Shown: piece by piece, positions 1 to 64,000 of the stretch
How the letters are laid out: each line of letters starts with the position of its first letter
How positions within the stretch are numbered: the stretch's first letter is position 1
Assembly: GCA_015178975.1 (NCBI GenBank)
Contig: WHVD01000094.1
Location: 186,001-250,000 of the forward strand
DNA length: 64,000 bases
Direction of reading: 5' to 3'
Source of the DNA: Hysterangium stoloniferum
Lineage: Eukaryota > Basidiomycota > Agaricomycetes > Hysterangiales > Hysterangiaceae
Translations under genes and position numbers: made by a program
The notes under the pieces: generated by a model
Seen by the model: only the letters and a program-made list of their open reading frames with translations
Database searches by the model: none
Told to the model about the DNA's origin: nothing

Positions 1-189
1 AATTACCATTTTAACACACATTGATACTGGAAAAGTGGAAAGAAAGTTTTTGATGGCAACAGTTGTCATTGGCTAAGTAGAATAGAAAAAATAATCAAAC
101 CTTAAGAAGAACTTTGGGGGATTGGAAGAAGGAGATTATGGTGGTGAAGACCTGTATGAATATTCATTAACAATGATGGAAGATAAAAC

Positions 190-1059
190 TTGTTCTATTT
201 GATGAGCAGTATTGGTAGAGGAGGAGGAAAAATATGGTGGCTTTGGAGGATCACTTATGACCCATTCCCTGACTTCTTGGGGCCAGTTATAGACACAAAA
301 TGCAGCAATATGACCTTGGTGACCACAATGGTGACAGTGACCTTCATTGGTAGGATCACACCAATGAAAACCTTTATCATCTTCTAAAATAGGTGGTGGA
401 GTAGTGCCTGACCTAGAGAATTGACCAGGTTGTTTCCAAACATTCTCATGCTTTGGACCAGCTGTATATGCAACATTGACTGGCTCAGATTTGATGGCAA
501 TGGCAGAGGAAGCTGAACCAATAAGAATCCCTTTAACATTGGAAAGAGAGGGTTCAGATTTGGCAGTGAGAATGGAAGTATGAATGGTGTGATAGGAAGG
601 GTGAAGTCTTCATGAGGAGGAGATCCAATGTTTGACAATCATTGATGATGCAACCCAAAGATATGAGGTTCTGGCAAACACTTTCAATAGCATGGATGTA
701 AATGTCAATGGGTTTAGAAGGATCATGCTTGATATGATAAAAATCTTCATGACATTTGAAATGACAAGCCATTGTAGACCTCTGGAAGTGTTCCCTCACT
801 GCTTTCCAAGCAACTAACCCTGAAGTCTTCCTTATCACCAAATACTACAACTCATCACTAATAGTAGACCAAATGATGGCTGCCATTTGCTTATCTGTTT
901 GCACAGATGGGGAGCAACAGCATCATCATCATCTGTAATCCAAAAGGCACTAGCACCTAAAAATACCATGGACATTGCATCTCTCCATTTGGAATAGTTG
1001 TTTTCTGTGAGGAGAGGGACCTTGGCTCTGATAGGAGTGAGGAAGTTGGGCAAAGACAT
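190..1059 (-). mobile_element. Copia-type gag fossil
   Basis: On the minus strand, a start context at 1059 (MSLPNFLTPIRAKVP) leads into 'LTENNYSKWRDAMSM', the N-terminal signature of Copia-family Gag (DUF4219/UBN2-like). Further down come 'WKAVREHF' and, near 260-375, a zinc knuckle (CHHCGHQGHIAAFC, CX2CX4HX4C) that binds nucleic acid in Gag. The element is fragmentary: it runs towards the window edge, no pol part is visible and no LTR pair is seen. It is an old, broken copy, CpG-poor like the other aged repeats here. Confidence 0.6.
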
Positions 1060-1301
1060 GATGTTGGTAGAATGATACCACAGGTGATGGTGAATTGATA
1101 GAGCTAACAAGAAGAAAATTGATGGTAAATTTGGTGTTATTTAGTTAGAGCTGGGACCCAGAACCTATTAGAATGAAGAAGGGAGGTGGATGTGAAGCAC
1201 TAGAAGTGCAGGAGCTCAGACACAGACACAGACATGAACAAGTGAACAATAGATTCACCAGCATGCACTATGGACCCAAAACAGTACACAGGTTGTAGCT
1301 A

Positions 1302-3010
1302 ATGTGCCAAGTCACTAAATCCAACATATTGTACATGCTGGATTTCAGAAATACTGGGACAGAGCATAAGTCTCTCAATCCAACCTGCTGCTTTTGCACC
1401 AACACTTACCTTCCTTCTATTAGAGATGTGGAAGGCCTTTATCAAGGTCCTTGGAGGTGGGATGAGGAAGCAACCTGTCCCTTTGGGAATCCTTCAATTG
1501 CTTATGATGTCCAGGAGACCATTAGTGCTGTTTAGAAGAAGGGTGGTGAGGATGGAATATGGACACACTCGGGAGCAATGTCACTACAGTACTTGGAATG
1601 CATATATACCTGGTCAAGGCAGCAGTGTTCCATGTTGACATCACTTCCACCAGGAACAACAATGTTACTTATGGAGTGTTATAATGTCCATAAGCACCTT
1701 GGCTGGTGGGCATTGTCTTCAATTGGTTGGACAGTATGGACAAGGTACATATGTTCAGATATTGGACAATGTACCTGAATGACATTGCCATTGCTATCTC
1801 TAGAAATTTTGAAACTTTACAGCTCACATGGAAACATCTCACTTTTAATTGTGTAATGGAGGATTGTTTCTGAATCCCACATTGGCAAATCAGCCTGGAA
1901 CAACAAAAAAACTAGCAAAATAAAATGAGTAAAGAATCTGAACTTTGAGATCTGCTATTCTTTCTATGGTAATGTAAACATCCTGAGAGACCAATGTCAC
2001 ATGACATTGTTCAAAAATGGATTGATGAGTTCACAGCAAGCATGGAAATTGATAATTCAAAGGCTAGGCTTACAACTCACTGTCTCAGGAGGGGTGGAGT
2101 TCAACACTGGTTTATGTTTGCTCCTATTGGAAAATTATGGACATTGCCCACAATCCAATGGTGGCGTGGTTGGGCAGAAGGTGAACATGTAAGATATGTA
2201 CATCTACCACTGCAAGTTCCATGCAATTGACATATATTTTAGAGAGATACACTTATTTGATATGAAGAGGGTCATGGTGATGCCTTGCATCCTATCAAGC
2301 ATGAAGCAGATATATCTTTCATGGGAGAACACACTGATACATGGAATGCTACTGTTGGAGAGATTAAAGCACTGATAGGAGGTCTCAAGTGACATATAAC
2401 AAACTCAATTACTAATACCACAACTGGACATACACCTAATCTATCATATTCTCAGCATCGTTCAGCTGAGTATAGTGGACATAACCAAGCTGTCCAGGCT
2501 GCAACCTTACTTAACACTCCCTTAACTCAGGCATCAACAACTGAAAATTCTGAAATGCTGTCTCCTCCTGTTGGAATTCAGGTGCCAATCCATACAAATG
2601 CACCAAAGGACACACAATGGCATCTTTTCATCTGAGACTGGGAGGATGGGGACCCTAAACATGGCATCCCCCCACTAAGAGATTGGCCATCATCATGGTG
2701 GAATGCATGTGGAATGCATTTTCATACCTGAGAAGTGATTGCTATGGAGTTTATAAACAAGTGAGTATCTCTGTAATTTTAAATTGAACAAATTATTTAA
2801 AACTCATGCAAAATGGTTGATAGCTGTAATTGCAATGAGTCTGAGTTCCTTGCTAAATGGTCCATGGCCATGGATGGAACAACCAGATTGATGGTTGCCA
2901 TCCACAAGATGAAGATTAAGAATGGTACAGCTAGGTCCCATCGAAGCAAGAATATGGGTATATCTAAAGCCCACAGTAACAATTGCAGAAAAATGATAGG
3001 GTTTCAATAA
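1302..3010 (+). pseudogene. Tyrosine-recombinase (Crypton-like) relic
   Basis: The pieces follow a layout I recognise from fungal phage-integrase-fold proteins. 'KKGGEDGIWTHSGAMS' lies near 1530-1580, 'ALSSIGWTVWTR' near 1710, and 'MSHDIVQKWIDEF' at 1994. Next comes the catalytic box 'TTHCLRRGG', giving the H-x-x-R of tyrosine recombinases, then 'FMFAPIGKLWTL' and 'WWRGWAEGEH' (1994-2195). The C-terminal part continues in other frames near 2255-2390 (YEEGHGDALHPI) and 2640-2760 (WEDGDPKHG ... VIAMEFINK), and perhaps at 2813-3010. Several stops and frame changes break it: after 'EGEH' the frame shifts and a stop precedes 'YEEGHGDAL'. If active it would have cut and rejoined DNA for a Crypton-type transposon. 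Assigning it to Crypton rather than another fungal recombinase family is inference; ends were not found. Confidence 0.5.
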
Positions 3011-3234
3011 TTTATATATTTGTGAAGTATACCATTCAAATATCTTACAAGTGTTCTTAAGCTAATCATGTTCCCTCACCCACTTGGGCAATGATTTTAT
3101 TGATAATAAATGTATTGCATCACTACTATACCAGAACTCACAATGGACTTGAGTGATACAAATATAACAAAAAAAAAAAAAAGAAAGAAATAATCACGCG
3201 CATTTTGAGGTGTTTGTGGCAGTCGCGACACCCT

Positions 3235-3318
3235 GCACGGCACTTTCGCTGTCACTGAAGACCCGGGTTTTACCGATGGCTCAGATAAAACCCTGCCACA
3301 GTTAAGGGACAAGCCCAA
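3235..3318 (-). repeat. Short inverted repeat, left copy
   Basis: About 75-85 bp that recur in opposite orientation at 6366-6440. Both copies contain, in repeat sense, CTTAACTGTGGC, GTTTTATCTGAGCCATCGG and TTCAGTGACAGC. The pair brackets the caspase-domain pseudogene about 3.1 kb apart. A poly(A)/AAAG run lies next to this copy (3168-3190). It may be terminal or dispersed repeat DNA; no target duplication was found. Confidence 0.6.
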
Positions 3319-3473
3319 GAGCTACAAGAACTACAATACATAGCCTAGCACGAAATATCCTGGAGATCCACAAATGCTATCACAGTGAGATTACTACTGA
3401 ACGGCCAAAATTTCAACAGCCACGTGATATACAACGCTAGTACCGCACACTCACACCAGGCGGACGACGCCCG

Positions 3474-5598
3474 CTACTCCTTTACTTTGCACCGTTCTAC
3501 AATTTTTATGAGGCACGTGTTCCAAGGACTATCTTCACTTTCGAAAACCAGGTCACGGGGAGATGCGAATGGCGGTATTGCAATAGGTGGCATTGACGCA
3601 GGCGAAGTCGTGAGGAAAATTTTGATAAATCCGTATTGCGTTAGTGAAGAATGATTCTTGAAGCGTAAGATATTCCTTTTCGTTGTGCCATAACCTATGC
3701 GGGCCTCCCCACCCCCCGACCGCAGCGGTGAATCAACCCGTTTACCACCTACTGCACTAATATCATAGATATCAACTGAATAGAGAGAGTAAGAAATGTT
3801 TAGGGATTTTGATGAAATATTCACCAATGGAAAGGGATCTCACGTTGATGAGATATATGTAAGGATAAAGATCGAGATCTGTGTTGTTCGTCAACTTTAA
3901 TCCGTAGTTGTTTTGCTTACGATCGACGGCGATATCAACAACTCTGTCCCTAATTAGATTTTGGTACCCCTCGACTGGTACCAGAATGGTACCAGTTCCT
4001 TGATTTTGTTTCACTACAGGAAAAAGCTCGATCAAAACACTATTAATTGGTACCTTTTGTTTCCCTCCACGGGGAAACTCGATCGAAAGATCACTGGGAT
4101 ATTGGCCTTCCCTACACATATTCCAGTGAACATGTGTAGCCTTAGTTAAGCCACGCAATGTTTCTTTCAATGTAAAGGCAGTGGTTAGGTCAAGCCTCTC
4201 CTCGTATTGTAGACTTGGAAACCGCATCGTAAAGGTCACCACAGAGTTTTCGATATACACAAGAATATCGGCCGCCGCATCCTCTTCAACACTCCTGATG
4301 CAATGACTTGTCTCCTTCTCCACAGAAGCCACAAATTTAGTGGAAAATGAACTCGAAAAATGAACATTGAAATTTTGCAGCTTCCCCCCAACCAGTTTTG
4401 CTCTCGCACGTTCAGGGAATAAGGTGCGTCTTGAACGAGACTCGGAATCAGGAAGGAGTGTTGCTTGAGTCTCTTCAACATGGATGGTTGTGAATTTACC
4501 CAGAATCCCATCGTCTATAGCCCTAACTTCGAAAACAAGCTCATCTACAATTCCTTGCACAAACCCAGCCAACAACACAGGAGAATGATCCAGTTTTATC
4601 ACAGGAATAACGGATTTTTCCAGTTTCTCAAGACTGAATAAAAACCGCTCGTGTCCTTTGCCTTGATAATGCGGGTTTTGTTGGCTATATAAAAAATCCG
4701 GTCAACAAAAAAATTTGGAACTGAGAACGCAAGGCGAGGTTACGGTAGTAGGCCCTGTAGAAGCTTGAAGAGCTCAATATATGTAACATTTTCGAAGCCA
4801 ATACGATTCAATGTATCGACCAAGGCCTTAGTGAAACACCCCTGCCCCCGGACCTCTTGGGCGAGTCCTGCATGGCCGCATGCCGCAAGTTGAACGTAAC
4901 TGCCAAATTCAGAATATGTAGAATTAAGTGAAGTTTGTGCTGAGTTTAAGATGTCCCAATCCTGATTATGTGGAAGAGTGCCGCCGGTCCTTGCACGCCT
5001 AGGGACGAACTCAGACTCCGGAAGGTCTCTTGCGCCGGAGTTGGAATGGCAACAGTCTAAAACGACTGTCTGCCAGTGTGTTTGGTTAGTCAACAGCAAA
5101 TTCGAGTACACATACTAAATAAGCTACCTACAATGTTACAATCCTTGCGCTTCGCCAAGCTCTCCAGCATGTCGTGTAAGCCGCGATCAGAAATCATATT
5201 ATGGACTTCCTTGTTATCCCCCTGAATAGTGTCGTAGGGTATGATGGTCTGGATCATGCCCTATTCTGGGTTCCAGTTCCATCTTTCATGCTCAGTAAAC
5301 TCATCACCATAGTATATCAGGATAGGGTGACCCTGTTTGATTAGACTATTAGTCTCAAGAGCGCGGAATTGTTCAATGATCCCCTTGCGTGTCGCTGCTG
5401 CATTGTGTAGCTTCACACAGTGGAGGTCGTACGTCTTGGCCAAGAGCGTTTCTACGATCCTTGTATCAGCGACTGCGCCACGCAGGGGTTAATTCCTATG
5501 TTCGGATATTCGTCAATGCCAATCAGCAAGGCAAATAGTTTCTTCTTATTACTGAGGGATGATGTGAACAACAGCTCATGTAAGTGTCTGAATGACAT
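3474..5598 (-). pseudogene. Caspase-domain (metacaspase-like) gene, broken
   Basis: Reading from ATG 5598-5596, the start of the p20 caspase fold is clear (KKKLFALLIGIDEYPNIGIN). The catalytic cysteine motif 'VVLDCCHSNSG' follows intron 1. Later come 'QNPHYQGKGHERFLFSL' and a long C-terminal region typical of Agaricomycete caspase-domain proteins, ending near 'FIKIFLTTSP' and the stop at 3474. Three introns have good GT-AG borders and branch sites and join frames correctly: 5070-5131, 4685-4743 and 3776-3824. Exon 1 is damaged. One base is missing near 5485 (the frame changes between GIN and LRGAVADT) and a TAG stands at 5261-5263. The usual YAGHG histidine motif is reduced to 'IYYGDE', so the catalytic His is absent. 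With both dyad and frame lost, protease activity is unlikely. An AT-rich TATA-like stretch lies at 5712-5725. Exons 2-4 are still open, so the inactivation looks recent. Confidence 0.78.
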
Positions 5599-6007
5599 AC
5601 TGGATTGTAGGTGAATCTGCAGAGCGTGGTGTCATGTCGAGAGGAAGAAGGATGGAAGGCTGAGAGGTATAACGCTGGGGAAGGCGAGGTTTTATTGTCT
5701 ATATGCAAAACAATATATATTATAAAATTGAACTAGTTCCTGCTAATCAGGGCTTTGCTCCGGCATTGTATGTGGTTTTGAAGCGCTGCATGATTCGTGC
5801 AGCCTTCGGAAAACTTGTGAATCATAGTTGTTGAATATTACGCTCTCGCACTCTGACCAACGGCTACCTCACACCGTATTCGGATATACCACCCCGTATA
5901 TGGTTATACCAAGCCGCATTATCCCCTGTCTAATATACCACGACTTACTACCATCATCTATATAATTTAGATATTTTACTATTTAGCCTCGAACATTTCA
6001 ATACCCA

Positions 6008-6044
6008 TACCTCAGTCGAGTCACTATCTGTGTCGACTGAGGTA
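6008..6044. repeat. 37-bp perfect-arm palindrome
   Basis: TACCTCAGTCGA and TCGACTGAGGTA form 12-bp inverted arms around the 13-nt loop GTCACTATCTGTG. A shorter copy with the identical loop lies at 6121-6147. This could be a small hairpin element or a protein-binding site; no function is assigned. Confidence 0.8.
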
Positions 6045-6091
6045 CGTTACCACAACTATATCTCGTTTTCAGACTCTTATCTTAATGTAAC

Positions 6092-6163
6092 ATAGCGTAT
6101 TTCTTACAGGTAGTAAATATCAGTCGAGTCACTATCTGTGTCGACTGAGCGTATTTCTTACAA
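6092..6163. repeat. Second palindrome copy flanked by a 14-bp direct repeat
   Basis: The loop GTCACTATCTGTG with 7-bp arms CAGTCGA/TCGACTG (6121-6147) is bracketed by GCGTATTTCTTACA near 6094 and again near 6149. The flanking duplication resembles either a target-site duplication around a roughly 40-bp insertion or a local tandem duplication. Confidence 0.6.
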
Positions 6164-6365
6164 TAGTTGAGATGGACCATACTCGAAACCAGAGCGCTCA
6201 ACAAGCATCGCTCAATTCCGCATTGAGTTTACAGCGGCGGTATTCTTACATAATTATACCTGATGCGGAATCGTGTTTCAACGAATTTAAGCTTGGTTGT
6301 ATTTTTGTGCCAGGACCCATGATACCACGATCACATCCACAACCAAGTAGTGTTGGCAGCGGCCT

Positions 6366-6440
6366 GGGCTTGTTCCTTAACTGTGGCGGGGTTTTATCTG
6401 AGCCATCGGTAAAGCCGGTTCTTCAGTGACAGCTTTGGAG
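6366..6440 (+). repeat. Short inverted repeat, right copy
   Basis: Opposite-orientation partner of 3235-3318, with the same CTTAACTGTGGC / GAGCCATCGG / CAGTGACAGC blocks. The two copies frame the caspase-domain pseudogene. Beyond the repeat the flanks differ. Confidence 0.6.
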
Positions 6441-9019
6441 ATGAACATGTCACTTTTGTCGAAAAATATAGAAACTTTGAGAATCACGCGATTTTGTTTC
6501 ATTGTGGTAAAAACTATTTATTTTGACCTTGTTAGATACGTAGGTGAGTTGGCAAAAGGCGAAATGTGCTCTGACGGGACTATATTGTTAGAATTACAGG
6601 CAGGGGATCGCAGGTATAAGCAAGAAGTTTGCCAACTCTGTTGCAAACGCATGTAGATACAATCATGTAGCTGCTCTATTTAACTAAAAGGAACAATAGA
6701 TTTTTGTGACACAACATAAAAGTGGAACAAAAGAATAATAAAACAAAGGGACAAGCTAACAACAATGGGGGTGGCTTAATGTGCATGCTCACATAATCCA
6801 TTATTCCAACATATATATCATGTGCGCAAGTAGATCGTGAATACAAGTCATATCAATCGTATGTTACACCACAAGTTCTGAAAAAACCAAGAGTGTTTTA
6901 CACAAGAATTTCTTTTGTTTTTTTTTGATCCAAGGACGGCACAAATTTCCTTCCAATGCATTGCATACTGGGGGCGTCCCCCGTTGAAAACTAGGGGGTC
7001 GTGCCAAAGTGACAGCGATTAGTTGACATGATTCTCGAATACGTTTATAACATTAGGTCTTGGGAACTATCTCTCAGAAGATGCGGCTAGCGTGGGCTTG
7101 GCTGTTGGGGTCCATGCAGCACTGAACCGCTGTCTGATTGGATGCACTGCTAACAAAATAAGTTTGACAGCCTGACATAATTTGGGTGATAGATCTTTTA
7201 ATGGCCATCTGCAGTCATTCTGATACCGATATATATAAGCGAAAGAAGAAAACCTTACCCTGTTTCAGGCGCATTGAGAAAGTGAAGCGCACATGGTCGA
7301 CAGATGACGCGAAGGGGGCAGGGCAGGAATAGGAACGAAACAAGCAGTCATTCACTCCTCAACAGCTGACATTGACGTTCTCGAAGCGTTCGTCTCCGCC
7401 TATTATCTATGGGTTGAGATTAACAGGGTTGACCAGCCGTGGGTGGGGATTGGGTCTAAGCCGTGGTCGGAGGACTTTTGATTACTGTTTCTCGGCAGAT
7501 TACAAACTGCAGTTGCGGAGATGATCAGCTTCTCGAAATCCTTCTGAGATCTCGCGCAGGAGGATAGATCGGTGCTCCCGGTTCAGCTCACCGAATCATC
7601 CGAGTCGATAGATAGCGTCACATGAGTTAGCAAGTGTCAAAGACAATCAGCAAACAAAAACTTGTAATTTTCATGCGATGTAACCTCCTCATTTGCAGGC
7701 ATTGCGGCTCATCTATTGTCAATCGCCCTTGGTCGAAGCCACGGAAACCATTGGCCATACGTTTAAACCATGAACGACCGTATGAGCTTTAATTAGTACA
7801 ATATAGCCGTTAATATATAAACATTAAGATTACAACTTGGGTACTGCGGCGGAATCAAGAATCAAGGATACATACACGATCTCAGCTACTTCTAAAATAG
7901 AAGCCGCGGTGAGGCAAGAAGGAGTTGACGAAACGTTTGCAACCCAAACTGCGCGGGCCACAATAATACAACTCTGGATATATCATATATATGTAAAACT
8001 ACAATTTATACGATATATATTTCCGCTCTCAAGCAAATACTTTGTATTTATGGAAAGAAATGACGAATTATTAGCAGATTAATGAATCTTCTAACTAACA
8101 GTAACTAATATGTCCGAACACTTGCATTATAGAATAGAGGGACACAGCAACAAGGATCTGCTTAGTGTAGTAGGCATAGTGAAGCAAAGTCACATAAAGT
8201 CCTGAAGAGTTGCAAAGAGTTGCAGAGAGTTGCAGAGAATACAAATAGTCGCAAGAGTCGCATGTAGTATGTGAGTTAGGTCTTGCAGTCCACCTGAAGT
8301 CTGGAATTTCCTCAAGTTATCCTGCCTCGCCATCTCAGCCAGAGGTGGACAGTGCAGTCAGCAATTGAATAGAATATATGGAGGTGTCTTCATTTCTGAT
8401 ACTGATGTTGATGCCTCTTCTGATTTTGTTAAAAATTCATATATATTCAGACTCAATGAAATGATTCACAACTTTGAGAGCAATCTACATAAATAAAATA
8501 CGAGTGGTCTAAGTTTTTTTAATGCTTTATATAACACATCCTGAGAATATTGTAGAAGGCAAGTCTTTACATATGCTAACTTGATGTGTTTATATTTATT
8601 AACTACATTCTTGTGTGCATATATTCAAATTTTGCCTAGGATATGAGTATGTAATTCTTGTGAACCCTCTCACCCTTTGTAGCTGTGCAATGTTTTGCAA
8701 ATATTTGTGATGCAACATTTTGCTGCTTGTTGTAACCCTTGGTGATGTGTTGCTGACCTTTTTCCAATGGTCAATGTTTTTTTAAATTTTGTCCAATGTT
8801 AGAGAAATGGGGATCAGTGGGGGGGCCCTCTAGGTGGGAATAACTGTGATTGGGAGAGTACATTATCTCATACCATGTCTTACAGTGCAGTAGAATCACA
8901 AAGAATTGCAGAGGTCACAGAGTGGAAAACAATTACAGAGCATTGCTGAGTAAAGGGCATTCATTGTATAGCTCACAATCAATTCAGTCAATCTCCCCAA
9001 TGACTAATTTATCATGGCC
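6441..9019. other. Intergenic stretch without recognisable genes
   Basis: About 2.6 kb. The left half (to about 8.1 kb) has normal CpG content and host-like composition, and short open frames such as 7837-8082 show no family signature. 8190-8260 holds imprecise repeats of GAGTTGCA/AGAGTTGC. From about 8.4 kb the composition becomes AT-rich and CpG-poor, as in the repeat clusters. No RNA gene or promoter was recognised. Confidence 0.5.
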
Positions 9020-9720
9020 CACATGTCTTTAAACTAAGTGGTGAATTGTATCATGAGCATGGTTCCTTGATCCCATACAGGGAAGGTATATCACCCACTT
9101 ATGCTCAGCTTTACATCCATGATCCTGCAATGGCACAGGAAAATGCACTAAATCAAGCATTGCAGCTAAGACAGAATCACAGGGAAAATCAAAATCTAAA
9201 CAACCAAACTTTTTCTGACCTGCAAAACATGATGGAGCAATATAATCCCTTTATAAACCTCTACCATCAAGCACATGAGTGATTGAGAACACAGGCAGAG
9301 ACTCCAGGGTTACATGTCAGGCTCATATACAAGGCTTTTACTGATCCCTGATGGTCCAAACTTCAAACTGGTGATGAACTTGTAGTCATTCTGCCTGGAG
9401 ATGGTGATACAGGTGACCTAAGGGATATCGTCATTCAGAGAAGAGGGGGGGGCACTTCCATCAAGTGCATGAAGGACAGGCCACTTGTACACCCTTTCAT
9501 TACATCATGCTCTTCCCCAGGAGTGAGCATGGTTAGGGGGGTGGGTCATTTCCTATGTCAATAATATGTAACTGGCAGCTCCAGGCCGTACAGCAGGATC
9601 CTGAAGCTGAAGATGAAGAGGAAGATAAAAGTCATAAAGTCATCCAGTGTGAATATTATGCCTATCACCTCTTTATGAGAGAAAATGAAGCTAAAACCAT
9701 TTTTTATGGATGATAACCAA
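9020..9720 (+). mobile_element. Helitron Rep/helicase N-terminal fragment
   Basis: 'SGELYHEHGSLIP' and 'YAQLYIHDPAMAQENALN', then 'LQNMMEQYNPFINLYHQAHE', match in order the Helitron_like_N region of fungal Helitron replicases (YAQLYIHDP ... CNPFVxxYKxAxE). Other frames carry on with 'LHVRLIYKAFTDP', 'ELVVILPGDGDTGDLRDIVI', 'FHYIMLFPRSEHG' and 'CEYYAYHLFMRENEA'. The reading frame is interrupted and the catalytic Rep and helicase domains are absent, so it is a truncated remnant. Helitrons copy themselves by rolling-circle replication. No 5' TC or 3' CTRR end with hairpin was identified. Confidence 0.72.
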
Positions 9721-9827
9721 AACTTTAAAAGTTATTTATCCACTAAAGTATATATATTTATATTGTTTGCTGTAGAATTATGTAATATTTAATCAAATTG
9801 AGTCTATCAAATGACATTCTAGAGAAT

Positions 9828-10080
9828 TGTTAAGGGGTGAATTCTGGCTTATCAAATGGTTTCCAGAGAAACCGGCAGATGCTGGTAGGACATGGCTTCA
9901 ACTTGCAGGTTGCACCCTCGCAAGATTGCAGTGTCCAACTTCAAGTTGATGGACAGGAAACCCAGGGAGTCTGGGGGGTGGTCAATGGTCGAGAGGTCAA
10001 GTTGTTGAACAGTCAATAAGTCAGGTTGTAGAGTTGAGTTGGGAAACCCATGGAGGTAGATGGGTTAGATGGTGAGTCAG
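9828..10080 (-). mobile_element. LTR fragment with hairpin box
   Basis: Starts TGTTAAGG and carries the GGTTTCC-AGA-GAAACC hairpin and the conserved box (stem arms 9899-9902/9909-9912, here CAAC/GTTG). It ends where the next LTR begins at 10081. In the gag-pol sense these LTRs lie on the minus strand. It looks like an older LTR cut by the insertion of its relative. Confidence 0.55.
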
Positions 10081-10988
10081 TGTTAAGGAGTGCATGTGGA
10101 GCTTATTATAGGGTTTCCAGAGAAACCTGTGGGAAAGCCAGTAGGACTTGGCTTCAGCTTATAGGCTGCACCCTTGCAAGATCATGTCATCCAATTTCAG
10201 ACAGGTGGACAGGAAACACTGGGAGTCTAGGAGTAGTTGGTGGGTTGAGAGGTCAGAGGCTCAACTGCAGGAATCCTGTGGAGGTTGAGGGGTCAGGTGG
10301 TGATGAGTCGGAGGTTGAGTGATAGATAGGTTGGAGGTTGGGTGATAGATAGGTTGGAGGTTGAGTGATAGGGGAGTCGGAGCCTGTGGGCTCCGATGAG
10401 GTTGAGGTGGTTATTATTGAGAGAGGTTTAGAGTGGAAAAGGAACTAAGGTTACTGGGGGAAAACTAAGCTGATTTTCTGACTGGATTGTATGTACAACA
10501 TCTACCGGATTATATTGACTGTGGAATGTATGTTATACCAAATCCAGTAATAATGAAATCCAAACTAGTAATCATGAAATGAGATAAGTAAACACCACAT
10601 TTGGTCTTAGGAATGGAATGGAATGGGGGCAGAGGCTGAAATGTGACAGGTCATTAGACCATAATGGGAGCAGGGTGGAAGTGGAGTCCAAAATGTGACA
10701 GGTCATTTGACCATAATGGGAATGGGGTTCAGTTAGAGAGCTGACAGGTTTTCTGAGTGGGGTCCAGTTGACTGATGTATGGGACAGGGTTGGAGATAGA
10801 CAGGTATGATGTGTGCAGGTCCCGGCAGGTATTCCGGTGACTGATACATGAGACAATGAAAGTTGGACATGGGCAGGATTGATGTCTGGCTCCTGGCAGG
10901 TATTCCGGTTAACTGAAAACTGGTGTATCTAGAGCATGGATGCATATAGGTTGGTGCCCAGTGTCCAGCGGGTATTCCAGTCGTAACA
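10081..10988 (-). mobile_element. Ty3/gypsy LTR (element A, 3' LTR)
   Basis: 908 bp between TGTTA (10081) and TAACA (10984-10988). It is oriented as the 3' LTR of the minus-strand gag-pol at 12.4-15.6 kb. The adjoining plus-strand sequence GTACCCTCCCTTTATG is, in gag-pol sense, the purine-rich tract next to a 3' LTR. It contains the hairpin box (10155-10158/10165-10168) and, upstream of it, GGTTTCCAGAGAAACC. CpG-depleted, so old. Confidence 0.65.
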
Positions 10989-11138
10989 GTACCCTCCCTT
11001 TATGCCGAAGTCCCAAAGAGGCTTCTAGAACTTGATAGAGTTTGTTGGTTATGTGCATGTGTCAGAAATTCATGTCAGTTACACGTACATGTCAAAGAGT
11101 CATGTGATCTGGAAGGTAAGGTTCAGATGTGACGAGCC

Positions 11139-11145
11139 TATATAA
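11139..11145 (+). promoter_or_regulatory. TATA box of antisense gene (copy A)
   Basis: TATATAA 55 bp upstream of the ATG at 11194, outside the LTR, with TCATGTGATCTGGAAGG upstream. The same arrangement recurs at 22083, 60338, 62843 and, inverted, about 56404. Confidence 0.6.
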
Positions 11146-11193
11146 AAAAATGAAAAAATAAAAAATTCTTCTTCTTTATTACCCCTATCATCA

Positions 11194-12150
11194 ATGTGTC
11201 CAAAGCCAACACCTGGCAGACCAATGCCCACTGCTGGGCCCTCCATGGGCTCCCCATATTGGGCTCTGCTCACTGCTGCCCAAATCTTGGCACAGTGAGA
11301 TGAGCAGTGTTGATGAAGGGAGGAAGTGGAAAAACAGGCCAAGGAGGCTGAGGAGGACTTGGATAGGGAGTACCAGGTGGCACTGGTCACAGAGAAAGAG
11401 GCTGAAGAGCATAGGAAGAAAGCTGAGGAGGCAGCATGGGTTGCCACAGAACAGGCCAAAGCAGCCAAAGAGAGGGCCGCAATTGCCACAGGGATGGTAA
11501 GTCCCAAAGAGTCTCGTAATGGACTTTGCTGACTTTTGCTTTAGCGCAAGGCAGCAGAGGTCAAGTCTGATTCTGAGGGTGAGCTGGAGAGCCCACTAAA
11601 AGTAAGTCTCAGGTCTGCAGATATTTCCAGGCACTGACCAAGTCAACAGAAAACAAAGAAAACCACTCCAGTCCACTTGGGGTTCAAGAATGACATGTGG
11701 TGTTCCAGTTGTAATGACCAGAATACTGACTGTCATCGGAAGTCTGGGCAGGGACCAGGCTGTTGGCAATGTGCACACCTCAAAGCAAGGTGCTCACTGG
11801 TTCACAAGCCCATGGGGTCTGTGGCACAGGATGTGGGTGGTTCAGACAGGCTGGGGGGCTTGGAGGATGTCTTGGGACAGATAGCCACAGGCATAGAGGC
11901 CCAGAACCAGTTGCTAGAAGAGGGCAACCAGGTGCTGGGAACTGTGCTGGAGACCCTCCAGGGACTCCACAGAGAGTTTTGGGCATTTCTGGCAGAGTAT
12001 GGCAGGTATGTGTATGCTGAGCCACAGATCAGAAGTTCCAAAAAGCCTGGTGAGGATGAGGATGAGGATGGGGTACCCGAGGAGGTGGAAGAACTCCAAA
12101 AGGAGCCTAAAGAAGTTGGGCAGAAACATAGCCCCATAAATGTAGATTGA
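11194..12150 (+). pseudogene. Antisense coiled-coil/Zn2Cys6 gene, copy A
   Basis: Lies on the strand opposite to gag-pol of element A, between integrase and 3' LTR. It has three exons, at about 11194-11496, 11545-11601 and 11650-12150, with GT-AG introns at the same places as in the whole copy at 62900. Exon 1 encodes a charged coiled coil (EKQAKEAEEDLDREYQ...). Exon 3 has six cysteines spaced CX2CX6CX9CX2CX6C (CSSCNDQNTDC ... CWQCAHLKARC), the pattern of fungal Zn(II)2Cys6 binuclear clusters. An acidic tail (EDEDEDG) follows. Exon 3 is long and open; the copy as a whole is broken. A DNA-binding regulatory role is inferred from the cluster alone. Confidence 0.65.
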
Positions 12151-14227
12151 AAAGTAATAATAATTTTTTTAAAAACTTAAAATAAAATAAAAACATGAAA
12201 AGTGTAAAAGTCCACAGGAACATCCACTAAGACTTGAAAACATGTCAGAAACCTGTAAAAGCAAAGAGAGACATAGGGTGACAGGGAAAAATTAAGTGAG
12301 TCCAACATAAACACAGGGTCCATGAATTGTGGCTAGAGAGAGGATAGTGGTCCGGGTTTGAGTGGGTAAGTTGTGTGAAAGTCAGTGACAATCAATACAG
12401 CATTACCGAGTTCCGTGGCCAAAATCCATGATGTCTCTTCATCAGTGCCCTCATAACCTGCCCACTTGACCAAGTAAAGCAGTTTACAAGTGGATCAACA
12501 CTTATCTATTTTTGAGTCTAAAATTTGAGAGATTTTAAACTCGGGTTCTCCTTCAATGATGACCAGAGGAGGTGGAGATTGCACATAATCCAGGATAGTG
12601 TTAGAAGTACACAGTTCTAGCATAGAAACATGAAATACCAGGTGTACCATGCAGATGCTATCCGGAAGCTGTAGGGTCCATGAAACTGAACCTACTTGTG
12701 CTATTAGTTTGAATGAACCTAAATATTTTTCAGTGAGTTTCTTTGGTGGACAGGTAGTCCAGAAGAATTGAGCTTTGACAAAAACATGACCACCAATTTT
12801 GAAGTTGGGTGGTGGAATCCAGTTTTTGTCTGCTGAATGCTGATATTGCTCTTGGGCAGACATTATTGCAGTCCAGAGTTCCTCATGGAGCTTGTGGAGG
12901 TCTGTGACAAAGTCTTGAGTGCAGGCAGAGGCAAGATTCTGTTCTGGATGTACTGTAATATTTGGATTGTATCCTTTATTTACAAAGAACAGAGAAATGC
13001 CAGTAGTGGCTGAGGGTGCATTGTCGTAAGCAAATTCTGCAAGTGGTAACAGGGATTTCCAATTGTCCTGTTGATAGTTGCAATATACACAGAGATATTG
13101 TTCCAATGTCTGATTGATGTGTTCAGTTTGTCTGTCGGCTTCCGGGTGATATCCAGATGTGAAGTGTAACTTCATGTCCAAGGATTTCCCGAGGGATCTA
13201 AAGAAGTGAGATACAAACTCTGATCCTCAATTGGAAGTTACATGGGATGGAACTCCATGCTTGGAAAATACATTGCGGGCCTGCTGGCAGGTCAAAAGTT
13301 TCATGGTAGAAAAGTATTCCAGGTTCTTGTGATCTGTTTCAACGTCAATCGGAATTCCCATGCCTTCCAAATAGTGTCACCATGTTTTGAAGGCTGAAAG
13401 AATTGCTAGGAGTTCCTTGTCATGAACATCATAATTGAGCTCTGCTCCAGTGAAAGCCTGGGACAGAAACACCATGGGGTGGACTTCTCCATCAGAGTCC
13501 TGGATAGACAGAATGGCTCCAAGTGCATACATAGTCCAAGGTGTCTGTCTCAACAATGAGCAGAAAGTCTGGTTTCCAATGTGAAAGAATTGGAGCTGAA
13601 GAAAAAGAATCTTTTAAAAGATTGAAAGCTTTTTGACACTTATTGTTAAAATTCCACAGAGTATCCGTGCATGTAAGACAAGTAAGGGGGACCATGATTT
13701 CGGAATATCCATAGATAAACTGTTGGTAAAAATTGGCAAAGCTGAGGAAAGACTGTATGTCTTTGACGTTTCTGGGTTCTGGCCAATATTTGATGACTTG
13801 TACTTTGGTTTCATCCATATGGAGTCTGTCAGGTCCTATTATGAAACCTAGATATTCCACGGAGTCCATGTCAAAAGTATGTTTTCTACCATTTGGGAAT
13901 AAGCCAAGTTGTCTGAGTCTCCAGAGAACTTCACAGACTTCTTTGTTATGTACCGTGGGGTCCTCAGAGTAGATAACAATGTCGTCCAAGTAAACAATGA
14001 TGCATACATCAAGCATGTCAGAGAAAATGACATTAATAAAATGTTGAAAAACAGACAGAGCATTGGTGAGCCCAAAGGGCATCACCAACCACTCAAAGGC
14101 CCCATAGTGGGTTCTGAAAGTGGTTTTCCACTTGTCTTCCATGGAGATCCAGACCAAATGGTAGGCATGTTTAAGGTCTATTTTGGTATAAATCTGGGCA
14201 TTCCATGGAGCATCGAGCAGGTCAGAT

Positions 14228-14312
14228 ATATTAGATTATATAATACCAACCATTGTTCCAACTGGGTCCATATGGTGTACAGCTCTGAGTTCAGTGTGTA
14301 TATGATCTAATA
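14228..14312. repeat. Small inverted-repeat insertion in the RT fossil
   Basis: ATATTAGATTATATA at 14228 is matched in inverse by TATATGATCTAATA near 14298. The 85-bp segment sits at the left of the roughly 250-bp DNA (about 14226-14478) that interrupts the reverse transcriptase of element A and looks like a MITE or part of a SINE-type insert. Confidence 0.4.
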
Positions 14313-14372
14313 GGAATGGCACTTAGGGTTACAGTATATCCTTAAGTACAGTGTAAGACCAAACCTACCCAA

Positions 14373-14444
14373 GGTCAGATGGTGTAGTGGTTAACACCTT
14401 TGTTATGTAATTGAGAGATCCTGGGTTCAATTCCCAGTCTGGCT
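14373..14444 (+). tRNA. tRNA-like sequence (pseudo-tRNA or SINE head)
   Basis: A 7-bp acceptor stem (GGTCAGA/TCTGGCT, two wobbles), a perfect D stem (GTGT/ACAC with A-box GGTGTAGTGGTTAACAC) and a perfect T arm (CTGGG TTCAATT CCCAG, B-box) are all present. The anticodon stem (14399-14403/14411-14415) is largely wobble or mismatched, and position 33 is not T in the best fold, so no anticodon can be assigned safely. With its position inside a retroelement fossil, this favours a tRNA-derived SINE or dead tRNA over a working gene. Confidence 0.5.
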
Positions 14445-14795
14445 ATTCATTTTCTACATTACTTATGTTTTCTAACAATAAGTGGGAGTGGATACTTATC
14501 CTTTTTTGTGACAGCATTGAGTCCTCTGAAATCAACACATAGTCTAAGGGATCCATCCTTCTTTTTGACAAACAGAACAGGTACTCCAAAAGGAGACTTT
14601 GAGGGTCTGATAAAACCTATGGACAAATGTTCATCCAGGAAATCCCAGATTGTAGAAAGTTCCATGGAGGAAAGTGGGTAAATATGGGGATAAATTCCAC
14701 AACATGGATTGGTTGGCCAGATAGTTCTGGTTAACTTTCTAAACCAAATAAATTTAAATTATATGAACTATATTTGAAAGTTTGCATAATATACA

Positions 14796-14985
14796 AGAGA
14801 ATATATCTTATCCCAAATATTAAATCATAATCCAAATAATCTTGTTTAACCATGATGTTTGTGCATATTTTTAAAAGTCACAAAGATACTAGAGAATGCA
14901 TCTTATCCCAAAGATTAGGTAACAACTCAGATAATCTTGTTTAACCATGACATTTGTGCATATTTTAAAAGAGCATACAAGTCTT
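14796..14985. repeat. 96-bp tandem duplication
   Basis: Two diverged copies, beginning GAGAAT(A/G)(T/C)ATCTTATCCCA at about 14796 and 14892, share AATCTTGTTTAACCATGA and TTTGTGCATATTTT. They lie in the AT-rich filler that replaces the protease region of element A. Confidence 0.6.
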
Positions 14986-15609
14986 AAAGATGAAAGTTTG
15001 GGGTAATGAAATATAAATCCCTAAAACATGTAGTCACAGCCAGAAGGAATAGTCTCACTTGAAAATATGAGGACATTTCCATAAAATTTTGTATATTCAA
15101 TGAATTGTGACTATCCTCCTATGCTGGTTTTCCTTCATGTGAAGATTGGTGAGGCTATTCTTGGCTTCTCCAGTTAGGCTGTATGGGCTGAAATCTGTCT
15201 CTAGCTCTTCAACAAATGCATTCCAATTTTCAAGCCAAGTCAGCACTTTCTCAGAAAGTCTGCTAAAAGCCAGTTCAAACCATTTCAATGCAGATCCTGA
15301 GAGGTATGAGAGTGCATAGTTGACTTTTCAGGAGTCCATGGATAATGTGGTGGATCAATCACAGAAATTGAAGCGACATTGCATCAGGAAGGTGGAAAGT
15401 TTGTTGGGGTTGGAACCATGAAGGGTTCCATAGCATTGACCTTTGACCATGGAGGTTCCTGATCTGTTTTATTTTTCTCTGAGCATGTGATTCATCAATT
15501 TATCTAAAGTGATTGCTGAGAATTCAGAAGTGGGATCTGGGAGATGTGGTTGCTCAATAGGTGGGGAAGCTTCGAGACCTTTGCCCTTGTCAGAGGCCAT
15601 GGACTCATC

Positions 15610-16315
15610 CTCGTGCTCAGAATTGTCTGGTGTAGAGAGTTCAAATGGAAAGTGACTAATATGGCTATAGCTAAAGTCATAGTCACAAAGTCACAAGCAA
15701 AAATTCTCATATATACTTTGCCACTCGAGATGACTGTTACACAGCCTAATCAGTATCATCAATCATGTTCAACACAGCCTCATTATCTAAAGTAACTCTT
15801 GAACACTACTCAAAGTCGACTCCTCCCTCTTTTATTGAACTCAAACCAATGCCCTCCCACTTTTCATCATACTCAGAATTCATACCCAAACCCAAACCCC
15901 TCCCCTCATACAAATCCAAGGAACACCCTCATAGTCTCCGTCAAGTAGGCATTCGACCCCCATATGCTCCAGATGATCCCATCTTCATTCATATATACCA
16001 CTATGATGGCTCCTCCAAAATCCTCTGATATTGATTTGATTGTGTACTCCATCGACAACACCCCCTACCATCACAGGAATTTTATTATGACATGATGTTC
16101 ACTCTGATAGGAGATCACAGAGGACCAAAGCTGTACATCACCCCAGTTTCTGAGGGAAGTCAAATAGAGCCCCATCCAGGTCGTTGTCAATTCGTGTTCC
16201 TTGCATAGTTGAGGAGCATGCTCCACTTATGAATCCAACACAGATATTGGTTGTGCTCCTTATACTGCAAGATCAGGGTCCAAGCACATCCAATCTCAGT
16301 TCTGGAGTGGAGTAT
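15610..16315. other. Unassigned stretch
   Basis: Upstream (in gag sense) of the element A gag. A plus-strand open stretch (15765-16028, proline/serine/histidine-rich, with repeated K-P) has no signature I recognise. The end near 16295-16315 is purine-rich (CTGGAGTGGAGTA), as expected just before an LTR. Probably retroelement interior. Confidence 0.3.
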
Positions 16316-16920
16316 TGTTAGGATTTTATATGTGAGCATAGCATTTGAGGGTGACTCATTGTCATGCAATTCTTGAGTGTTTCTGACTCATGTTCTTGGG
16401 ATTCTTGGGTGTTTCTGACTCATTTTTCATTGATTTTACTCAACCATCAATCCTATTGTATGCTTCTATTGTTCATATGACTCCATCTCCCCTATCGTCT
16501 GACTCATTTCCCCTATTGTTCTCCTATTGTTCTATTGTATTCCCTTTTTGTCCATATCACATGCCTGATCTTTTCTTTTGTTTGTCATTCATCTTATTGT
16601 TCAGCACAGCCTCCCCCTTTATTGTTGACAGCTGTACTAACATTCTGACTAAAACAACTCAGATATGACTCACACCCCTACCACATCATTATTGTGTCAT
16701 CATTTGTATCTGTTTGTTTTAACCTGTGTTTCCTCATGTATATAAGGGCCTCTCTTTTGCCCACAATGCACAAGAAATTTCATTGTATCTCATCTCAAAG
16801 CTCATTATTAAGTCAGAAGCTTAAGTCTTACTCTTAGTCTTACTCCTACAGCCAGTAAGGAATGCCATTGTGTCTCTTATTGTTGAAGTTTTACATCCTA
16901 CAGCATTGGGGTTTTCAACA
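16316..16920 (+). mobile_element. LTR-like segment (605 bp)
   Basis: Begins TGTTAGGATTTT and ends GGGGTTTTCAACA (TG...CA). A TATA motif (CATGTATATAAGG near 16737-16750) is followed by a transcript-leader-like pyrimidine-rich stretch. A purine-rich tract precedes it, so it may be a 3' LTR on the plus strand. No matching partner or target duplication was found. Copia type is a guess from the short end sequences. Confidence 0.45.
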
Positions 16921-16998
16921 CCCTCTTGCAATCATCATCATCAGCATCATACAAAGTCTGATCTCTAGCCTCACACTCCATGTGTGTTAGGTTATATT

Positions 16999-17668
16999 CA
17001 TGTATCAGTCACTGGAATACCCGCCAGACTCTGTCCCTGTCTATGTCCGACCCTGTCCCACGCATCAGTCACTGGACCCCACTCGGAAAACCCATCATCC
17101 CTCTAACTGAGCCCCATTCCCATTATAGTCAAATGACCTGTCATGATTTGGACTCCACTCCTGCTCTGTTCCCATTATGGTTTTATGACCTGTCACAATT
17201 CAGATCTGCTCCATTCCATCGCATTCCTAACACCAAGTTTGGTGTTTACTTATCTTGTTTAATGTTTGTTAGTTTTGTTTTCATTATTACTGGATTTGGT
17301 ATGTTATTCATTCCACAGTCTATATAGTCTGGCAGATGTTGTACATACAATCCAGTCAGAAAGGCAGCTTAGATTCTCCTGAGTAATCAAGTATATTTTC
17401 CACTCTAAACTCCTCTTTGAATCACACTGCTCTTACTAGTTGGAGCCCATGGGCCCCAATGCATCTATCACTCAACCTCTGACTTACCTATCTCGACTCC
17501 CTGACCCCTTGACCCATGAACCCTGCCTGGACTCCCCAGGATTCCCATCCACCTGTTCAAAATTGGACAAGATGATCTCATGAGGGTGCAGCCTATAAGC
17601 TGAAGCCAAGTCCTACTGGCTTTCCCACAGGTTTCTCTGGAAACCCTCCATGTATGCACCCTTAACAC
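16999..17668 (+). mobile_element. Ty3/gypsy LTR, left-truncated
   Basis: Plus-strand sense version of the element A/B LTR family. It starts inside the family sequence (ATGTATCAGTCACTGGAATAC) and ends ...GCACCCTTAACA. The hairpin box is on the minus strand (arms 17599-17602/17589-17592) with GTTTCTCTGG beside it. It abuts integrase sequence at 17672. Confidence 0.65.
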
Positions 17669-18214
17669 TATCCCATGTAATATCTGACAGAGGATCAGAG
17701 TTTGTATCCCACTTCTTTAGATCCCTCAGGAAATCCTTGGACATGAAGTTACACTTCACATCCAGACATCACTGTTATGTATTTCTAAGTTTTTTCCATT
17801 TTTTAAGCAATCTCCCCTAACAAATTGCGAAAAATAATATTTAAATGTAATTATATTGTGACGATAAAACTGTACAATATTATCTTGATTTCTCTTGAAA
17901 TTATACAATTTATTTTGTATTCTTATCTAATAAATTGAGAGAGTTATGAAATTTCTATCTTTTATTCTTTATTGATTAACATGTCATGTACTGGCAACTT
18001 AGCACTTATTCACAACGCACGAGAGATCATGTGATATTCACATGACATTTCAAACTCCGACACCGACAAAATGTGATGTGAAATAATCATGCATTATCAA
18101 GGCAAAATATATATTTATATATTATTATATTTATAATTAACTAAAAGTAAATATAATAATTATATAATAATATAAAATCGGCCACCTGGCATTTATTACA
18201 TGGCATGAGGGAAA

Positions 18215-18360
18215 ATCATCACAATGAGTGACAGCCATCACAACAATCACAACAGGTGACAGTTGTCACAAAGGCGCACAATGGTCACAAAGGCACGTGA
18301 TGGTCACAAAGGCGCATGACAGTCACAACACATGACAGTCACAAGACGCAAAGGGTGTCA
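18215..18360. repeat. GTCACAAAGGCGCA-type short repeats
   Basis: Irregular direct repeats of (T)GACAGTCACAA and GGTCACAAAGGC(G/A)C in the upstream part of the 17773-20646 LTR, a likely enhancer-type array. Binding factors are unknown. Confidence 0.6.
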
Positions 18361-18450
18361 TATGTGCACAGGCGTGAGAGCATTATGTCATCATGTATGC
18401 TACTACAGCAAAAACTGGAAACTCCTGGAATATTCCAGTGGCTTCCAAAG

Positions 18451-19505
18451 TGTTAAGTTCCCAAACAAAGCTCCACGGATAGTCCTGCGGAGGTTTCCGG
18501 TAACTATTCCGAACACACACTTGCTTCCGGGAATAGTCCCACGGAGTCCCCAGGTAATAGGTCCCGGGAAAGTTCCGGGGATTATTAGTACAAGGAATGG
18601 TGGTATCAGAATAATTACCAGAAAGTTATGGTGAACGACTGAGATGGACTTGACTTCAGCTTATAGGCTGCGCCCTCGTACACTCATTCGGGTGTCCATA
18701 TTTCGAGCTGACAGAATGCATACAGGAAGATATAGATTCCGGAGTTCCCATGGGAGTTCCGGGAATCGAGTGTGCAGACAGACAAGAGGACTAGAGACTG
18801 TTCAAGGATCAAACTTGTTCGGGGGAAAACTAGTTCGAGATTGAAACTGGATTCTAAGTACATGAACATAGCAGACTTATATAGACTGTGAAATGTAATA
18901 ATACCAAATCTGGTATTAATGAGAGGCAGAACTATTAAACATAAAACGAAACAAGTAAATACTAAACTGGGAATTAGGGACGGAACGGAATGGGAGCGGA
19001 GAACGAATCATGACAGATCATTTAACCATAACTGGAGCGGGGCTCAGTTAGAGGGGTTCTGGAAGTCCAATCGGAGTCCGGTGACTTGGTGCACAAGATA
19101 GTGTCGGGTATAGACAGGCTTGATGTGCAGGAGGTCCGGTGGAGTCTGGTGGGTTTTCCAATGACTGGTGTGTGAGACGCAGAGACAGATAACAGGAGCG
19201 GGGTTCTATGCTCTGTTAGAGGGGTTCCAGGAGTCCGGGCGGAGTCCTGTGACTGGTACATAAGACACAGAGTGTCAGGTGTACATAGAGTGGAGTCCGG
19301 AGTCCGGTGGAGTCCGAGGACTGGTGTATGAGACACAGAGGGTTAGGTGCAGACAGGTGGGGTGCGTACAGAGAGTCAGGCATAAACAAGTTGACATGCG
19401 GGCTCCCGTGGGAACTCCGGTTGTTACTATACAATATAGAGGGTCGGGAGCATGTAGGATGGGGTCCGGGGGCCTGGAGGCCGGCGGGGTTTCTGGTTCC
19501 TGACA
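18451..19505 (-). mobile_element. Nested solo LTR of the gypsy family
   Basis: 1055 bp from TGTTAAG to CCTGACA with the perfect target duplication CAAAG (18446-18450 and 19506-19510). It has the hairpin box (18657-18660/18667-18670). It is CpG-rich, unlike its surroundings, so younger than the LTR it landed in. It probably formed by LTR-LTR recombination. Confidence 0.72.
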
Positions 19506-19541
19506 CAAAGGAACAGTAGATAATAGATACAAATAGTAGAT

Positions 19542-19693
19542 AGAATATTCTACAGAATATTCTATAAAATTCTAGAATGTTCTATTATGCCAAGAATATT
19601 CTATAGTGTCTTAGAAGTAGTTAGAACCTTCCACAATGCTCTAGAAAATTCTAGAAAATTCTAAATGACATCATTCAATCTTCTAGAATCTTC
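19542..19693 (+). promoter_or_regulatory. Cluster of heat-shock-element triplets
   Basis: nGAAnnTTCn units in exact 5-bp phase: TTC-GAA-TTC at 19570-19582, GAA-TTC at 19594-19601, GAA-TTC at 19624-19631, GAA-TTC-GAA-TTC at 19644-19661 and TTC-GAA-TTC at 19681-19693, with further GAATATTC pairs at 19543-19562. This is the binding pattern of heat-shock factor HSF1. The cluster ends about 20 bp before a TATA box, so it reads as a stress-responsive LTR promoter. Confidence 0.72.
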
Positions 19694-19712
19694 TAAATGT
19701 CGCAGACTAAAA

Positions 19713-19722
19713 TGTATATAAG
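19713..19722 (+). promoter_or_regulatory. TATA box of the 17773-20646 LTR
   Basis: TGTATATAAGGAG, directly downstream of the GAAnnTTC cluster. Transcription would start about 25-30 bp downstream, near 19745. Confidence 0.6.
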
Positions 19723-19812
19723 GAGCTCAGCTCCAGCCTTGAAATCATATCATATCATCTTTACTACATTTTATCAGCCACATCAGTGTGCCACTGCAGC
19801 AGCACTTATATT

Positions 19813-20063
19813 CCACCCCTAGTTGGGCTGTTGGACAAATACATACAAATACTTAGTCACCTCTAGTTGAGCTGTTGGCATAAGCCAATCCCATTGCTAC
19901 TTATAGTTGAGCTGTTAGCATAATCCAATCCCTTAACCACCTCTAGTCTGTTGGTTATCAATCAATAATAAATAAATAAACATATCAACTGTTCCCTTTG
20001 CCACCTCTTAGTTGAGTAGCTGGCTCTCCTTTATTACTTATCCACCTCTAGTTGAGTTGTTGG
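19813..20063 (+). repeat. Six spaced copies of CACCTCTAGTTGAGCTGTTGG
   Basis: Near-identical 18-22 bp blocks begin at about 19813, 19858, 19898, 19939, 20001 and 20041, about 40-60 bp apart, in the presumed transcribed part of the LTR. Function unknown. Confidence 0.7.
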
Positions 20064-20739
20064 TTATCAATTAAAGTAATAAACAATCTTGGTTATCATT
20101 GTTGAGATTAGGAATACATTTCTAATTTCTCCCAGCTTTTGGCATAAATAAATATTGAGAATATTCTTGCAAGATATTTAAGACTACATTAAGATCCTGA
20201 TAGGTTAGTATCACAGTAGACCCTGTAGGTTAGTGTAAATAAAGCATATATTAGCCAAATGGTGTTTTATTATATATCTAATCTTTTGACCTGTTTATAA
20301 ATATTTTTACTGTTTGATAAATAGTATAAAATATATATAAACTAGCTATAATCAAAGTCGAATCTAGTTTTGGAATCAGTGAATTGTTATTCATATTTTA
20401 GTAGTTGTTTTCCCAGAAAAAGAACAGCTTGCAAAAGCAGCTCTCAAAACCTTCTTTGCGAAGTAGGGTGCATATATTCAAGTAAACTCTTGACTTCAGG
20501 GGTTCTAAGTCTATTCAGGCTGCCACTGATTAATATCAAATACTTAAATTATTTTACCTTGCAGTGAATTGAGTATTTGCACATTTTGATAGAGCACTGG
20601 ACTCCTTTTTCAGAAAATAGTATTAAAGTAAGGCTAATACATCACAATCACCCAGAAGGTGATGGACAAACTGAGTGCATCAACTAGACATTGGAACAAT
20701 ATCTCTGTGTATATTGCAACTATCAACAGGACAATACAC

Positions 20740-21150
20740 CCTCCAAGGCCCCCAGCCTTTCAGATAACCCACCACTCTCCTGGGCCCTGGACCCCATGGG
20801 CTCATGGTCCAGGGAACACCTAGCCTTGAGGTGGTGCATGGAAAGCACCCCAGATCCCACCCAGACTTCTGCCAGCAGTCAGTATTTCTGTCAGTACAAC
20901 TGGTGCACTGCAGGTCATTCTTGGCATCCAGTTGCACTGGAGCCATCTTTTCATCTTCTGTTGGTTTGGTCAGTCCTCGGAAACCCCATGGATAAATCAC
21001 TTACTTTTTGTGGGCTCTCACCCTCCCCCTCAGACTCAGACTCCATCTCCACCACCTTGTGCTAATGGGACAAAGTTAGTAAGGTCAAAAAAAAAAACAA
21101 ACAACAACAAGTCAGACTTACTTTTCCCACAGCCTTTTCCACCACTGTAA
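20740..21150 (-). pseudogene. Antisense Zn2Cys6 gene, copy F (partial)
   Basis: Minus strand, opposite to the plus-strand integrase fossil next to it. The cysteine cluster (CTSCTDRNTDC ... CFPCTTSR), the acidic exon before it and a splice donor context near 21112 match copies A and B. The coiled-coil exon is mostly missing. The integrase-proximal side is fused directly to integrase sequence near 20740. A broken relic that shows the same gene order in a plus-strand element. Confidence 0.6.
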
Positions 21151-21185
21151 TGTATTTAGGGGTTTCTCTTAGATAGCTCAATATG

Positions 21186-21932
21186 TGTTAGGGTGTGTAC
21201 ACGGAGGGTTTCCAGAAAAACCCGTGGGAAAGCCGGTGGCTTCAGCTCATAGGCTGTGCCCTTGTGAGATCATCTTGTCCAATTTCAAATGGGCAGATGG
21301 GGATCCTGGGGAGTCCAGGCAGGGTTCATGGGTTGAGAGGTTGGGGAGTTGAGATGGATAAGTCAGGGTCGAGTGATAGATATGCCAGAGCCCATGGGCT
21401 CTGATGAGTAAGAGCAGTGTGTTTCAAAGAGGAATTTAGAGCAGAAAATATACTAAGATTACTGGGGAGAATTTAAGCTGATTTTCTGGCTGGATTGTAT
21501 GTACAACATCTGCCAGACTATATAGACTGTGGAATGAATAACATACCAAATCCAGTAATAATGAAAACTAAACTAGCAAACATAAAATGAGATAAATAAA
21601 CACCAAACTTGGTATTAGGAATGGGACAGAACAGAGCGGAGTCCAAATCATGACAGGTCATTGACTATAATGGGAATAGGGCTCAGTTAGAGGGCTGATG
21701 GGTTTTCCGAGCAGGGTCTAGTGACTGATGTGTGAGACAGGGTTGGAGATAGACAGGGATGGAGTCTGGCGGGTATTCCGGTGACTGATACATGAAGTAA
21801 TGAAGGTCGAACATGGACAGGTCTGACATACGGAGTCCAGTGGGAATTCAGGTAAACTGATAATTGGTGCATATAGGGTGCAGGTGCATATATGTTAGTG
21901 CCTGGAGTCTGGTGGGAATTCTGGTTGTAACA
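21186..21932 (-). mobile_element. Ty3/gypsy LTR (element B, 3' LTR)
   Basis: 747 bp TGTTAGGG...GTTGTAACA, followed on the plus strand by the polypurine-tract complement GTACCCTCCCTTTATGCC and the block GAAGTCCCAAAGAGGC, as in element A. It holds the GGGTTTCC/AAACCC hairpin and the box (21243-21246/21253-21256). Confidence 0.65.
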
Positions 21933-22082
21933 GTACCCTCCCTTTATGCCGAAGTCCCAAAGAGGCTCTAGAACTTGATCAGGTTTTGTCAGCTACATGC
22001 ATGTGTCAAAAGTCATGTCAGTTACACGTGTGTGTCATAGAGTCATGTGATCTGGAAGGTAAGGTTCAAATGTGATGAGCCT

Positions 22083-22089
22083 ATATAAA
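22083..22089 (+). promoter_or_regulatory. TATA box of antisense gene (copy B)
   Basis: TATATAA 56 bp before the ATG at 22139, with TCATGTGATCTGGAAGG upstream, as in copy A. Confidence 0.6.
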
Positions 22090-22138
22090 AAATTGAAAAA
22101 ATGAAATTCTCTTCTTCTTTATTACCCCCATCATCAAC

Positions 22139-23140
22139 ATGGGTCCCAAACCAACACACAGGCCAATGCCAGTTGCCAGGCCCTCCATGGGCAATTCATA
22201 TCGGGCACCTCTCACTGCTGCCCAAAATGCCAGTTGCCGGGCCCTCCATGGGCAATTCATATTGAGCGCCTCTCACTGCTGCCCAAATATTGGCGCAGCC
22301 AGAGGAGCAACGACATCAATGAGAAGAGGCAGAGAGGGAGGCCAAGGAGGCCAAAGAGCAATGGGACAAGGAGTACCAGGCAGTACTGGCTGCAGAGGAA
22401 GCGGCTGAGAGACAGAGGAAGTGGGATGAGGAGGAGGCCACATGAGTTGCTGTGGAGAAATCCAGGGCAGCTGCAGATAGGGCCACAGTTGCCACAGGAA
22501 AGGTAAGTTCCATTGCTACACCATGTCGACTTAACTGACTTCTCATTTTCAGCACAAGGTGGCAGAGGTCGAGTCCGAGTCTGAGGGGGAGGCAGAGAGC
22601 CCCCAAAAGGTAAGCCTTGGGTCCATGGGTTTTCCAGGAAAACTAACCACATCAACAGAAGTCAAAGAAAGCAGCTCCAGTCTGCCTACCAGCGAGGAAT
22701 GACCCACAGTGTTCTGGTTGTAATGACCGGAACACTGACTGCAATTGAAAGTCTGGGTGGGGACCAGGCTGCTGGCAGTGTGCGCACCTCAAAGCAAGAT
22801 GCTCACTTGTTCACAAGCAGCCCACAGGTCCATGGTGTGGGAAGCGAGCAGGTCAGACAGGATTTCAGGTTTGGATGAGGTCCTAGGGCAGATCGCTGAG
22901 GGCATAGAGGCCCAAAATGAGTTGCTTAGGAAGAGCAACAAGGTGCAGGTGGTGGTGGTGAATGAGCTCTGTGGGCTCTGTGATGAATTTTGGAAGTTCC
23001 TCATGGAGTACAGCAGCTACATTTATGAAGAACCACAGATCAGAAGTTCTGAGGATGCCAGTTCAGATGAGGATGGGGTGCCTGTGGAGATAGCAGAGCT
23101 TCCTCAAGAGATGGCTGAGGTTGGGCAGAAACATATGTAG
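22139..23140 (+). pseudogene. Antisense coiled-coil/Zn2Cys6 gene, copy B
   Basis: Starts MGPKPTHRPMPVARPSMG. A glutamate/arginine/alanine-rich coiled coil follows, then two introns with GTAAG donors at the family positions (about 22502-22552 and 22609-22671). Next is a cysteine cluster (CSGCNDRNTDC ... CWQCAHLKARC) and an acidic tail ending near 23140. It lies convergent to the minus-strand integrase at 23.25-23.95 kb and downstream of LTR B on the antisense strand. A broken copy, about 80 percent like copy A by eye. Confidence 0.62.
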
Positions 23141-23249
23141 ACTGAGAAAAATATAATAAAACTTAATAATTGTTTGGAAATGAAAGTAAAGCATGACAAA
23201 AAACATAAAAATCAAAGTCCACAGAGAATCTGCTTAGGACTTGAAAAAC

Positions 23250-23980
23250 ATGTCAGAAACCTGTAAAAGCAAAGAGAGACATAGGGCGACAGGGAAAAAT
23301 GAGAATGAGTCCAAACCTAACATGGGGTCTGCAGAGTGCAGTCAGAGAGAGGTTAGTGGTCCGGGTTAGTGGTCTGGGTTTGAGTGGGTAAGCTGTATGA
23401 AAGTCAGTAATGATTTTCATGGCATTACTGAGTTCCGTGGCCAAAATCCATGAAGTCTCTTCATCAGTGCCCTCGTAACCCACCCACTTGACCAAGTAAA
23501 GCAGTTTACAAGTGTGTCAATGCTTGTCAATTTTCAAATCTAAAATTTGTGAGATTTCAAACTCGGGTTCTCCATCAATAATGACCAGAGGTGGTGGAGA
23601 TTGCATGTGATCTGGGATAGTGTTAGCAGTACAAGGTTCTAACATAGAAACATGAAATACCAGGTGTTCTGTGCACATGCTATCTGGAAGCCGTAGGGTC
23701 CAAGAAACTGAACCTACTTGTGCTATTATTTCAAATGGACATAAATATTTTTCAGCAAGCTTTTTTGATGGAAGGGTAGTCCAGAAGAATTGAGCTTTGA
23801 CAAAAACACAATCGCCAATTTTGAAATGGGTGTCAGAATCTGGTGTTTGTCCACTGAACACTGATATTGCTCTTGGGTGGACTTTATTGCAGTCTGGAGT
23901 TCCTTGTGGAGCTTGTGGAGGTCTGTGGCAAACTCTTGAGCATCTCAAATTCCCCAGAAATAGAGAGTTGTTCAACAAGC
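23250..23980 (-). mobile_element. Chromovirus integrase C-terminus (element B)
   Basis: 'HFKIGDCVFVKAQFFWTT', 'KKLAEKYLCPFEIIAQVGS' and 'SWTLRLPD' are the integrase C-terminal GPY/F-type region. A chromodomain follows (VKWVGYEGTDEETSWILA, 23410-23495). The rest of pol is missing and the fossil stops at the edge of the inverted duplication near 23.95 kb. Confidence 0.8.
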
Positions 23981-24213
23981 ATATATCAGCAGCTTGCGTA
24001 TACGTCGCCGCAAAGGAGGAAAGCTTTCCAATGCTGCACGGAGGATGGATGCGTCAAGCTCACCATGTGGCCACACCACTATAGGATCCTCATAGCTTGA
24101 TACGACCAGAATTGACTTTAAATTGGCCTTCTTCGGAATGGGATCATCATGGGAAGCAATGGTGGTTTTCCACTCAGAACAACCCTTGTTATGGATTGCA
24201 TTATCACTGCCAC

Positions 24214-25383
24214 TGTAATCCCGTCATCAATTGGGATCACTGGCGGTCACACAAGTTGACAGGACCATGGTGTATTGTCCAGAGCAGAACAAGATACAGG
24301 CAAGTGCAGCATACGGTAAGATCTAAGGTCCTGAAAACTTCCCAGCTACTTATACCGTACAACATGGTGATTATGTAATCACGTAAAACTAAAGGGTCCA
24401 TGCATAAGACTGGGGGCACCAGGATTACACCCCTCCCCACACAAAAACCAACCCATCACCCCAGATTCAACCCTGCTGGACCTCCTCTGTTAATGCAGAG
24501 CTTCAGGTGGCAGAGTCTGTATCCCGACCAAAAAAACACACGGCAATGACGGAAATTGATATGGCACTAAAAAAAAAACAAACAAAAAAACAAGGGGATC
24601 CAAAATAACGGCTTCTAATCGCCAATTCTTCACATAAAACATTTCTCCAAAATGCAGGTGCTTGACTACGGTGCGGTGCATGTGGGGGCACCCGTACGTG
24701 TGCAGTGTGCAAGGGTGTGTGGCAGCGTGGATGGGTGTGCATGCGTGCGTATGTGTGGGGGCACTCGATGACGGTGCGGCGGCATGCATGGGTGTGCGGG
24801 CACGCGTACATGTGCAGGGTGCGCAGCGGTGCGGCAACGTGGATGTGTGCACGTGTGAGGCTGCAGCGGTGTGTGGCGGTGTGTATTTGCACGGGGAGCA
24901 CTTGCAAGGGTGTGCGGCGGCATGTATACACGAGGTTGTGAGGCGTGTACGGGACAAGGGAGTCTGGAATCCTAGGGAATGTGAACGAGTGGTCTGACAA
25001 GTGAACGGTGGTGATGCAGATCAGGTTCAACCAGGAAGGTAAGAAGTTGTTTTCTTTTGGAAGGAATGAATGAGATCCAGTGGAATGAAAGAGCCAAGGG
25101 TCTGGAGGGCCAAACACAATGAAGTGCTGGATGAGAAATAACAAATGGCCGGTGTCAAAAAAAAAAGTGTAATCCCGTCGTCAATTGGGATCACTGGCAG
25201 TCACACAAGTTGACAGGACCACGGTGTATTGTCCAGAGCAGAACAATATACAGGCAAGTGCAGCATACAGTAAGATCTAAGGTCCTGAAAACTTCCCGGC
25301 TACTTATACCGTACAACACGGTGATTATGTAATCACGTAAAACTAAAGGGTCCGTGCGTAAGACTGGGGGCACCAGGATTACA
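24214..25383 (-). mobile_element. TRIM-like short LTR element with target duplication
   Basis: Two 216-bp direct LTRs (24214-24429 and 25168-25383), each TGTAATCC...GGATTACA, differ at about nine positions, mostly transitions. They are flanked by GCCAC (24209-24213 and 25384-25388). The C-rich sequence beside the left LTR is a purine tract on the minus strand, suggesting minus orientation. The 738-bp interior has no gag-pol. The right arm of the inverted duplication preserves the uninterrupted site (GGTGTGGCAGTGATAATGC near 40880-40900). Confidence 0.85.
24660..24960. repeat. GTG/GCG-rich low-complexity core of the TRIM
   Basis: About 300 bp of G/T-rich, C-poor plus-strand sequence with recurring GGTGTG, GTGCGG and GCATG, which gives spurious His/Thr/Cys-rich open frames. 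CpG is abundant, unlike older repeats nearby. Confidence 0.6.
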
Positions 25384-25389
25384 GCCACA

Positions 25390-25760
25390 CCCCAGTGATT
25401 GGAGTGATATGTGTGTAGAGTTGAGAATATGAACAAGAGTTCTACATGCCTAGATAATCTGACGGTATTTAAAAACAGAGAGTCATGGTCAGATGACGGA
25501 CAAATGCCTTTATTATCTTCCAAGAGCGGAAGCCAGAAGTTCTGCAATAAGCTAAATATCGAAGTCTTTGGCTGATGAGACCACAGGTATCCCACCAACT
25601 CTACATCATCTTCCGTGTTGGGTGGCACAATTTCTTGGACCAGTGCCTTTAAAGAATACGCGCATTTCACTGCTCCAATCAATGTACTTATCTTCTGTTA
25701 GATCAGAGATCTTAACTAGTATTTTTGACATATAGTTTAGGATGGGATGACGTTTCCTGT
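25390..25760 (-). pseudogene. Gag-like small ORF remnant, left arm
   Basis: Copy of 40490-40830. Minus strand: 'ILVKISDLTEDKYIDWSSEMRVFF', which resembles the start of Copia-type Gag (LTxxNYxxWxxxM). It is next to the 3' end of permease P1 and was duplicated with it. Family assignment is tentative. Confidence 0.35.
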
Positions 25761-26055
25761 GGAGGAATAGGGTGTGTTAATTGTTGGGAATAAAAATGTG
25801 AAACATGGTGATTTAGTTAGAGGGGTGTAATGGAAAGAAATGATGGCAACACACATGGGCATTGATGTAGTATAGATAGTGGTCAATGGGTCATAATATA
25901 TATGCTGAGTCATGAAGCCAAGGCATTATTTCTTTCGACATTAAGTCAAACTTCTCATATTCTAATTTTCAAATATGTGCGCAGATAAAGAAAAATAGAA
26001 ATTCATACTGCAAATAACCTTGAAGTTTTGCCGCCCAACACGAGTATCATACAAC

Positions 26056-28882
26056 TTATCGGCCCCACCTTTTTATCTCAAGGTATCTCAAAGGGGGATA
26101 TGTAATACCCGAAAAAATCATGGCGAACTCAAAACCCATATCACCGCCAAACGGACCAAGCGTCGCTGCGACGGGGCCGATGTACCATACTTGCGCCATA
26201 GCAACAATGGCGCCTGCGATACCGCAGCAGCTGGCGAAGCTAGAACAAAGCCGGAAAAGCCAGTGAGACATGTGAAGGGGGAAAGAGGAAAGAGGAAAGC
26301 CTGGTGCGTACATGGCAGCGAGACCCACGGGAAGACTATCAAAGGATGGGCCAAATGGGTGATAGGTAGGTGATGTATAAGTCAGTGGAAAGGATGAGAA
26401 ATACAACAGAATACATACAGCTTAGGCGAATCGTAGACGCGCACATCATATCCTCCCAAAGGACCATTCGGACGACGGAAGATGATATGTTCTTCGAAAA
26501 CAATGACTACCCAGAAGGCAATCCAATACCCAAGCTATATATACATCGAGTAGAGCAGGGGATTCTGTTAGCGTTCGAGGGAGGATGTGATCGTGATTGG
26601 ATATTTGGGGGGTATACTTACGATAGCAAGGAAATTGGTCAAAATGGAACTGAAATGTTTTCGACCCGCAACTCCGGCTACTGTGTAGATGGTGAAGGCG
26701 AGGATTGTGAAGACTGCGCGGGGAATATGGCGGAATGGGGGGATGAGGGTTTGCATTGACAGCGCGGCGGAGTCTATTGTCAGACGGCTTGTTTAGAAAG
26801 GCATGGATGATGTGAAAAAAGGATGCTCACAGGTGTTGGGGACTGTGTGGAATAGTCAGTGAACCTTGCTGATATAATATGACCCAAAATGTGTAGAGGG
26901 ATGGAAGACATACTGTTGTTCGCGACGGCAGATAAGGCCAAAAGCACCAAGAGGAAATTACCACCATGTCCCCAAGGCTCGAACACTGTCAAGTTGCCGC
27001 CAATCAGTAACGCTCGACCAATAAAGGAAAACAAAGATATACCCTTCTTGAACACGCCAGCTGCTTCCTCCGCACGGTAAGCATCCGAATAGGTAGGGAC
27101 AGTCATAAGTATAGAACCAAGAATAACGATGAACACAGAGGGAATAAAAACTCCCAAAAATGTGAGTACGAATATCTTCAGTTTGGACGTGTTTACGGGA
27201 AGACGACAGTTGTAATCTGCTGCGCTGAAAGGATGAAATTGAGAATCAAGATGGGAATGTCAGATGCCAGTTAGCGTCCGCACGCGATTGCGACGGAAGG
27301 TAGGAATACGACTGACACTGGTGCCCATCCTGCACATGAGGAGAAAATGATACCGCCGAAACTGAGGACACCTGCGGCACGGAGGTGACCGGCTGGGTCT
27401 TCGTCGGCTTTTTGGAGAGAGATTTGGTATCCTAGAGATATAATCAGCGATTGGAATATAAGGGTATTCGTTTGTTTGTTGCGACATCAAAGGACATATA
27501 GGAAATGAAAATTATTTAAATAAAGTAGAAGATGAATTTTGGACATACCGGCATGACCCCCTAATCCATACATCATGAAGAATACAATACACATGATGAT
27601 CCAGGCGTAGCGTTCATAATGATGCAAGAGCTAGCATTCGGATGTGTGGACTCATGTGTGAAACAATAATTAATTAGCAATGGAGGGGGCGCACGTCATA
27701 TCTACAAATCACAGTCAGCTTTGGCAAATTAAAGGGGAGAGGGGGACCTACCCAACGAAACAGATCAACACTAAACATTACACTTTAATAAAATGAATGA
27801 AACCTCGTAGAACGAACGAAAAAAATATACCGCTAAGTACTCTGGAGAAAGTGGAATACTCGTCAGAATTTCGAACCCATGATAATAAAAATAGTGGACA
27901 TCAGTGAAAAGAAGGGGGAGAGCATCATGACGAAATTTTTATCCGACATTGTTGATCCGATACTGTTGCTAATTTAGAATTGTTCAAAAATAGAACAGAT
28001 AACGTCAAATAAAATCTCGAATACGAATACGAAAGAACAATTGAGAGAGATTCAACAAAGATGAACATACGCGATGAGAAGAACGCCCACAGCTAGAGGC
28101 ATTTTGGGATTGATATTGTGCAAAACCTGGCCAGCGAGGATAATTACGATAACGGAGAAACCAAGCTTTATAAAGAAGATTGGTAAAATGATTCTCCTTT
28201 GATGATATAAAACCCGTATCCGTACCTGAGTGAGGATATTTAGGAGCGAAATAAGAGCCCCTCCCCAGTACCCGTACGAATAACGCGTGATGACCATGGT
28301 GCGCATACCGAATCGTGGACCGAGCATCGCAATGAATCCGACGGTCGTACAGCCGCTATTGGAGTGGTGGGTGATCCGGAGATACGTGTCAAGTATATTG
28401 GGTGCTATATGAGACCTGCAACCTACATGAGTGCGAATCCCAATGTGGTAACCACGGCGTGTGGGAACGTCAGCGTGAAAATTTCCTGCGCGAGTATTCC
28501 GACAGGGATCGCGGTGAGAACGACGTTGACGCTGTTTGGAAAAGGGAAGTAAAAATGATATGGTATAGATATATTCAGTACAAAACACGTACGAAAACCA
28601 TAGAAGTAAAAGACCGATACTATGCTTGTCTTCTCGTTCATTCTCGGGTACACGTTCGATACCTCGCGCCTCGACTTGTATGGAGAATAATAGATCAACT
28701 ATACAGGCAAAAAATTCTCGCTACGGTCGAGTCTGCTTACCTCCGGCATCGAACAGCTTTCCCAGACCAAAGCGTCCCAACCTGGCACGAATTTGACTTT
28801 CATCCTCTGCGTCGGAAGGGGCGGACATAACCTCGACATCGGCGCGGTGTCGTTTTTCCTTGTCGAAGGAGGCGTCGGTCAT
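26056..28882 (-). CDS. NCS1-type purine/cytosine permease, copy P1
   Basis: Membrane transporter of the nucleobase-cation-symport-1 family (fungal Fcy2-like), expected to import purines or cytosine with protons at the plasma membrane. ATG 28882, TAA 26056-26058. It has the same 16-exon layout as P2 and reads through without stops when spliced, about 528 aa. Landmarks are 'ARGIERVPENEREDKHSIGL' before the first membrane helix, 'GPRFGMRTMVITRYSYGYWG', 'SCAGWAPVAADYNCRLP', 'VFEPWGHGGNFLLVLLALS', 'GYWIAFWVVIVFEEHIIFRR' and C-terminal 'YPPLRYLEIKRWGR'. Microexons of 11 nt (27831-27841), 19 nt (27752-27770), 7 nt (27695-27701) and 12 nt (26831-26842) are conserved with P2. P1 and P2 diverge head to head across an 8.4-kb spacer. 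Substrate cannot be told from sequence. Confidence 0.88.
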
Positions 28883-29989
28883 GACGGGGTGAGTGGAAAC
28901 AGAGTAGTAATCAAGACAAAGCGTCTTGGGACAGCATGTGTATGGTATTTATTGGGCATTCAATGCAAATGGTCACAGCCGTCACAATCACTCCATATGA
29001 TTCGAGATTCGTGCCTGCTTTCATTTATATAGAAATATAAGGAGACATCATCCTGTAAATTTAAGGGAAAGGGGTATAACGGCCATGAGTATCGTAGGTT
29101 GTTAGGTATGTCGTGGAGTTGAACTACACGGTGGCACCGCCCGAGTTACTTCTAGCGGAGTCTGAGGGGTTCATTGAGTAGAGACTTTTGTCGGGGTTCA
29201 TAGAGTAGTATATAGACAATCATCTGCAACGAAATATAGAGTAGGGGAACGATTGCCCGTTTCTCAGTCGTTGCCTAGAGGGCGGTATTAACGGCTGAGG
29301 TGTTACTTGGAATGTAACGGATGCAACCAGGCACGAAGAAGGGTGTGCGGTCTTCACTGACCGGGGCATTCAAGTCGAGTGTCTCAAACAGATACGGTGC
29401 AAGTGAGTCCATGCGACGTTGCTGAATTTTGGGAATTTGATGTTTACCACCTGGAAAAATCCATCTACGTATAACACCAGGGCGGTTAGCATGACATTTC
29501 CGACGTTAACCACTATGGAACATCTCGTTTCATAGTCATTCAAGTTCAAGTTCGTTATTGTCAAGCCTTCAATCGCACATAGTAAACTCTTTATCCATGT
29601 CTATACTTCCCTTTCACTATGCATGACTGTGGTTGATATCCCTGGAGTTTCTTTCTTCGTCTTTGAGTATGTATAATAAATATTGAGCAACTGATAACGT
29701 TAGTATTCGTTGTTTATTAATATAACAGTCAGTTTTAGCCCGAGTTTACTCCCTCACTGAATCTGACTCTCACCCCTTCATACTCACACAGAACTGAGGC
29801 TTCAAATCCTCAATCTCGGAGGATTGTCCAAAATTCTTGTAAAATCTCAAATTTTATCGAGAAGGCTCGAATTTTGAAAATGCGCGGAACTTTACAGATT
29901 CATAATTATACGGAATCCAGATTTTCTTTTTGAAAGTTTAGATGAGACCCCGAACACCAGCTTTTTCCGCTTGCGCTGATTGATTAGAG

Positions 29990-30091
29990 AGTATTTGCAA
30001 CTAATATATATTAGCAAACTGAATGGTGTTCCTGATATGAATATGAGGAACCAATTCAGTTTGCTAATATTTATTCGTTGCAAATACTTTC
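29990..30091. repeat. About 45-bp-arm palindrome (MITE-like)
   Basis: AGTATTTGCAAC...TAGCAAACTGAAT...GTTCC on the left is mirrored by GGAAC...ATTCAGTTTGCTA...GTTGCAAATACT on the right, with a short loop TGATATGAATATGA. Related ATTCAGTTTGCTAAT pieces occur near 41502. A folded MITE or small hairpin element at the inner edge of the left arm. Confidence 0.65.
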
Positions 30092-30955
30092 TATTAAAAC
30101 CCAATTCAGTAAAGGGCCTAAATAAGAGTTCGCCTCCAGTCGAAACGCGGAAAGAATCATCTGCGAAGACCAAACAATATATATCTATCATTTGCTTTCA
30201 TATTTCGAATAAAAAAACCTCGCGCACGAATTTTTCTTGGAGCAGCGAAATCGGCTATCCGAGATTTGGTTGAAGAAAAAATGACCCAAAGTGCCTACTT
30301 GGCGGCCAGGGTGATCGCGCGACACAGTGATATGTTCCTTATCCTTGCGCTTTCGGGAGAGTTGAAGAACACTAGCCTCGTCAAAACTATCTTTACGTCA
30401 AGGTCGACTTTGGTAGAATCACTTGTGCGATGCAATAGCCGTTCCTACGATGTTCTACCTGCACACATGTGGTTCAGCCCCATTCGGAGAACGCTAGAGG
30501 TTACCGTGGTCAATCTATTTCGCTCCCAACTAGCCAGGGATCAGAGAACGGGGTTTCTAGGATTTCTGACCGCATCACCTATGCCAAACAAGCAAAAATG
30601 GTGACCGATGAGGGGAAGTGTTCATGAAGAATGGCGAAATTATGGTTCACCAAGCCTGAGAATCTCATAAGAATCCCTTTTCCCGACATTTTATAAGCAT
30701 ATCTTCTAAAGCCGGTGTTGGTGGAACAATTCACGGTAGTTGGTAGCGAGCGACAGGGTTGGGGATCAGCGGTACACCAAGGACAATTGCGGCGACCACT
30801 TGTGGAGCAGACGATGAACCATACAGCTAGTTTTCACGTAACGGTCTGAGATTATCCCTCGGGTTATTCCTGTACACTCGTTATCAGTTGACATGCGGGG
30901 AATAATTGGGAAATTACTAACATCCATTCGACTAATTCCCACTCACCAGTATTAA

Positions 30956-32190
30956 ATGTCTTCTACCTTCGACCCAGCTCCCCCTCCCCCACAATACAGG
31001 GTTTTATCTCCAAATGATGGTGTGCACGTCTCCCCCTTGCAGCTTGGAGCTTTGAGAATTGGCGACAAGTGGGAGTCTGGAATGGGAGCAATGAACAAAG
31101 AATAATAACAAAGAATAATGGTCATTCAAGCTCCTCGATGGGTATTTTGATACTGGTGGAAGTATTCACTCCTGATAATTGTATTCGTTTTTTGACAATA
31201 TTTTATCAGAGGAATTTTATGGATGCGGCAAATGCATACCAGGACGAAACCTCCGAGATATTTATTAGAGAATGGGCTGAAAAACACGAAAGTCGGGATC
31301 AGCTTATCATTGCGACTAAATACAACATGAATTATAAAAGAGGAGACGACAGTATCGCCATCAAGGTCAATTACATTGGTAACAGCAACAAGTCTCTGCG
31401 CATCTCGCCCGAGGGGAGTTTGAAAAAAAAACCTAGGATCGACATTTTATATGTTGATTGTGAGTCGATCACAATTGGTATTCTACATAAATTTATAATC
31501 GTTCCTCAGGGTGGATTATGAATTCCTCTGTAGAATTTATGAGTAATCTCCACAGCTTAGTGGTCGTCGGAAAGGTTCTATACTCGCATGTATTAAATTC
31601 GAGCAATCTGAGAACTCATTTTACATCAAATACAGGGAATTTCGGTGTGAATCACATTTTAAAAGTTATAAATAAACCAAGTCTGATAAACAACCTATGC
31701 AAAGGCAAGATCTGAAGATCTTGTGCTCGCTCCATGGGGTGTTGTTGGTCGCCACCACATCATGACAAATGCAGAAGAAGAACGACGTAGGCGTACCGGA
31801 GAAAGGGCCGTAGTAGTAACTGGGTCACCGCATCGGATTCCTGGGAACGTACTCCTGACGAAATCAAAGTTTGCCGAACGCTCGAAGGAGTTGTTTGAAA
31901 TAGGGGCTAAGCATTTCACTTCTGTTTCTATTGCATATGTTATGCATGTGGGTCGATCAAAGCAACGAAAAGTCTCTTCGAATTAATTTTCTTCCTTGGT
32001 CAGAGCTCCATATGTAGTCCCGATAATTGGAAGAAGGAAAACCGAGTGCTTGGAAGCAAATATTAAAGCATTGGATCTCACTGTAACGTCAGCCCATATC
32101 AAACTGTTGGAAGACGTGATTCCGTTTGATCTTGGTTTTCCTTACTCACTGATCATACGTGTCATTCCTGGTGCGTCTGTTCATGAATTT
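30956..32190 (+). pseudogene. Aldo-keto reductase (aryl-alcohol dehydrogenase type), decayed
   Basis: Exon 1 is clear (ATG 30956; '[20 protein letters not shown]'), typical of fungal AAD-like NADP-dependent reductases. Homology continues with 'FMDAANAYQDETSEIFIREW' and 'RDQLIIATKYNMNYKRGDDS' (31220-31350), 'RIDILYVD' (31437), 'LHSLVVVGKVLYS' (31550), 'LAPWGVVG' with 'EEERRRRTGE' (31720-31810), and 'APYVVPIIGRRK' and 'FDLGFPYSLI' (32010-32155). Frames change repeatedly. A 13-bp tandem duplication (AACAAAGAATAAT) right after exon 1 brings in stops, and the central WW-containing stretch is lost. Not functional. It is unique to the duplication spacer. Confidence 0.8.
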
Positions 32191-32328
32191 CTTTTAAAAA
32201 CTTTTCATTCTTATTCAGGGAGAAGGAACCACGGATAGTTTCATTGTGAACGTAGCTAGCCACTCCGACAGATGGCAACAAGTCCCAGCAATTGCGATAC
32301 CTTCCCACTGAGATTAACAAGTCGATTT

Positions 32329-33342
32329 TTATAGAAACGGTGCTTTGTGTAATAGTTTTATTTTATGTAATTGGTCATTCAAAATCATTGGGAGTAAATT
32401 CAATTTTTTCAGTAATTGCGAGGTGTCCGACATCGTAGGCCGGAGTGACAACCAAGTTTCCCATAGGGTTTGGTCATTCTTCGGAAATTTTACCCAAATC
32501 TCCCAAACCGACAATGGGACTTGATGACATCCCCAGCAAGTACCATCACTCAGTATATAGCAGACTTGACATGTGAAGGCAAAATATAATGTACTCATAT
32601 TACTACAAATTAAAGAGTTTTGAAAACAATGAATTCTGTCACTCAACGTACTACATGTTCGTGGCAGGAAAAACATGTGCAGTGAGTCCCAAGAACGATA
32701 AAAGGTGATGCGTCTTCCATTTGAAGTGGAGCCAAGACTCAGTGTCAAAACTTCTGTCCGGTGTCGGCGATTGCGGAATTCTAACTTTAATACGACCCAG
32801 TCTTTTATATATTGAAGTGTTATGAATGCGTAACTCATAACCGGACCATCCACAGCGGTGACATTCACCCTCGTTGATGGGATTGAGGGATCAAAAAACT
32901 ATATCATTGTTAGTGCAAATACTGGTTGCTGTAGAGACAAGAAAGTTGTTATTCACAGATACGGTCCCCCTGCACTCCTAGGGCTGTACCAGTAGTACCC
33001 GCTGTGGCCTTATCATATAGTTATAATAGCTCGGTGCTAAGTGCCGATGTCAAAGAATTGAAAAAGGCAGTATATATGATTCATGTCAGATAAGAGATAT
33101 TATTCAAATCAACTAGATATAAAAGGGAGACACGAACCTTCCTTTTCTATATTGTCATCCAGCTTGCAGATTGACGATAAATCAAATTCCTGACCCTCCC
33201 TTGGGGCTGTTGCGCCAAGAAACAGGCACCTGATGAACGAAAGCAGAGGCTGGCAGGGCGTTACAGGATTGATGAGAGGACTGGCGGGATGGCACATTCC
33301 AATATGGTGAGCTTTTCTTTGCGGATGTCCGCGCTGTTCCAT
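32329..33342 (-). other. Uncharacterised minus-strand ORFs
   Basis: A 179-aa frame (32329-32868) and a 77-aa frame (33109-33342, ATG 33342, TATATATA about 30 bp upstream) could belong to one spliced gene; a plausible intron end lies near 32942 (CTCTACAG). A different frame has 'NLVVTPAYDVGHLAITEKI', which looks protein-like, so the gene may be decayed. No family was recognised. Confidence 0.3.
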
Positions 33343-33535
33343 TGCCAGTGTGTGAATGATCTATCTATATATATAACACAGTTTATGAACAACCTTGGTC
33401 AAGTCCCTTGATGTTGGTTATTCGGACCTCTCAGAAGGTGCATCTTCGCTATAACATGGATGCTTCAGCAACGGGAATACTCGAAATAAGTGGAGGGTAC
33501 TACACACCACCTTCGCTTCTTCTTCTTCTTCAGTC

Positions 33536-34722
33536 CTATTCGTTCTCATCCGTCTGCATCTGTTTCGCCTTTCCCTCCGCAGCCGTCCACTCATTCAGCT
33601 CATTCTCATGAACTTTCGCATGCCTGGGGTAGTCCACATCGTATCGGGTGAGCGTTCCCCAACGCGCGGAGCAAGAAGACACTAAACACCGGAATTCTCC
33701 GACAAGAACCTGTGGATCTTTCAGAACAATGGTATTTTCCAAATCCAGGACTCCACTCTTCACGTAATTGTACTCCCTGAGCCCATGGTCCGTTCGTAAG
33801 TGACGCACGATGTTGGCTTGCGAGGCATAGTCGCTTTTGCAGGCTGCCCCAGTAATGGGATCTATGTAAACGCAATGATGCCTTTTAAAGTGTTCTGACG
33901 AAGGTTCTGAGTGACAAAGGTATCATCCTTGGAAAGCTGCTTGCCAGCATTCTTGTCTTTACGGGGCAAATGCTCGTTTTGTATGTGCTGTAGGAATTTG
34001 TCGGCATCCAACCATTCCGTGTCGCAAGGACTGCCCTTCTGGTTTACTAGGTGGCTACATATCCATTTTCGGTGCTCGATACACTTGAATAAATGTATAG
34101 TCGAACCTGACGGAATTGGGCTCGCGTTTCTGTCCTGTGGATTGAAGTACTGGATGAAAAGCTGTTCCTTCTGATTCTTGTTTTCGACGCAGCTTTGCCT
34201 TGAGCTATCATTGATGACCTGGGAAGTCCACTAATTGGAGTTCTAAGCGGTATAAAGCCTGTTCCAGCCATAGTTTCAAGGGAGGGGACTTTCCTATACG
34301 CCGAACAACCTGCTGTTCCACGAAAACTGATGCCTGTGGATCGGACGAATCTGCTGTTGCAATGCTTTGAAGGGCAGGCGGTGGTGATTTGAAAAATCTT
34401 CCGTTTCTTCACGTCTCCTCTTTAAGGCTCGACCAAGGGGACCTGCGTCCAGGATCTGACACGAGGGTCCCGCAGCGCTTGGACTCTGAGGATTGTACAG
34501 CTCTGAAGGATAGTCCGCTGCGATAGGAACATCGGTTCTGAACATGTTTTGGTCAAGACAGTTTCCCGGGGATGGCGACATGGGGCCATCCTTAAAATAC
34601 ATGTATCCAAACATAAAATTGTCTGGAGATACACCTGCAGGGAGGGTATCATTTACGACGGTGTTTCGCGACGAACTTGCGAATGAGTTCTGGCCACTAA
34701 GGTCTGAAAAAACGGAGTGCAT
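33536..34722 (-). CDS. C2H2 zinc-finger protein (three exons)
   Basis: ATG 34722-34720; exons 34722-34300, 34230-33963 and 33906-33536 splice in frame (GTATAG...TTAG and GTAAAG...CAG) to 353 aa. The N-terminal third is Ser/Pro-rich with a basic patch 'RALKRRREETE' near residue 115, a possible nuclear signal. Finger-like motifs follow: 'CIEHRKWICSHL...HIQNEH' and 'HCVYIDPITGAACKSDYAS' followed by 'RHLRTDH', then 'FRCLVSSCSARWG...RHAKVH'. The Cys-Cys spacings are long and irregular, as in several basidiomycete-specific C2H2 regulators. A DNA-binding role is inferred. The gene lies only in the spacer between the two permeases; whether it controls them is unknown. An upstream exon cannot be excluded. 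Confidence 0.65.
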
Positions 34723-34908
34723 CTGGTCCTCAGTAAATTCCTCAGTGAAAGAGTCTGTAAGGAAGATTGGGAACACAGAACACAAGGACAAGTTGCAATG
34801 CCTCGGCTAAGAGGGGGGTTATAAAGCCTGCGAAACTGAAGCCTGCCTGGAAATTCCCGGTGTAAAGATGGGGATTTTGTGCACAAACCCCAGTGTGGCC
34901 TGGAGCAT

Positions 34909-35011
34909 GATGGCCTACGAGCGTGATGGCCTACGAGCGTGATGGCCTACGAGCGTGATGGCCTACGAGCGTGATGGCCTACGAGCATGATGGCGTACGA
35001 ACACGATGGCT
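34909..35011. repeat. 16-bp tandem repeat, six units
   Basis: GATGGCCTACGAGCGT repeated from 34909. The first four units are identical, and the last two carry one and a few changes. It lies about 190 bp upstream of the C2H2 gene start. With a 16-bp period it is not coding. Confidence 0.85.
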
Positions 35012-36399
35012 ATGTATCCATTGTTTGTTGTAATGGGGGAGTTTGGAGGGTCCCGTTGAATATATCGGGGGAGGGGGGTGAGTTCAGATCAAGGGTCACG
35101 CTGATTACGCTACTGTGGCCTCGGCCAATGGTGGCTATGCGTCCTTTGTGTGGTTGGTGGAGGTTTTGAGTGGTGTCAGGGTGTGCCCATAACCATTAAT
35201 ATCCTAATATACATTATAGGAGAGAGTGACAACGCGAAACGATCGCATATCGAAGAGAGATGTAATAAAGGGAGTGATCGCAGTTCACCACTTCATTATC
35301 CGCTTTGCGTCGCCAGTTGTGTAATTGCGTAATGCTTTCTTTTACTCAATTGGAAGAATGTGGACCTTGTAAATTTGCTATAATACCAAAAATTTGAGAT
35401 CACTCCCCCACGTATGCGAGAGACTATCGACATCGATGTTTGAGGTGGTGTAAGCTGTCGTGAAAAACGAGATGTTAGCAAACAAGAGATATTGAAACCA
35501 CAAAGCTCATACAAACCAATAATCCTGAACATATCATAAATTTCTGTGGCTTGTTGATATTTCAGTCCATTTGTAAAACAATAGGGCCACAAAGTGTCGA
35601 TCGAACGATCCCATCATCACGGCACAATCAAAACCTCATGGAAAAGGAGTGGCATGAGGCAGATTGCAACATTGTAGAAGACATTAGCAGGATCTATAAA
35701 TATAACCAAAATATACGTAAAATGACCCATAAATAGTGAAAGCCATCTTGAGAGGACAACATATTTTTCGGCCAAGATAACGGTTGATTACTCTCGGGCA
35801 ACTTTTCCGATTTGCACAACAATTGCCATGCAACCTCATGAATATGTGACATTGTTGACTGTTTAGAAGGGACAAGGATTAGATAAAGAATAGATGTCGT
35901 AGTCAACTCGTGAGAACGCATCTGCAGGCGCCCACAGTGGTCCAAAGAGTGGTGCTCGAGGCCAGCACCGGGATAACCCCCTCTCCAAAAAAATTTAGGA
36001 TCCTTAGTAGAGCTCTATTTTATATAAACTCCAACAACCATTCATTGAATCGTTATAAGAGTTGAAATTGGTGAGGAACTTTTGACAGTAGAGGCTTATT
36101 TTATATAAACTCCGCCCATCACTCATCGGATCCTTAACCGAGTTAAAATTGGCTAAGGATCCAAAAGTTCGTACCCGCCAATCACATGTTGGATCCACGG
36201 AGTTAAAATTAATTAAGGATATAACATGTGATTGCAGGGTTTAGACCTTTTGGATAAAAAATTTTGGAGCCAAGGCTTTTCCCGGTGTTGCAGGATTCCC
36301 AGGGCACTTGTTAAATATACAGACGTAATTTAGTTTGGAAAGCCCAGACATTTAGTTCAACCCGCAAATTTCCGGAGAAACATAAGCTTTTCGAGGACT
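35012..36399. other. Spacer right part, no gene recognised
   Basis: Short open frames only. A two-copy repeat lies at about 36011-36160: TATTTTATATAAACTCC followed by AGAGTTGAAATTGG or CGAGTTAAAATTGG, with related ATCCACGGAGTTAAAATT near 36190. Confidence 0.4.
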
Positions 36400-37326
36400 T
36401 GTCGAAAATTTGAATGTTTTCGAGAAGAAATTGCATTTTCCACGAATTATTCCGAGATCGAGAATTTTCAGAGTCCTTTGTTGGATTTCCACGCATTTTC
36501 AAAATTCGAGCCTTCTCGAGAAAAAATCATATTTTACGCAATATTCCGAGATTCAGGATTTGGAGCCTCAGTTCTGTGTGAGTGTGAAGGGGTGAGAGTC
36601 AGATTCAGTCAGTCAGGCAGTAAACTCGGGCTAAAAGTGAATGTTGTGTTAACAAACAGCGAAGCTTAACGTTTCAGTTGCTCAATATGTATGATACATG
36701 TTCCACCAAAAAAAGGAGAAGAAAGAAACTCCAGGGAATCAACCACAGTCATGTATATTGAAAGGGACATATAGACATGGTCAAAGTATTACGTGCAATA
36801 CTTATTGTCCTGGGGGAAATCTTTGCTATATGAGATGGAAGGGTAGATAATAATCAACTTGAATGAGATATTCCATAATTGGTAAGTATTTCCAACGTAT
36901 GAAATATCACGCTAACAGCCCTGCTGTTGTGCATAAATGAATTTTTGCAGGTGGATTAAATGACGTTCCAATGCTACATGTCGTATGAACCCTTACCTGG
37001 CACAAACACCAGCCGAGCCGCAGGAGGGGTGTCACCGCGTGGTTTAAAACTACGACATGCCTGACAACCTACAATACTCGTGGCCGTTATGCCCCTTCCC
37101 CTTAACCTTTCAGAACACTGTCCACCCATATTTCCACACGGAAATGTAACTGAAAGCAGGTACCATCTCGAATCTCGAATCACATCAAGCAATTGTGACG
37201 GCTGTGACCACTGCTGTGAATACAACCAATGAATACCATACACACGCTCCAATCATGTATAATCTTGGCTGCCTATCCGATTGTCCCTTGACGTCTTGAC
37301 TGGCTGCTCTGTTTCCTCTCACCGTC

Positions 37327-40143
37327 ATGAGCAACGCGTCGTTCGACAAGGAAAAACGACCCCTCGGCGATGTTGAGGCGGTATCTGTCCCTTCCGACGC
37401 AGAGGATGAAAGTCAAATCCGTGCCAGGTTGGGACGCTTTGGTCTGGGAAAGCTGTTCGATGCCGGAGGTAAGCAAACTTGACCGTGGCGAGAATTCCTT
37501 GCCTGTATAGTTGATCTGTTATTCTCCATACAAGTCGAGGCGCGAGGTATCGAACGTGTGCCCGAGAATGAACGAGAAGACAAGCATAGTATCGGTCTTT
37601 TACTTCTATGGTTCTCGTACGTCTTTTGCACTGAATATCTCTATATATCATATCATGTTTATTTCTCACTTCCAAAAAGCGTCAACATCGTTCTCACCAC
37701 GATCCCCATCGGGATGCTCGCCCAGGAAATTTTCACACTGACGTTCCCACACGCCGTGGCTACCACATTGGGATTCGCACTCATGTAGGTTGCAGGTCTT
37801 ACATAACACCCAATATACTTGACGCTTATCACCGGATCACCCACCACTCCAATAGCGGCTGTACGACCGTCGGATTCATTGCGATCCTTGGTCCACGATT
37901 CGGCATGCGTACCATGGTCATCACGCGTTATTCGTACGGGTACTGGGGAGGGGCTCTTATTTCACTCCTAAATATCCTCACTCAGGTACGTATACGGACT
38001 TGATATCATCAAACGAGAATCATTTTACCGATCTTCTTTACAAAGCTTGGTTTCTCCGTTATCGCAGTTATCCTCGCTGGCCAGGTTTTGCACAATATCA
38101 ATTCCAATATGCCTCTAATTGTTGGCGTTATTCTCATCGGGTATGTTCATGGTTGTTGATTCTCTCTCAATCGTTCTTTCGTATTCGTATTCGGGATTTT
38201 ATTTGACGTTATCTGTTCTATTGTTGAATAAATCTAAATTGTCAACTATGTCGATAAAAAGTGTAAAAATTTCTTCATGATCCTTTCCGCCTCTTCTTTT
38301 CATTGATATCAACTATTTTTATTATCATGGATCTAAAGTTCTGACGAGCATTCCATTTTGTCCAGAATAATTTGCGGTATATTTTTTCGTTCATTCATTC
38401 TACGAGCTTTCATTGATTTTATTCAAATGTAATGTGTAGTGTTAATCTGTTTCGTTGGGTATGTCCCCCTCTCCCCTTTAATTTGTGAAAACTGACTGAT
38501 TTGTAGATATGACGTGCGCCCTTTTCATTGCTAATTAATTATTGTTGCATACTTTGGTTCTCATACCCAAATGCTAGCTCTTGCATCATTATGAACGCTA
38601 CGCCTGGATTATCATGTCTATTGTATTCCTCATCATTTATGGATTAGGTGGTCATGCCGGTATGTCTAAGATTCTCCTTTTACTTTATTTAAATAGTTTT
38701 CATTTCCTATATATCCATTGATATCACAGCAAAACACACCCTTATATTCCAATCGCTGACCATACTCTAGGATACCAAATTTCTCTCCAAAAAGCCGACG
38801 AAGACCCAGCCGGTCACCTCCGTGCCGCAGATGTCCTCAGTTTCGGCGGTATCATTTTCTCCTCCTGTGCAGGATGGGCGCCAGTGTCAGTCATATTCGT
38901 ACCCTTCCACCGCAATCGCGCGCTGAGGCTCACTGATATCTAATACCCTTATCTTATATTCTCAATTTTATCCCTCCAGCGCAGCAGATTTCAACTGTCG
39001 TCTCCCCGTAAACACGTCCAAAATCAAGATATTCGTGCTCACATTTTTTGGAGTTCTTATTCCCATTATGTTCATCGTTATTCTTGGGGCTGTACTTATG
39101 ACTGTACCTGCTTATTCGGATGCTTACCGTGCGGGGGATGCAGCTGGCGTGTTGAAGAAGGGTATATCCATGTTTTTCCCCATTGGTCCGGTTTTGCTGA
39201 CCGGCGGCGATTTGACAGTGTTCGAGCCTTGGGGACATGGTGGTGATTTCCTCTTGGTGCTTTTGGCCTTATCTGTCGTCGGGAACAACAGTATGTCTTC
39301 TATCTCTTTACACCTTTGGGGTCATATTATCATGGTTAACTGACTATTCCACATAGTCCCCAACACCTGTGAGCATCCTTTTTTATATCATCCATGGCTT
39401 TCTAAACAGCAATCTGACAATAGACTCCACCGCACTGTCAATGCAAACTCTCATCCCCGCATTCCGCCATATTCCCCGCGCAGCCTTCACAATCCTCGCC
39501 TTCATCATCTACACCGTAGCCGGAATTGCGGGTCGAGAACATTTCAGTTCCATTTTGACCAATTTCCTTGCTATCGTAAGTATAACCCTCAAATATCCAA
39601 TCACGATCACATCATCCCTCGGACGACGCTAACTGAATCCCCTGCTTTACTCGATGTATATATAGCTTGGGTATTGGATTGCCTTCTGGGTAGTCATTGT
39701 TTTCGAAGAACATATCATCTTCCGTCGTCCGAATGGTCCTTTGGGAGGATATGATCTGCGCGTCTACGATTCGCCTAAGCTGTATGTCTTCTGTTGTATT
39801 TCCCATCCTTTCACTGACTTATCCATCACCCACCTACCATCCATTTGGCCCATCCTTTGATAGTCTTCCCGTGGGTCTCGCTGCCGTGTACGCACCATAC
39901 TTCCCTCTTTCCTCTATCCCCTTTCACATGTCTCACTGGTTTTTCCGGATTTGATCTAGCTTCGCCAGCTGCTGCGGTATCGGAGGCGCCGTTATCTCCA
40001 TGGCACAAGTATGGTACATCGGCCCCGTCGCAGCGAAGCTTGGTCCGTTCGGCGGAGATATGGGTTTCGAGTTCGCCACCATTTTTTCGGGCATTATATA
40101 CCCCCCTTTGAGATACCTTGAGATCAAAAAGTGGGGCCGATGA
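37327..40143 (+). CDS. NCS1-type purine/cytosine permease, copy P2
   Basis: Sixteen exons: 37327-37468, 37535-37616, 37680-37784, 37856-37985, 38046-38140, 38366-38376, 38440-38458, 38507-38513, 38578-38659, 38771-38885, 38980-39290, 39357-39368, 39424-39575, 39666-39781, 39864-39887 and 39960-40143. Together they give 1587 nt, an uninterrupted 528-aa protein. Four are microexons of 11, 19, 7 and 12 nt. The protein shows the NCS1 layout: hydrophilic N-terminus, 'ARGIERVPENE', 'GPRFGMRTMVITRYSYGYWG', 'GWAPVAADFNCRLP', 'GNNIPNTYS', 'GYWIAFWVVIVFEEHI', and C-terminal 'GGDMGFEF...YPPLRYLEIKKWGR', with about 12 hydrophobic segments. Likely a plasma-membrane proton symporter for purine, cytosine or a related base. 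P1 is its divergent partner. Both being open despite about 9 percent DNA divergence suggests both are used. Confidence 0.9.
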
Positions 40144-40489
40144 GTTTTATGGTACTTGTGTTGGGCGGCAGAACCTCAAGGTTATTTGCACTATGAATTT
40201 CTATTTTTCTTGATTTCCGCACATATTTGAAAATTGGGATATGAGAAGTTTGACATGATGTTGAAAGAGATAATGCCTTGGTTCCATGGCTCTACATATA
40301 TATTATGACATATTGAGCATCATCTATATTACCTCAATGTCTGTATGTTGCCATCATTTCTTTCCGTTATACCCCTCTACAGATTATGGTTTTAAGTCCT
40401 CGCCACTAAATCATCACGTTTCACTTTTTTTTTTGCCAACAATTAACACACCCTCTTGCTCTACAGGAAACAATGCCATCCTAAACTAC

Positions 40490-40830
40490 ATGTCAAACAT
40501 ACTAGTTAAAATCTCTGATCTTACAGAAGATAAGTACATTGATTGGAGTAGTGAAATGCGCGTATTCTTTAAAGGCTCTGGCACCAGCTGAGATAACCAA
40601 TTTAGTTCAAGAAATTGTGCCGCTGGACACAAGAGCTGATGCAGAGCTGTTGGTATACCCATGGTCTCATCAGCCCAGGACTTCGATATCTGACTTGTTG
40701 CAGAACTTCTGGCTTCCACGCTTGGAAGATAATAAAGGCATTTGTCCGTCATCTGGTCATGACTCCCTGATTTTAAATACTGTCAGATATCCTGTTAGGG
40801 AATACACGACCTATCTAGGCCTGTAGACCT
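40490..40830 (+). pseudogene. Gag-like small ORF remnant, right arm
   Basis: 'MSNILVKISDLTEDKYIDWS' starts at about 40491, after an AG splice-like site (CTCTACAG 40460-40468). The continuation 'LLQNFWLPRLEDNKGICPSS' is in another frame. Same remnant as 25390-25760. Confidence 0.35.
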
Positions 40831-41660
40831 CTGTATACATATTCTCAACTCTACACGCATATCGCTCCAAGCACTGGGGTGTGGCAGTGATAATGCATTC
40901 CATAACGAGGGTTGTTTTGAGTGCAAAACCACCATTGCTTCCCACGACGATCCCATTCTGAAGAGGGCAAACTTCAAGTCAATTCTGGTGGTATCGAGCT
41001 ACGAGAATCATATAGTGGTATAGCCACACGGTGAATTTCCTGGCTCCAATATTAGCGGTTAGGCAAATTGGTAAACATCATAGTTAAGTAACTAGTGGCA
41101 TAGCTAAAAACATTTATTAGTTCTATTATCGGATATTAGCCATTATGAATCATGGTCCTCGCGTTGTTTTATTATCTTAGCTGCATATCACAACATTAAC
41201 AACTCACGGGCTCTGTAACCGCTGTATATGTATTGTCCGGTGGCCTCCAGTACTTGCCATGACAACTAATATTGGATCAACAACAGCTCATATTTATTAG
41301 TTGAAAATACACTGTCAAAGCTGCTTACGAAAAGTATCTTTCCAATGACTCATTCTACAGCCTGCTTATTAGATGTATCTTTCCAATCACTCGCTTACCA
41401 ACTACATTTGTGTTGGGAGTGTATTAATTATTAGTAGCGTATATATATTTGTGATATACATTAGGAAAACCGAACGTGTGCCGAATATAATGTAATTCAG
41501 TTTGCTAATTTATATCCCAAACATATATGCTATGCCGGAGAGTGACGTGGTCAGTTGTTATATTGGAAGCAATAGGCAGATGTCCATCCTCCGTGCAGCA
41601 TTGCAAAGCTTCCCTCCTTTTCGGCGACGTATACGCACGTTGCCGATATTATATGCTTGT

Positions 41661-43010
41661 TAAGCCAACTCGCAACCCACCGTAGCACCACAAAGGTTCC
41701 AAGGCTTGTAAAAACTCATAGCGGAAAAGTCCGAGAAACTTGAACAGCCCATTATGTAACTAAGATGAAGTTGAACTTTTTTTAAAAAAAAAAATCGAAC
41801 GGCATATTCCAGAGAACCAACATCTTTTTTTTTTTTTTGAAAAAAAAAAAAAATAGTTATAATTAACTACTACACTACAAGATTTTTCACCTCTAACCAT
41901 TTCTTCTATTATATGTTGCCTGTCGTCAGTTGGCAATTTATTGCTTAGATTAGTTTGTAAGAACATTGTCTCCTTACAGAATCTTTGTTAGGGGGCTTTC
42001 CGAAGCTACATTCAGTAAAGTACATGTGCTGTATTATGTCGCTACCTCGCTAATTGTTGGAAGCGTGGGAATATAATGACATCCATAAAGGCTAGTGAAG
42101 AGGCCAAAAACTATACTCCCCTTTACGTTCTGTGCAAATATTTGGAGTGTTCTATAAGAATACTACAGTTATCCGATTTGTTCATTGGTGTGGGGGTCTC
42201 TCATATGATGGAAATATCAACTGGCTTGTAAATGCCATCGGCTGAGGTCGGCTGGCAATTTCATTACGTTTGAAACTCGTCAGCTCAAAGTTCTTGTAGT
42301 CGAATTGCCCAGCTTGTTAGCGTAACTTCTACGAAGTGATTTATAATGTCAAGGAGACAACGTTACTCATTACCATGACCATTCAAGTGAGACGCTTCAA
42401 TATTAACATCTCCTTCCCATCGCCATTTAGTAGCCCGCACTATTTTCAAAAAGAGAAGCATCAGAACATCTCCCCAACTGTCAGGCGGCAACCGCTACCC
42501 ACGTTATGCACCGGAAGAAACCCGGAATCCAAAAGATTTTTCCATCCTTTGTGGAGGCTTGGTGTAGACCCCGCCGGATCCTTCAGCCAGTTGATGTTGG
42601 TTTAGAATTATTCCTGAAAGGGTTTACCGGTTGTGCATGTGATCCTTGATCAACTCCAAGTCGTTTCAGGATCTAGTGGCTGACTGTTGGATATCATATT
42701 TACACGGCTTCCCTAAGGGATCCAAAAATATGTGAGCTCCGGGGCTTTTTCCGATGATGATTCTCGAGCAAGTCAAATTGATCAGTTTGATGTCTATCAA
42801 CCTTTCCTAAGCGCAATTTGATCACGTCAGAGGGTTCTACATTTGAATCCCGGATTGCTTCTGCCATGCGAATCACCTATCTGATATATACTCTTATAGA
42901 AGTACACTGCATCTGTTGACTGTCAAATCTTTCCCTTCCAGTCAAGTCTCGAGGAGTTAAATATTCATTTGAATACATAAAAATTAAGTAAAACATGGTG
43001 ACAAGGGGAA
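41661..43010. other. Intergenic stretch
   Basis: AT-rich with poly(T)/poly(A) runs at 41778-41850 and no recognisable gene. An open frame at 42336-42605 has no signature. Confidence 0.4.
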
Positions 43011-46000
43011 TTATCTAGCCGTTGCCCAACCGCCGGTAGACAAGGAATCAGGAAGGGAACCTGCGCAGTTATTCACCTGGTTTTTGTCGCTAGTTAACTG
43101 AATAGTAATATTGCCTCCCACTCGGAAAGTGTCATAAAAGTCGAAATGACACCTCGACTCGGTTTGCTTTCCGTTAACCAAGACGGACTGCACGTAGGCT
43201 GATGCACCCTTGGGAATTGTTTGGTTGAGACTCTTTGAGTCAAAGCCTTCAACTGTTACGGTTGTACTTGTTCCTAACTCAGTGTTGTGGATAGTGTATG
43301 AGGGCAAGAATGGGCTTAGGATAAGGAATTGTGTCGTGGATGGCACTTTAAAAGCCTGTGTTAGCCCATCTAAAACTCAAGATCCCAATGTAACCAACCA
43401 GGATAGATCCCAAGTAAATGGAAGATCAGAAGCGTTCCCATAGCACACTGGTCATCATTCCCCGGGAGACCATTGGGTTCTAATACAGTCGTGAGCTACA
43501 GCATGCATCTGAGAATAAAATATACGAACCGATCCCAAAGTTGGTGTAGACAACGTCTCTCACTTGATCAACAGACTTCGCAGGTTGGTTGCTGTAGTGG
43601 TATCCCACCGGTGTCTGAGACATACATTAGTTAGACGATGGCGTAATGATTGGATAGATAATTTCACTTGGAAGGAAGGTTCATTTCCTGCCTGGTAGTA
43701 GCCTTCCTAAATCAATTAATTCAGCTTCAGTCAAATCGAGCTACATGTTCATGTGTACATACTTTGAAAAAGTGATCTAGGCGTTTCACAAACGTGGTCT
43801 ATTTGAATTATTGGATTTAAGTCTTGCATGGGGAAAGATTCAAGTTGCTACTTACGTCTCCACCCATCAATGTGATGAGGTGTGCTGTGTCATGAGGCGC
43901 GAAATTTGAATACTCCCAAGACGAACTACGAGGGTTACGGGTCAACCTCCAACGAATAGATGTAGAAATGTCACCTCTCATAAAACCCATTCTCATTGTC
44001 ACCCTGCAAAGAACACTCTCGATTTTGGTTCTTATCCTTTGGCGAGCAATTGACGGGATCTTGGAATGAGAATGTTCCATTGGGGAAACGCTTTTGCATG
44101 AAGCCTGGAACATATAAACATGACGATAACTACGCCGAAATCTATAGTAGCTGACCTTCGAATCCGTCACTTGTGACGCTGGGGTCCCATACATTGCGGT
44201 AGAACTATGAGTACAGTCGGATCAGACCAGGACATCAAGCAAGGAATCCAGGAAACACACCAAAGACTGAGATACGATATGCAAATTAGCGTTTTCCACG
44301 ACTTAACATAATGGTCTACGTACACGGTTGGCGTAATACGCCTCCTCATCCGCTTTTCCTAAAAGCTGCGCAACTTGGCGAATTCCGAAGTCGTTGAAAG
44401 CGTACTATCGTAAAAAAATAGATCGCAGGTTTGAGAAATAGTCTGAAAAGCACCCACCTCAAGTGTTCGACTACCTTCGCGAGTCTGCCTGCCTGTGCTG
44501 CTAGTGTCTAAAACTGCGTATGGTACGTAACCATATTGTCTGCACAGAAAGACTGTGAAAAAACGTTCCCCAAGTTACTATGTTTTCGTTCTCACTTGTA
44601 CACATTGATTTGTCGACCTAAGCATGATTACTTCAGAGCTAACACCGTGAGCAAGGGAGCAATCCATACCTTGAATATTCCACTCAGGTGGGTTTACCTC
44701 ACCATCAGTAAGAAGGGCGGAATATAGCTCATTTATATCAACACCCAATGTCGAAGCTTCATTGTGATACTTGACAGCGAAGTCGGCGAGAATTGGCACG
44801 CCGTTACTTCCGCCTTGTGTCCATCCTGGTACGTTGTTTGACCGACACTGGTATTTTATCAACATTGGCTGCATATGCATTCCTGCGAGATAAATGCACA
44901 CCTCTGGGATCCAACCATTCTTGCGCCAACCATCAATGTAGGTTTCGACAATTTCTGCAAAGTCTTGGGGAGAATGCAAGGACATCCATGGATAGAACGT
45001 TCGGAACTACGAAGAAAGTGAGGTTGGTTGAAAGGTGTTAGAGAGCTATTCAATCATACAGTATCCCAGGAGCAGTACAACGAATCGAAGTACGGGGAAG
45101 CAGTATTAGCGAACAGACCTTGTGCCTCCCCCGTCGCATTGTTCGGCGTCAGAGCCGCACGATAAACAGACGAATAAAGCATTTCAGTGACATTCGGATC
45201 GGTCATACCAACGTCGATCTCGACCTTTCCAAGTTTTTGGTTCCATAACTCGACCGAACGCTGACGGATATCATCAAAGGAGGCATTACCGACCTCGCTT
45301 TCAGCGTTTGCGCATGCTTGATCGGCTGAAACAAATGAGACGCCGACACGGACATTGATTTCCGTTGGATTGTTCGCATAGGAAAACAATGCACCACTTT
45401 GGTAGGGGGCACCGATAAGGTTAACGCTGAGGTTTAGGTGCGTTTGTCCAAGACCTGTTAGGGAATCGTTAGACCATTTGTGATATGATTTAGAGTGATG
45501 CGCACCCTTGGCATCTAAACCGAAAGTGTCACCTGTCCAAACGCCGTATTCGCTCAATTTCTGATTGCCGTTATCCAAGAGATCATAGCACGCGAAAGCC
45601 TGAGAATTTCTCAGTCTGATTAACAATAAAACGCTGATAAATTAATATACCTGATATGTGAAAGCACCAGGACCAAAACTTCGACAGCTAAGCCTGATAC
45701 ATGCAAGTCAAAACAAATTGAAACATACCTGGGCTGCCATCTTCCGCCCAGAGTTACCCTGCCAGCTTCGGGGTCAATATCCATGACGCCACCATGGAAG
45801 CCTGAAAGCTAGTCATTTCCGGAAAGCGAAAGGCATCATAAATGACACGTACTATTCGGAAGATCATTTGATAAATCAAGCACAAAATACGGTTTAGAGC
45901 CTTTGGGGAAAGTAAATCGTTCCAAACCAGCACGTCGGGTTGATGTTGCCTCGATCTTGATACTATTGTTCAATGTGGTAGTAAAATAACCGGGAGAGGC

Positions 46001-46642
46001 ATCTGCCGGTGAATAAGTAAATGAAAATGATAGTTAGATATGAGATAGCCTGCCATCGGTGTTCTTCTTCCTTAATCTGAGTCGGTTCGCGAGGGTGGTC
46101 GTACACGTATGGAACCCCTTTGGACAGAGAAGCGGCATAATTTCAAAATTACCATACGAACCTGATGGGAACGTTAATATAAGAGATAACACACAATTAT
46201 AGCCTCCTTTTACCGAGCGAAGACCCTGTACCACTGTCATGAAGTGGGCTGAGACCTCTGACTTGCTGAGTTGGATCGACCACGTATCCGGCAGGTGCAT
46301 AGCCCGTCATATCCACAGTGAACTTAGCCTGGGAATCGGTGTGTCAGCATGGGGACATCTTTCGTAAATGGGTGTATACGTACCATTCCGTACGGCACAG
46401 ATGCTCCAGGGCAGACATCGCCAAAGTTATCAGTCCCTAGAATAATATTAATATATCATATACTGTAGAAAACCAGGGAAGTTACCAATGAAGGGGTTCA
46501 CAAACTGTGTCCAATCAATTGTCTTGTTCTTCGCAGCATTTTTTATAGCAGCAGAAATGCGTTTCTGTTGTTGGGGAGTAGGCTGTGCAAGGATAGAGGA
46601 CACCAGCAGCAAAGTCACTAGAGAGGCACTAAGCCAAACCAT
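43011..46642 (-). CDS. Secreted GH92 alpha-mannosidase
   Basis: ATG 46642, stop 43011-43013; about 21 exons, all joining in frame, roughly 800-850 aa. GH92 enzymes are calcium-dependent exo-alpha-mannosidases, in fungi mostly alpha-1,2, that trim mannoproteins and N-glycans. The N-terminus is a signal peptide (MVWLSASLVTLLLVSSILAQ). Family blocks follow in order: 'DWTQFVNPFIGTDNFGDVCP', 'GASVPYGM', 'LSPLHDSGTGSSLGSYGNFE', 'NTDDASPGYF', 'YCSWDTFRTFYPW', 'NNVPGWTQGGSNGVPILADF', 'YGYVPYAVLDTSSTGRQTRE', 'NGLPGNDDQCAMGTLLIFHL', then the C-terminal beta domain. The GNDD motif region holds the catalytic-base aspartates. Introns are 45-120 nt. One (about 46003-46055) would need a GC donor (GCAGGC) to give NTDDASPGY, a rare but known donor type. 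Secretion to wall or medium is expected. Confidence 0.9.
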
Positions 46643-47880
46643 GAGGGGACTGATTATTTGGAAGAACGATATACATCTGCGAGATTTATGTGGGTCGCGC
46701 GGAAGTGAACAAGTAGAAAGGCGTTCGGTTCCGCATGGAATATCATCTCGCGTAAGGAAAAAAAGATTGAAGCCGATCCCGCGACTTCCGACTTAGGCCG
46801 CCGGCAAGTCATCTTCATGAGCTGGCGGCGACGCGTCACGTCACACGCCCACGTCACCGGAATGTTCATGAGAGGAGATGCTCCTCGGACATGTCATTTG
46901 CGGGCCGTGGCTGACTTCTGCTCAGCGTGAAAAGGCAAGCGGGAGTCCACAAATGAATACGAGCTACGTGGTGCTTGCTCAAACTATGGGGGAAGTATGA
47001 TTGATTGTTTGATATATTACCCATGACCAAGGAAGACATGGAATACCTCAAGGCGACTTTCCAAAAATAAACAGAAGCACGGAAAGTGCCACAATGGGTG
47101 AAAACGGACATTACTTATGCTAGTCAGCGTCTGATCCGCCAAAACTCCGCTCAGGAATCAGTTCAATATCAACTATTATCCGCCCAATGTACCCCCGGCC
47201 GACCCGCCTTACTGGGTATGTCTCATACACCCATGAATAATATTACGAATACCTCTGGCCTACCTAAAAAATTTTCCCTCGTCCCTCACCGTCCTCCCGG
47301 TAACACACACACCCCTGCGCAGGCTTTGTGACCATATCCAATGTGACCGTCAGCCACTGTGTCATTCGGCTCCCAAACCCCAGGGCTCATCATTGCATAT
47401 CGTCGCGGCGTCGTCGTCGCCGACGGCGATGGCAGCCACACCTCCTAAATGTCCTCAAAAAATTCCATTTTTTCCCATCCCATCGTGTAAACATATTCTA
47501 GTAATATTACTCGTTTATTACGTCCATTTTCAATAAACAACGACAAGCTTGCAGACTGAGGATCCCAAAAGAAAATTGGTGCGTGAAAAGCTTATTATTG
47601 GCAAACATGTATCTGCGTTTCTCATTTTATAAAATTATCATTGTCTTACCTGCTCTTGACTCTTTTGTCTCAACTGATTGATGCTACATATCGACATATA
47701 CTTATACTGAACCACGGAAGCTTACTTGATGACGAGCCAATCATCGCGTGATGTGACGTTACTTCACATGATTCCTCCATACTGCCGATAGCACTCACCC
47801 CTCCTCCTTTTCATTGCTCCCTATCCCTTTTACAATACCCAAGGATTTCAAGACCAAATCTACTTCGTGCAAGGTAATGA
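46643..47880. other. Intergenic region upstream of the mannosidase
   Basis: Normal CpG content, host-like. It contains the GH92 promoter side (46650-46900) and a (GTC)n-like patch at 47400-47440. No gene was recognised. Confidence 0.4.
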
Positions 47881-47894
47881 CATTTGGTTGATGA

Positions 47895-48190
47895 CAAAAC
47901 TGGACGGGTAGTGCAGACCACTCGAGGTCCCCAGAATATAGCTCAAGCACACGCTGACCTTAGGGTTCAACGCAAAGCTATGGTAGAAAGTATGTCTCTT
48001 TTTAGCTATATTAACTCTTACTTACCTCCATCTATCCAGATTCCACTGTGATTGAACAAGAAGTATTGCGAGGGCATGGGGTCAGTGTGGCAACCCTTTT
48101 ACCTCCACCTCCACTGACTTCTCAAAATGGTGCAATTGGTATGGATCCTCTGGACTTTATTACTATAGATTTAGTAAAGGATGTCAATGA
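47895..48190 (+). pseudogene. Unidentified coding remnant
   Basis: Protein-like frames 'DKTGRVVQTTRGPQNIAQAH' with 'RVQRKAMVES' (47895-47990), then an intron-like GTATGT...CAG and 'STVIEQEVLRGHGVSVATLL' (48040-48100). No start, end or family is visible. It could be the tail of a transposon ORF or of a host gene. Confidence 0.3.
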
Positions 48191-48894
48191 TGGAGATTGA
48201 GTTACTGATGTGGGTGACAGACTCTACTTATAATTATTTTCTTCAATGTCAAATAATAGCATTTTGGTTTGATAATCTATGTCAAGTAACAATTGTATTG
48301 CAAGTGGAACACCCCAGCAAACTGAGAGAAACCTTTTTGTATGTTAGCAACTACCTTTCAGAACCCTGCTTATACTATTCATCCTTCTGGCAACCTGCCC
48401 TTTGGTGTCCCCCACAATGGTGTCTCAATAACTCATCTTCAAATGATTTCTTTTTTTGGCCACACTCTTCTGTTTCTTGTCCAATGATCTTCTGTTATTT
48501 CTTGTAACATTCCATTGTGTTATTCACCTTTCCTAAATTCTTACTGTTTTATCCTTACCTCATATATTCATCATTTTTATTAGGACAGGGAAACCTGCCA
48601 GGACCCAGAACACACCTATAAGTATTTGACACTCTATATTGTGTGATGGCATGCACTGGACTCCACCCGGATAACCTGGACTCCATTCTATATGTGCCAA
48701 CTCTCTGTATCATATGAACTATGCACTGGACCCCACCTGGACATTCTGGATGTTAAGGCAATATATATAATATATGGCTGCCATTTATTTTATTTAAGTT
48801 TATTATATTTTTCTACATTTTTTCTATATTTTCTCTATATTTTATAAGGTGCATATGTATATGCACCTACAGACAGATACAGGTGCAAACATGA

Positions 48895-49095
48895 TTACAT
48901 AATCACACCACCGTCAAAAGGCCACACTGCCATTGCAAAGTTGCTGCTGCTGTCGCCATCATCGCATGGCTGTATCCATTGTCATCGCAAGGTCGCTGTA
49001 TCCGCCATCATCGCAAGGCCATCACAGCCATCATCATTGTGAGGTCGCCACAACTGCTGTCATCATAAGGCCACCACCACTGCCCATAGCCTGGT
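48895..49095. repeat. Degenerate GCCATCATCGCAAGG repeats
   Basis: Irregular direct repeats with units of about 20-36 bp (GCCATCATCGCAAGGTCGC and variants) in the upstream half of the 48751-49572 LTR. Confidence 0.6.
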
Positions 49096-49338
49096 TGACA
49101 CACAGTGCCTCGGTCTAAAGTTGTCCCTGTGCACAGATGTGCACTCCACTGCTGCAGACAAAGTCAGTGCCAATGCAAACACTGAGGTGCCAGTTTGCTC
49201 AATAGCAGTGCATATATGCACTTTCTCTTAATTTCTCATAAATAGTAAATAGTATAAATAGGGGACATGTACATAGCTAGTCTTTAGTTTCAATCTCTTA
49301 GGAATCCCACTAAAACAAGTGTGATCTCCTGTCATTGA

Positions 49339-49527
49339 GCTATCCCCTCTTCACTTCATATTTCTGCTATCCCCTCTTCACTTCATATTTCTGCTATCCC
49401 CTCTTCACTTCATATTTCTGCTATCCCCTCTTCACTTCATATTTCTGCTATCCCCTCTTCACTTCATATTTTTGCTATCCCCTCTTCACTTCATATTTCT
49501 GCTATCCCCTCTTCACTTCATATTTCT
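49339..49527. repeat. 27-bp tandem repeat, seven units
   Basis: GCTATCCCCTCTTCACTTCA plus TATTTCT, seven head-to-tail copies, one with a single C-to-T change. The period keeps one frame open (YPLFTSYFC repeated), but its place inside an LTR argues for a minisatellite. Confidence 0.92.
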
Positions 49528-52485
49528 GTGTTTTATCTTGTGTTTGGTAGCCTTGTTAGTATTGCCCTAACACTGGACCCCCTTTGTTCTCAATCCATCT
49601 TTGCCCATTTGTCATCTAGGGTAGTTTACTGCCATGTTTCCCTATTTGTTTGACATCTGGTTTATTGTGTTATTGTACTCTTGATATGTGTTATGACCTG
49701 TTCCTGGATACTTCAATATCTGATATCATCCAAAACATCTGACCTCCACCCCAAGTCTCCAATCTGACTTCCCACCTCACTATCTGATCCCAACTTCTGA
49801 CTATGGAACATTCATAGTTCCTGTACTTTCAGATCTCATTCTTGTTTCACATTTGGTAATTTGTTGATTGACAAGTATTCACTTGTTTGCTTATTGTATT
49901 CCCATTTCAGAGTACTTCTGATTCCATCTTATTGTGATCTTAGTTTGTAGTACAATAATGAGAAAACTTATATATATTAGTTTTCACGAATTTGTACTTT
50001 ACCTTAGATTTGATAGACTTAGTTTCTCATTCCTTCCTTCTCTCTGTACACTCAATATGTATTCAGAACTCTTCAGAACTCTGAATATCTGTATCCTCCA
50101 GCATAAATCACATCTCTGAAATTAAGGACTTTGAGACTTTGCATAGAGGTGCAGCACATAAGCTGAAGCTGACGTCCTGACCCTATTTGGAAGTTTCCAA
50201 GTTCCTGGTCACTTTCTGATAGTTCTGGAATAAGTTTCCAACATGGCACATAACAGTATATCAGATCTGAACTCTGCGACTTGCTCATCATGGGTCCCAA
50301 ATGCAAAGCTACTGAAGGACCATCCCAACTTCAATCTCTATTGCAACTTTATACCACTCAACCTGAAACCCCAGCTCAGCCAATAACATCAGCTTCTGTT
50401 GAAGAATTTATTGAGGTAGTGAAAGATCCTGATGCTCCTGAAGTGTCCAATGATGACATAGAAGAACAACCAACAAATTGAAAAAGAAATCTTCTGATGA
50501 ACCAACTGAAGTAATGTTTATCAACTCCATTGTGAAATTTGCTGACTATCTGAAATCTGCTGAGGAAAGAAAAGAATCATCCCACATGGAGGCAAAGAAC
50601 CCGAACCATTTACTGGCAAGGATCTGAAAAATTGAAGAATTTCCTTCTTTAATGCCATTTCAGTTTCCATGATTGACCCACTGCATTCGAGTCTGACAGT
50701 TGAAAAGTCAGCTTTGCACTCTCTTATCTTAAGGATACCACTCAGGGTTGGTTTGAACCTGGACTTTCCGGATTATCCAATGAGACAACTGTATGGCTCA
50801 ATGACTGGGACAAATTTGTTGAAGAACTGGAAACTAAATTTGGACCTTACAATCAATCTGGTGAAGCAGAAAATGAACTAATGACACTTAAGATGAAGGA
50901 TAGTTAATGAGTTTCCAATTATCTTGTCAAGTTCAATACCCTCACTGCATGCTGTGGATGGGATGATTCTGCCCTCAGGCAACATTTCTATATGGGTCTT
51001 CCATCATGCCTAAAAGATGATATCTGCAAAGATGGAAAGCCCAAAACTCTCCAACTCATGCAGATGAAAGCTCAGACATCCAATGGCCACTATTGGGGAT
51101 GAAAAGTGGAAATTTCCCAAGAAAATCTGACAGAATGTTCTCAAGGCAATAAGGCATCGACTAGCAAGTCTTCCAGCAACAACACTGGCAACAACACTGG
51201 CAACACTGGTGGCAAATCAAATTCTGATCAGAAGAAAGACAAAAAATCCAACAAGGAAAAACAGTCAACTTCCAATAAACCTGACATTTCCCACCTGTTG
51301 GGTTCCAACGGTAAAGTCACCCCAAAGGAGAAACAATGATGCATAGATAACGACCTCAGTCTTTTCTGTGGAAAAGGTGGACACAAGGTTTCCAATTGCA
51401 GCATTAAGTCTAACTCTTCCAAGGCTCACAGGGCAACTTCCACTACAACTACAACATCCAAGGAAAAACCTGCCACAGAGTTGAAAAAAGAGTATGCAAC
51501 CCTCCAGAATCTGCACAGACAGAGGGTTGCATTGACTCTCTCCATGTCTCTGAGATTATCTGTCTCAACACATCTGCTCTCACTAACCCTGACTCATTAT
51601 TTTTAAAACTCATTTCTGACCTTCTTGGAAATTTAGTGTTTCAAGCTCTGATAGATTCCAGCTCCACACACTGTTTTGGAGATACCACCTTTGCCACAAA
51701 ACATAATCTGAAACTCCACTCTATTCCCACAATTTCTTTGCATCTGTTTGATGGCACTAGCAACACAGCAATTACTCAAGCCTGTGACATGTCTATCCAG
51801 TTCCTGTGTGGAACATCCCAGATGGTTACCTTTTTCATAACACAGTTGGACTCTAGCTGTTCAGTCGTTCTTGGATACAACTGGCTCACCCGATATAATC
51901 TGTTGATTGACTGAGTATTGGGCAGTATTGATTTCTGGATTCCTGACACTTCTGTTCCTCCTACAGTGTCTAATCTGGCCCAGAGCCTCTTTGGCCTCTA
52001 TGGCACCTCCAGCTTCTACTGAAACCTATGAACCTCTGAAGATCTCTCTCATCAATGCTGCAGCATTTGTTAGAGTGAGTAAACTGGATAGATCACAGTG
52101 TTTTTCAATCAGCTTAAAAGTTGATGAAGCGTCTGGACATTTTGCAACTCCAGAATTATCTGAGCTGAAAGCCAACCTGGAAGGAGTTTCCGAGAAATAC
52201 CATGATTTCGCAGATATTTTCAGTAAGCAGAAAGCTGACTGGCTTGCACCATATAGGCCTTACGACTTAAACATAGATATTGAGCCTGGTTCAAACCCAC
52301 CCTTAGGACCTATTTACCTGTTGTCCCAATCAGAACTTTCATCTATTCAGGAGTTCTTGGATGAACATTTGTCAATAGTTTTATCTGTCCCTCAAAGTCT
52401 CCATATGGAGCACCTGTCCTTTTCATCAGAAAGAAGGATGGTTCCCTTCAACTCTGTGTCAATTTCTGAGGTTTAAATTCCATAA

Positions 52486-52889
52486 TGTAAGGCTGTAGGT
52501 ATCAGCCTCACTCAGCAACAGACAGGACAATGTTATCTGATTGCGAATTGTAATGATATACAGTAAGACAGTAAGTGATAGGTGAGTTCTTTTTTCTATG
52601 AGAGTAGCTACTAAAAGATTCTCTCTTAAAGGACTTCTTCTGGTGGAACAATCGGAGAATGAAGGTACCAAGGCCCAAGGAAAATGTTGTTTCGAGGGGG
52701 AAGTGATTGTGGAGATGGGAAATTAATAATTGCGATCAGGGCAGCGAGACAAAAAAAGGGGAACAATCCTGGTGACAATAGGCAAGCGGGATGGTGTGGC
52801 CACCAGAAGGGGGATGATCGGGGAGACAATAGGTGAGCAGTCAGTGTTGGTGTGACATATGTTTCTGTCATAAGACCACCAGGATTACA
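52486..52889. mobile_element. Solo LTR inside element C
   Basis: 404 bp TGTAAGGC...GGATTACA in the reverse-transcriptase region, with target duplication CATAA (52481-52485 and 52890-52894). Its end GGATTACA is shared with the TRIM LTRs at 24.2/25.2 kb, so it may belong to a related family. Confidence 0.82.
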
Positions 52890-55559
52890 CATAACATGGA
52901 AAGATAAGTATCCACTTCTGCATGTTACTGATTTACTTGATGCCCCATGGAAAGCTTGGATTTATACCAAAATAGACCTTTAACATGTCTATCATTTGGT
53001 CCAAATTGCTGAAGGCAATGAATGGAAGACTGCTTTCTGGACCCACTATGGATCCCTTGAATGGTTGGTTATGCCTTTTTGGCCTGAACTATGGAAAGTC
53101 AAGGATATCCAATCATTTTTAGGTTTTGCAAATGTCTACCATTGATTTATTTGGAACTATTCAGATATTACAAGACTGCTCACTCACCTTACCTGTAAAT
53201 CTCAACCATGGGTTTTTGACAACAAATGCCATTCTGCTTTTCAGACTCTAAAAAATGCCTTCACTTCCGCTCCAATTCTTTCTCATTGGAAACCTGATGT
53301 TCTGATCATTGTGGAAACTGATGCTTCTAACTATGCAATTGTTGTGATTCTTTCCATTCAAGATTCCAATGGTGAAATTCATCCAGTTGCATTTCTTTCT
53401 CGGACACTTTCAGTTTCTGAACTCAATTATGACATTCATGATGAGGAACTTTTGGCAATCTTCAAAGCTTTCAAATATTGGTGGCACTACCTTGAAGGTT
53501 CTGCAGATCCTGTTGACATCATTACTGATCACAAAAATTTGGAGTATTTTTCCACCACTAAACTTTTGACCTGATGGCAAGCCTGCTGGTCTGAATTTCT
53601 CTCTGCTTTCAACATGATTATCTGTTTCTGACCCAGACATCTTGGTGGAAAACTGGATGCCATGACTCAACAATGGGATGTCTATCCTAAAGAGGGGGAA
53701 AGTAACTATGCCATTGTTAATCTGCACAACATGAAACCAGTTTTTACAACACAGCAACTTTCCACATTTATCCAAGCAACTTCCCTCTACCATCCAATTA
53801 TGTGTAGTGTTATGATTATGGACATTGAGCAATTACATCAAGATATCCTTTCTGTACTTACTTCCAATCTGGCTCTCAAGTCACATCTAGAAGTTCCCAA
53901 CAATCCCGATCAACCCCAGTGGTCCCAAGACTCTCAAGGTTTCATCCATCTCGATGGATGTATCTATGTTCCAGATTCTGACAATCTCTGACTCCACATA
54001 CTTCAGTACAAACATGATCATCCAATCTCTGGACATTATGGCATTCACAATACTCTTGGTTTAATCTGAAGAGAATATACTTGGCCAACCTCTGAGATTT
54101 CATAACCCAGTTCTGTCATTCATGCACCACTTGCTTACACTCTAAATCCCAGAGACATAAGCCATATGGCCTTCTCAAGCAACTCCTGGAAAAACCCTGG
54201 AACTCAATTTCCATGGATTGTATCGAACAACTCCCAACTTCTGAAGGCTTTACATCCATTCTAGTTGTTGTAGACCAATTCTCGAAATAAAGAATTTTCA
54301 TACCCACTCATGATACAATTATGTCCTTACAATTAGCAGAACTTTTCATCATTCACATATTTTCCAAACATGGTGTTCCATCTCACATAACTTCCAATTG
54401 AGGTTCCAAATTTGTTTCCCATTTCTTTAAGGCCCTCGGAAAAGCTCTTGATATGAAATTACATTTCACTTTGGGATATCATCCAGAAGGTGATGGACAG
54501 ACAGAATGTGTCAACCAAACCCTGGAACAATACTCTGCATTTATTGCAACTACCAACAGGACACCTGGAAATCCCTTCTTCCACTTATGTAATTTGCTTA
54601 CAATAACTCTCCAAATGCCACTACTGGCATCTCTCCCTTCTTTGCCAACAAAGGATATAATCCTAATCTCACAGTATATATTGAATGAGATTTGGCTTCC
54701 ACTTGTGCTCAAGAATTTATTACTGACCTCAATGAGTTACATCAAGAACTTCGGAAAGCTATTTCTTCCACTCAGGAACTTTATCAACATTCTGTGGATA
54801 AAAACAGAATCCTGCCTCCTAACTTCAAGATTGGAGACCAGGTTTTTGTAAAAGTTCAATTCTTCCGGGCTACCCAACCTTCCAAAAAACTTGCTGAGAA
54901 ATTCTTAGGTCCTTTCGAGATTATAGCACAAGCTGGCTCACTTTCCTGGACTCTCTGACTTCCCAAAAGTATGTGAGCAGTTCATCCTGTTTTCCACATT
55001 TCCATGTTAGAACCTTGTGTTCCTAACAACATCCTGGAACATAGTCAACCTCTGCCTCCTCTGGTCATCATTGACAGAGAACCCAAATTTGAATTTTCTG
55101 AGATTTTGGATTCTAAAATTGACAATCACTGACGTACTTGTAAACTGCTTTTTTTAGTCAAATGGGCAGGCTATGAAGATGCCAATGAAGAAACTTCATG
55201 GATATTGGCCATGGAACTTGGACACACTATGGAAATTGTAACTGACTTCCACACCACTTATCCTAGTAAACCCAGACCTTTATCAACACTCTGATTCTCA
55301 TTTTCCCTGTCTTTTAGCTCATCCTTTTCCTTATTGGCATACATACCTTTCAGAAACTACAATAATACCAATGCTGACCATTACCTTTTCCAGGAACTCA
55401 TTTTGTTTTCAGAAGTTCCAATTCAATGCCCAGAAACCCTTCTCTTGGACATCATTATGGCACTCTAAGGTCTTGAACCTTAATTAACTCTATCCCAATA
55501 AATACCATCACATTAATGGTATCTCTAAGGAGTCTGATGCTAGTATTGTCATCCATATT

Positions 55560-56349
55560 CAGCACTTCAGTTTCCACAGGCCTGGCCATTCCCGAGGTTC
55601 CTGTGACTGCCACTTTTTCCACCTTTTCTGTTTTTTTTTTCTGCCTTTTTGACCTTTTGAGCCTTTTCATTTTTTGGAGTCTGCTTTACAGCGAGAGTGC
55701 ACAGAATTTTGTTTACCATGCAAGGAAAACAGGTCCTGCCCCATTTTACCTTCTGTCTCCAACAAGTAATGCCCCGGCTCGCACAATGCTGACATGGAAC
55801 TTCACGGGAAATCTCCATCCATTCTGGAGCCCTGGTCTTTTGTTTCTGTTTGGGAAATTAGTCATATTCTGGAATTTTACAAAATTAGTTACCTTTGGAC
55901 TTGAGGCCCAACCTTGTCCTCCTCATCTACCTCAATGGCTTTCTGCTGTTGTCTACTGTTATCAGAAATACATGGAACATTTCTGGCTCACTAACTTTTC
56001 CATCCCATTTCTCTTTCAACTGCTGTTCTTCTGCCATGGCATCCTGCTGTTTCTTCTCCGCCTCTTCCCACAGCCTCTGATCTTCTGTAATCTTCCACAA
56101 CCATTCCTTCCTCTTTTCCTCTGCTTCTTTCTCCACCTTCACCCACTCCAACTCACATTTTTCTGCTTCTTCCACCTCCTTCAATTCCCACATCAACTCT
56201 CTCTCCTCCTCATAGTGTTATCACCTCAGCTCCTCCATCCTCTGTCATTTTAGTTGAAGTTCTTCAACCCTCAACATCTTAGTGAGAAGGGCAATTTCAG
56301 TATCTGAATCTTCTGGAGTGGTGGCAAAGAAGGGATGGCGAATCAACAT
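55560..56349 (-). pseudogene. Antisense coiled-coil/Zn2Cys6 gene, copy C
   Basis: Opposite strand to gag-pol, between chromodomain and 3' LTR of element C. ATG context at 56349 (MLIRHPFFATTPEDSDTE), then a highly charged coiled coil (LWEEAEKKQQDAMAEEQQLK, 55960-56190). Two introns sit at the same places as in copies A, B and E. The cysteine cluster is CX2CX6CX10CX2CX6C (CQHCASRGITC ... CFPCMVNKILC, 55690-55800), with a Lys-rich tail after it. A TATA motif (TATAAAAA, about 56397-56404) stands about 55 bp upstream. Broken, but the domain layout is clear. Confidence 0.65.
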
Positions 56350-57570
56350 GCAAGTCGTGGTTAAAGAAAGAAAATCGTTATTTTGAATATTTGGAAGTTT
56401 TTATACTCAGATCAGCAGCTGAAACTCTCCACTTCCAAATTTGTGTAATTTCATGACACATAATGCATAACCAATGGTTCAATGCTCAGTACCTAATCAC
56501 CTCTATGGGATTTCAGCCTAACAGGGGGGTACTGTTATGACCCATTCCCAGATACTTCAATATCTGATATCATCTGAAACATCTGACCTCCACCCCAAGT
56601 CTCCAATCTGACTTCCCACCTCAATATCCAATCCTGACTTCTGACTATGGAACATTCATAGTTCCCATACTTCCAGATCTCATCCTTGTTCCACATTTGG
56701 TAATTTGTCAATTGACAAGTATTCACTCATTTGCTTATTGTATTCCCATTTCAGAATACTTCCAATTCTGTCTTATTGTGATCTTAGTTTGTAGTACAAT
56801 AATGAGAAAATGTATATTAGTTTCCATGAATTTGTACTTTACATTAGATCTGATATCAACTTAGTTTCTTATTCCTTCCTTCTCTCTGTATGCTCAATAT
56901 TCAGAACTCTTCGGAACTCTGAATATCTGTATCCTCTGGTGTAAATCCTATCTCTAAAATTAAGTACTTTGAGTGTTTGCATAGAGGTGCAGCATATAAG
57001 CTGAAGCTGACATCCTGACCCTATTTGGAAGTTTCTGAGTTCCTGGTCACTTTCCAATAATTCTGGAATAAGTTCCTGACATGGCACTTAACAATATGTC
57101 TTTTTGTATGTCTAAGTTAGTAGTACAATAATCTACTAGTCTATATGTATAGTCCAGTAGTTATTTGTACATACAATCTGATCAGAAAATCGACTTAGTT
57201 TCTACTTGTCTTTTGCTCCTTGCATGTTCTTGGAACCCATGGGTTTCCTGTCCACTCCTGTTTGACATTGGACAACACGATCTGTGAAGGTGCAGCACAT
57301 AAGCTGTAGCCACATCCTTCCTGGAACTTCTGCAGGTTTCCCTGGAGACCTACCTGTGAGTCCCATGCTTAACAAATTTGATCTGTTACACATTTTCTCC
57401 ACTTCACTCTTCCATTACTGTGTGTAATCACATCTTTGGACCTCTGTCTCATTCTGTACCATTCTGTCTCCATTTAAAACTTACATAGTATAAAATCTTC
57501 TCCTTGTACTGTACTGTTATTTAGTTTGGATATTGACTTAGGTCACCCCATTCTATTCTTAGTGCTATTT

Positions 57571-59019
57571 TGTTAAGGTGTTGAGGACAAAGGGGAACTA
57601 AGTGGAAGACTGGGAGGTCCATATGCATGTACTTTACTAGGGCACTGGCTGGTTCTAAGACAAGTAGAGCTTGGCTTCAACTTATGTGTTGCACCCTTGC
57701 ATGAACTGTCTGGGTGCTCTTGTTAAGATCTAAGCAAGGGGAGCAAAAGGGGATGATTTCAGAGGTCCAAAAATGGTGAATTGTACTAATCAGGAGGCCC
57801 AATTCTATAAGGCAAAGTGGAGCTTGGCTTCAACATGTGTGTTGTGCCCTTGCATGAACTGTTAGGCTGCTCTGGTATTTCAAACAGAGTGGATAGTACA
57901 ATAAGGATGACACTTAGCTCAATTGACTGGAGGGCCAAAAATACTAAGAGTTGTAGAGTAAAGAGTATTAAGAGAAATGTAAGGAGGACTTAAACAAGAG
58001 GAGGGTAATCTAGGTTGAGTTTCAAAGTAAAGCACTGTAGCATACATGAGAAAGACTTTATACTATGTGTAGCAGATGATTGGAAGGCTGATTAGAGAAG
58101 TGAGAGGTCATGATAGGTCAAAAGAAGTATGGAAAGGAACAAGGAACAAACCAGAACTAAATGCAATGTAATAAAAGTATTCTGAAAGGTCTGAGGTGGC
58201 AAATAACATTTACACATAGAATGGATGAAGGGAGAGCATTGGAATGGAGATGGAATGGAACACCTAAAGGGGTAAACTACAACACAACAGGTTTTGGGGT
58301 GTCATGTTTTGGGGCTCCAATGTCAGGATGCTGGAGGGTTACAAAGGTAAGAGCAAGTTGTAGGGGCTGAAAGACAGGGATCCCAACATAAACCAAGTGT
58401 TGGAGTCCTGAGGTGGTGGCTCCATATCCCAAGGCACTGATGTCAGGGTTCCAGAAGGGTTATCAAGGTAAGACCAAGTTGTAAGGTCCAAAAGGGTGAG
58501 GATCCTAACAGTTCTGGTATTTTGGAAACAAGCAAGATGTACACTTAAACAAAATAACCAATGCTTAGCTGATAACTGGAAAGCCAAAGTCTAAGGCTGA
58601 CAATGATTAAAATCTCAGACTTGCCAAAGATGAGAGTATGGGATACTAATAACAGAATGGAGGAATACCTAAGTCAATATTGAAACTGAGGAACAGTAGA
58701 ATACAGGACATGGCAGAGTTCTGAAATGGGATTACAAAGAGTGATGGAAGAGTGAGGTGGATCAAACAAGTGATGGATCAAAGTATGAGTAAACAGAAAA
58801 AATAAGAGTGTAGCAAAAGTGAATAATACAAAGAAATGATACAAAGAAATAATGGAGAACCATCAGGATGGAACCAAAGAGATTTGCTCAACCAGGAAAT
58901 AGCTTGAGTACAAGTTGTTGGGGCACTATCATCAGGGATACTGGTGTCAGAGGCACCAAATGGTGGGCTGCCAGAAAGGTGAATACTCCAAGGGGGTTCT
59001 GAAATGAGGGTTCCTAACA
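57571..59019 (-). mobile_element. Long LTR-like segment with two boxes
   Basis: TGTTAAGGTG...TTCCTAACA, 1449 bp. Two copies of the conserved box about 153 bp apart (57678-57691 and 57831-57844), both with CAAC/GTTG stems. Internal repeats lie at about 58290-58400 and 58430-58530. No target duplication was determined. It probably belongs to the same LTR superfamily, expanded by internal duplication. Confidence 0.5.
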
Positions 59020-59768
59020 GATCTCTACCATTGTACCTCAGTCTTTGGCAAGTCCAAAACTAAGGGCCACCTCAACAGGGCCTGTGGTCTCTGTGGTCTC
59101 ACACAAGGTTAGCAGAGGGATATCCAAAGAGAAAAAGATTGGGGGGGCTCTGCTAGGTGCTTTGAAATATAGGGTGACTAAAAATAGAGTGATGTGACTT
59201 TTGTTCTTCATATTGTCACTATTGCCAATTTGGAAGCATGTGTCAAGGCTCTTCAAGGTTATAAACCTACTTGTTATTAGTGCAATATGAGTCTTCAGGA
59301 ACATACAGCATACCAAGAGGAAATCACAAAGAAGATGGCCACAGGTATGATAGTCAAGAAACCTTGCAAGAAACACTCTGATGCTGGAGTCAAATGCAAG
59401 AATTGAGAGGGGGAGAGGGAAGATAGTGAGGATAATGATGATAGTGATAAAGAAAACAATTGGGCAAAGGGCTGGGAAAAGGAAGTCAGATGTATTGAAG
59501 AAGGTCCAGACTTTGGATGATGAGTAGTTGTTGAAAAATAATCACTGTCTCAAACAAGAAAGAAATCCCCCATAGGTTTACCATTGGGAAATATATATTA
59601 TTAGTGGCTAATAGTACTAGAATATATTTACACAATGGTAGGAAAAAACAATGGAAATTTTTGAGGACATTTGGGGGGTGTGGCTGCCATTGCTCTTGCT
59701 GATGGTGATGGTGAGTGCTGGGGTTTGGGAGCTGAATGACATAGTGGCTGATGATCATATTGGATATA
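59020..59768. other. Unassigned repeat-type DNA
   Basis: CpG-poor. Starts GATCTCTACC right after the LTR end. An open stretch 'VKKPCKKHSDAGVKCKN' near 59350-59405 is Cys/Lys-rich but lacks the six-cysteine pattern. No pol motif. Confidence 0.3.
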
Positions 59769-60213
59769 TGTTAAGCATGGGGCTTACAGGTGGGTCTCTG
59801 GGGGAAACCTGTGGAAGTTCCAGGGAAGGACTTGGCTTCAGCTTATGTGTTGTGCCCTTGCAAGATCACATTGGCATTGTCCAACTGCAGACAGGAGCAG
59901 ATGGGAAACCCATGGGTTCGAGAATATGCAGGGACAAGTTACTAGGAAGACACTTAGTTGATTTTCTGATCAGATTGTATGTACAGATAGCTACTTGACT
60001 ATATAGACTTATAGACTATTGTACTACTGATTCAGAGATACAAAAAGATGTGACAAGAATACAATAACACAATAAACCAGATGTCAAACAGATTGGGAAA
60101 CAAGGGGCAGACTGAACCAGATGTCAAAAGTCTGGTGAGTGGTTCATACAATATAGAGAGTCAAATACCTATAGGATGGGTTCCAGGTCCCAGTGGGTTT
60201 CCCAGTCCTAACA
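59769..60213 (-). mobile_element. Gypsy-family LTR (element D, 3' LTR)
   Basis: 445 bp TGTTAAGC...CAGTCCTAACA, followed by GTACCCTCCCTTTAGG and GATGTCCCAAAGAGGC as in elements A and B. Hairpin box 59839-59842/59849-59852 (CAGC with GTTG, a wobble state). Confidence 0.65.
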
Positions 60214-60337
60214 GTACCCTCCCTTTAGGGTTGATGTCCCAAAGAGGCCCTAGAACTTGTTAAGGTTCATCAGTTACATGTACATATGTGTCAAGATGTC
60301 AGGTGATCTAGAAGGTAAGGTTCAAATGCAAGGAGCC

Positions 60338-60344
60338 TATATAA
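60338..60344 (+). promoter_or_regulatory. TATA box of antisense gene (copy D)
   Basis: TATATAA about 57 bp before the start region at about 60395, with GTGATCTAGAAGG upstream. Confidence 0.55.
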
Positions 60345-60397
60345 AAATTGAAAATAATAAAATTTCTTCTTCTCTCATACCCTATCAATGACTCAAT

Positions 60398-60589
60398 GTG
60401 GGACCAAAACCCATGCTGTGCAAACCCACCAACACAGCTGGGCCTTCCATAGAGTCTTCATACCAGGCTCCACTCACTGCTGCTCAAATACTTGAGCAGC
60501 ATGAAGAGCAGCATTGCCAGTGTGAGGAGGCTGACAAACAGGCAAAAGAGGCAGAAGAGGAGCTAGAGAGGGAGTACCAGGTGGTGTGA
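60398..60589 (+). pseudogene. Antisense coiled-coil gene, copy D (exon 1 only)
   Basis: 'GPKPMLCKPTNTAGPSIESS' and 'EEADKQAKEAEEELEREYQV' match exon 1 of copies A and B. It is cut off at about 60590, where unrelated sequence begins; the cysteine-cluster exon is not present in the window. Confidence 0.55.
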
Positions 60590-61320
60590 GAGGTTACGGT
60601 GAAATATACTCCGGAAATATAGTCTGGACAAGCTCATACTATATTTCCATTATTATTTCTACTTTCTCTCTATTTTATTATATGCATATAATTAGTTCGA
60701 TGACCTATGCATTCAGTACATTGACCCTTGTGGGCACATATGTGCCAGACTTATGTATTCTAGTGCCGGTAGTTAGAACTCAGACACTTTTTACCCCACA
60801 ACCACAACTTACCCAGACACCCAATTAGTGTCCTGTAAGTTGTGATTGGGGTATCATCTCTACCGTCACAGATGGGCTTTAACTACTAGGGCAATCAGAG
60901 TTTCGAGCTATACTAGTTGAAACTCAAACCATTATCTCAATCTGTGTGGACTACATCTCTGTGTGGACTACATCTGTGCTACTCTGTTATTTGACTCTCT
61001 TGTTATTCTCTTCAACACTCAAGCAGTCATTCAGAATCATACTTTACAGTCAATTCTCCTTTATTTGTTTTAGCTCTCTATTCTACTTTAGATAGCTAAT
61101 TCACTTGACTGTATTGAACTAAACAGTCAATATGTGGTCTGTATTAGACTTAGATAGTCAATACATTGTCGTGTTGTACCTAAATGGTCAATATTCTTCA
61201 TATATAGAATGGTTAGAACTTCCACCACTCTTCACAGTGGTGGTGTGGTGATCCCGCCCGGACCGCTCTTTCCCTATGAAGAAAACGTTACTCTACGACT
61301 ATTAATTTCTAAGCACGCAA
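60590..61320. other. Unassigned, possible LTR of another family
   Basis: Begins TGTGAGAGGTTACGG at about 60586 right in the coiled-coil copy D and ends near 61255 with GTGGTGATCCCGCCCGG. Leader-like CT-rich stretches lie at 60950-61150. It may be an inserted LTR; ends are not proven. Confidence 0.3.
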
Positions 61321-62006
61321 ATGACCACTGGCAAGAACCAAACACCAAGATCTTCAACAACCCCAAGTAGTTCAACACCTTGTCAAAGACCTGCTTGTCT
61401 GGAACCACCCCGTAACATCACCATGAGGAAGTCTTCATTAACTTTTCAAAGACCAGCCCCTCCTGAGAATCCCCCCGGAGCCTATCAATGTGAAGTGGGA
61501 CATGTACTATGCTGATTGAACCTCCACTGATCAGCTTACTCCCTTCACGGAGGAGTATGAAATGGATTACCCTTCTTTACCGGTGACTGTAGCAGTCTGG
61601 TTAGGTCATTATCAGGCCATCTTATCGGTGCAGGACTTATTCACGTGACCAGGAACCCTTGAGGATCTGACCCACTCGATTCCTGAATGGTCAAGTGATG
61701 TTACATCCATTATGGAAGGGGGAAGGATGATTTTTAGGTGGGAAGTCTTTATTCCTTGAAGCACTTCATACACACGATGATGTGCTGCAAATCCTTCACA
61801 TCCTACTCGGTGAGGATCTGTTACGACCGTGTCGTAACCCATGTCGCAACCCGATGGTCTCCGAATACTACAGTCTATCAATGTTCGAAGTTATTGATCA
61901 AGTCATCATTTCGGCAACCTTCGGAATACCGACACTGACGTATACCTTCACGGCGATCAAACCTCGTTTACGCCCCTGTCAAAATATACTCTACCATCTG
62001 GTTATG
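61321..62006 (+). other. Unassigned ORF relic and inverted LTR piece
   Basis: Ser/Thr/Pro-rich 'MTTGKNQTPRSSTTPSSSTP', then 'WLGHYQAILSVQDLF' in another frame: a gag-like N-terminus of unknown family. From 61811, TGTTACGACCGTGTCG repeats in inverse the end of the LTR 62007-62726, so a partial LTR lies head-on to it. Confidence 0.35.
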
Positions 62007-62726
62007 TGTTAAGAACTGGAAACTGACTAATGTCGGTGGCCGACAGGGACCGATCGGAAGGACTTGGCTTCAGCTTATGGGCTGCGCCCTCGCAAATATC
62101 CGCAGGATGTCCTTAAATTTCGGGCGGGCGAAGACTAGTCCTAGTGAGTACCTTTCGGCGTGATACCGATCGGAATCGAAGGACAAGTCAAGCGTCGGGC
62201 CAAGGGGTCGGGGCCGGGAGTGGGCGAGCGCACGCGAAGGCAGATGGGGGAAGTCTTAGTATGAGACTGATACAGGTGTATGAGGGTATTCTGAGTCGAT
62301 ATTCTGATTGTCTAGTAACTACAATTACAGCGGGTTCATATACAAGTAACAGGCGTCTGGAAAATACTAATGGGGAGAAGGGCGGAACACGGTATTAACA
62401 ATAAGCTTGACTAGGAACGGGAAGTTTATGATTAGTTCGGAGGCCGATGATAACCGAGAGTGGGATTACGATAAAAGGAAATGGTTCGAGGACTACAAAT
62501 ATAGATAGACATATGCGAAACATAAGATTGAACGGATCAACATAATAAAGGGGACGTATCAAAGTTTGACCAGACAATACGAGTTATTTGACGTGGGCGT
62601 AAATGGAGTTTGATCTTCGCGAAACATTCGTCAGCTTCGGGGCCGATGGTTTCCGAGAGGATGACTTGAAACGTTGACAAGTGGCGATAACCTCGGGGCC
62701 GATAGGGTTGCGACACGGTCGTAACA
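62007..62726 (-). mobile_element. Gypsy-family LTR (element E, 3' LTR), CpG-rich
   Basis: 720 bp TGTTAAGAAC...GGTCGTAACA, followed by GTATCTCCCCTTTTGGCC and GAAATCCCAAGGAGGCC, the counterpart of the block in elements A, B and D. Box at 62071-62074/62081-62084. Rich in CpG, hence young. Gag-pol of this element would lie beyond the window, on the minus strand. Confidence 0.68.
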
Positions 62727-62842
62727 GTATCTCCCCTTTTGGCCGAAATCCCAAGGAGGCCGAAAATCTAGATCCCGTACGTAAAAACTTGTCGGGTACG
62801 GCTGGGTGTGTCAAACATCATGTGACTCGGCAAAAGTTTGCA

Positions 62843-62849
62843 TATAAAA
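62843..62849 (+). promoter_or_regulatory. TATA box of antisense gene (copy E)
   Basis: TATAAAA 57 bp before ATG 62900, with ATCATGTGACTCGG upstream, comparable to TCATGTGATCTGG in copies A and B. Confidence 0.65.
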
Positions 62850-62899
62850 GTTTGAGAGTTCCTGGCGCTTGAAATTCCACTTCCCTTCCTCTAACCACC

Positions 62900-63887
62900 A
62901 TGACCATAGGCTCGGGGTCAAAGCCCTTCCCGGTTAGGTTAACAGTTGCACCCATGTCGGCGCCGAGTGGTACGGCGAACGCGAAAGAGCGTCGGCGTAT
63001 ACTCGAGCAGAAGAAAAAGGCGCGTGAAGAGGAGGAGCGGAAAGAGAAGGAGGAGTTGGCGGCCATCGAGGCCGAGGAAAAGAAACAGGCAGCAGAAGAG
63101 GCCGCACGCAAGCACTGGGAAGCAGTGCTTGCAAAGAACAAGCAGCAGGAGGCCGATCGGGCTCGGGAGGAGGCGGCGAAAAAGAAGCGGGAGGGAAAAG
63201 TGAGTCGGCTCTGGTGTCTTTTGCGAACCTTACTGACAATATCTGTTAGCGCAAGGCTGCAACGCCTTCGGAGTCCGATGACGAAGAGGGAGAGGAGGAC
63301 GAGGAGGATGCACCGGGGCCGTCGAGCCCCAAGGTGGGTTCGGTTTCCTAAAATAAAACTTCCTAAATAATTTTTTTTTTTTTTTTTTATAGAAACAAAA
63401 GCAGGCCCCCAAGGCGGGGCCCGAAAATGACCCCAAGTGCAATCGGTGCACGAAACGGGGTCGAACCTGTCATCCCCGGACCAATGGTCGGGGCCGCACT
63501 TGTCAAGAGTGCGCTGATCAGAAGCTTGGGTGTGTTTTCCCGGGGGCTGATGGCTCATTCCAGGAGCGACAGGCCGATGCTCTAGAAGAGCAAAACCGCC
63601 TCATGCGGACCTATTTCTCGGAGACGAGCCGGTACCGATATGAGATGTTGCGACAACAAGGGCTCATAACTGAGCAATTGCGACTCTTGGGCGTCGGGCT
63701 GGAGAAACAGACCAGTGTTATCGAGTCTCTCGGTGGTCAACTTGAGCAGTATTTGGAAGTCTCGAGTTGCGGTGGGCATGAAATTGGGGTTTCGGAGAAG
63801 GTCGGTGGTGTGGTATCGGTGGCTGTCGGTGCGGAGGAGGGTTCGGAGGTCGGAGAGGAGGGAGAAGTTGTAGAGGGAGAAAATTAG
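62900..63887 (+). CDS. Antisense coiled-coil/Zn2Cys6 gene, copy E (looks whole)
   Basis: Three exons, 62900-63199, 63250-63333 and 63393-63887, give an uninterrupted 292-aa protein; a second in-frame ATG is at 62954. Residues about 30-100 form a charged coiled coil (KAREEEERKEKEELAAIEAE). Exon 2 is acidic (ESDDEEGEEDEEDAPG). Exon 3 starts with a basic Lys/Pro stretch and six cysteines (CNRCTKRGRTC ... CQECADQKLGC; CX2CX6CX10CX2CX6C), the Zn(II)2Cys6 spacing. Then comes a second helical region (EEQNRLMRTYFSETSRYRYE) and a Gly/Glu-rich tail. Fungal Zn2Cys6 domains with a following coiled coil usually bind DNA as dimers; here nuclear DNA binding is inferred. It is downstream of an LTR and TATA box and CpG-rich. 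No closer family is known to me. Confidence 0.75.
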
Positions 63888-64000
63888 ATAGTGAAATATA
63901 TCGGTTTTTCTTTTTAAAACAAACAAATCATAGCGTGAAAACATAAGGCATAGTCGGAAAAAGGTCGGGTACCGCGTGATAGACTTATAAGGAATTGAGA

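What the first reader, a model, noticed from the sequence alone, without database searches (positions are those of the whole stretch)
62900..63887. Gypsy chromoviruses here carry an antisense, intron-bearing Zn2Cys6 coiled-coil gene
Six copies (11194-12150 +, 22139-23140 +, 20740-21150 -, 55560-56349 -, 60398-60589 +, 62900-63887 +) are seen. Wherever pol is present (elements A, B, C and F), the gene lies on the strand opposite to gag-pol, between the integrase/chromodomain end and the 3' LTR. Copies A, B, C and E keep two introns at matching places and six cysteines at CX2CX6CX9-10CX2CX6C, as in GAL4-type fungal regulators. Introns on the antisense strand would not be spliced from genomic RNA, which explains their survival through retrotransposition. 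Antisense ORFs are known in some plant gypsy elements, but I know of none encoding a fungal binuclear-zinc-cluster protein.
Basis: partly seen in the sequence, partly recalled or inferred. Interest (0 to 1): 0.92.

Follow-up and report, generated by a model that had tools for sequence, protein, structure and literature searches.

The report
Fungal retrotransposons carrying a reversed regulator-like gene
A large family of jumping genes in this fungal genome carries, on its opposite strand, an intron-containing gene whose conserved protein resembles a fungal gene-control protein, probably used by the element to regulate itself.

Summary
F (62900-63887, +) is a three-exon, 292-aa gene, antisense to gag-pol, between the chromodomain end of pol and the 3' LTR of a full-length chromovirus. 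The gene recurs in hundreds of copies of at least four types (F, G, A, H), with pol on the opposite strand in nearly all copies examined. Selection on exon 3 is strongest in the proposed frame (median dN/dS 0.18 and 0.29; other frames 0.32-1.32). The unspliced exon1-intron1 junction occurs 731 times, the spliced one 0 times. The cysteine domain is a divergent Zn2Cys6: 14 of 14 hit PF00172, but only 2 of 11 shown singly pass Pfam's cut-off. Between F and type G, gene and proximal U3 differ far more than pol. Most likely an element-encoded regulator of LTR transcription; transcription, splicing and DNA binding are inferred. Antisense genes are known in Ty3/gypsy elements (Boty brtn, Retand, Grande), so this is a new variant of a known kind.

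The parts
62002..62006 (.). target-site duplication TTATG (left copy)
   Evidence: TTATG also follows the other LTR, L031:7836-7840
62007..62726 (-). 3' LTR of element F, 720 bp; its U3 end faces the antisense gene
   Evidence: 4 mismatches of 720 to the 5' LTR at L031:7116-7835. One search printed 61819-62727, which took in flanking bases and was one base off
62727..62740 (-). polypurine tract (AAAAGGGGAGATAC in pol sense)
   Evidence: directly beside the 3' LTR
62843..62849 (+). TATA-like box 57 bp before the start codon
   Evidence: box 55-60 bp upstream of ATG in F, H, A2 and A; the strict pattern found none in G, which has TATAAGA in the aligned place
62900..63199 (+). exon 1 of the antisense gene (highly charged, coiled coil likely by eye)
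63200..63249 (+). intron 1 (GTGAGT...TAG)
   Evidence: same place in types F, G, A and H (L049)
63250..63333 (+). exon 2 (RKA...acidic...GPSSPK)
63334..63392 (+). intron 2 (GTGGGT...TAG)
63393..63887 (+). exon 3: cysteine cluster, long helix, acidic tail, stop
63438..63533 (+). six-cysteine cluster CX2CX6CX10CX2CX6C
   Evidence: PF00172 hit by 14 of 14 domain pieces; this copy 14.1 bits, cut-off 21
63558..63761 (+). long helix, likely dimerisation coiled coil
   Evidence: AlphaFold2 helix 56-123 of exon 3, pLDDT about 90
63985..64000 (-). 3' end of pol (chromodomain end); pol and gag run on beyond the window (L031)
   Evidence: pol ORFs L031:2093-2812 and 2813-6001, gag ORF L031:5779-7104
11194..12150 (+). 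copy A (type A): exons 11194-11496, 11545-11601, 11650-12150; stops in exon 1
12336..14683 (-). pol pieces of element A, opposite copy A
20732..20949 (-). copy C (type A, exon-3 fragment); pol fragment 20622-20735 on +
22139..23134 (+). copy B (type A, frame broken); IN 23364-23941 on -
55340..56349 (-). copy D (type H, broken); pol 51462-55279 on +, LTR pair near 49689 and 56533
60404..60586 (+). copy E (type A, exon-1 fragment only, no pol beside it)

Best explanation
It is an accessory gene of a Ty3/gypsy chromovirus lineage of a fungus, held antisense between pol and the 3' LTR. A TATA promoter just inside the 3' LTR, with the U3 of that LTR as upstream region, makes an antisense transcript with two short introns. 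After splicing it encodes a dimer-forming, Zn2Cys6-like protein of about 290 aa with acidic stretches. The protein goes to the nucleus and binds the element's U3, the control region of gag-pol in the 5' LTR and of its own gene in the 3' LTR, and so regulates the element, more likely as activator (acidic regions, GAL4-like order of parts) than as repressor. Because the genomic RNA has the other polarity, the introns are not removed on retrotransposition. Shown: antisense position, protein-level selection, shared introns and TATA-like box, no loss of intron 1 seen, presence across element types, co-divergence of the gene and adjoining U3 beside near-identical pol. Inferred: transcription, splicing, zinc and DNA binding, target and direction of regulation.
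For: Position: 47 of 48 loci with IN opposite (L001 and L031 are one place; in the exception L048 only a neighbour's IN was found); 115 of the 150 best IN places have a listed gene opposite and downstream, 0 on the same strand within 2.5 kb. Of the 35 others 11 were read: 5 of 5 from the 85%-IN group carry type H (frames read in four, introns checked in L049), 6 of 6 carry deleted or truncated remains. Selection: exon 3 median dN/dS 0.18 (28 pairs, 8 loci) and 0.29 (45 pairs, 10 A loci); the other five frames 0.32-1.32. Introns: 261 and 470 unspliced junctions, 0 and 0 spliced. Promoter: TATA-like box 55-60 bp before ATG, start codon 173-210 bp from the LTR end. Domain: PF00172 in 14 of 14 domain pieces (best E 3e-5) against 1 of 10 Cys-preserving shuffles; the four best PDB hits of profile A1 are Leu3, Lac9, Ppr1, Leu3 (E 0.13-1.6). 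Model: helix-strand twice, then a 68-residue helix. Module: F against L032. Two gene-deletion junctions each match full length in one place only (best 40 of 70 and 40 of 235 candidates scored).
Against: No RNA data. Whole exon 3 of F and of G gives no PF00172 hit, H only E 2.3, and a PF00172 search of the genome does not list F. Of 11 domain pieces shown singly 9 are under the cut-off, and the one shuffle that hits (15.9 bits) scores above 6 of these 11. The two models differ in the zinc part (pLDDT 51-66) and Foldseek found only two poor, unrelated matches. CGG pairs, the usual Zn2Cys6 targets (recalled), are mixed: H, A2 and G LTR stretches exceed nearly all shuffles, the true F LTR does not (220 of 1000), and F pol is also enriched. 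Swapped gene and U3 are neighbours, so one crossover explains them without function. Some copies with long open pol frames (C14, C3) have lost part of the gene.
Confidence: 0.6

Rival explanations
1. The protein acts on nucleic acid or chromatin at another step: nuclear entry of the preintegration complex, target choice together with the chromodomain, or as an RNA chaperone.
For: Beside the chromodomain end of pol; basic and cysteine-rich; a retroviral gag zinc knuckle is a weak hit of both profiles (1q3y, E 8.6 and 4).
Against: Separate antisense gene with its own TATA-like box instead of fusion to pol; PF00172, not a knuckle family, is the family hit by all 14 pieces; long helix after the cluster.
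Confidence: 0.17
2. The antisense transcript is the functional part: it pairs with genomic RNA and feeds RNA interference or limits copy number.
For: Antisense RNAs of retroelements are proposed to do this (PMC7264820, passages).
Against: Selection acts on amino acids: gene frame 0.18-0.29 against 0.32-1.32 in other frames; six invariant cysteines and an invariant lysine in 14 of 14.
Confidence: 0.08
3. A host zinc-cluster gene was captured by an element and is carried as a passenger.
For: The host has other PF00172 genes (76 matches at E up to 1, best 2.5e-9); the domain is of a fungal kind.
Against: At least four diverged types with shared intron places and low dN/dS; no stand-alone copy among those examined. 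This bears on origin more than present function.
Confidence: 0.06
4. The six cysteines bind one or two metals in a fold unrelated to Zn2Cys6, and the likeness to PF00172 is convergence from cysteine spacing.
For: Best stretch matches the profile with halves swapped in 9 of 11 pieces shown singly; 9 of 11 under cut-off; one shuffle reaches 15.9 bits; low-confidence model.
Against: Shuffles keeping the cysteines hit PF00172 in 1 of 10 against 14 of 14 real pieces; G, H and the PDB and profile-profile alignments run in the ordinary order through all six cysteines.
Confidence: 0.2

Closest known systems
brtn of Boty-like Ty3/gypsy elements (Botrytis cinerea, Sclerotinia sclerotiorum)
   Same: antisense additional gene between pol and 3' LTR of a fungal gypsy element whose gag-pol has a CHROMO domain (PMC7264820, PMC4227169, PMC8365987; passages only)
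   Different: the original paper (Virology 417:248) is not held, so zinc cluster, introns and homology could not be compared; host is an ascomycete (recalled)
Retand, Grande, RIRE2 antisense additional ORFs of plants
   Same: same place and strand; Retand TRP28 proteins predicted to bind DNA and suggested as regulators; maize Grande gene23 transcribed from a promoter upstream of it (PMC11963269 passages and section 12, PMC7264820 passages)
   Different: other domains, plant hosts, Retand is a non-chromovirus lineage (abstract); the word 'intron' does not occur in either text
HBZ of HTLV-1
   Same: antisense-encoded nuclear protein (PMC11963269 passage) with an antisense promoter in the 3' LTR (PMC7264820 passage); spliced message, bZIP coiled coil and control of the 5' LTR are recalled
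   Different: animal retrovirus, bZIP rather than zinc cluster; no homology expected, none tested
GAL4, LEU3, PPR1, LAC9 type Zn2Cys6 regulators
   Same: six cysteines in register, long helix after the cluster, acidic stretches
   Different: carried antisense in a retrotransposon; middle loop of 9-10 residues; halves often match in swapped order; mostly below the Pfam cut-off

Membership tests
Ty3/gypsy chromovirus | gag, then protease, RT, RNase H, integrase in that order | tested here: met
   Retrotrans_gag, RVP_2, RVT_1, RT_RNaseH, Integrase_H2C2, rve over their cut-offs
Ty3/gypsy chromovirus | chromodomain at the C end of integrase | tested here: met
   PF00385 26.3 bits, cut-off 25.1
Ty3/gypsy chromovirus | LTR pair and target-site duplication | tested here: met
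   720-bp LTRs, 4 differences, TTATG on both sides
Zn2Cys6 (PF00172) | six cysteines CX2CX6CX(5-12)CX2CX(6-8)C (spacing range recalled) | tested here: met
   invariant in 14 of 14 aligned domains
Zn2Cys6 (PF00172) | profile score over the Pfam gathering cut-off | tested here: inconclusive
   2 of 11 pieces shown singly over 21 bits (23.1, 24.5); F itself 14.1; whole exon 3 of F and G no hit
Zn2Cys6 (PF00172) | basic recognition half first, as in GAL4 (recalled) | tested here: inconclusive
   best stretch swapped in 9 of 11, ordinary in 2 of 11; simple half score prefers swapped in 9 of 9, for H only by 0.3; PDB and profile-profile alignments ordinary
Zn2Cys6 (PF00172) | binuclear zinc and CGG-type DNA binding | not testable with these tools
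   CGG spacing in LTRs mixed
[quoted passage not shown]
   115 of 150 IN places plus 11 of 11 read from the rest, six of these as remains
Boty brtn | sequence homology to BRTN | not tested
   paper not held; no BRTN sequence at hand

The most novel reading that the evidence does not exclude
The gene and the adjoining U3 form a regulator-plus-target module: each chromovirus subfamily carries its own antisense zinc-cluster protein, perhaps with its recognition half placed second instead of first, tuned to its own LTR. Subfamilies exchange the whole module while keeping the same pol, so control specificity evolves separately from the replication machinery, like immunity groups of phages.
Probability: 0.25. 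Interest if true: 0.88.

Novelty: new variant of a known kind. Interest (0 to 1): 0.72.

Why it matters
Gag and pol are usually taken to suffice for a Ty3/gypsy element. Here a whole lineage keeps an intron-bearing gene of the other polarity through many rounds of reverse transcription, with no loss of intron 1 seen against 731 unspliced junctions. It gives a case where the function of antisense genes of retrotransposons, an open question in plants and in Boty, can be tested with a protein of a recognisable DNA-binding kind and a defined candidate target. It also warns that zinc-cluster-like genes in fungal annotations may belong to transposons.

Tried and rejected
CGG sites in the LTRs as proof of a target: not used. 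In 900-909-bp stretches the H and A2 counts exceed all or nearly all shuffles and G partly, F does not; F pol is enriched too. For the commonest spacing, shuffles reach the count in 14 (F), 2 (G), 1 (H), 4 (A2) of 1000, but pol/gag windows reach 2-7. The F stretch had taken in flanking bases; on the LTR itself 220 of 1000 shuffles reach the count, on 721 bp of G 0. LTR limits of G, H and A2 were assumed, not measured.

Foldseek against PDB with the model: two poor, unrelated matches. Pfam on whole exon 3: 6 of 10 members hit PF00172, best E 0.0015. Profile A4 against PDB: best GAL4 at E 1.7, in halves. Profile-profile with four PDB zinc clusters: E 0.0013 but probability 18.6%; with A1 E 0.0014.

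Relatives in bacterial/archaeal genomes and IMG/VR: none confirmed. No fungal genome collection was on hand, so spread to other species is untested.

L036 looked like a spliced copy at first (exon 1 beside exon 3); its break lies inside intron 1, so it is a deletion.

Host gene capture, RNA-only function and passenger DNA: see rivals.

Full report
What the window is. It is a piece (C549:186001-250000) of a 111-Mb, 554-contig genome. PF00172 matches in it (76 at E up to 1, best 2.5e-9) and its short introns mark it as a fungus; the species was not determined.

The element. F belongs to a full-length chromovirus. The 3' LTR (62007-62726) differs at 4 of 720 positions from the 5' LTR in L031, and TTATG flanks both ends. 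On the minus strand lie gag, protease, RT, RNase H, integrase and chromodomain, all over their Pfam cut-offs. The pol of this copy is interrupted by one stop; open pol frames of 1302 aa exist elsewhere in the genome. A polypurine tract adjoins the 3' LTR.

The gene. On the plus strand lies a three-exon gene of 292 aa with GT-AG introns of 50 and 59 bp. It converges on pol, with 97 bp between the two stop codons. A TATA-like box stands 57 bp before the ATG, which is 173 bp inside the LTR end. Two introns in the same places and an exon 2 of the form RKA...SPK/LK are seen in types F and G, A and H (one locus, L049). In type G the first ATG lies two codons after that of F.

Copies in the window. 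Six copies are confirmed with changed limits. D is type H. E is an exon-1 fragment without pol beside it.

How many and where. The exon-3 searches scored 150 places each for F and A out of 506 and 1267 candidates. Of 48 loci (L001 and L031 are one place; 30 are near-identical F copies), 47 have IN on the opposite strand; in L048 the only IN found belongs to a neighbour. Of the 150 best IN places, 115 have a listed F/G gene downstream on the opposite strand and none on the same strand within 2.5 kb (lists). Of the 35 without, I read 11: five from the 85%-identical IN group carry the diverged type H, six carry deleted or truncated remains. Ten gene copies without a listed IN all have pol remains opposite. 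I found no stand-alone host copy among these; 24 of the 35 IN places and most of the 66 unpaired gene places were not read for this.

Protein-coding selection. Exon 3 gives median dN/dS 0.18 (28 pairs of 8 F/G loci) and 0.29 (45 pairs of 10 A loci) in the gene's frame; the other five frames give 0.32 to 1.32. The next lowest frame (0.32 and 0.38) is one antisense frame, so the contrast is strong against four frames and moderate against that one. Many dS values are near saturation. In one search one F pair reaches 0.75.

Introns not lost. Degenerate patterns for the exon1-intron1 junction match 261 (F/G) and 470 (A) times; read backwards they match 1 and 2 times. Patterns for the spliced exon1-exon2 junction match 0 times for both. 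The patterns are not of equal length (25-27 against 29 bases, up to 3 mismatches each); intron 2 and type H were not tested this way. This is what follows if the genomic RNA is of pol polarity and antisense introns are not removed from it.

The domain. All six cysteines and one lysine are invariant in 14 domain pieces of the F/G, A and H groups. PF00172 is hit by 14 of 14; of the 11 shown singly, two pass the cut-off. Shuffles that keep the cysteines hit it in 1 of 10, though that one (15.9 bits) scores above 6 of the 11 real pieces. Whole exon 3 of F and G gives no PF00172 hit, and a PF00172 search of the genome does not list F. In 9 of 11 pieces the best stretch pairs one half of the domain with the other half of the profile; in G and H, and in the PDB and profile-profile alignments, the order is the ordinary one. 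A simple half score prefers the swapped order in 9 of 9, for H barely. The invariant lysine three residues before the sixth cysteine would correspond to GAL4 Lys18 before its third cysteine (GAL4 numbering recalled). A model from three window sequences shows helix-strand twice (pLDDT near 60) and then a helix of 68 residues (pLDDT near 90); an earlier model from two sequences gave a different zinc part. Foldseek found no useful match. I call it a divergent, Zn2Cys6-like domain.

Modular history. Against F, L032 has pol at 98-100% identity except its last 450 bp or so (83-96%), but the gene and proximal U3 only at 57-76%, and the far part of the LTR at 87-94%. In 20 of 21 pairs of seven loci the gene's dS is 2.7 to 8.8 times that of the pol end (upper values saturated); in one pair (L035-L038) they are nearly equal, 0.167 and 0.147. 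This fits exchange of the segment between elements; slower synonymous change in pol is not excluded.

Is it needed? Two deletion junctions that remove part of the gene were sought in the genome; each matches full length in its own copy only. Such copies seem not to have multiplied, though two cases are few and the deletions may postdate insertion.

Mechanism. The same U3 stands before gag-pol in the 5' LTR and before the antisense gene in the 3' LTR, so a protein that binds U3 could control both. With a zinc cluster, a dimer helix and acidic stretches, an activator of LTR transcription is my first choice. Transcription, splicing, binding and direction were not shown. CGG spacings in LTRs were mixed.

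What is known. [quoted passage not shown] PMC11963269, passages and discussion; PMC8365987 and PMC4227169, passages). In two surveys of fungal gypsy elements the word 'antisense' does not occur (PMC3248453, PMC2864245, passages seen). My searches for a zinc-cluster gene in gypsy elements showed none among the papers listed (lists of 1 to 25 papers); most subscription papers are not held, and the brtn paper itself could not be read.

Verdict. A real, conserved, antisense, intron-bearing gene of a fungal chromovirus lineage, most likely a self-regulator with a divergent zinc cluster: a new variant of a known kind.

Noticed in passing
G000 places; LTRs of L034, L036, L038: Stops inside F-type gene copies are mostly TGA, and CGG pairs are few in the LTRs of older copies, as expected from CpG methylation and deamination.
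   Followed up: no
C62, C170, C134, C185, C188, C314, C519, C523 and others: Many of the youngest F copies lie within a few kb of a contig end, on the pol side of the element; the assembly probably breaks inside these near-identical elements.
   Followed up: no
G000:C56:27459-28077, 39173-39800; C115:74483-75050: Several PF00172 matches follow each other, some within one open frame, which suggests host proteins with tandem zinc clusters.
   Followed up: no
window 61819-62001: Beside element F lies a palindromic stretch matching the LTR end in inverted orientation, so F may have inserted at an older LTR.
   Followed up: partly
window 49339-49528: Tandem array of a 27-bp unit just before element D.
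   Followed up: no
L055, L056, L057, L058, L059, L060: Copies with F- or G-type pol carry different partial deletions of the antisense gene; two junctions were each found once in the genome.
   Followed up: partly
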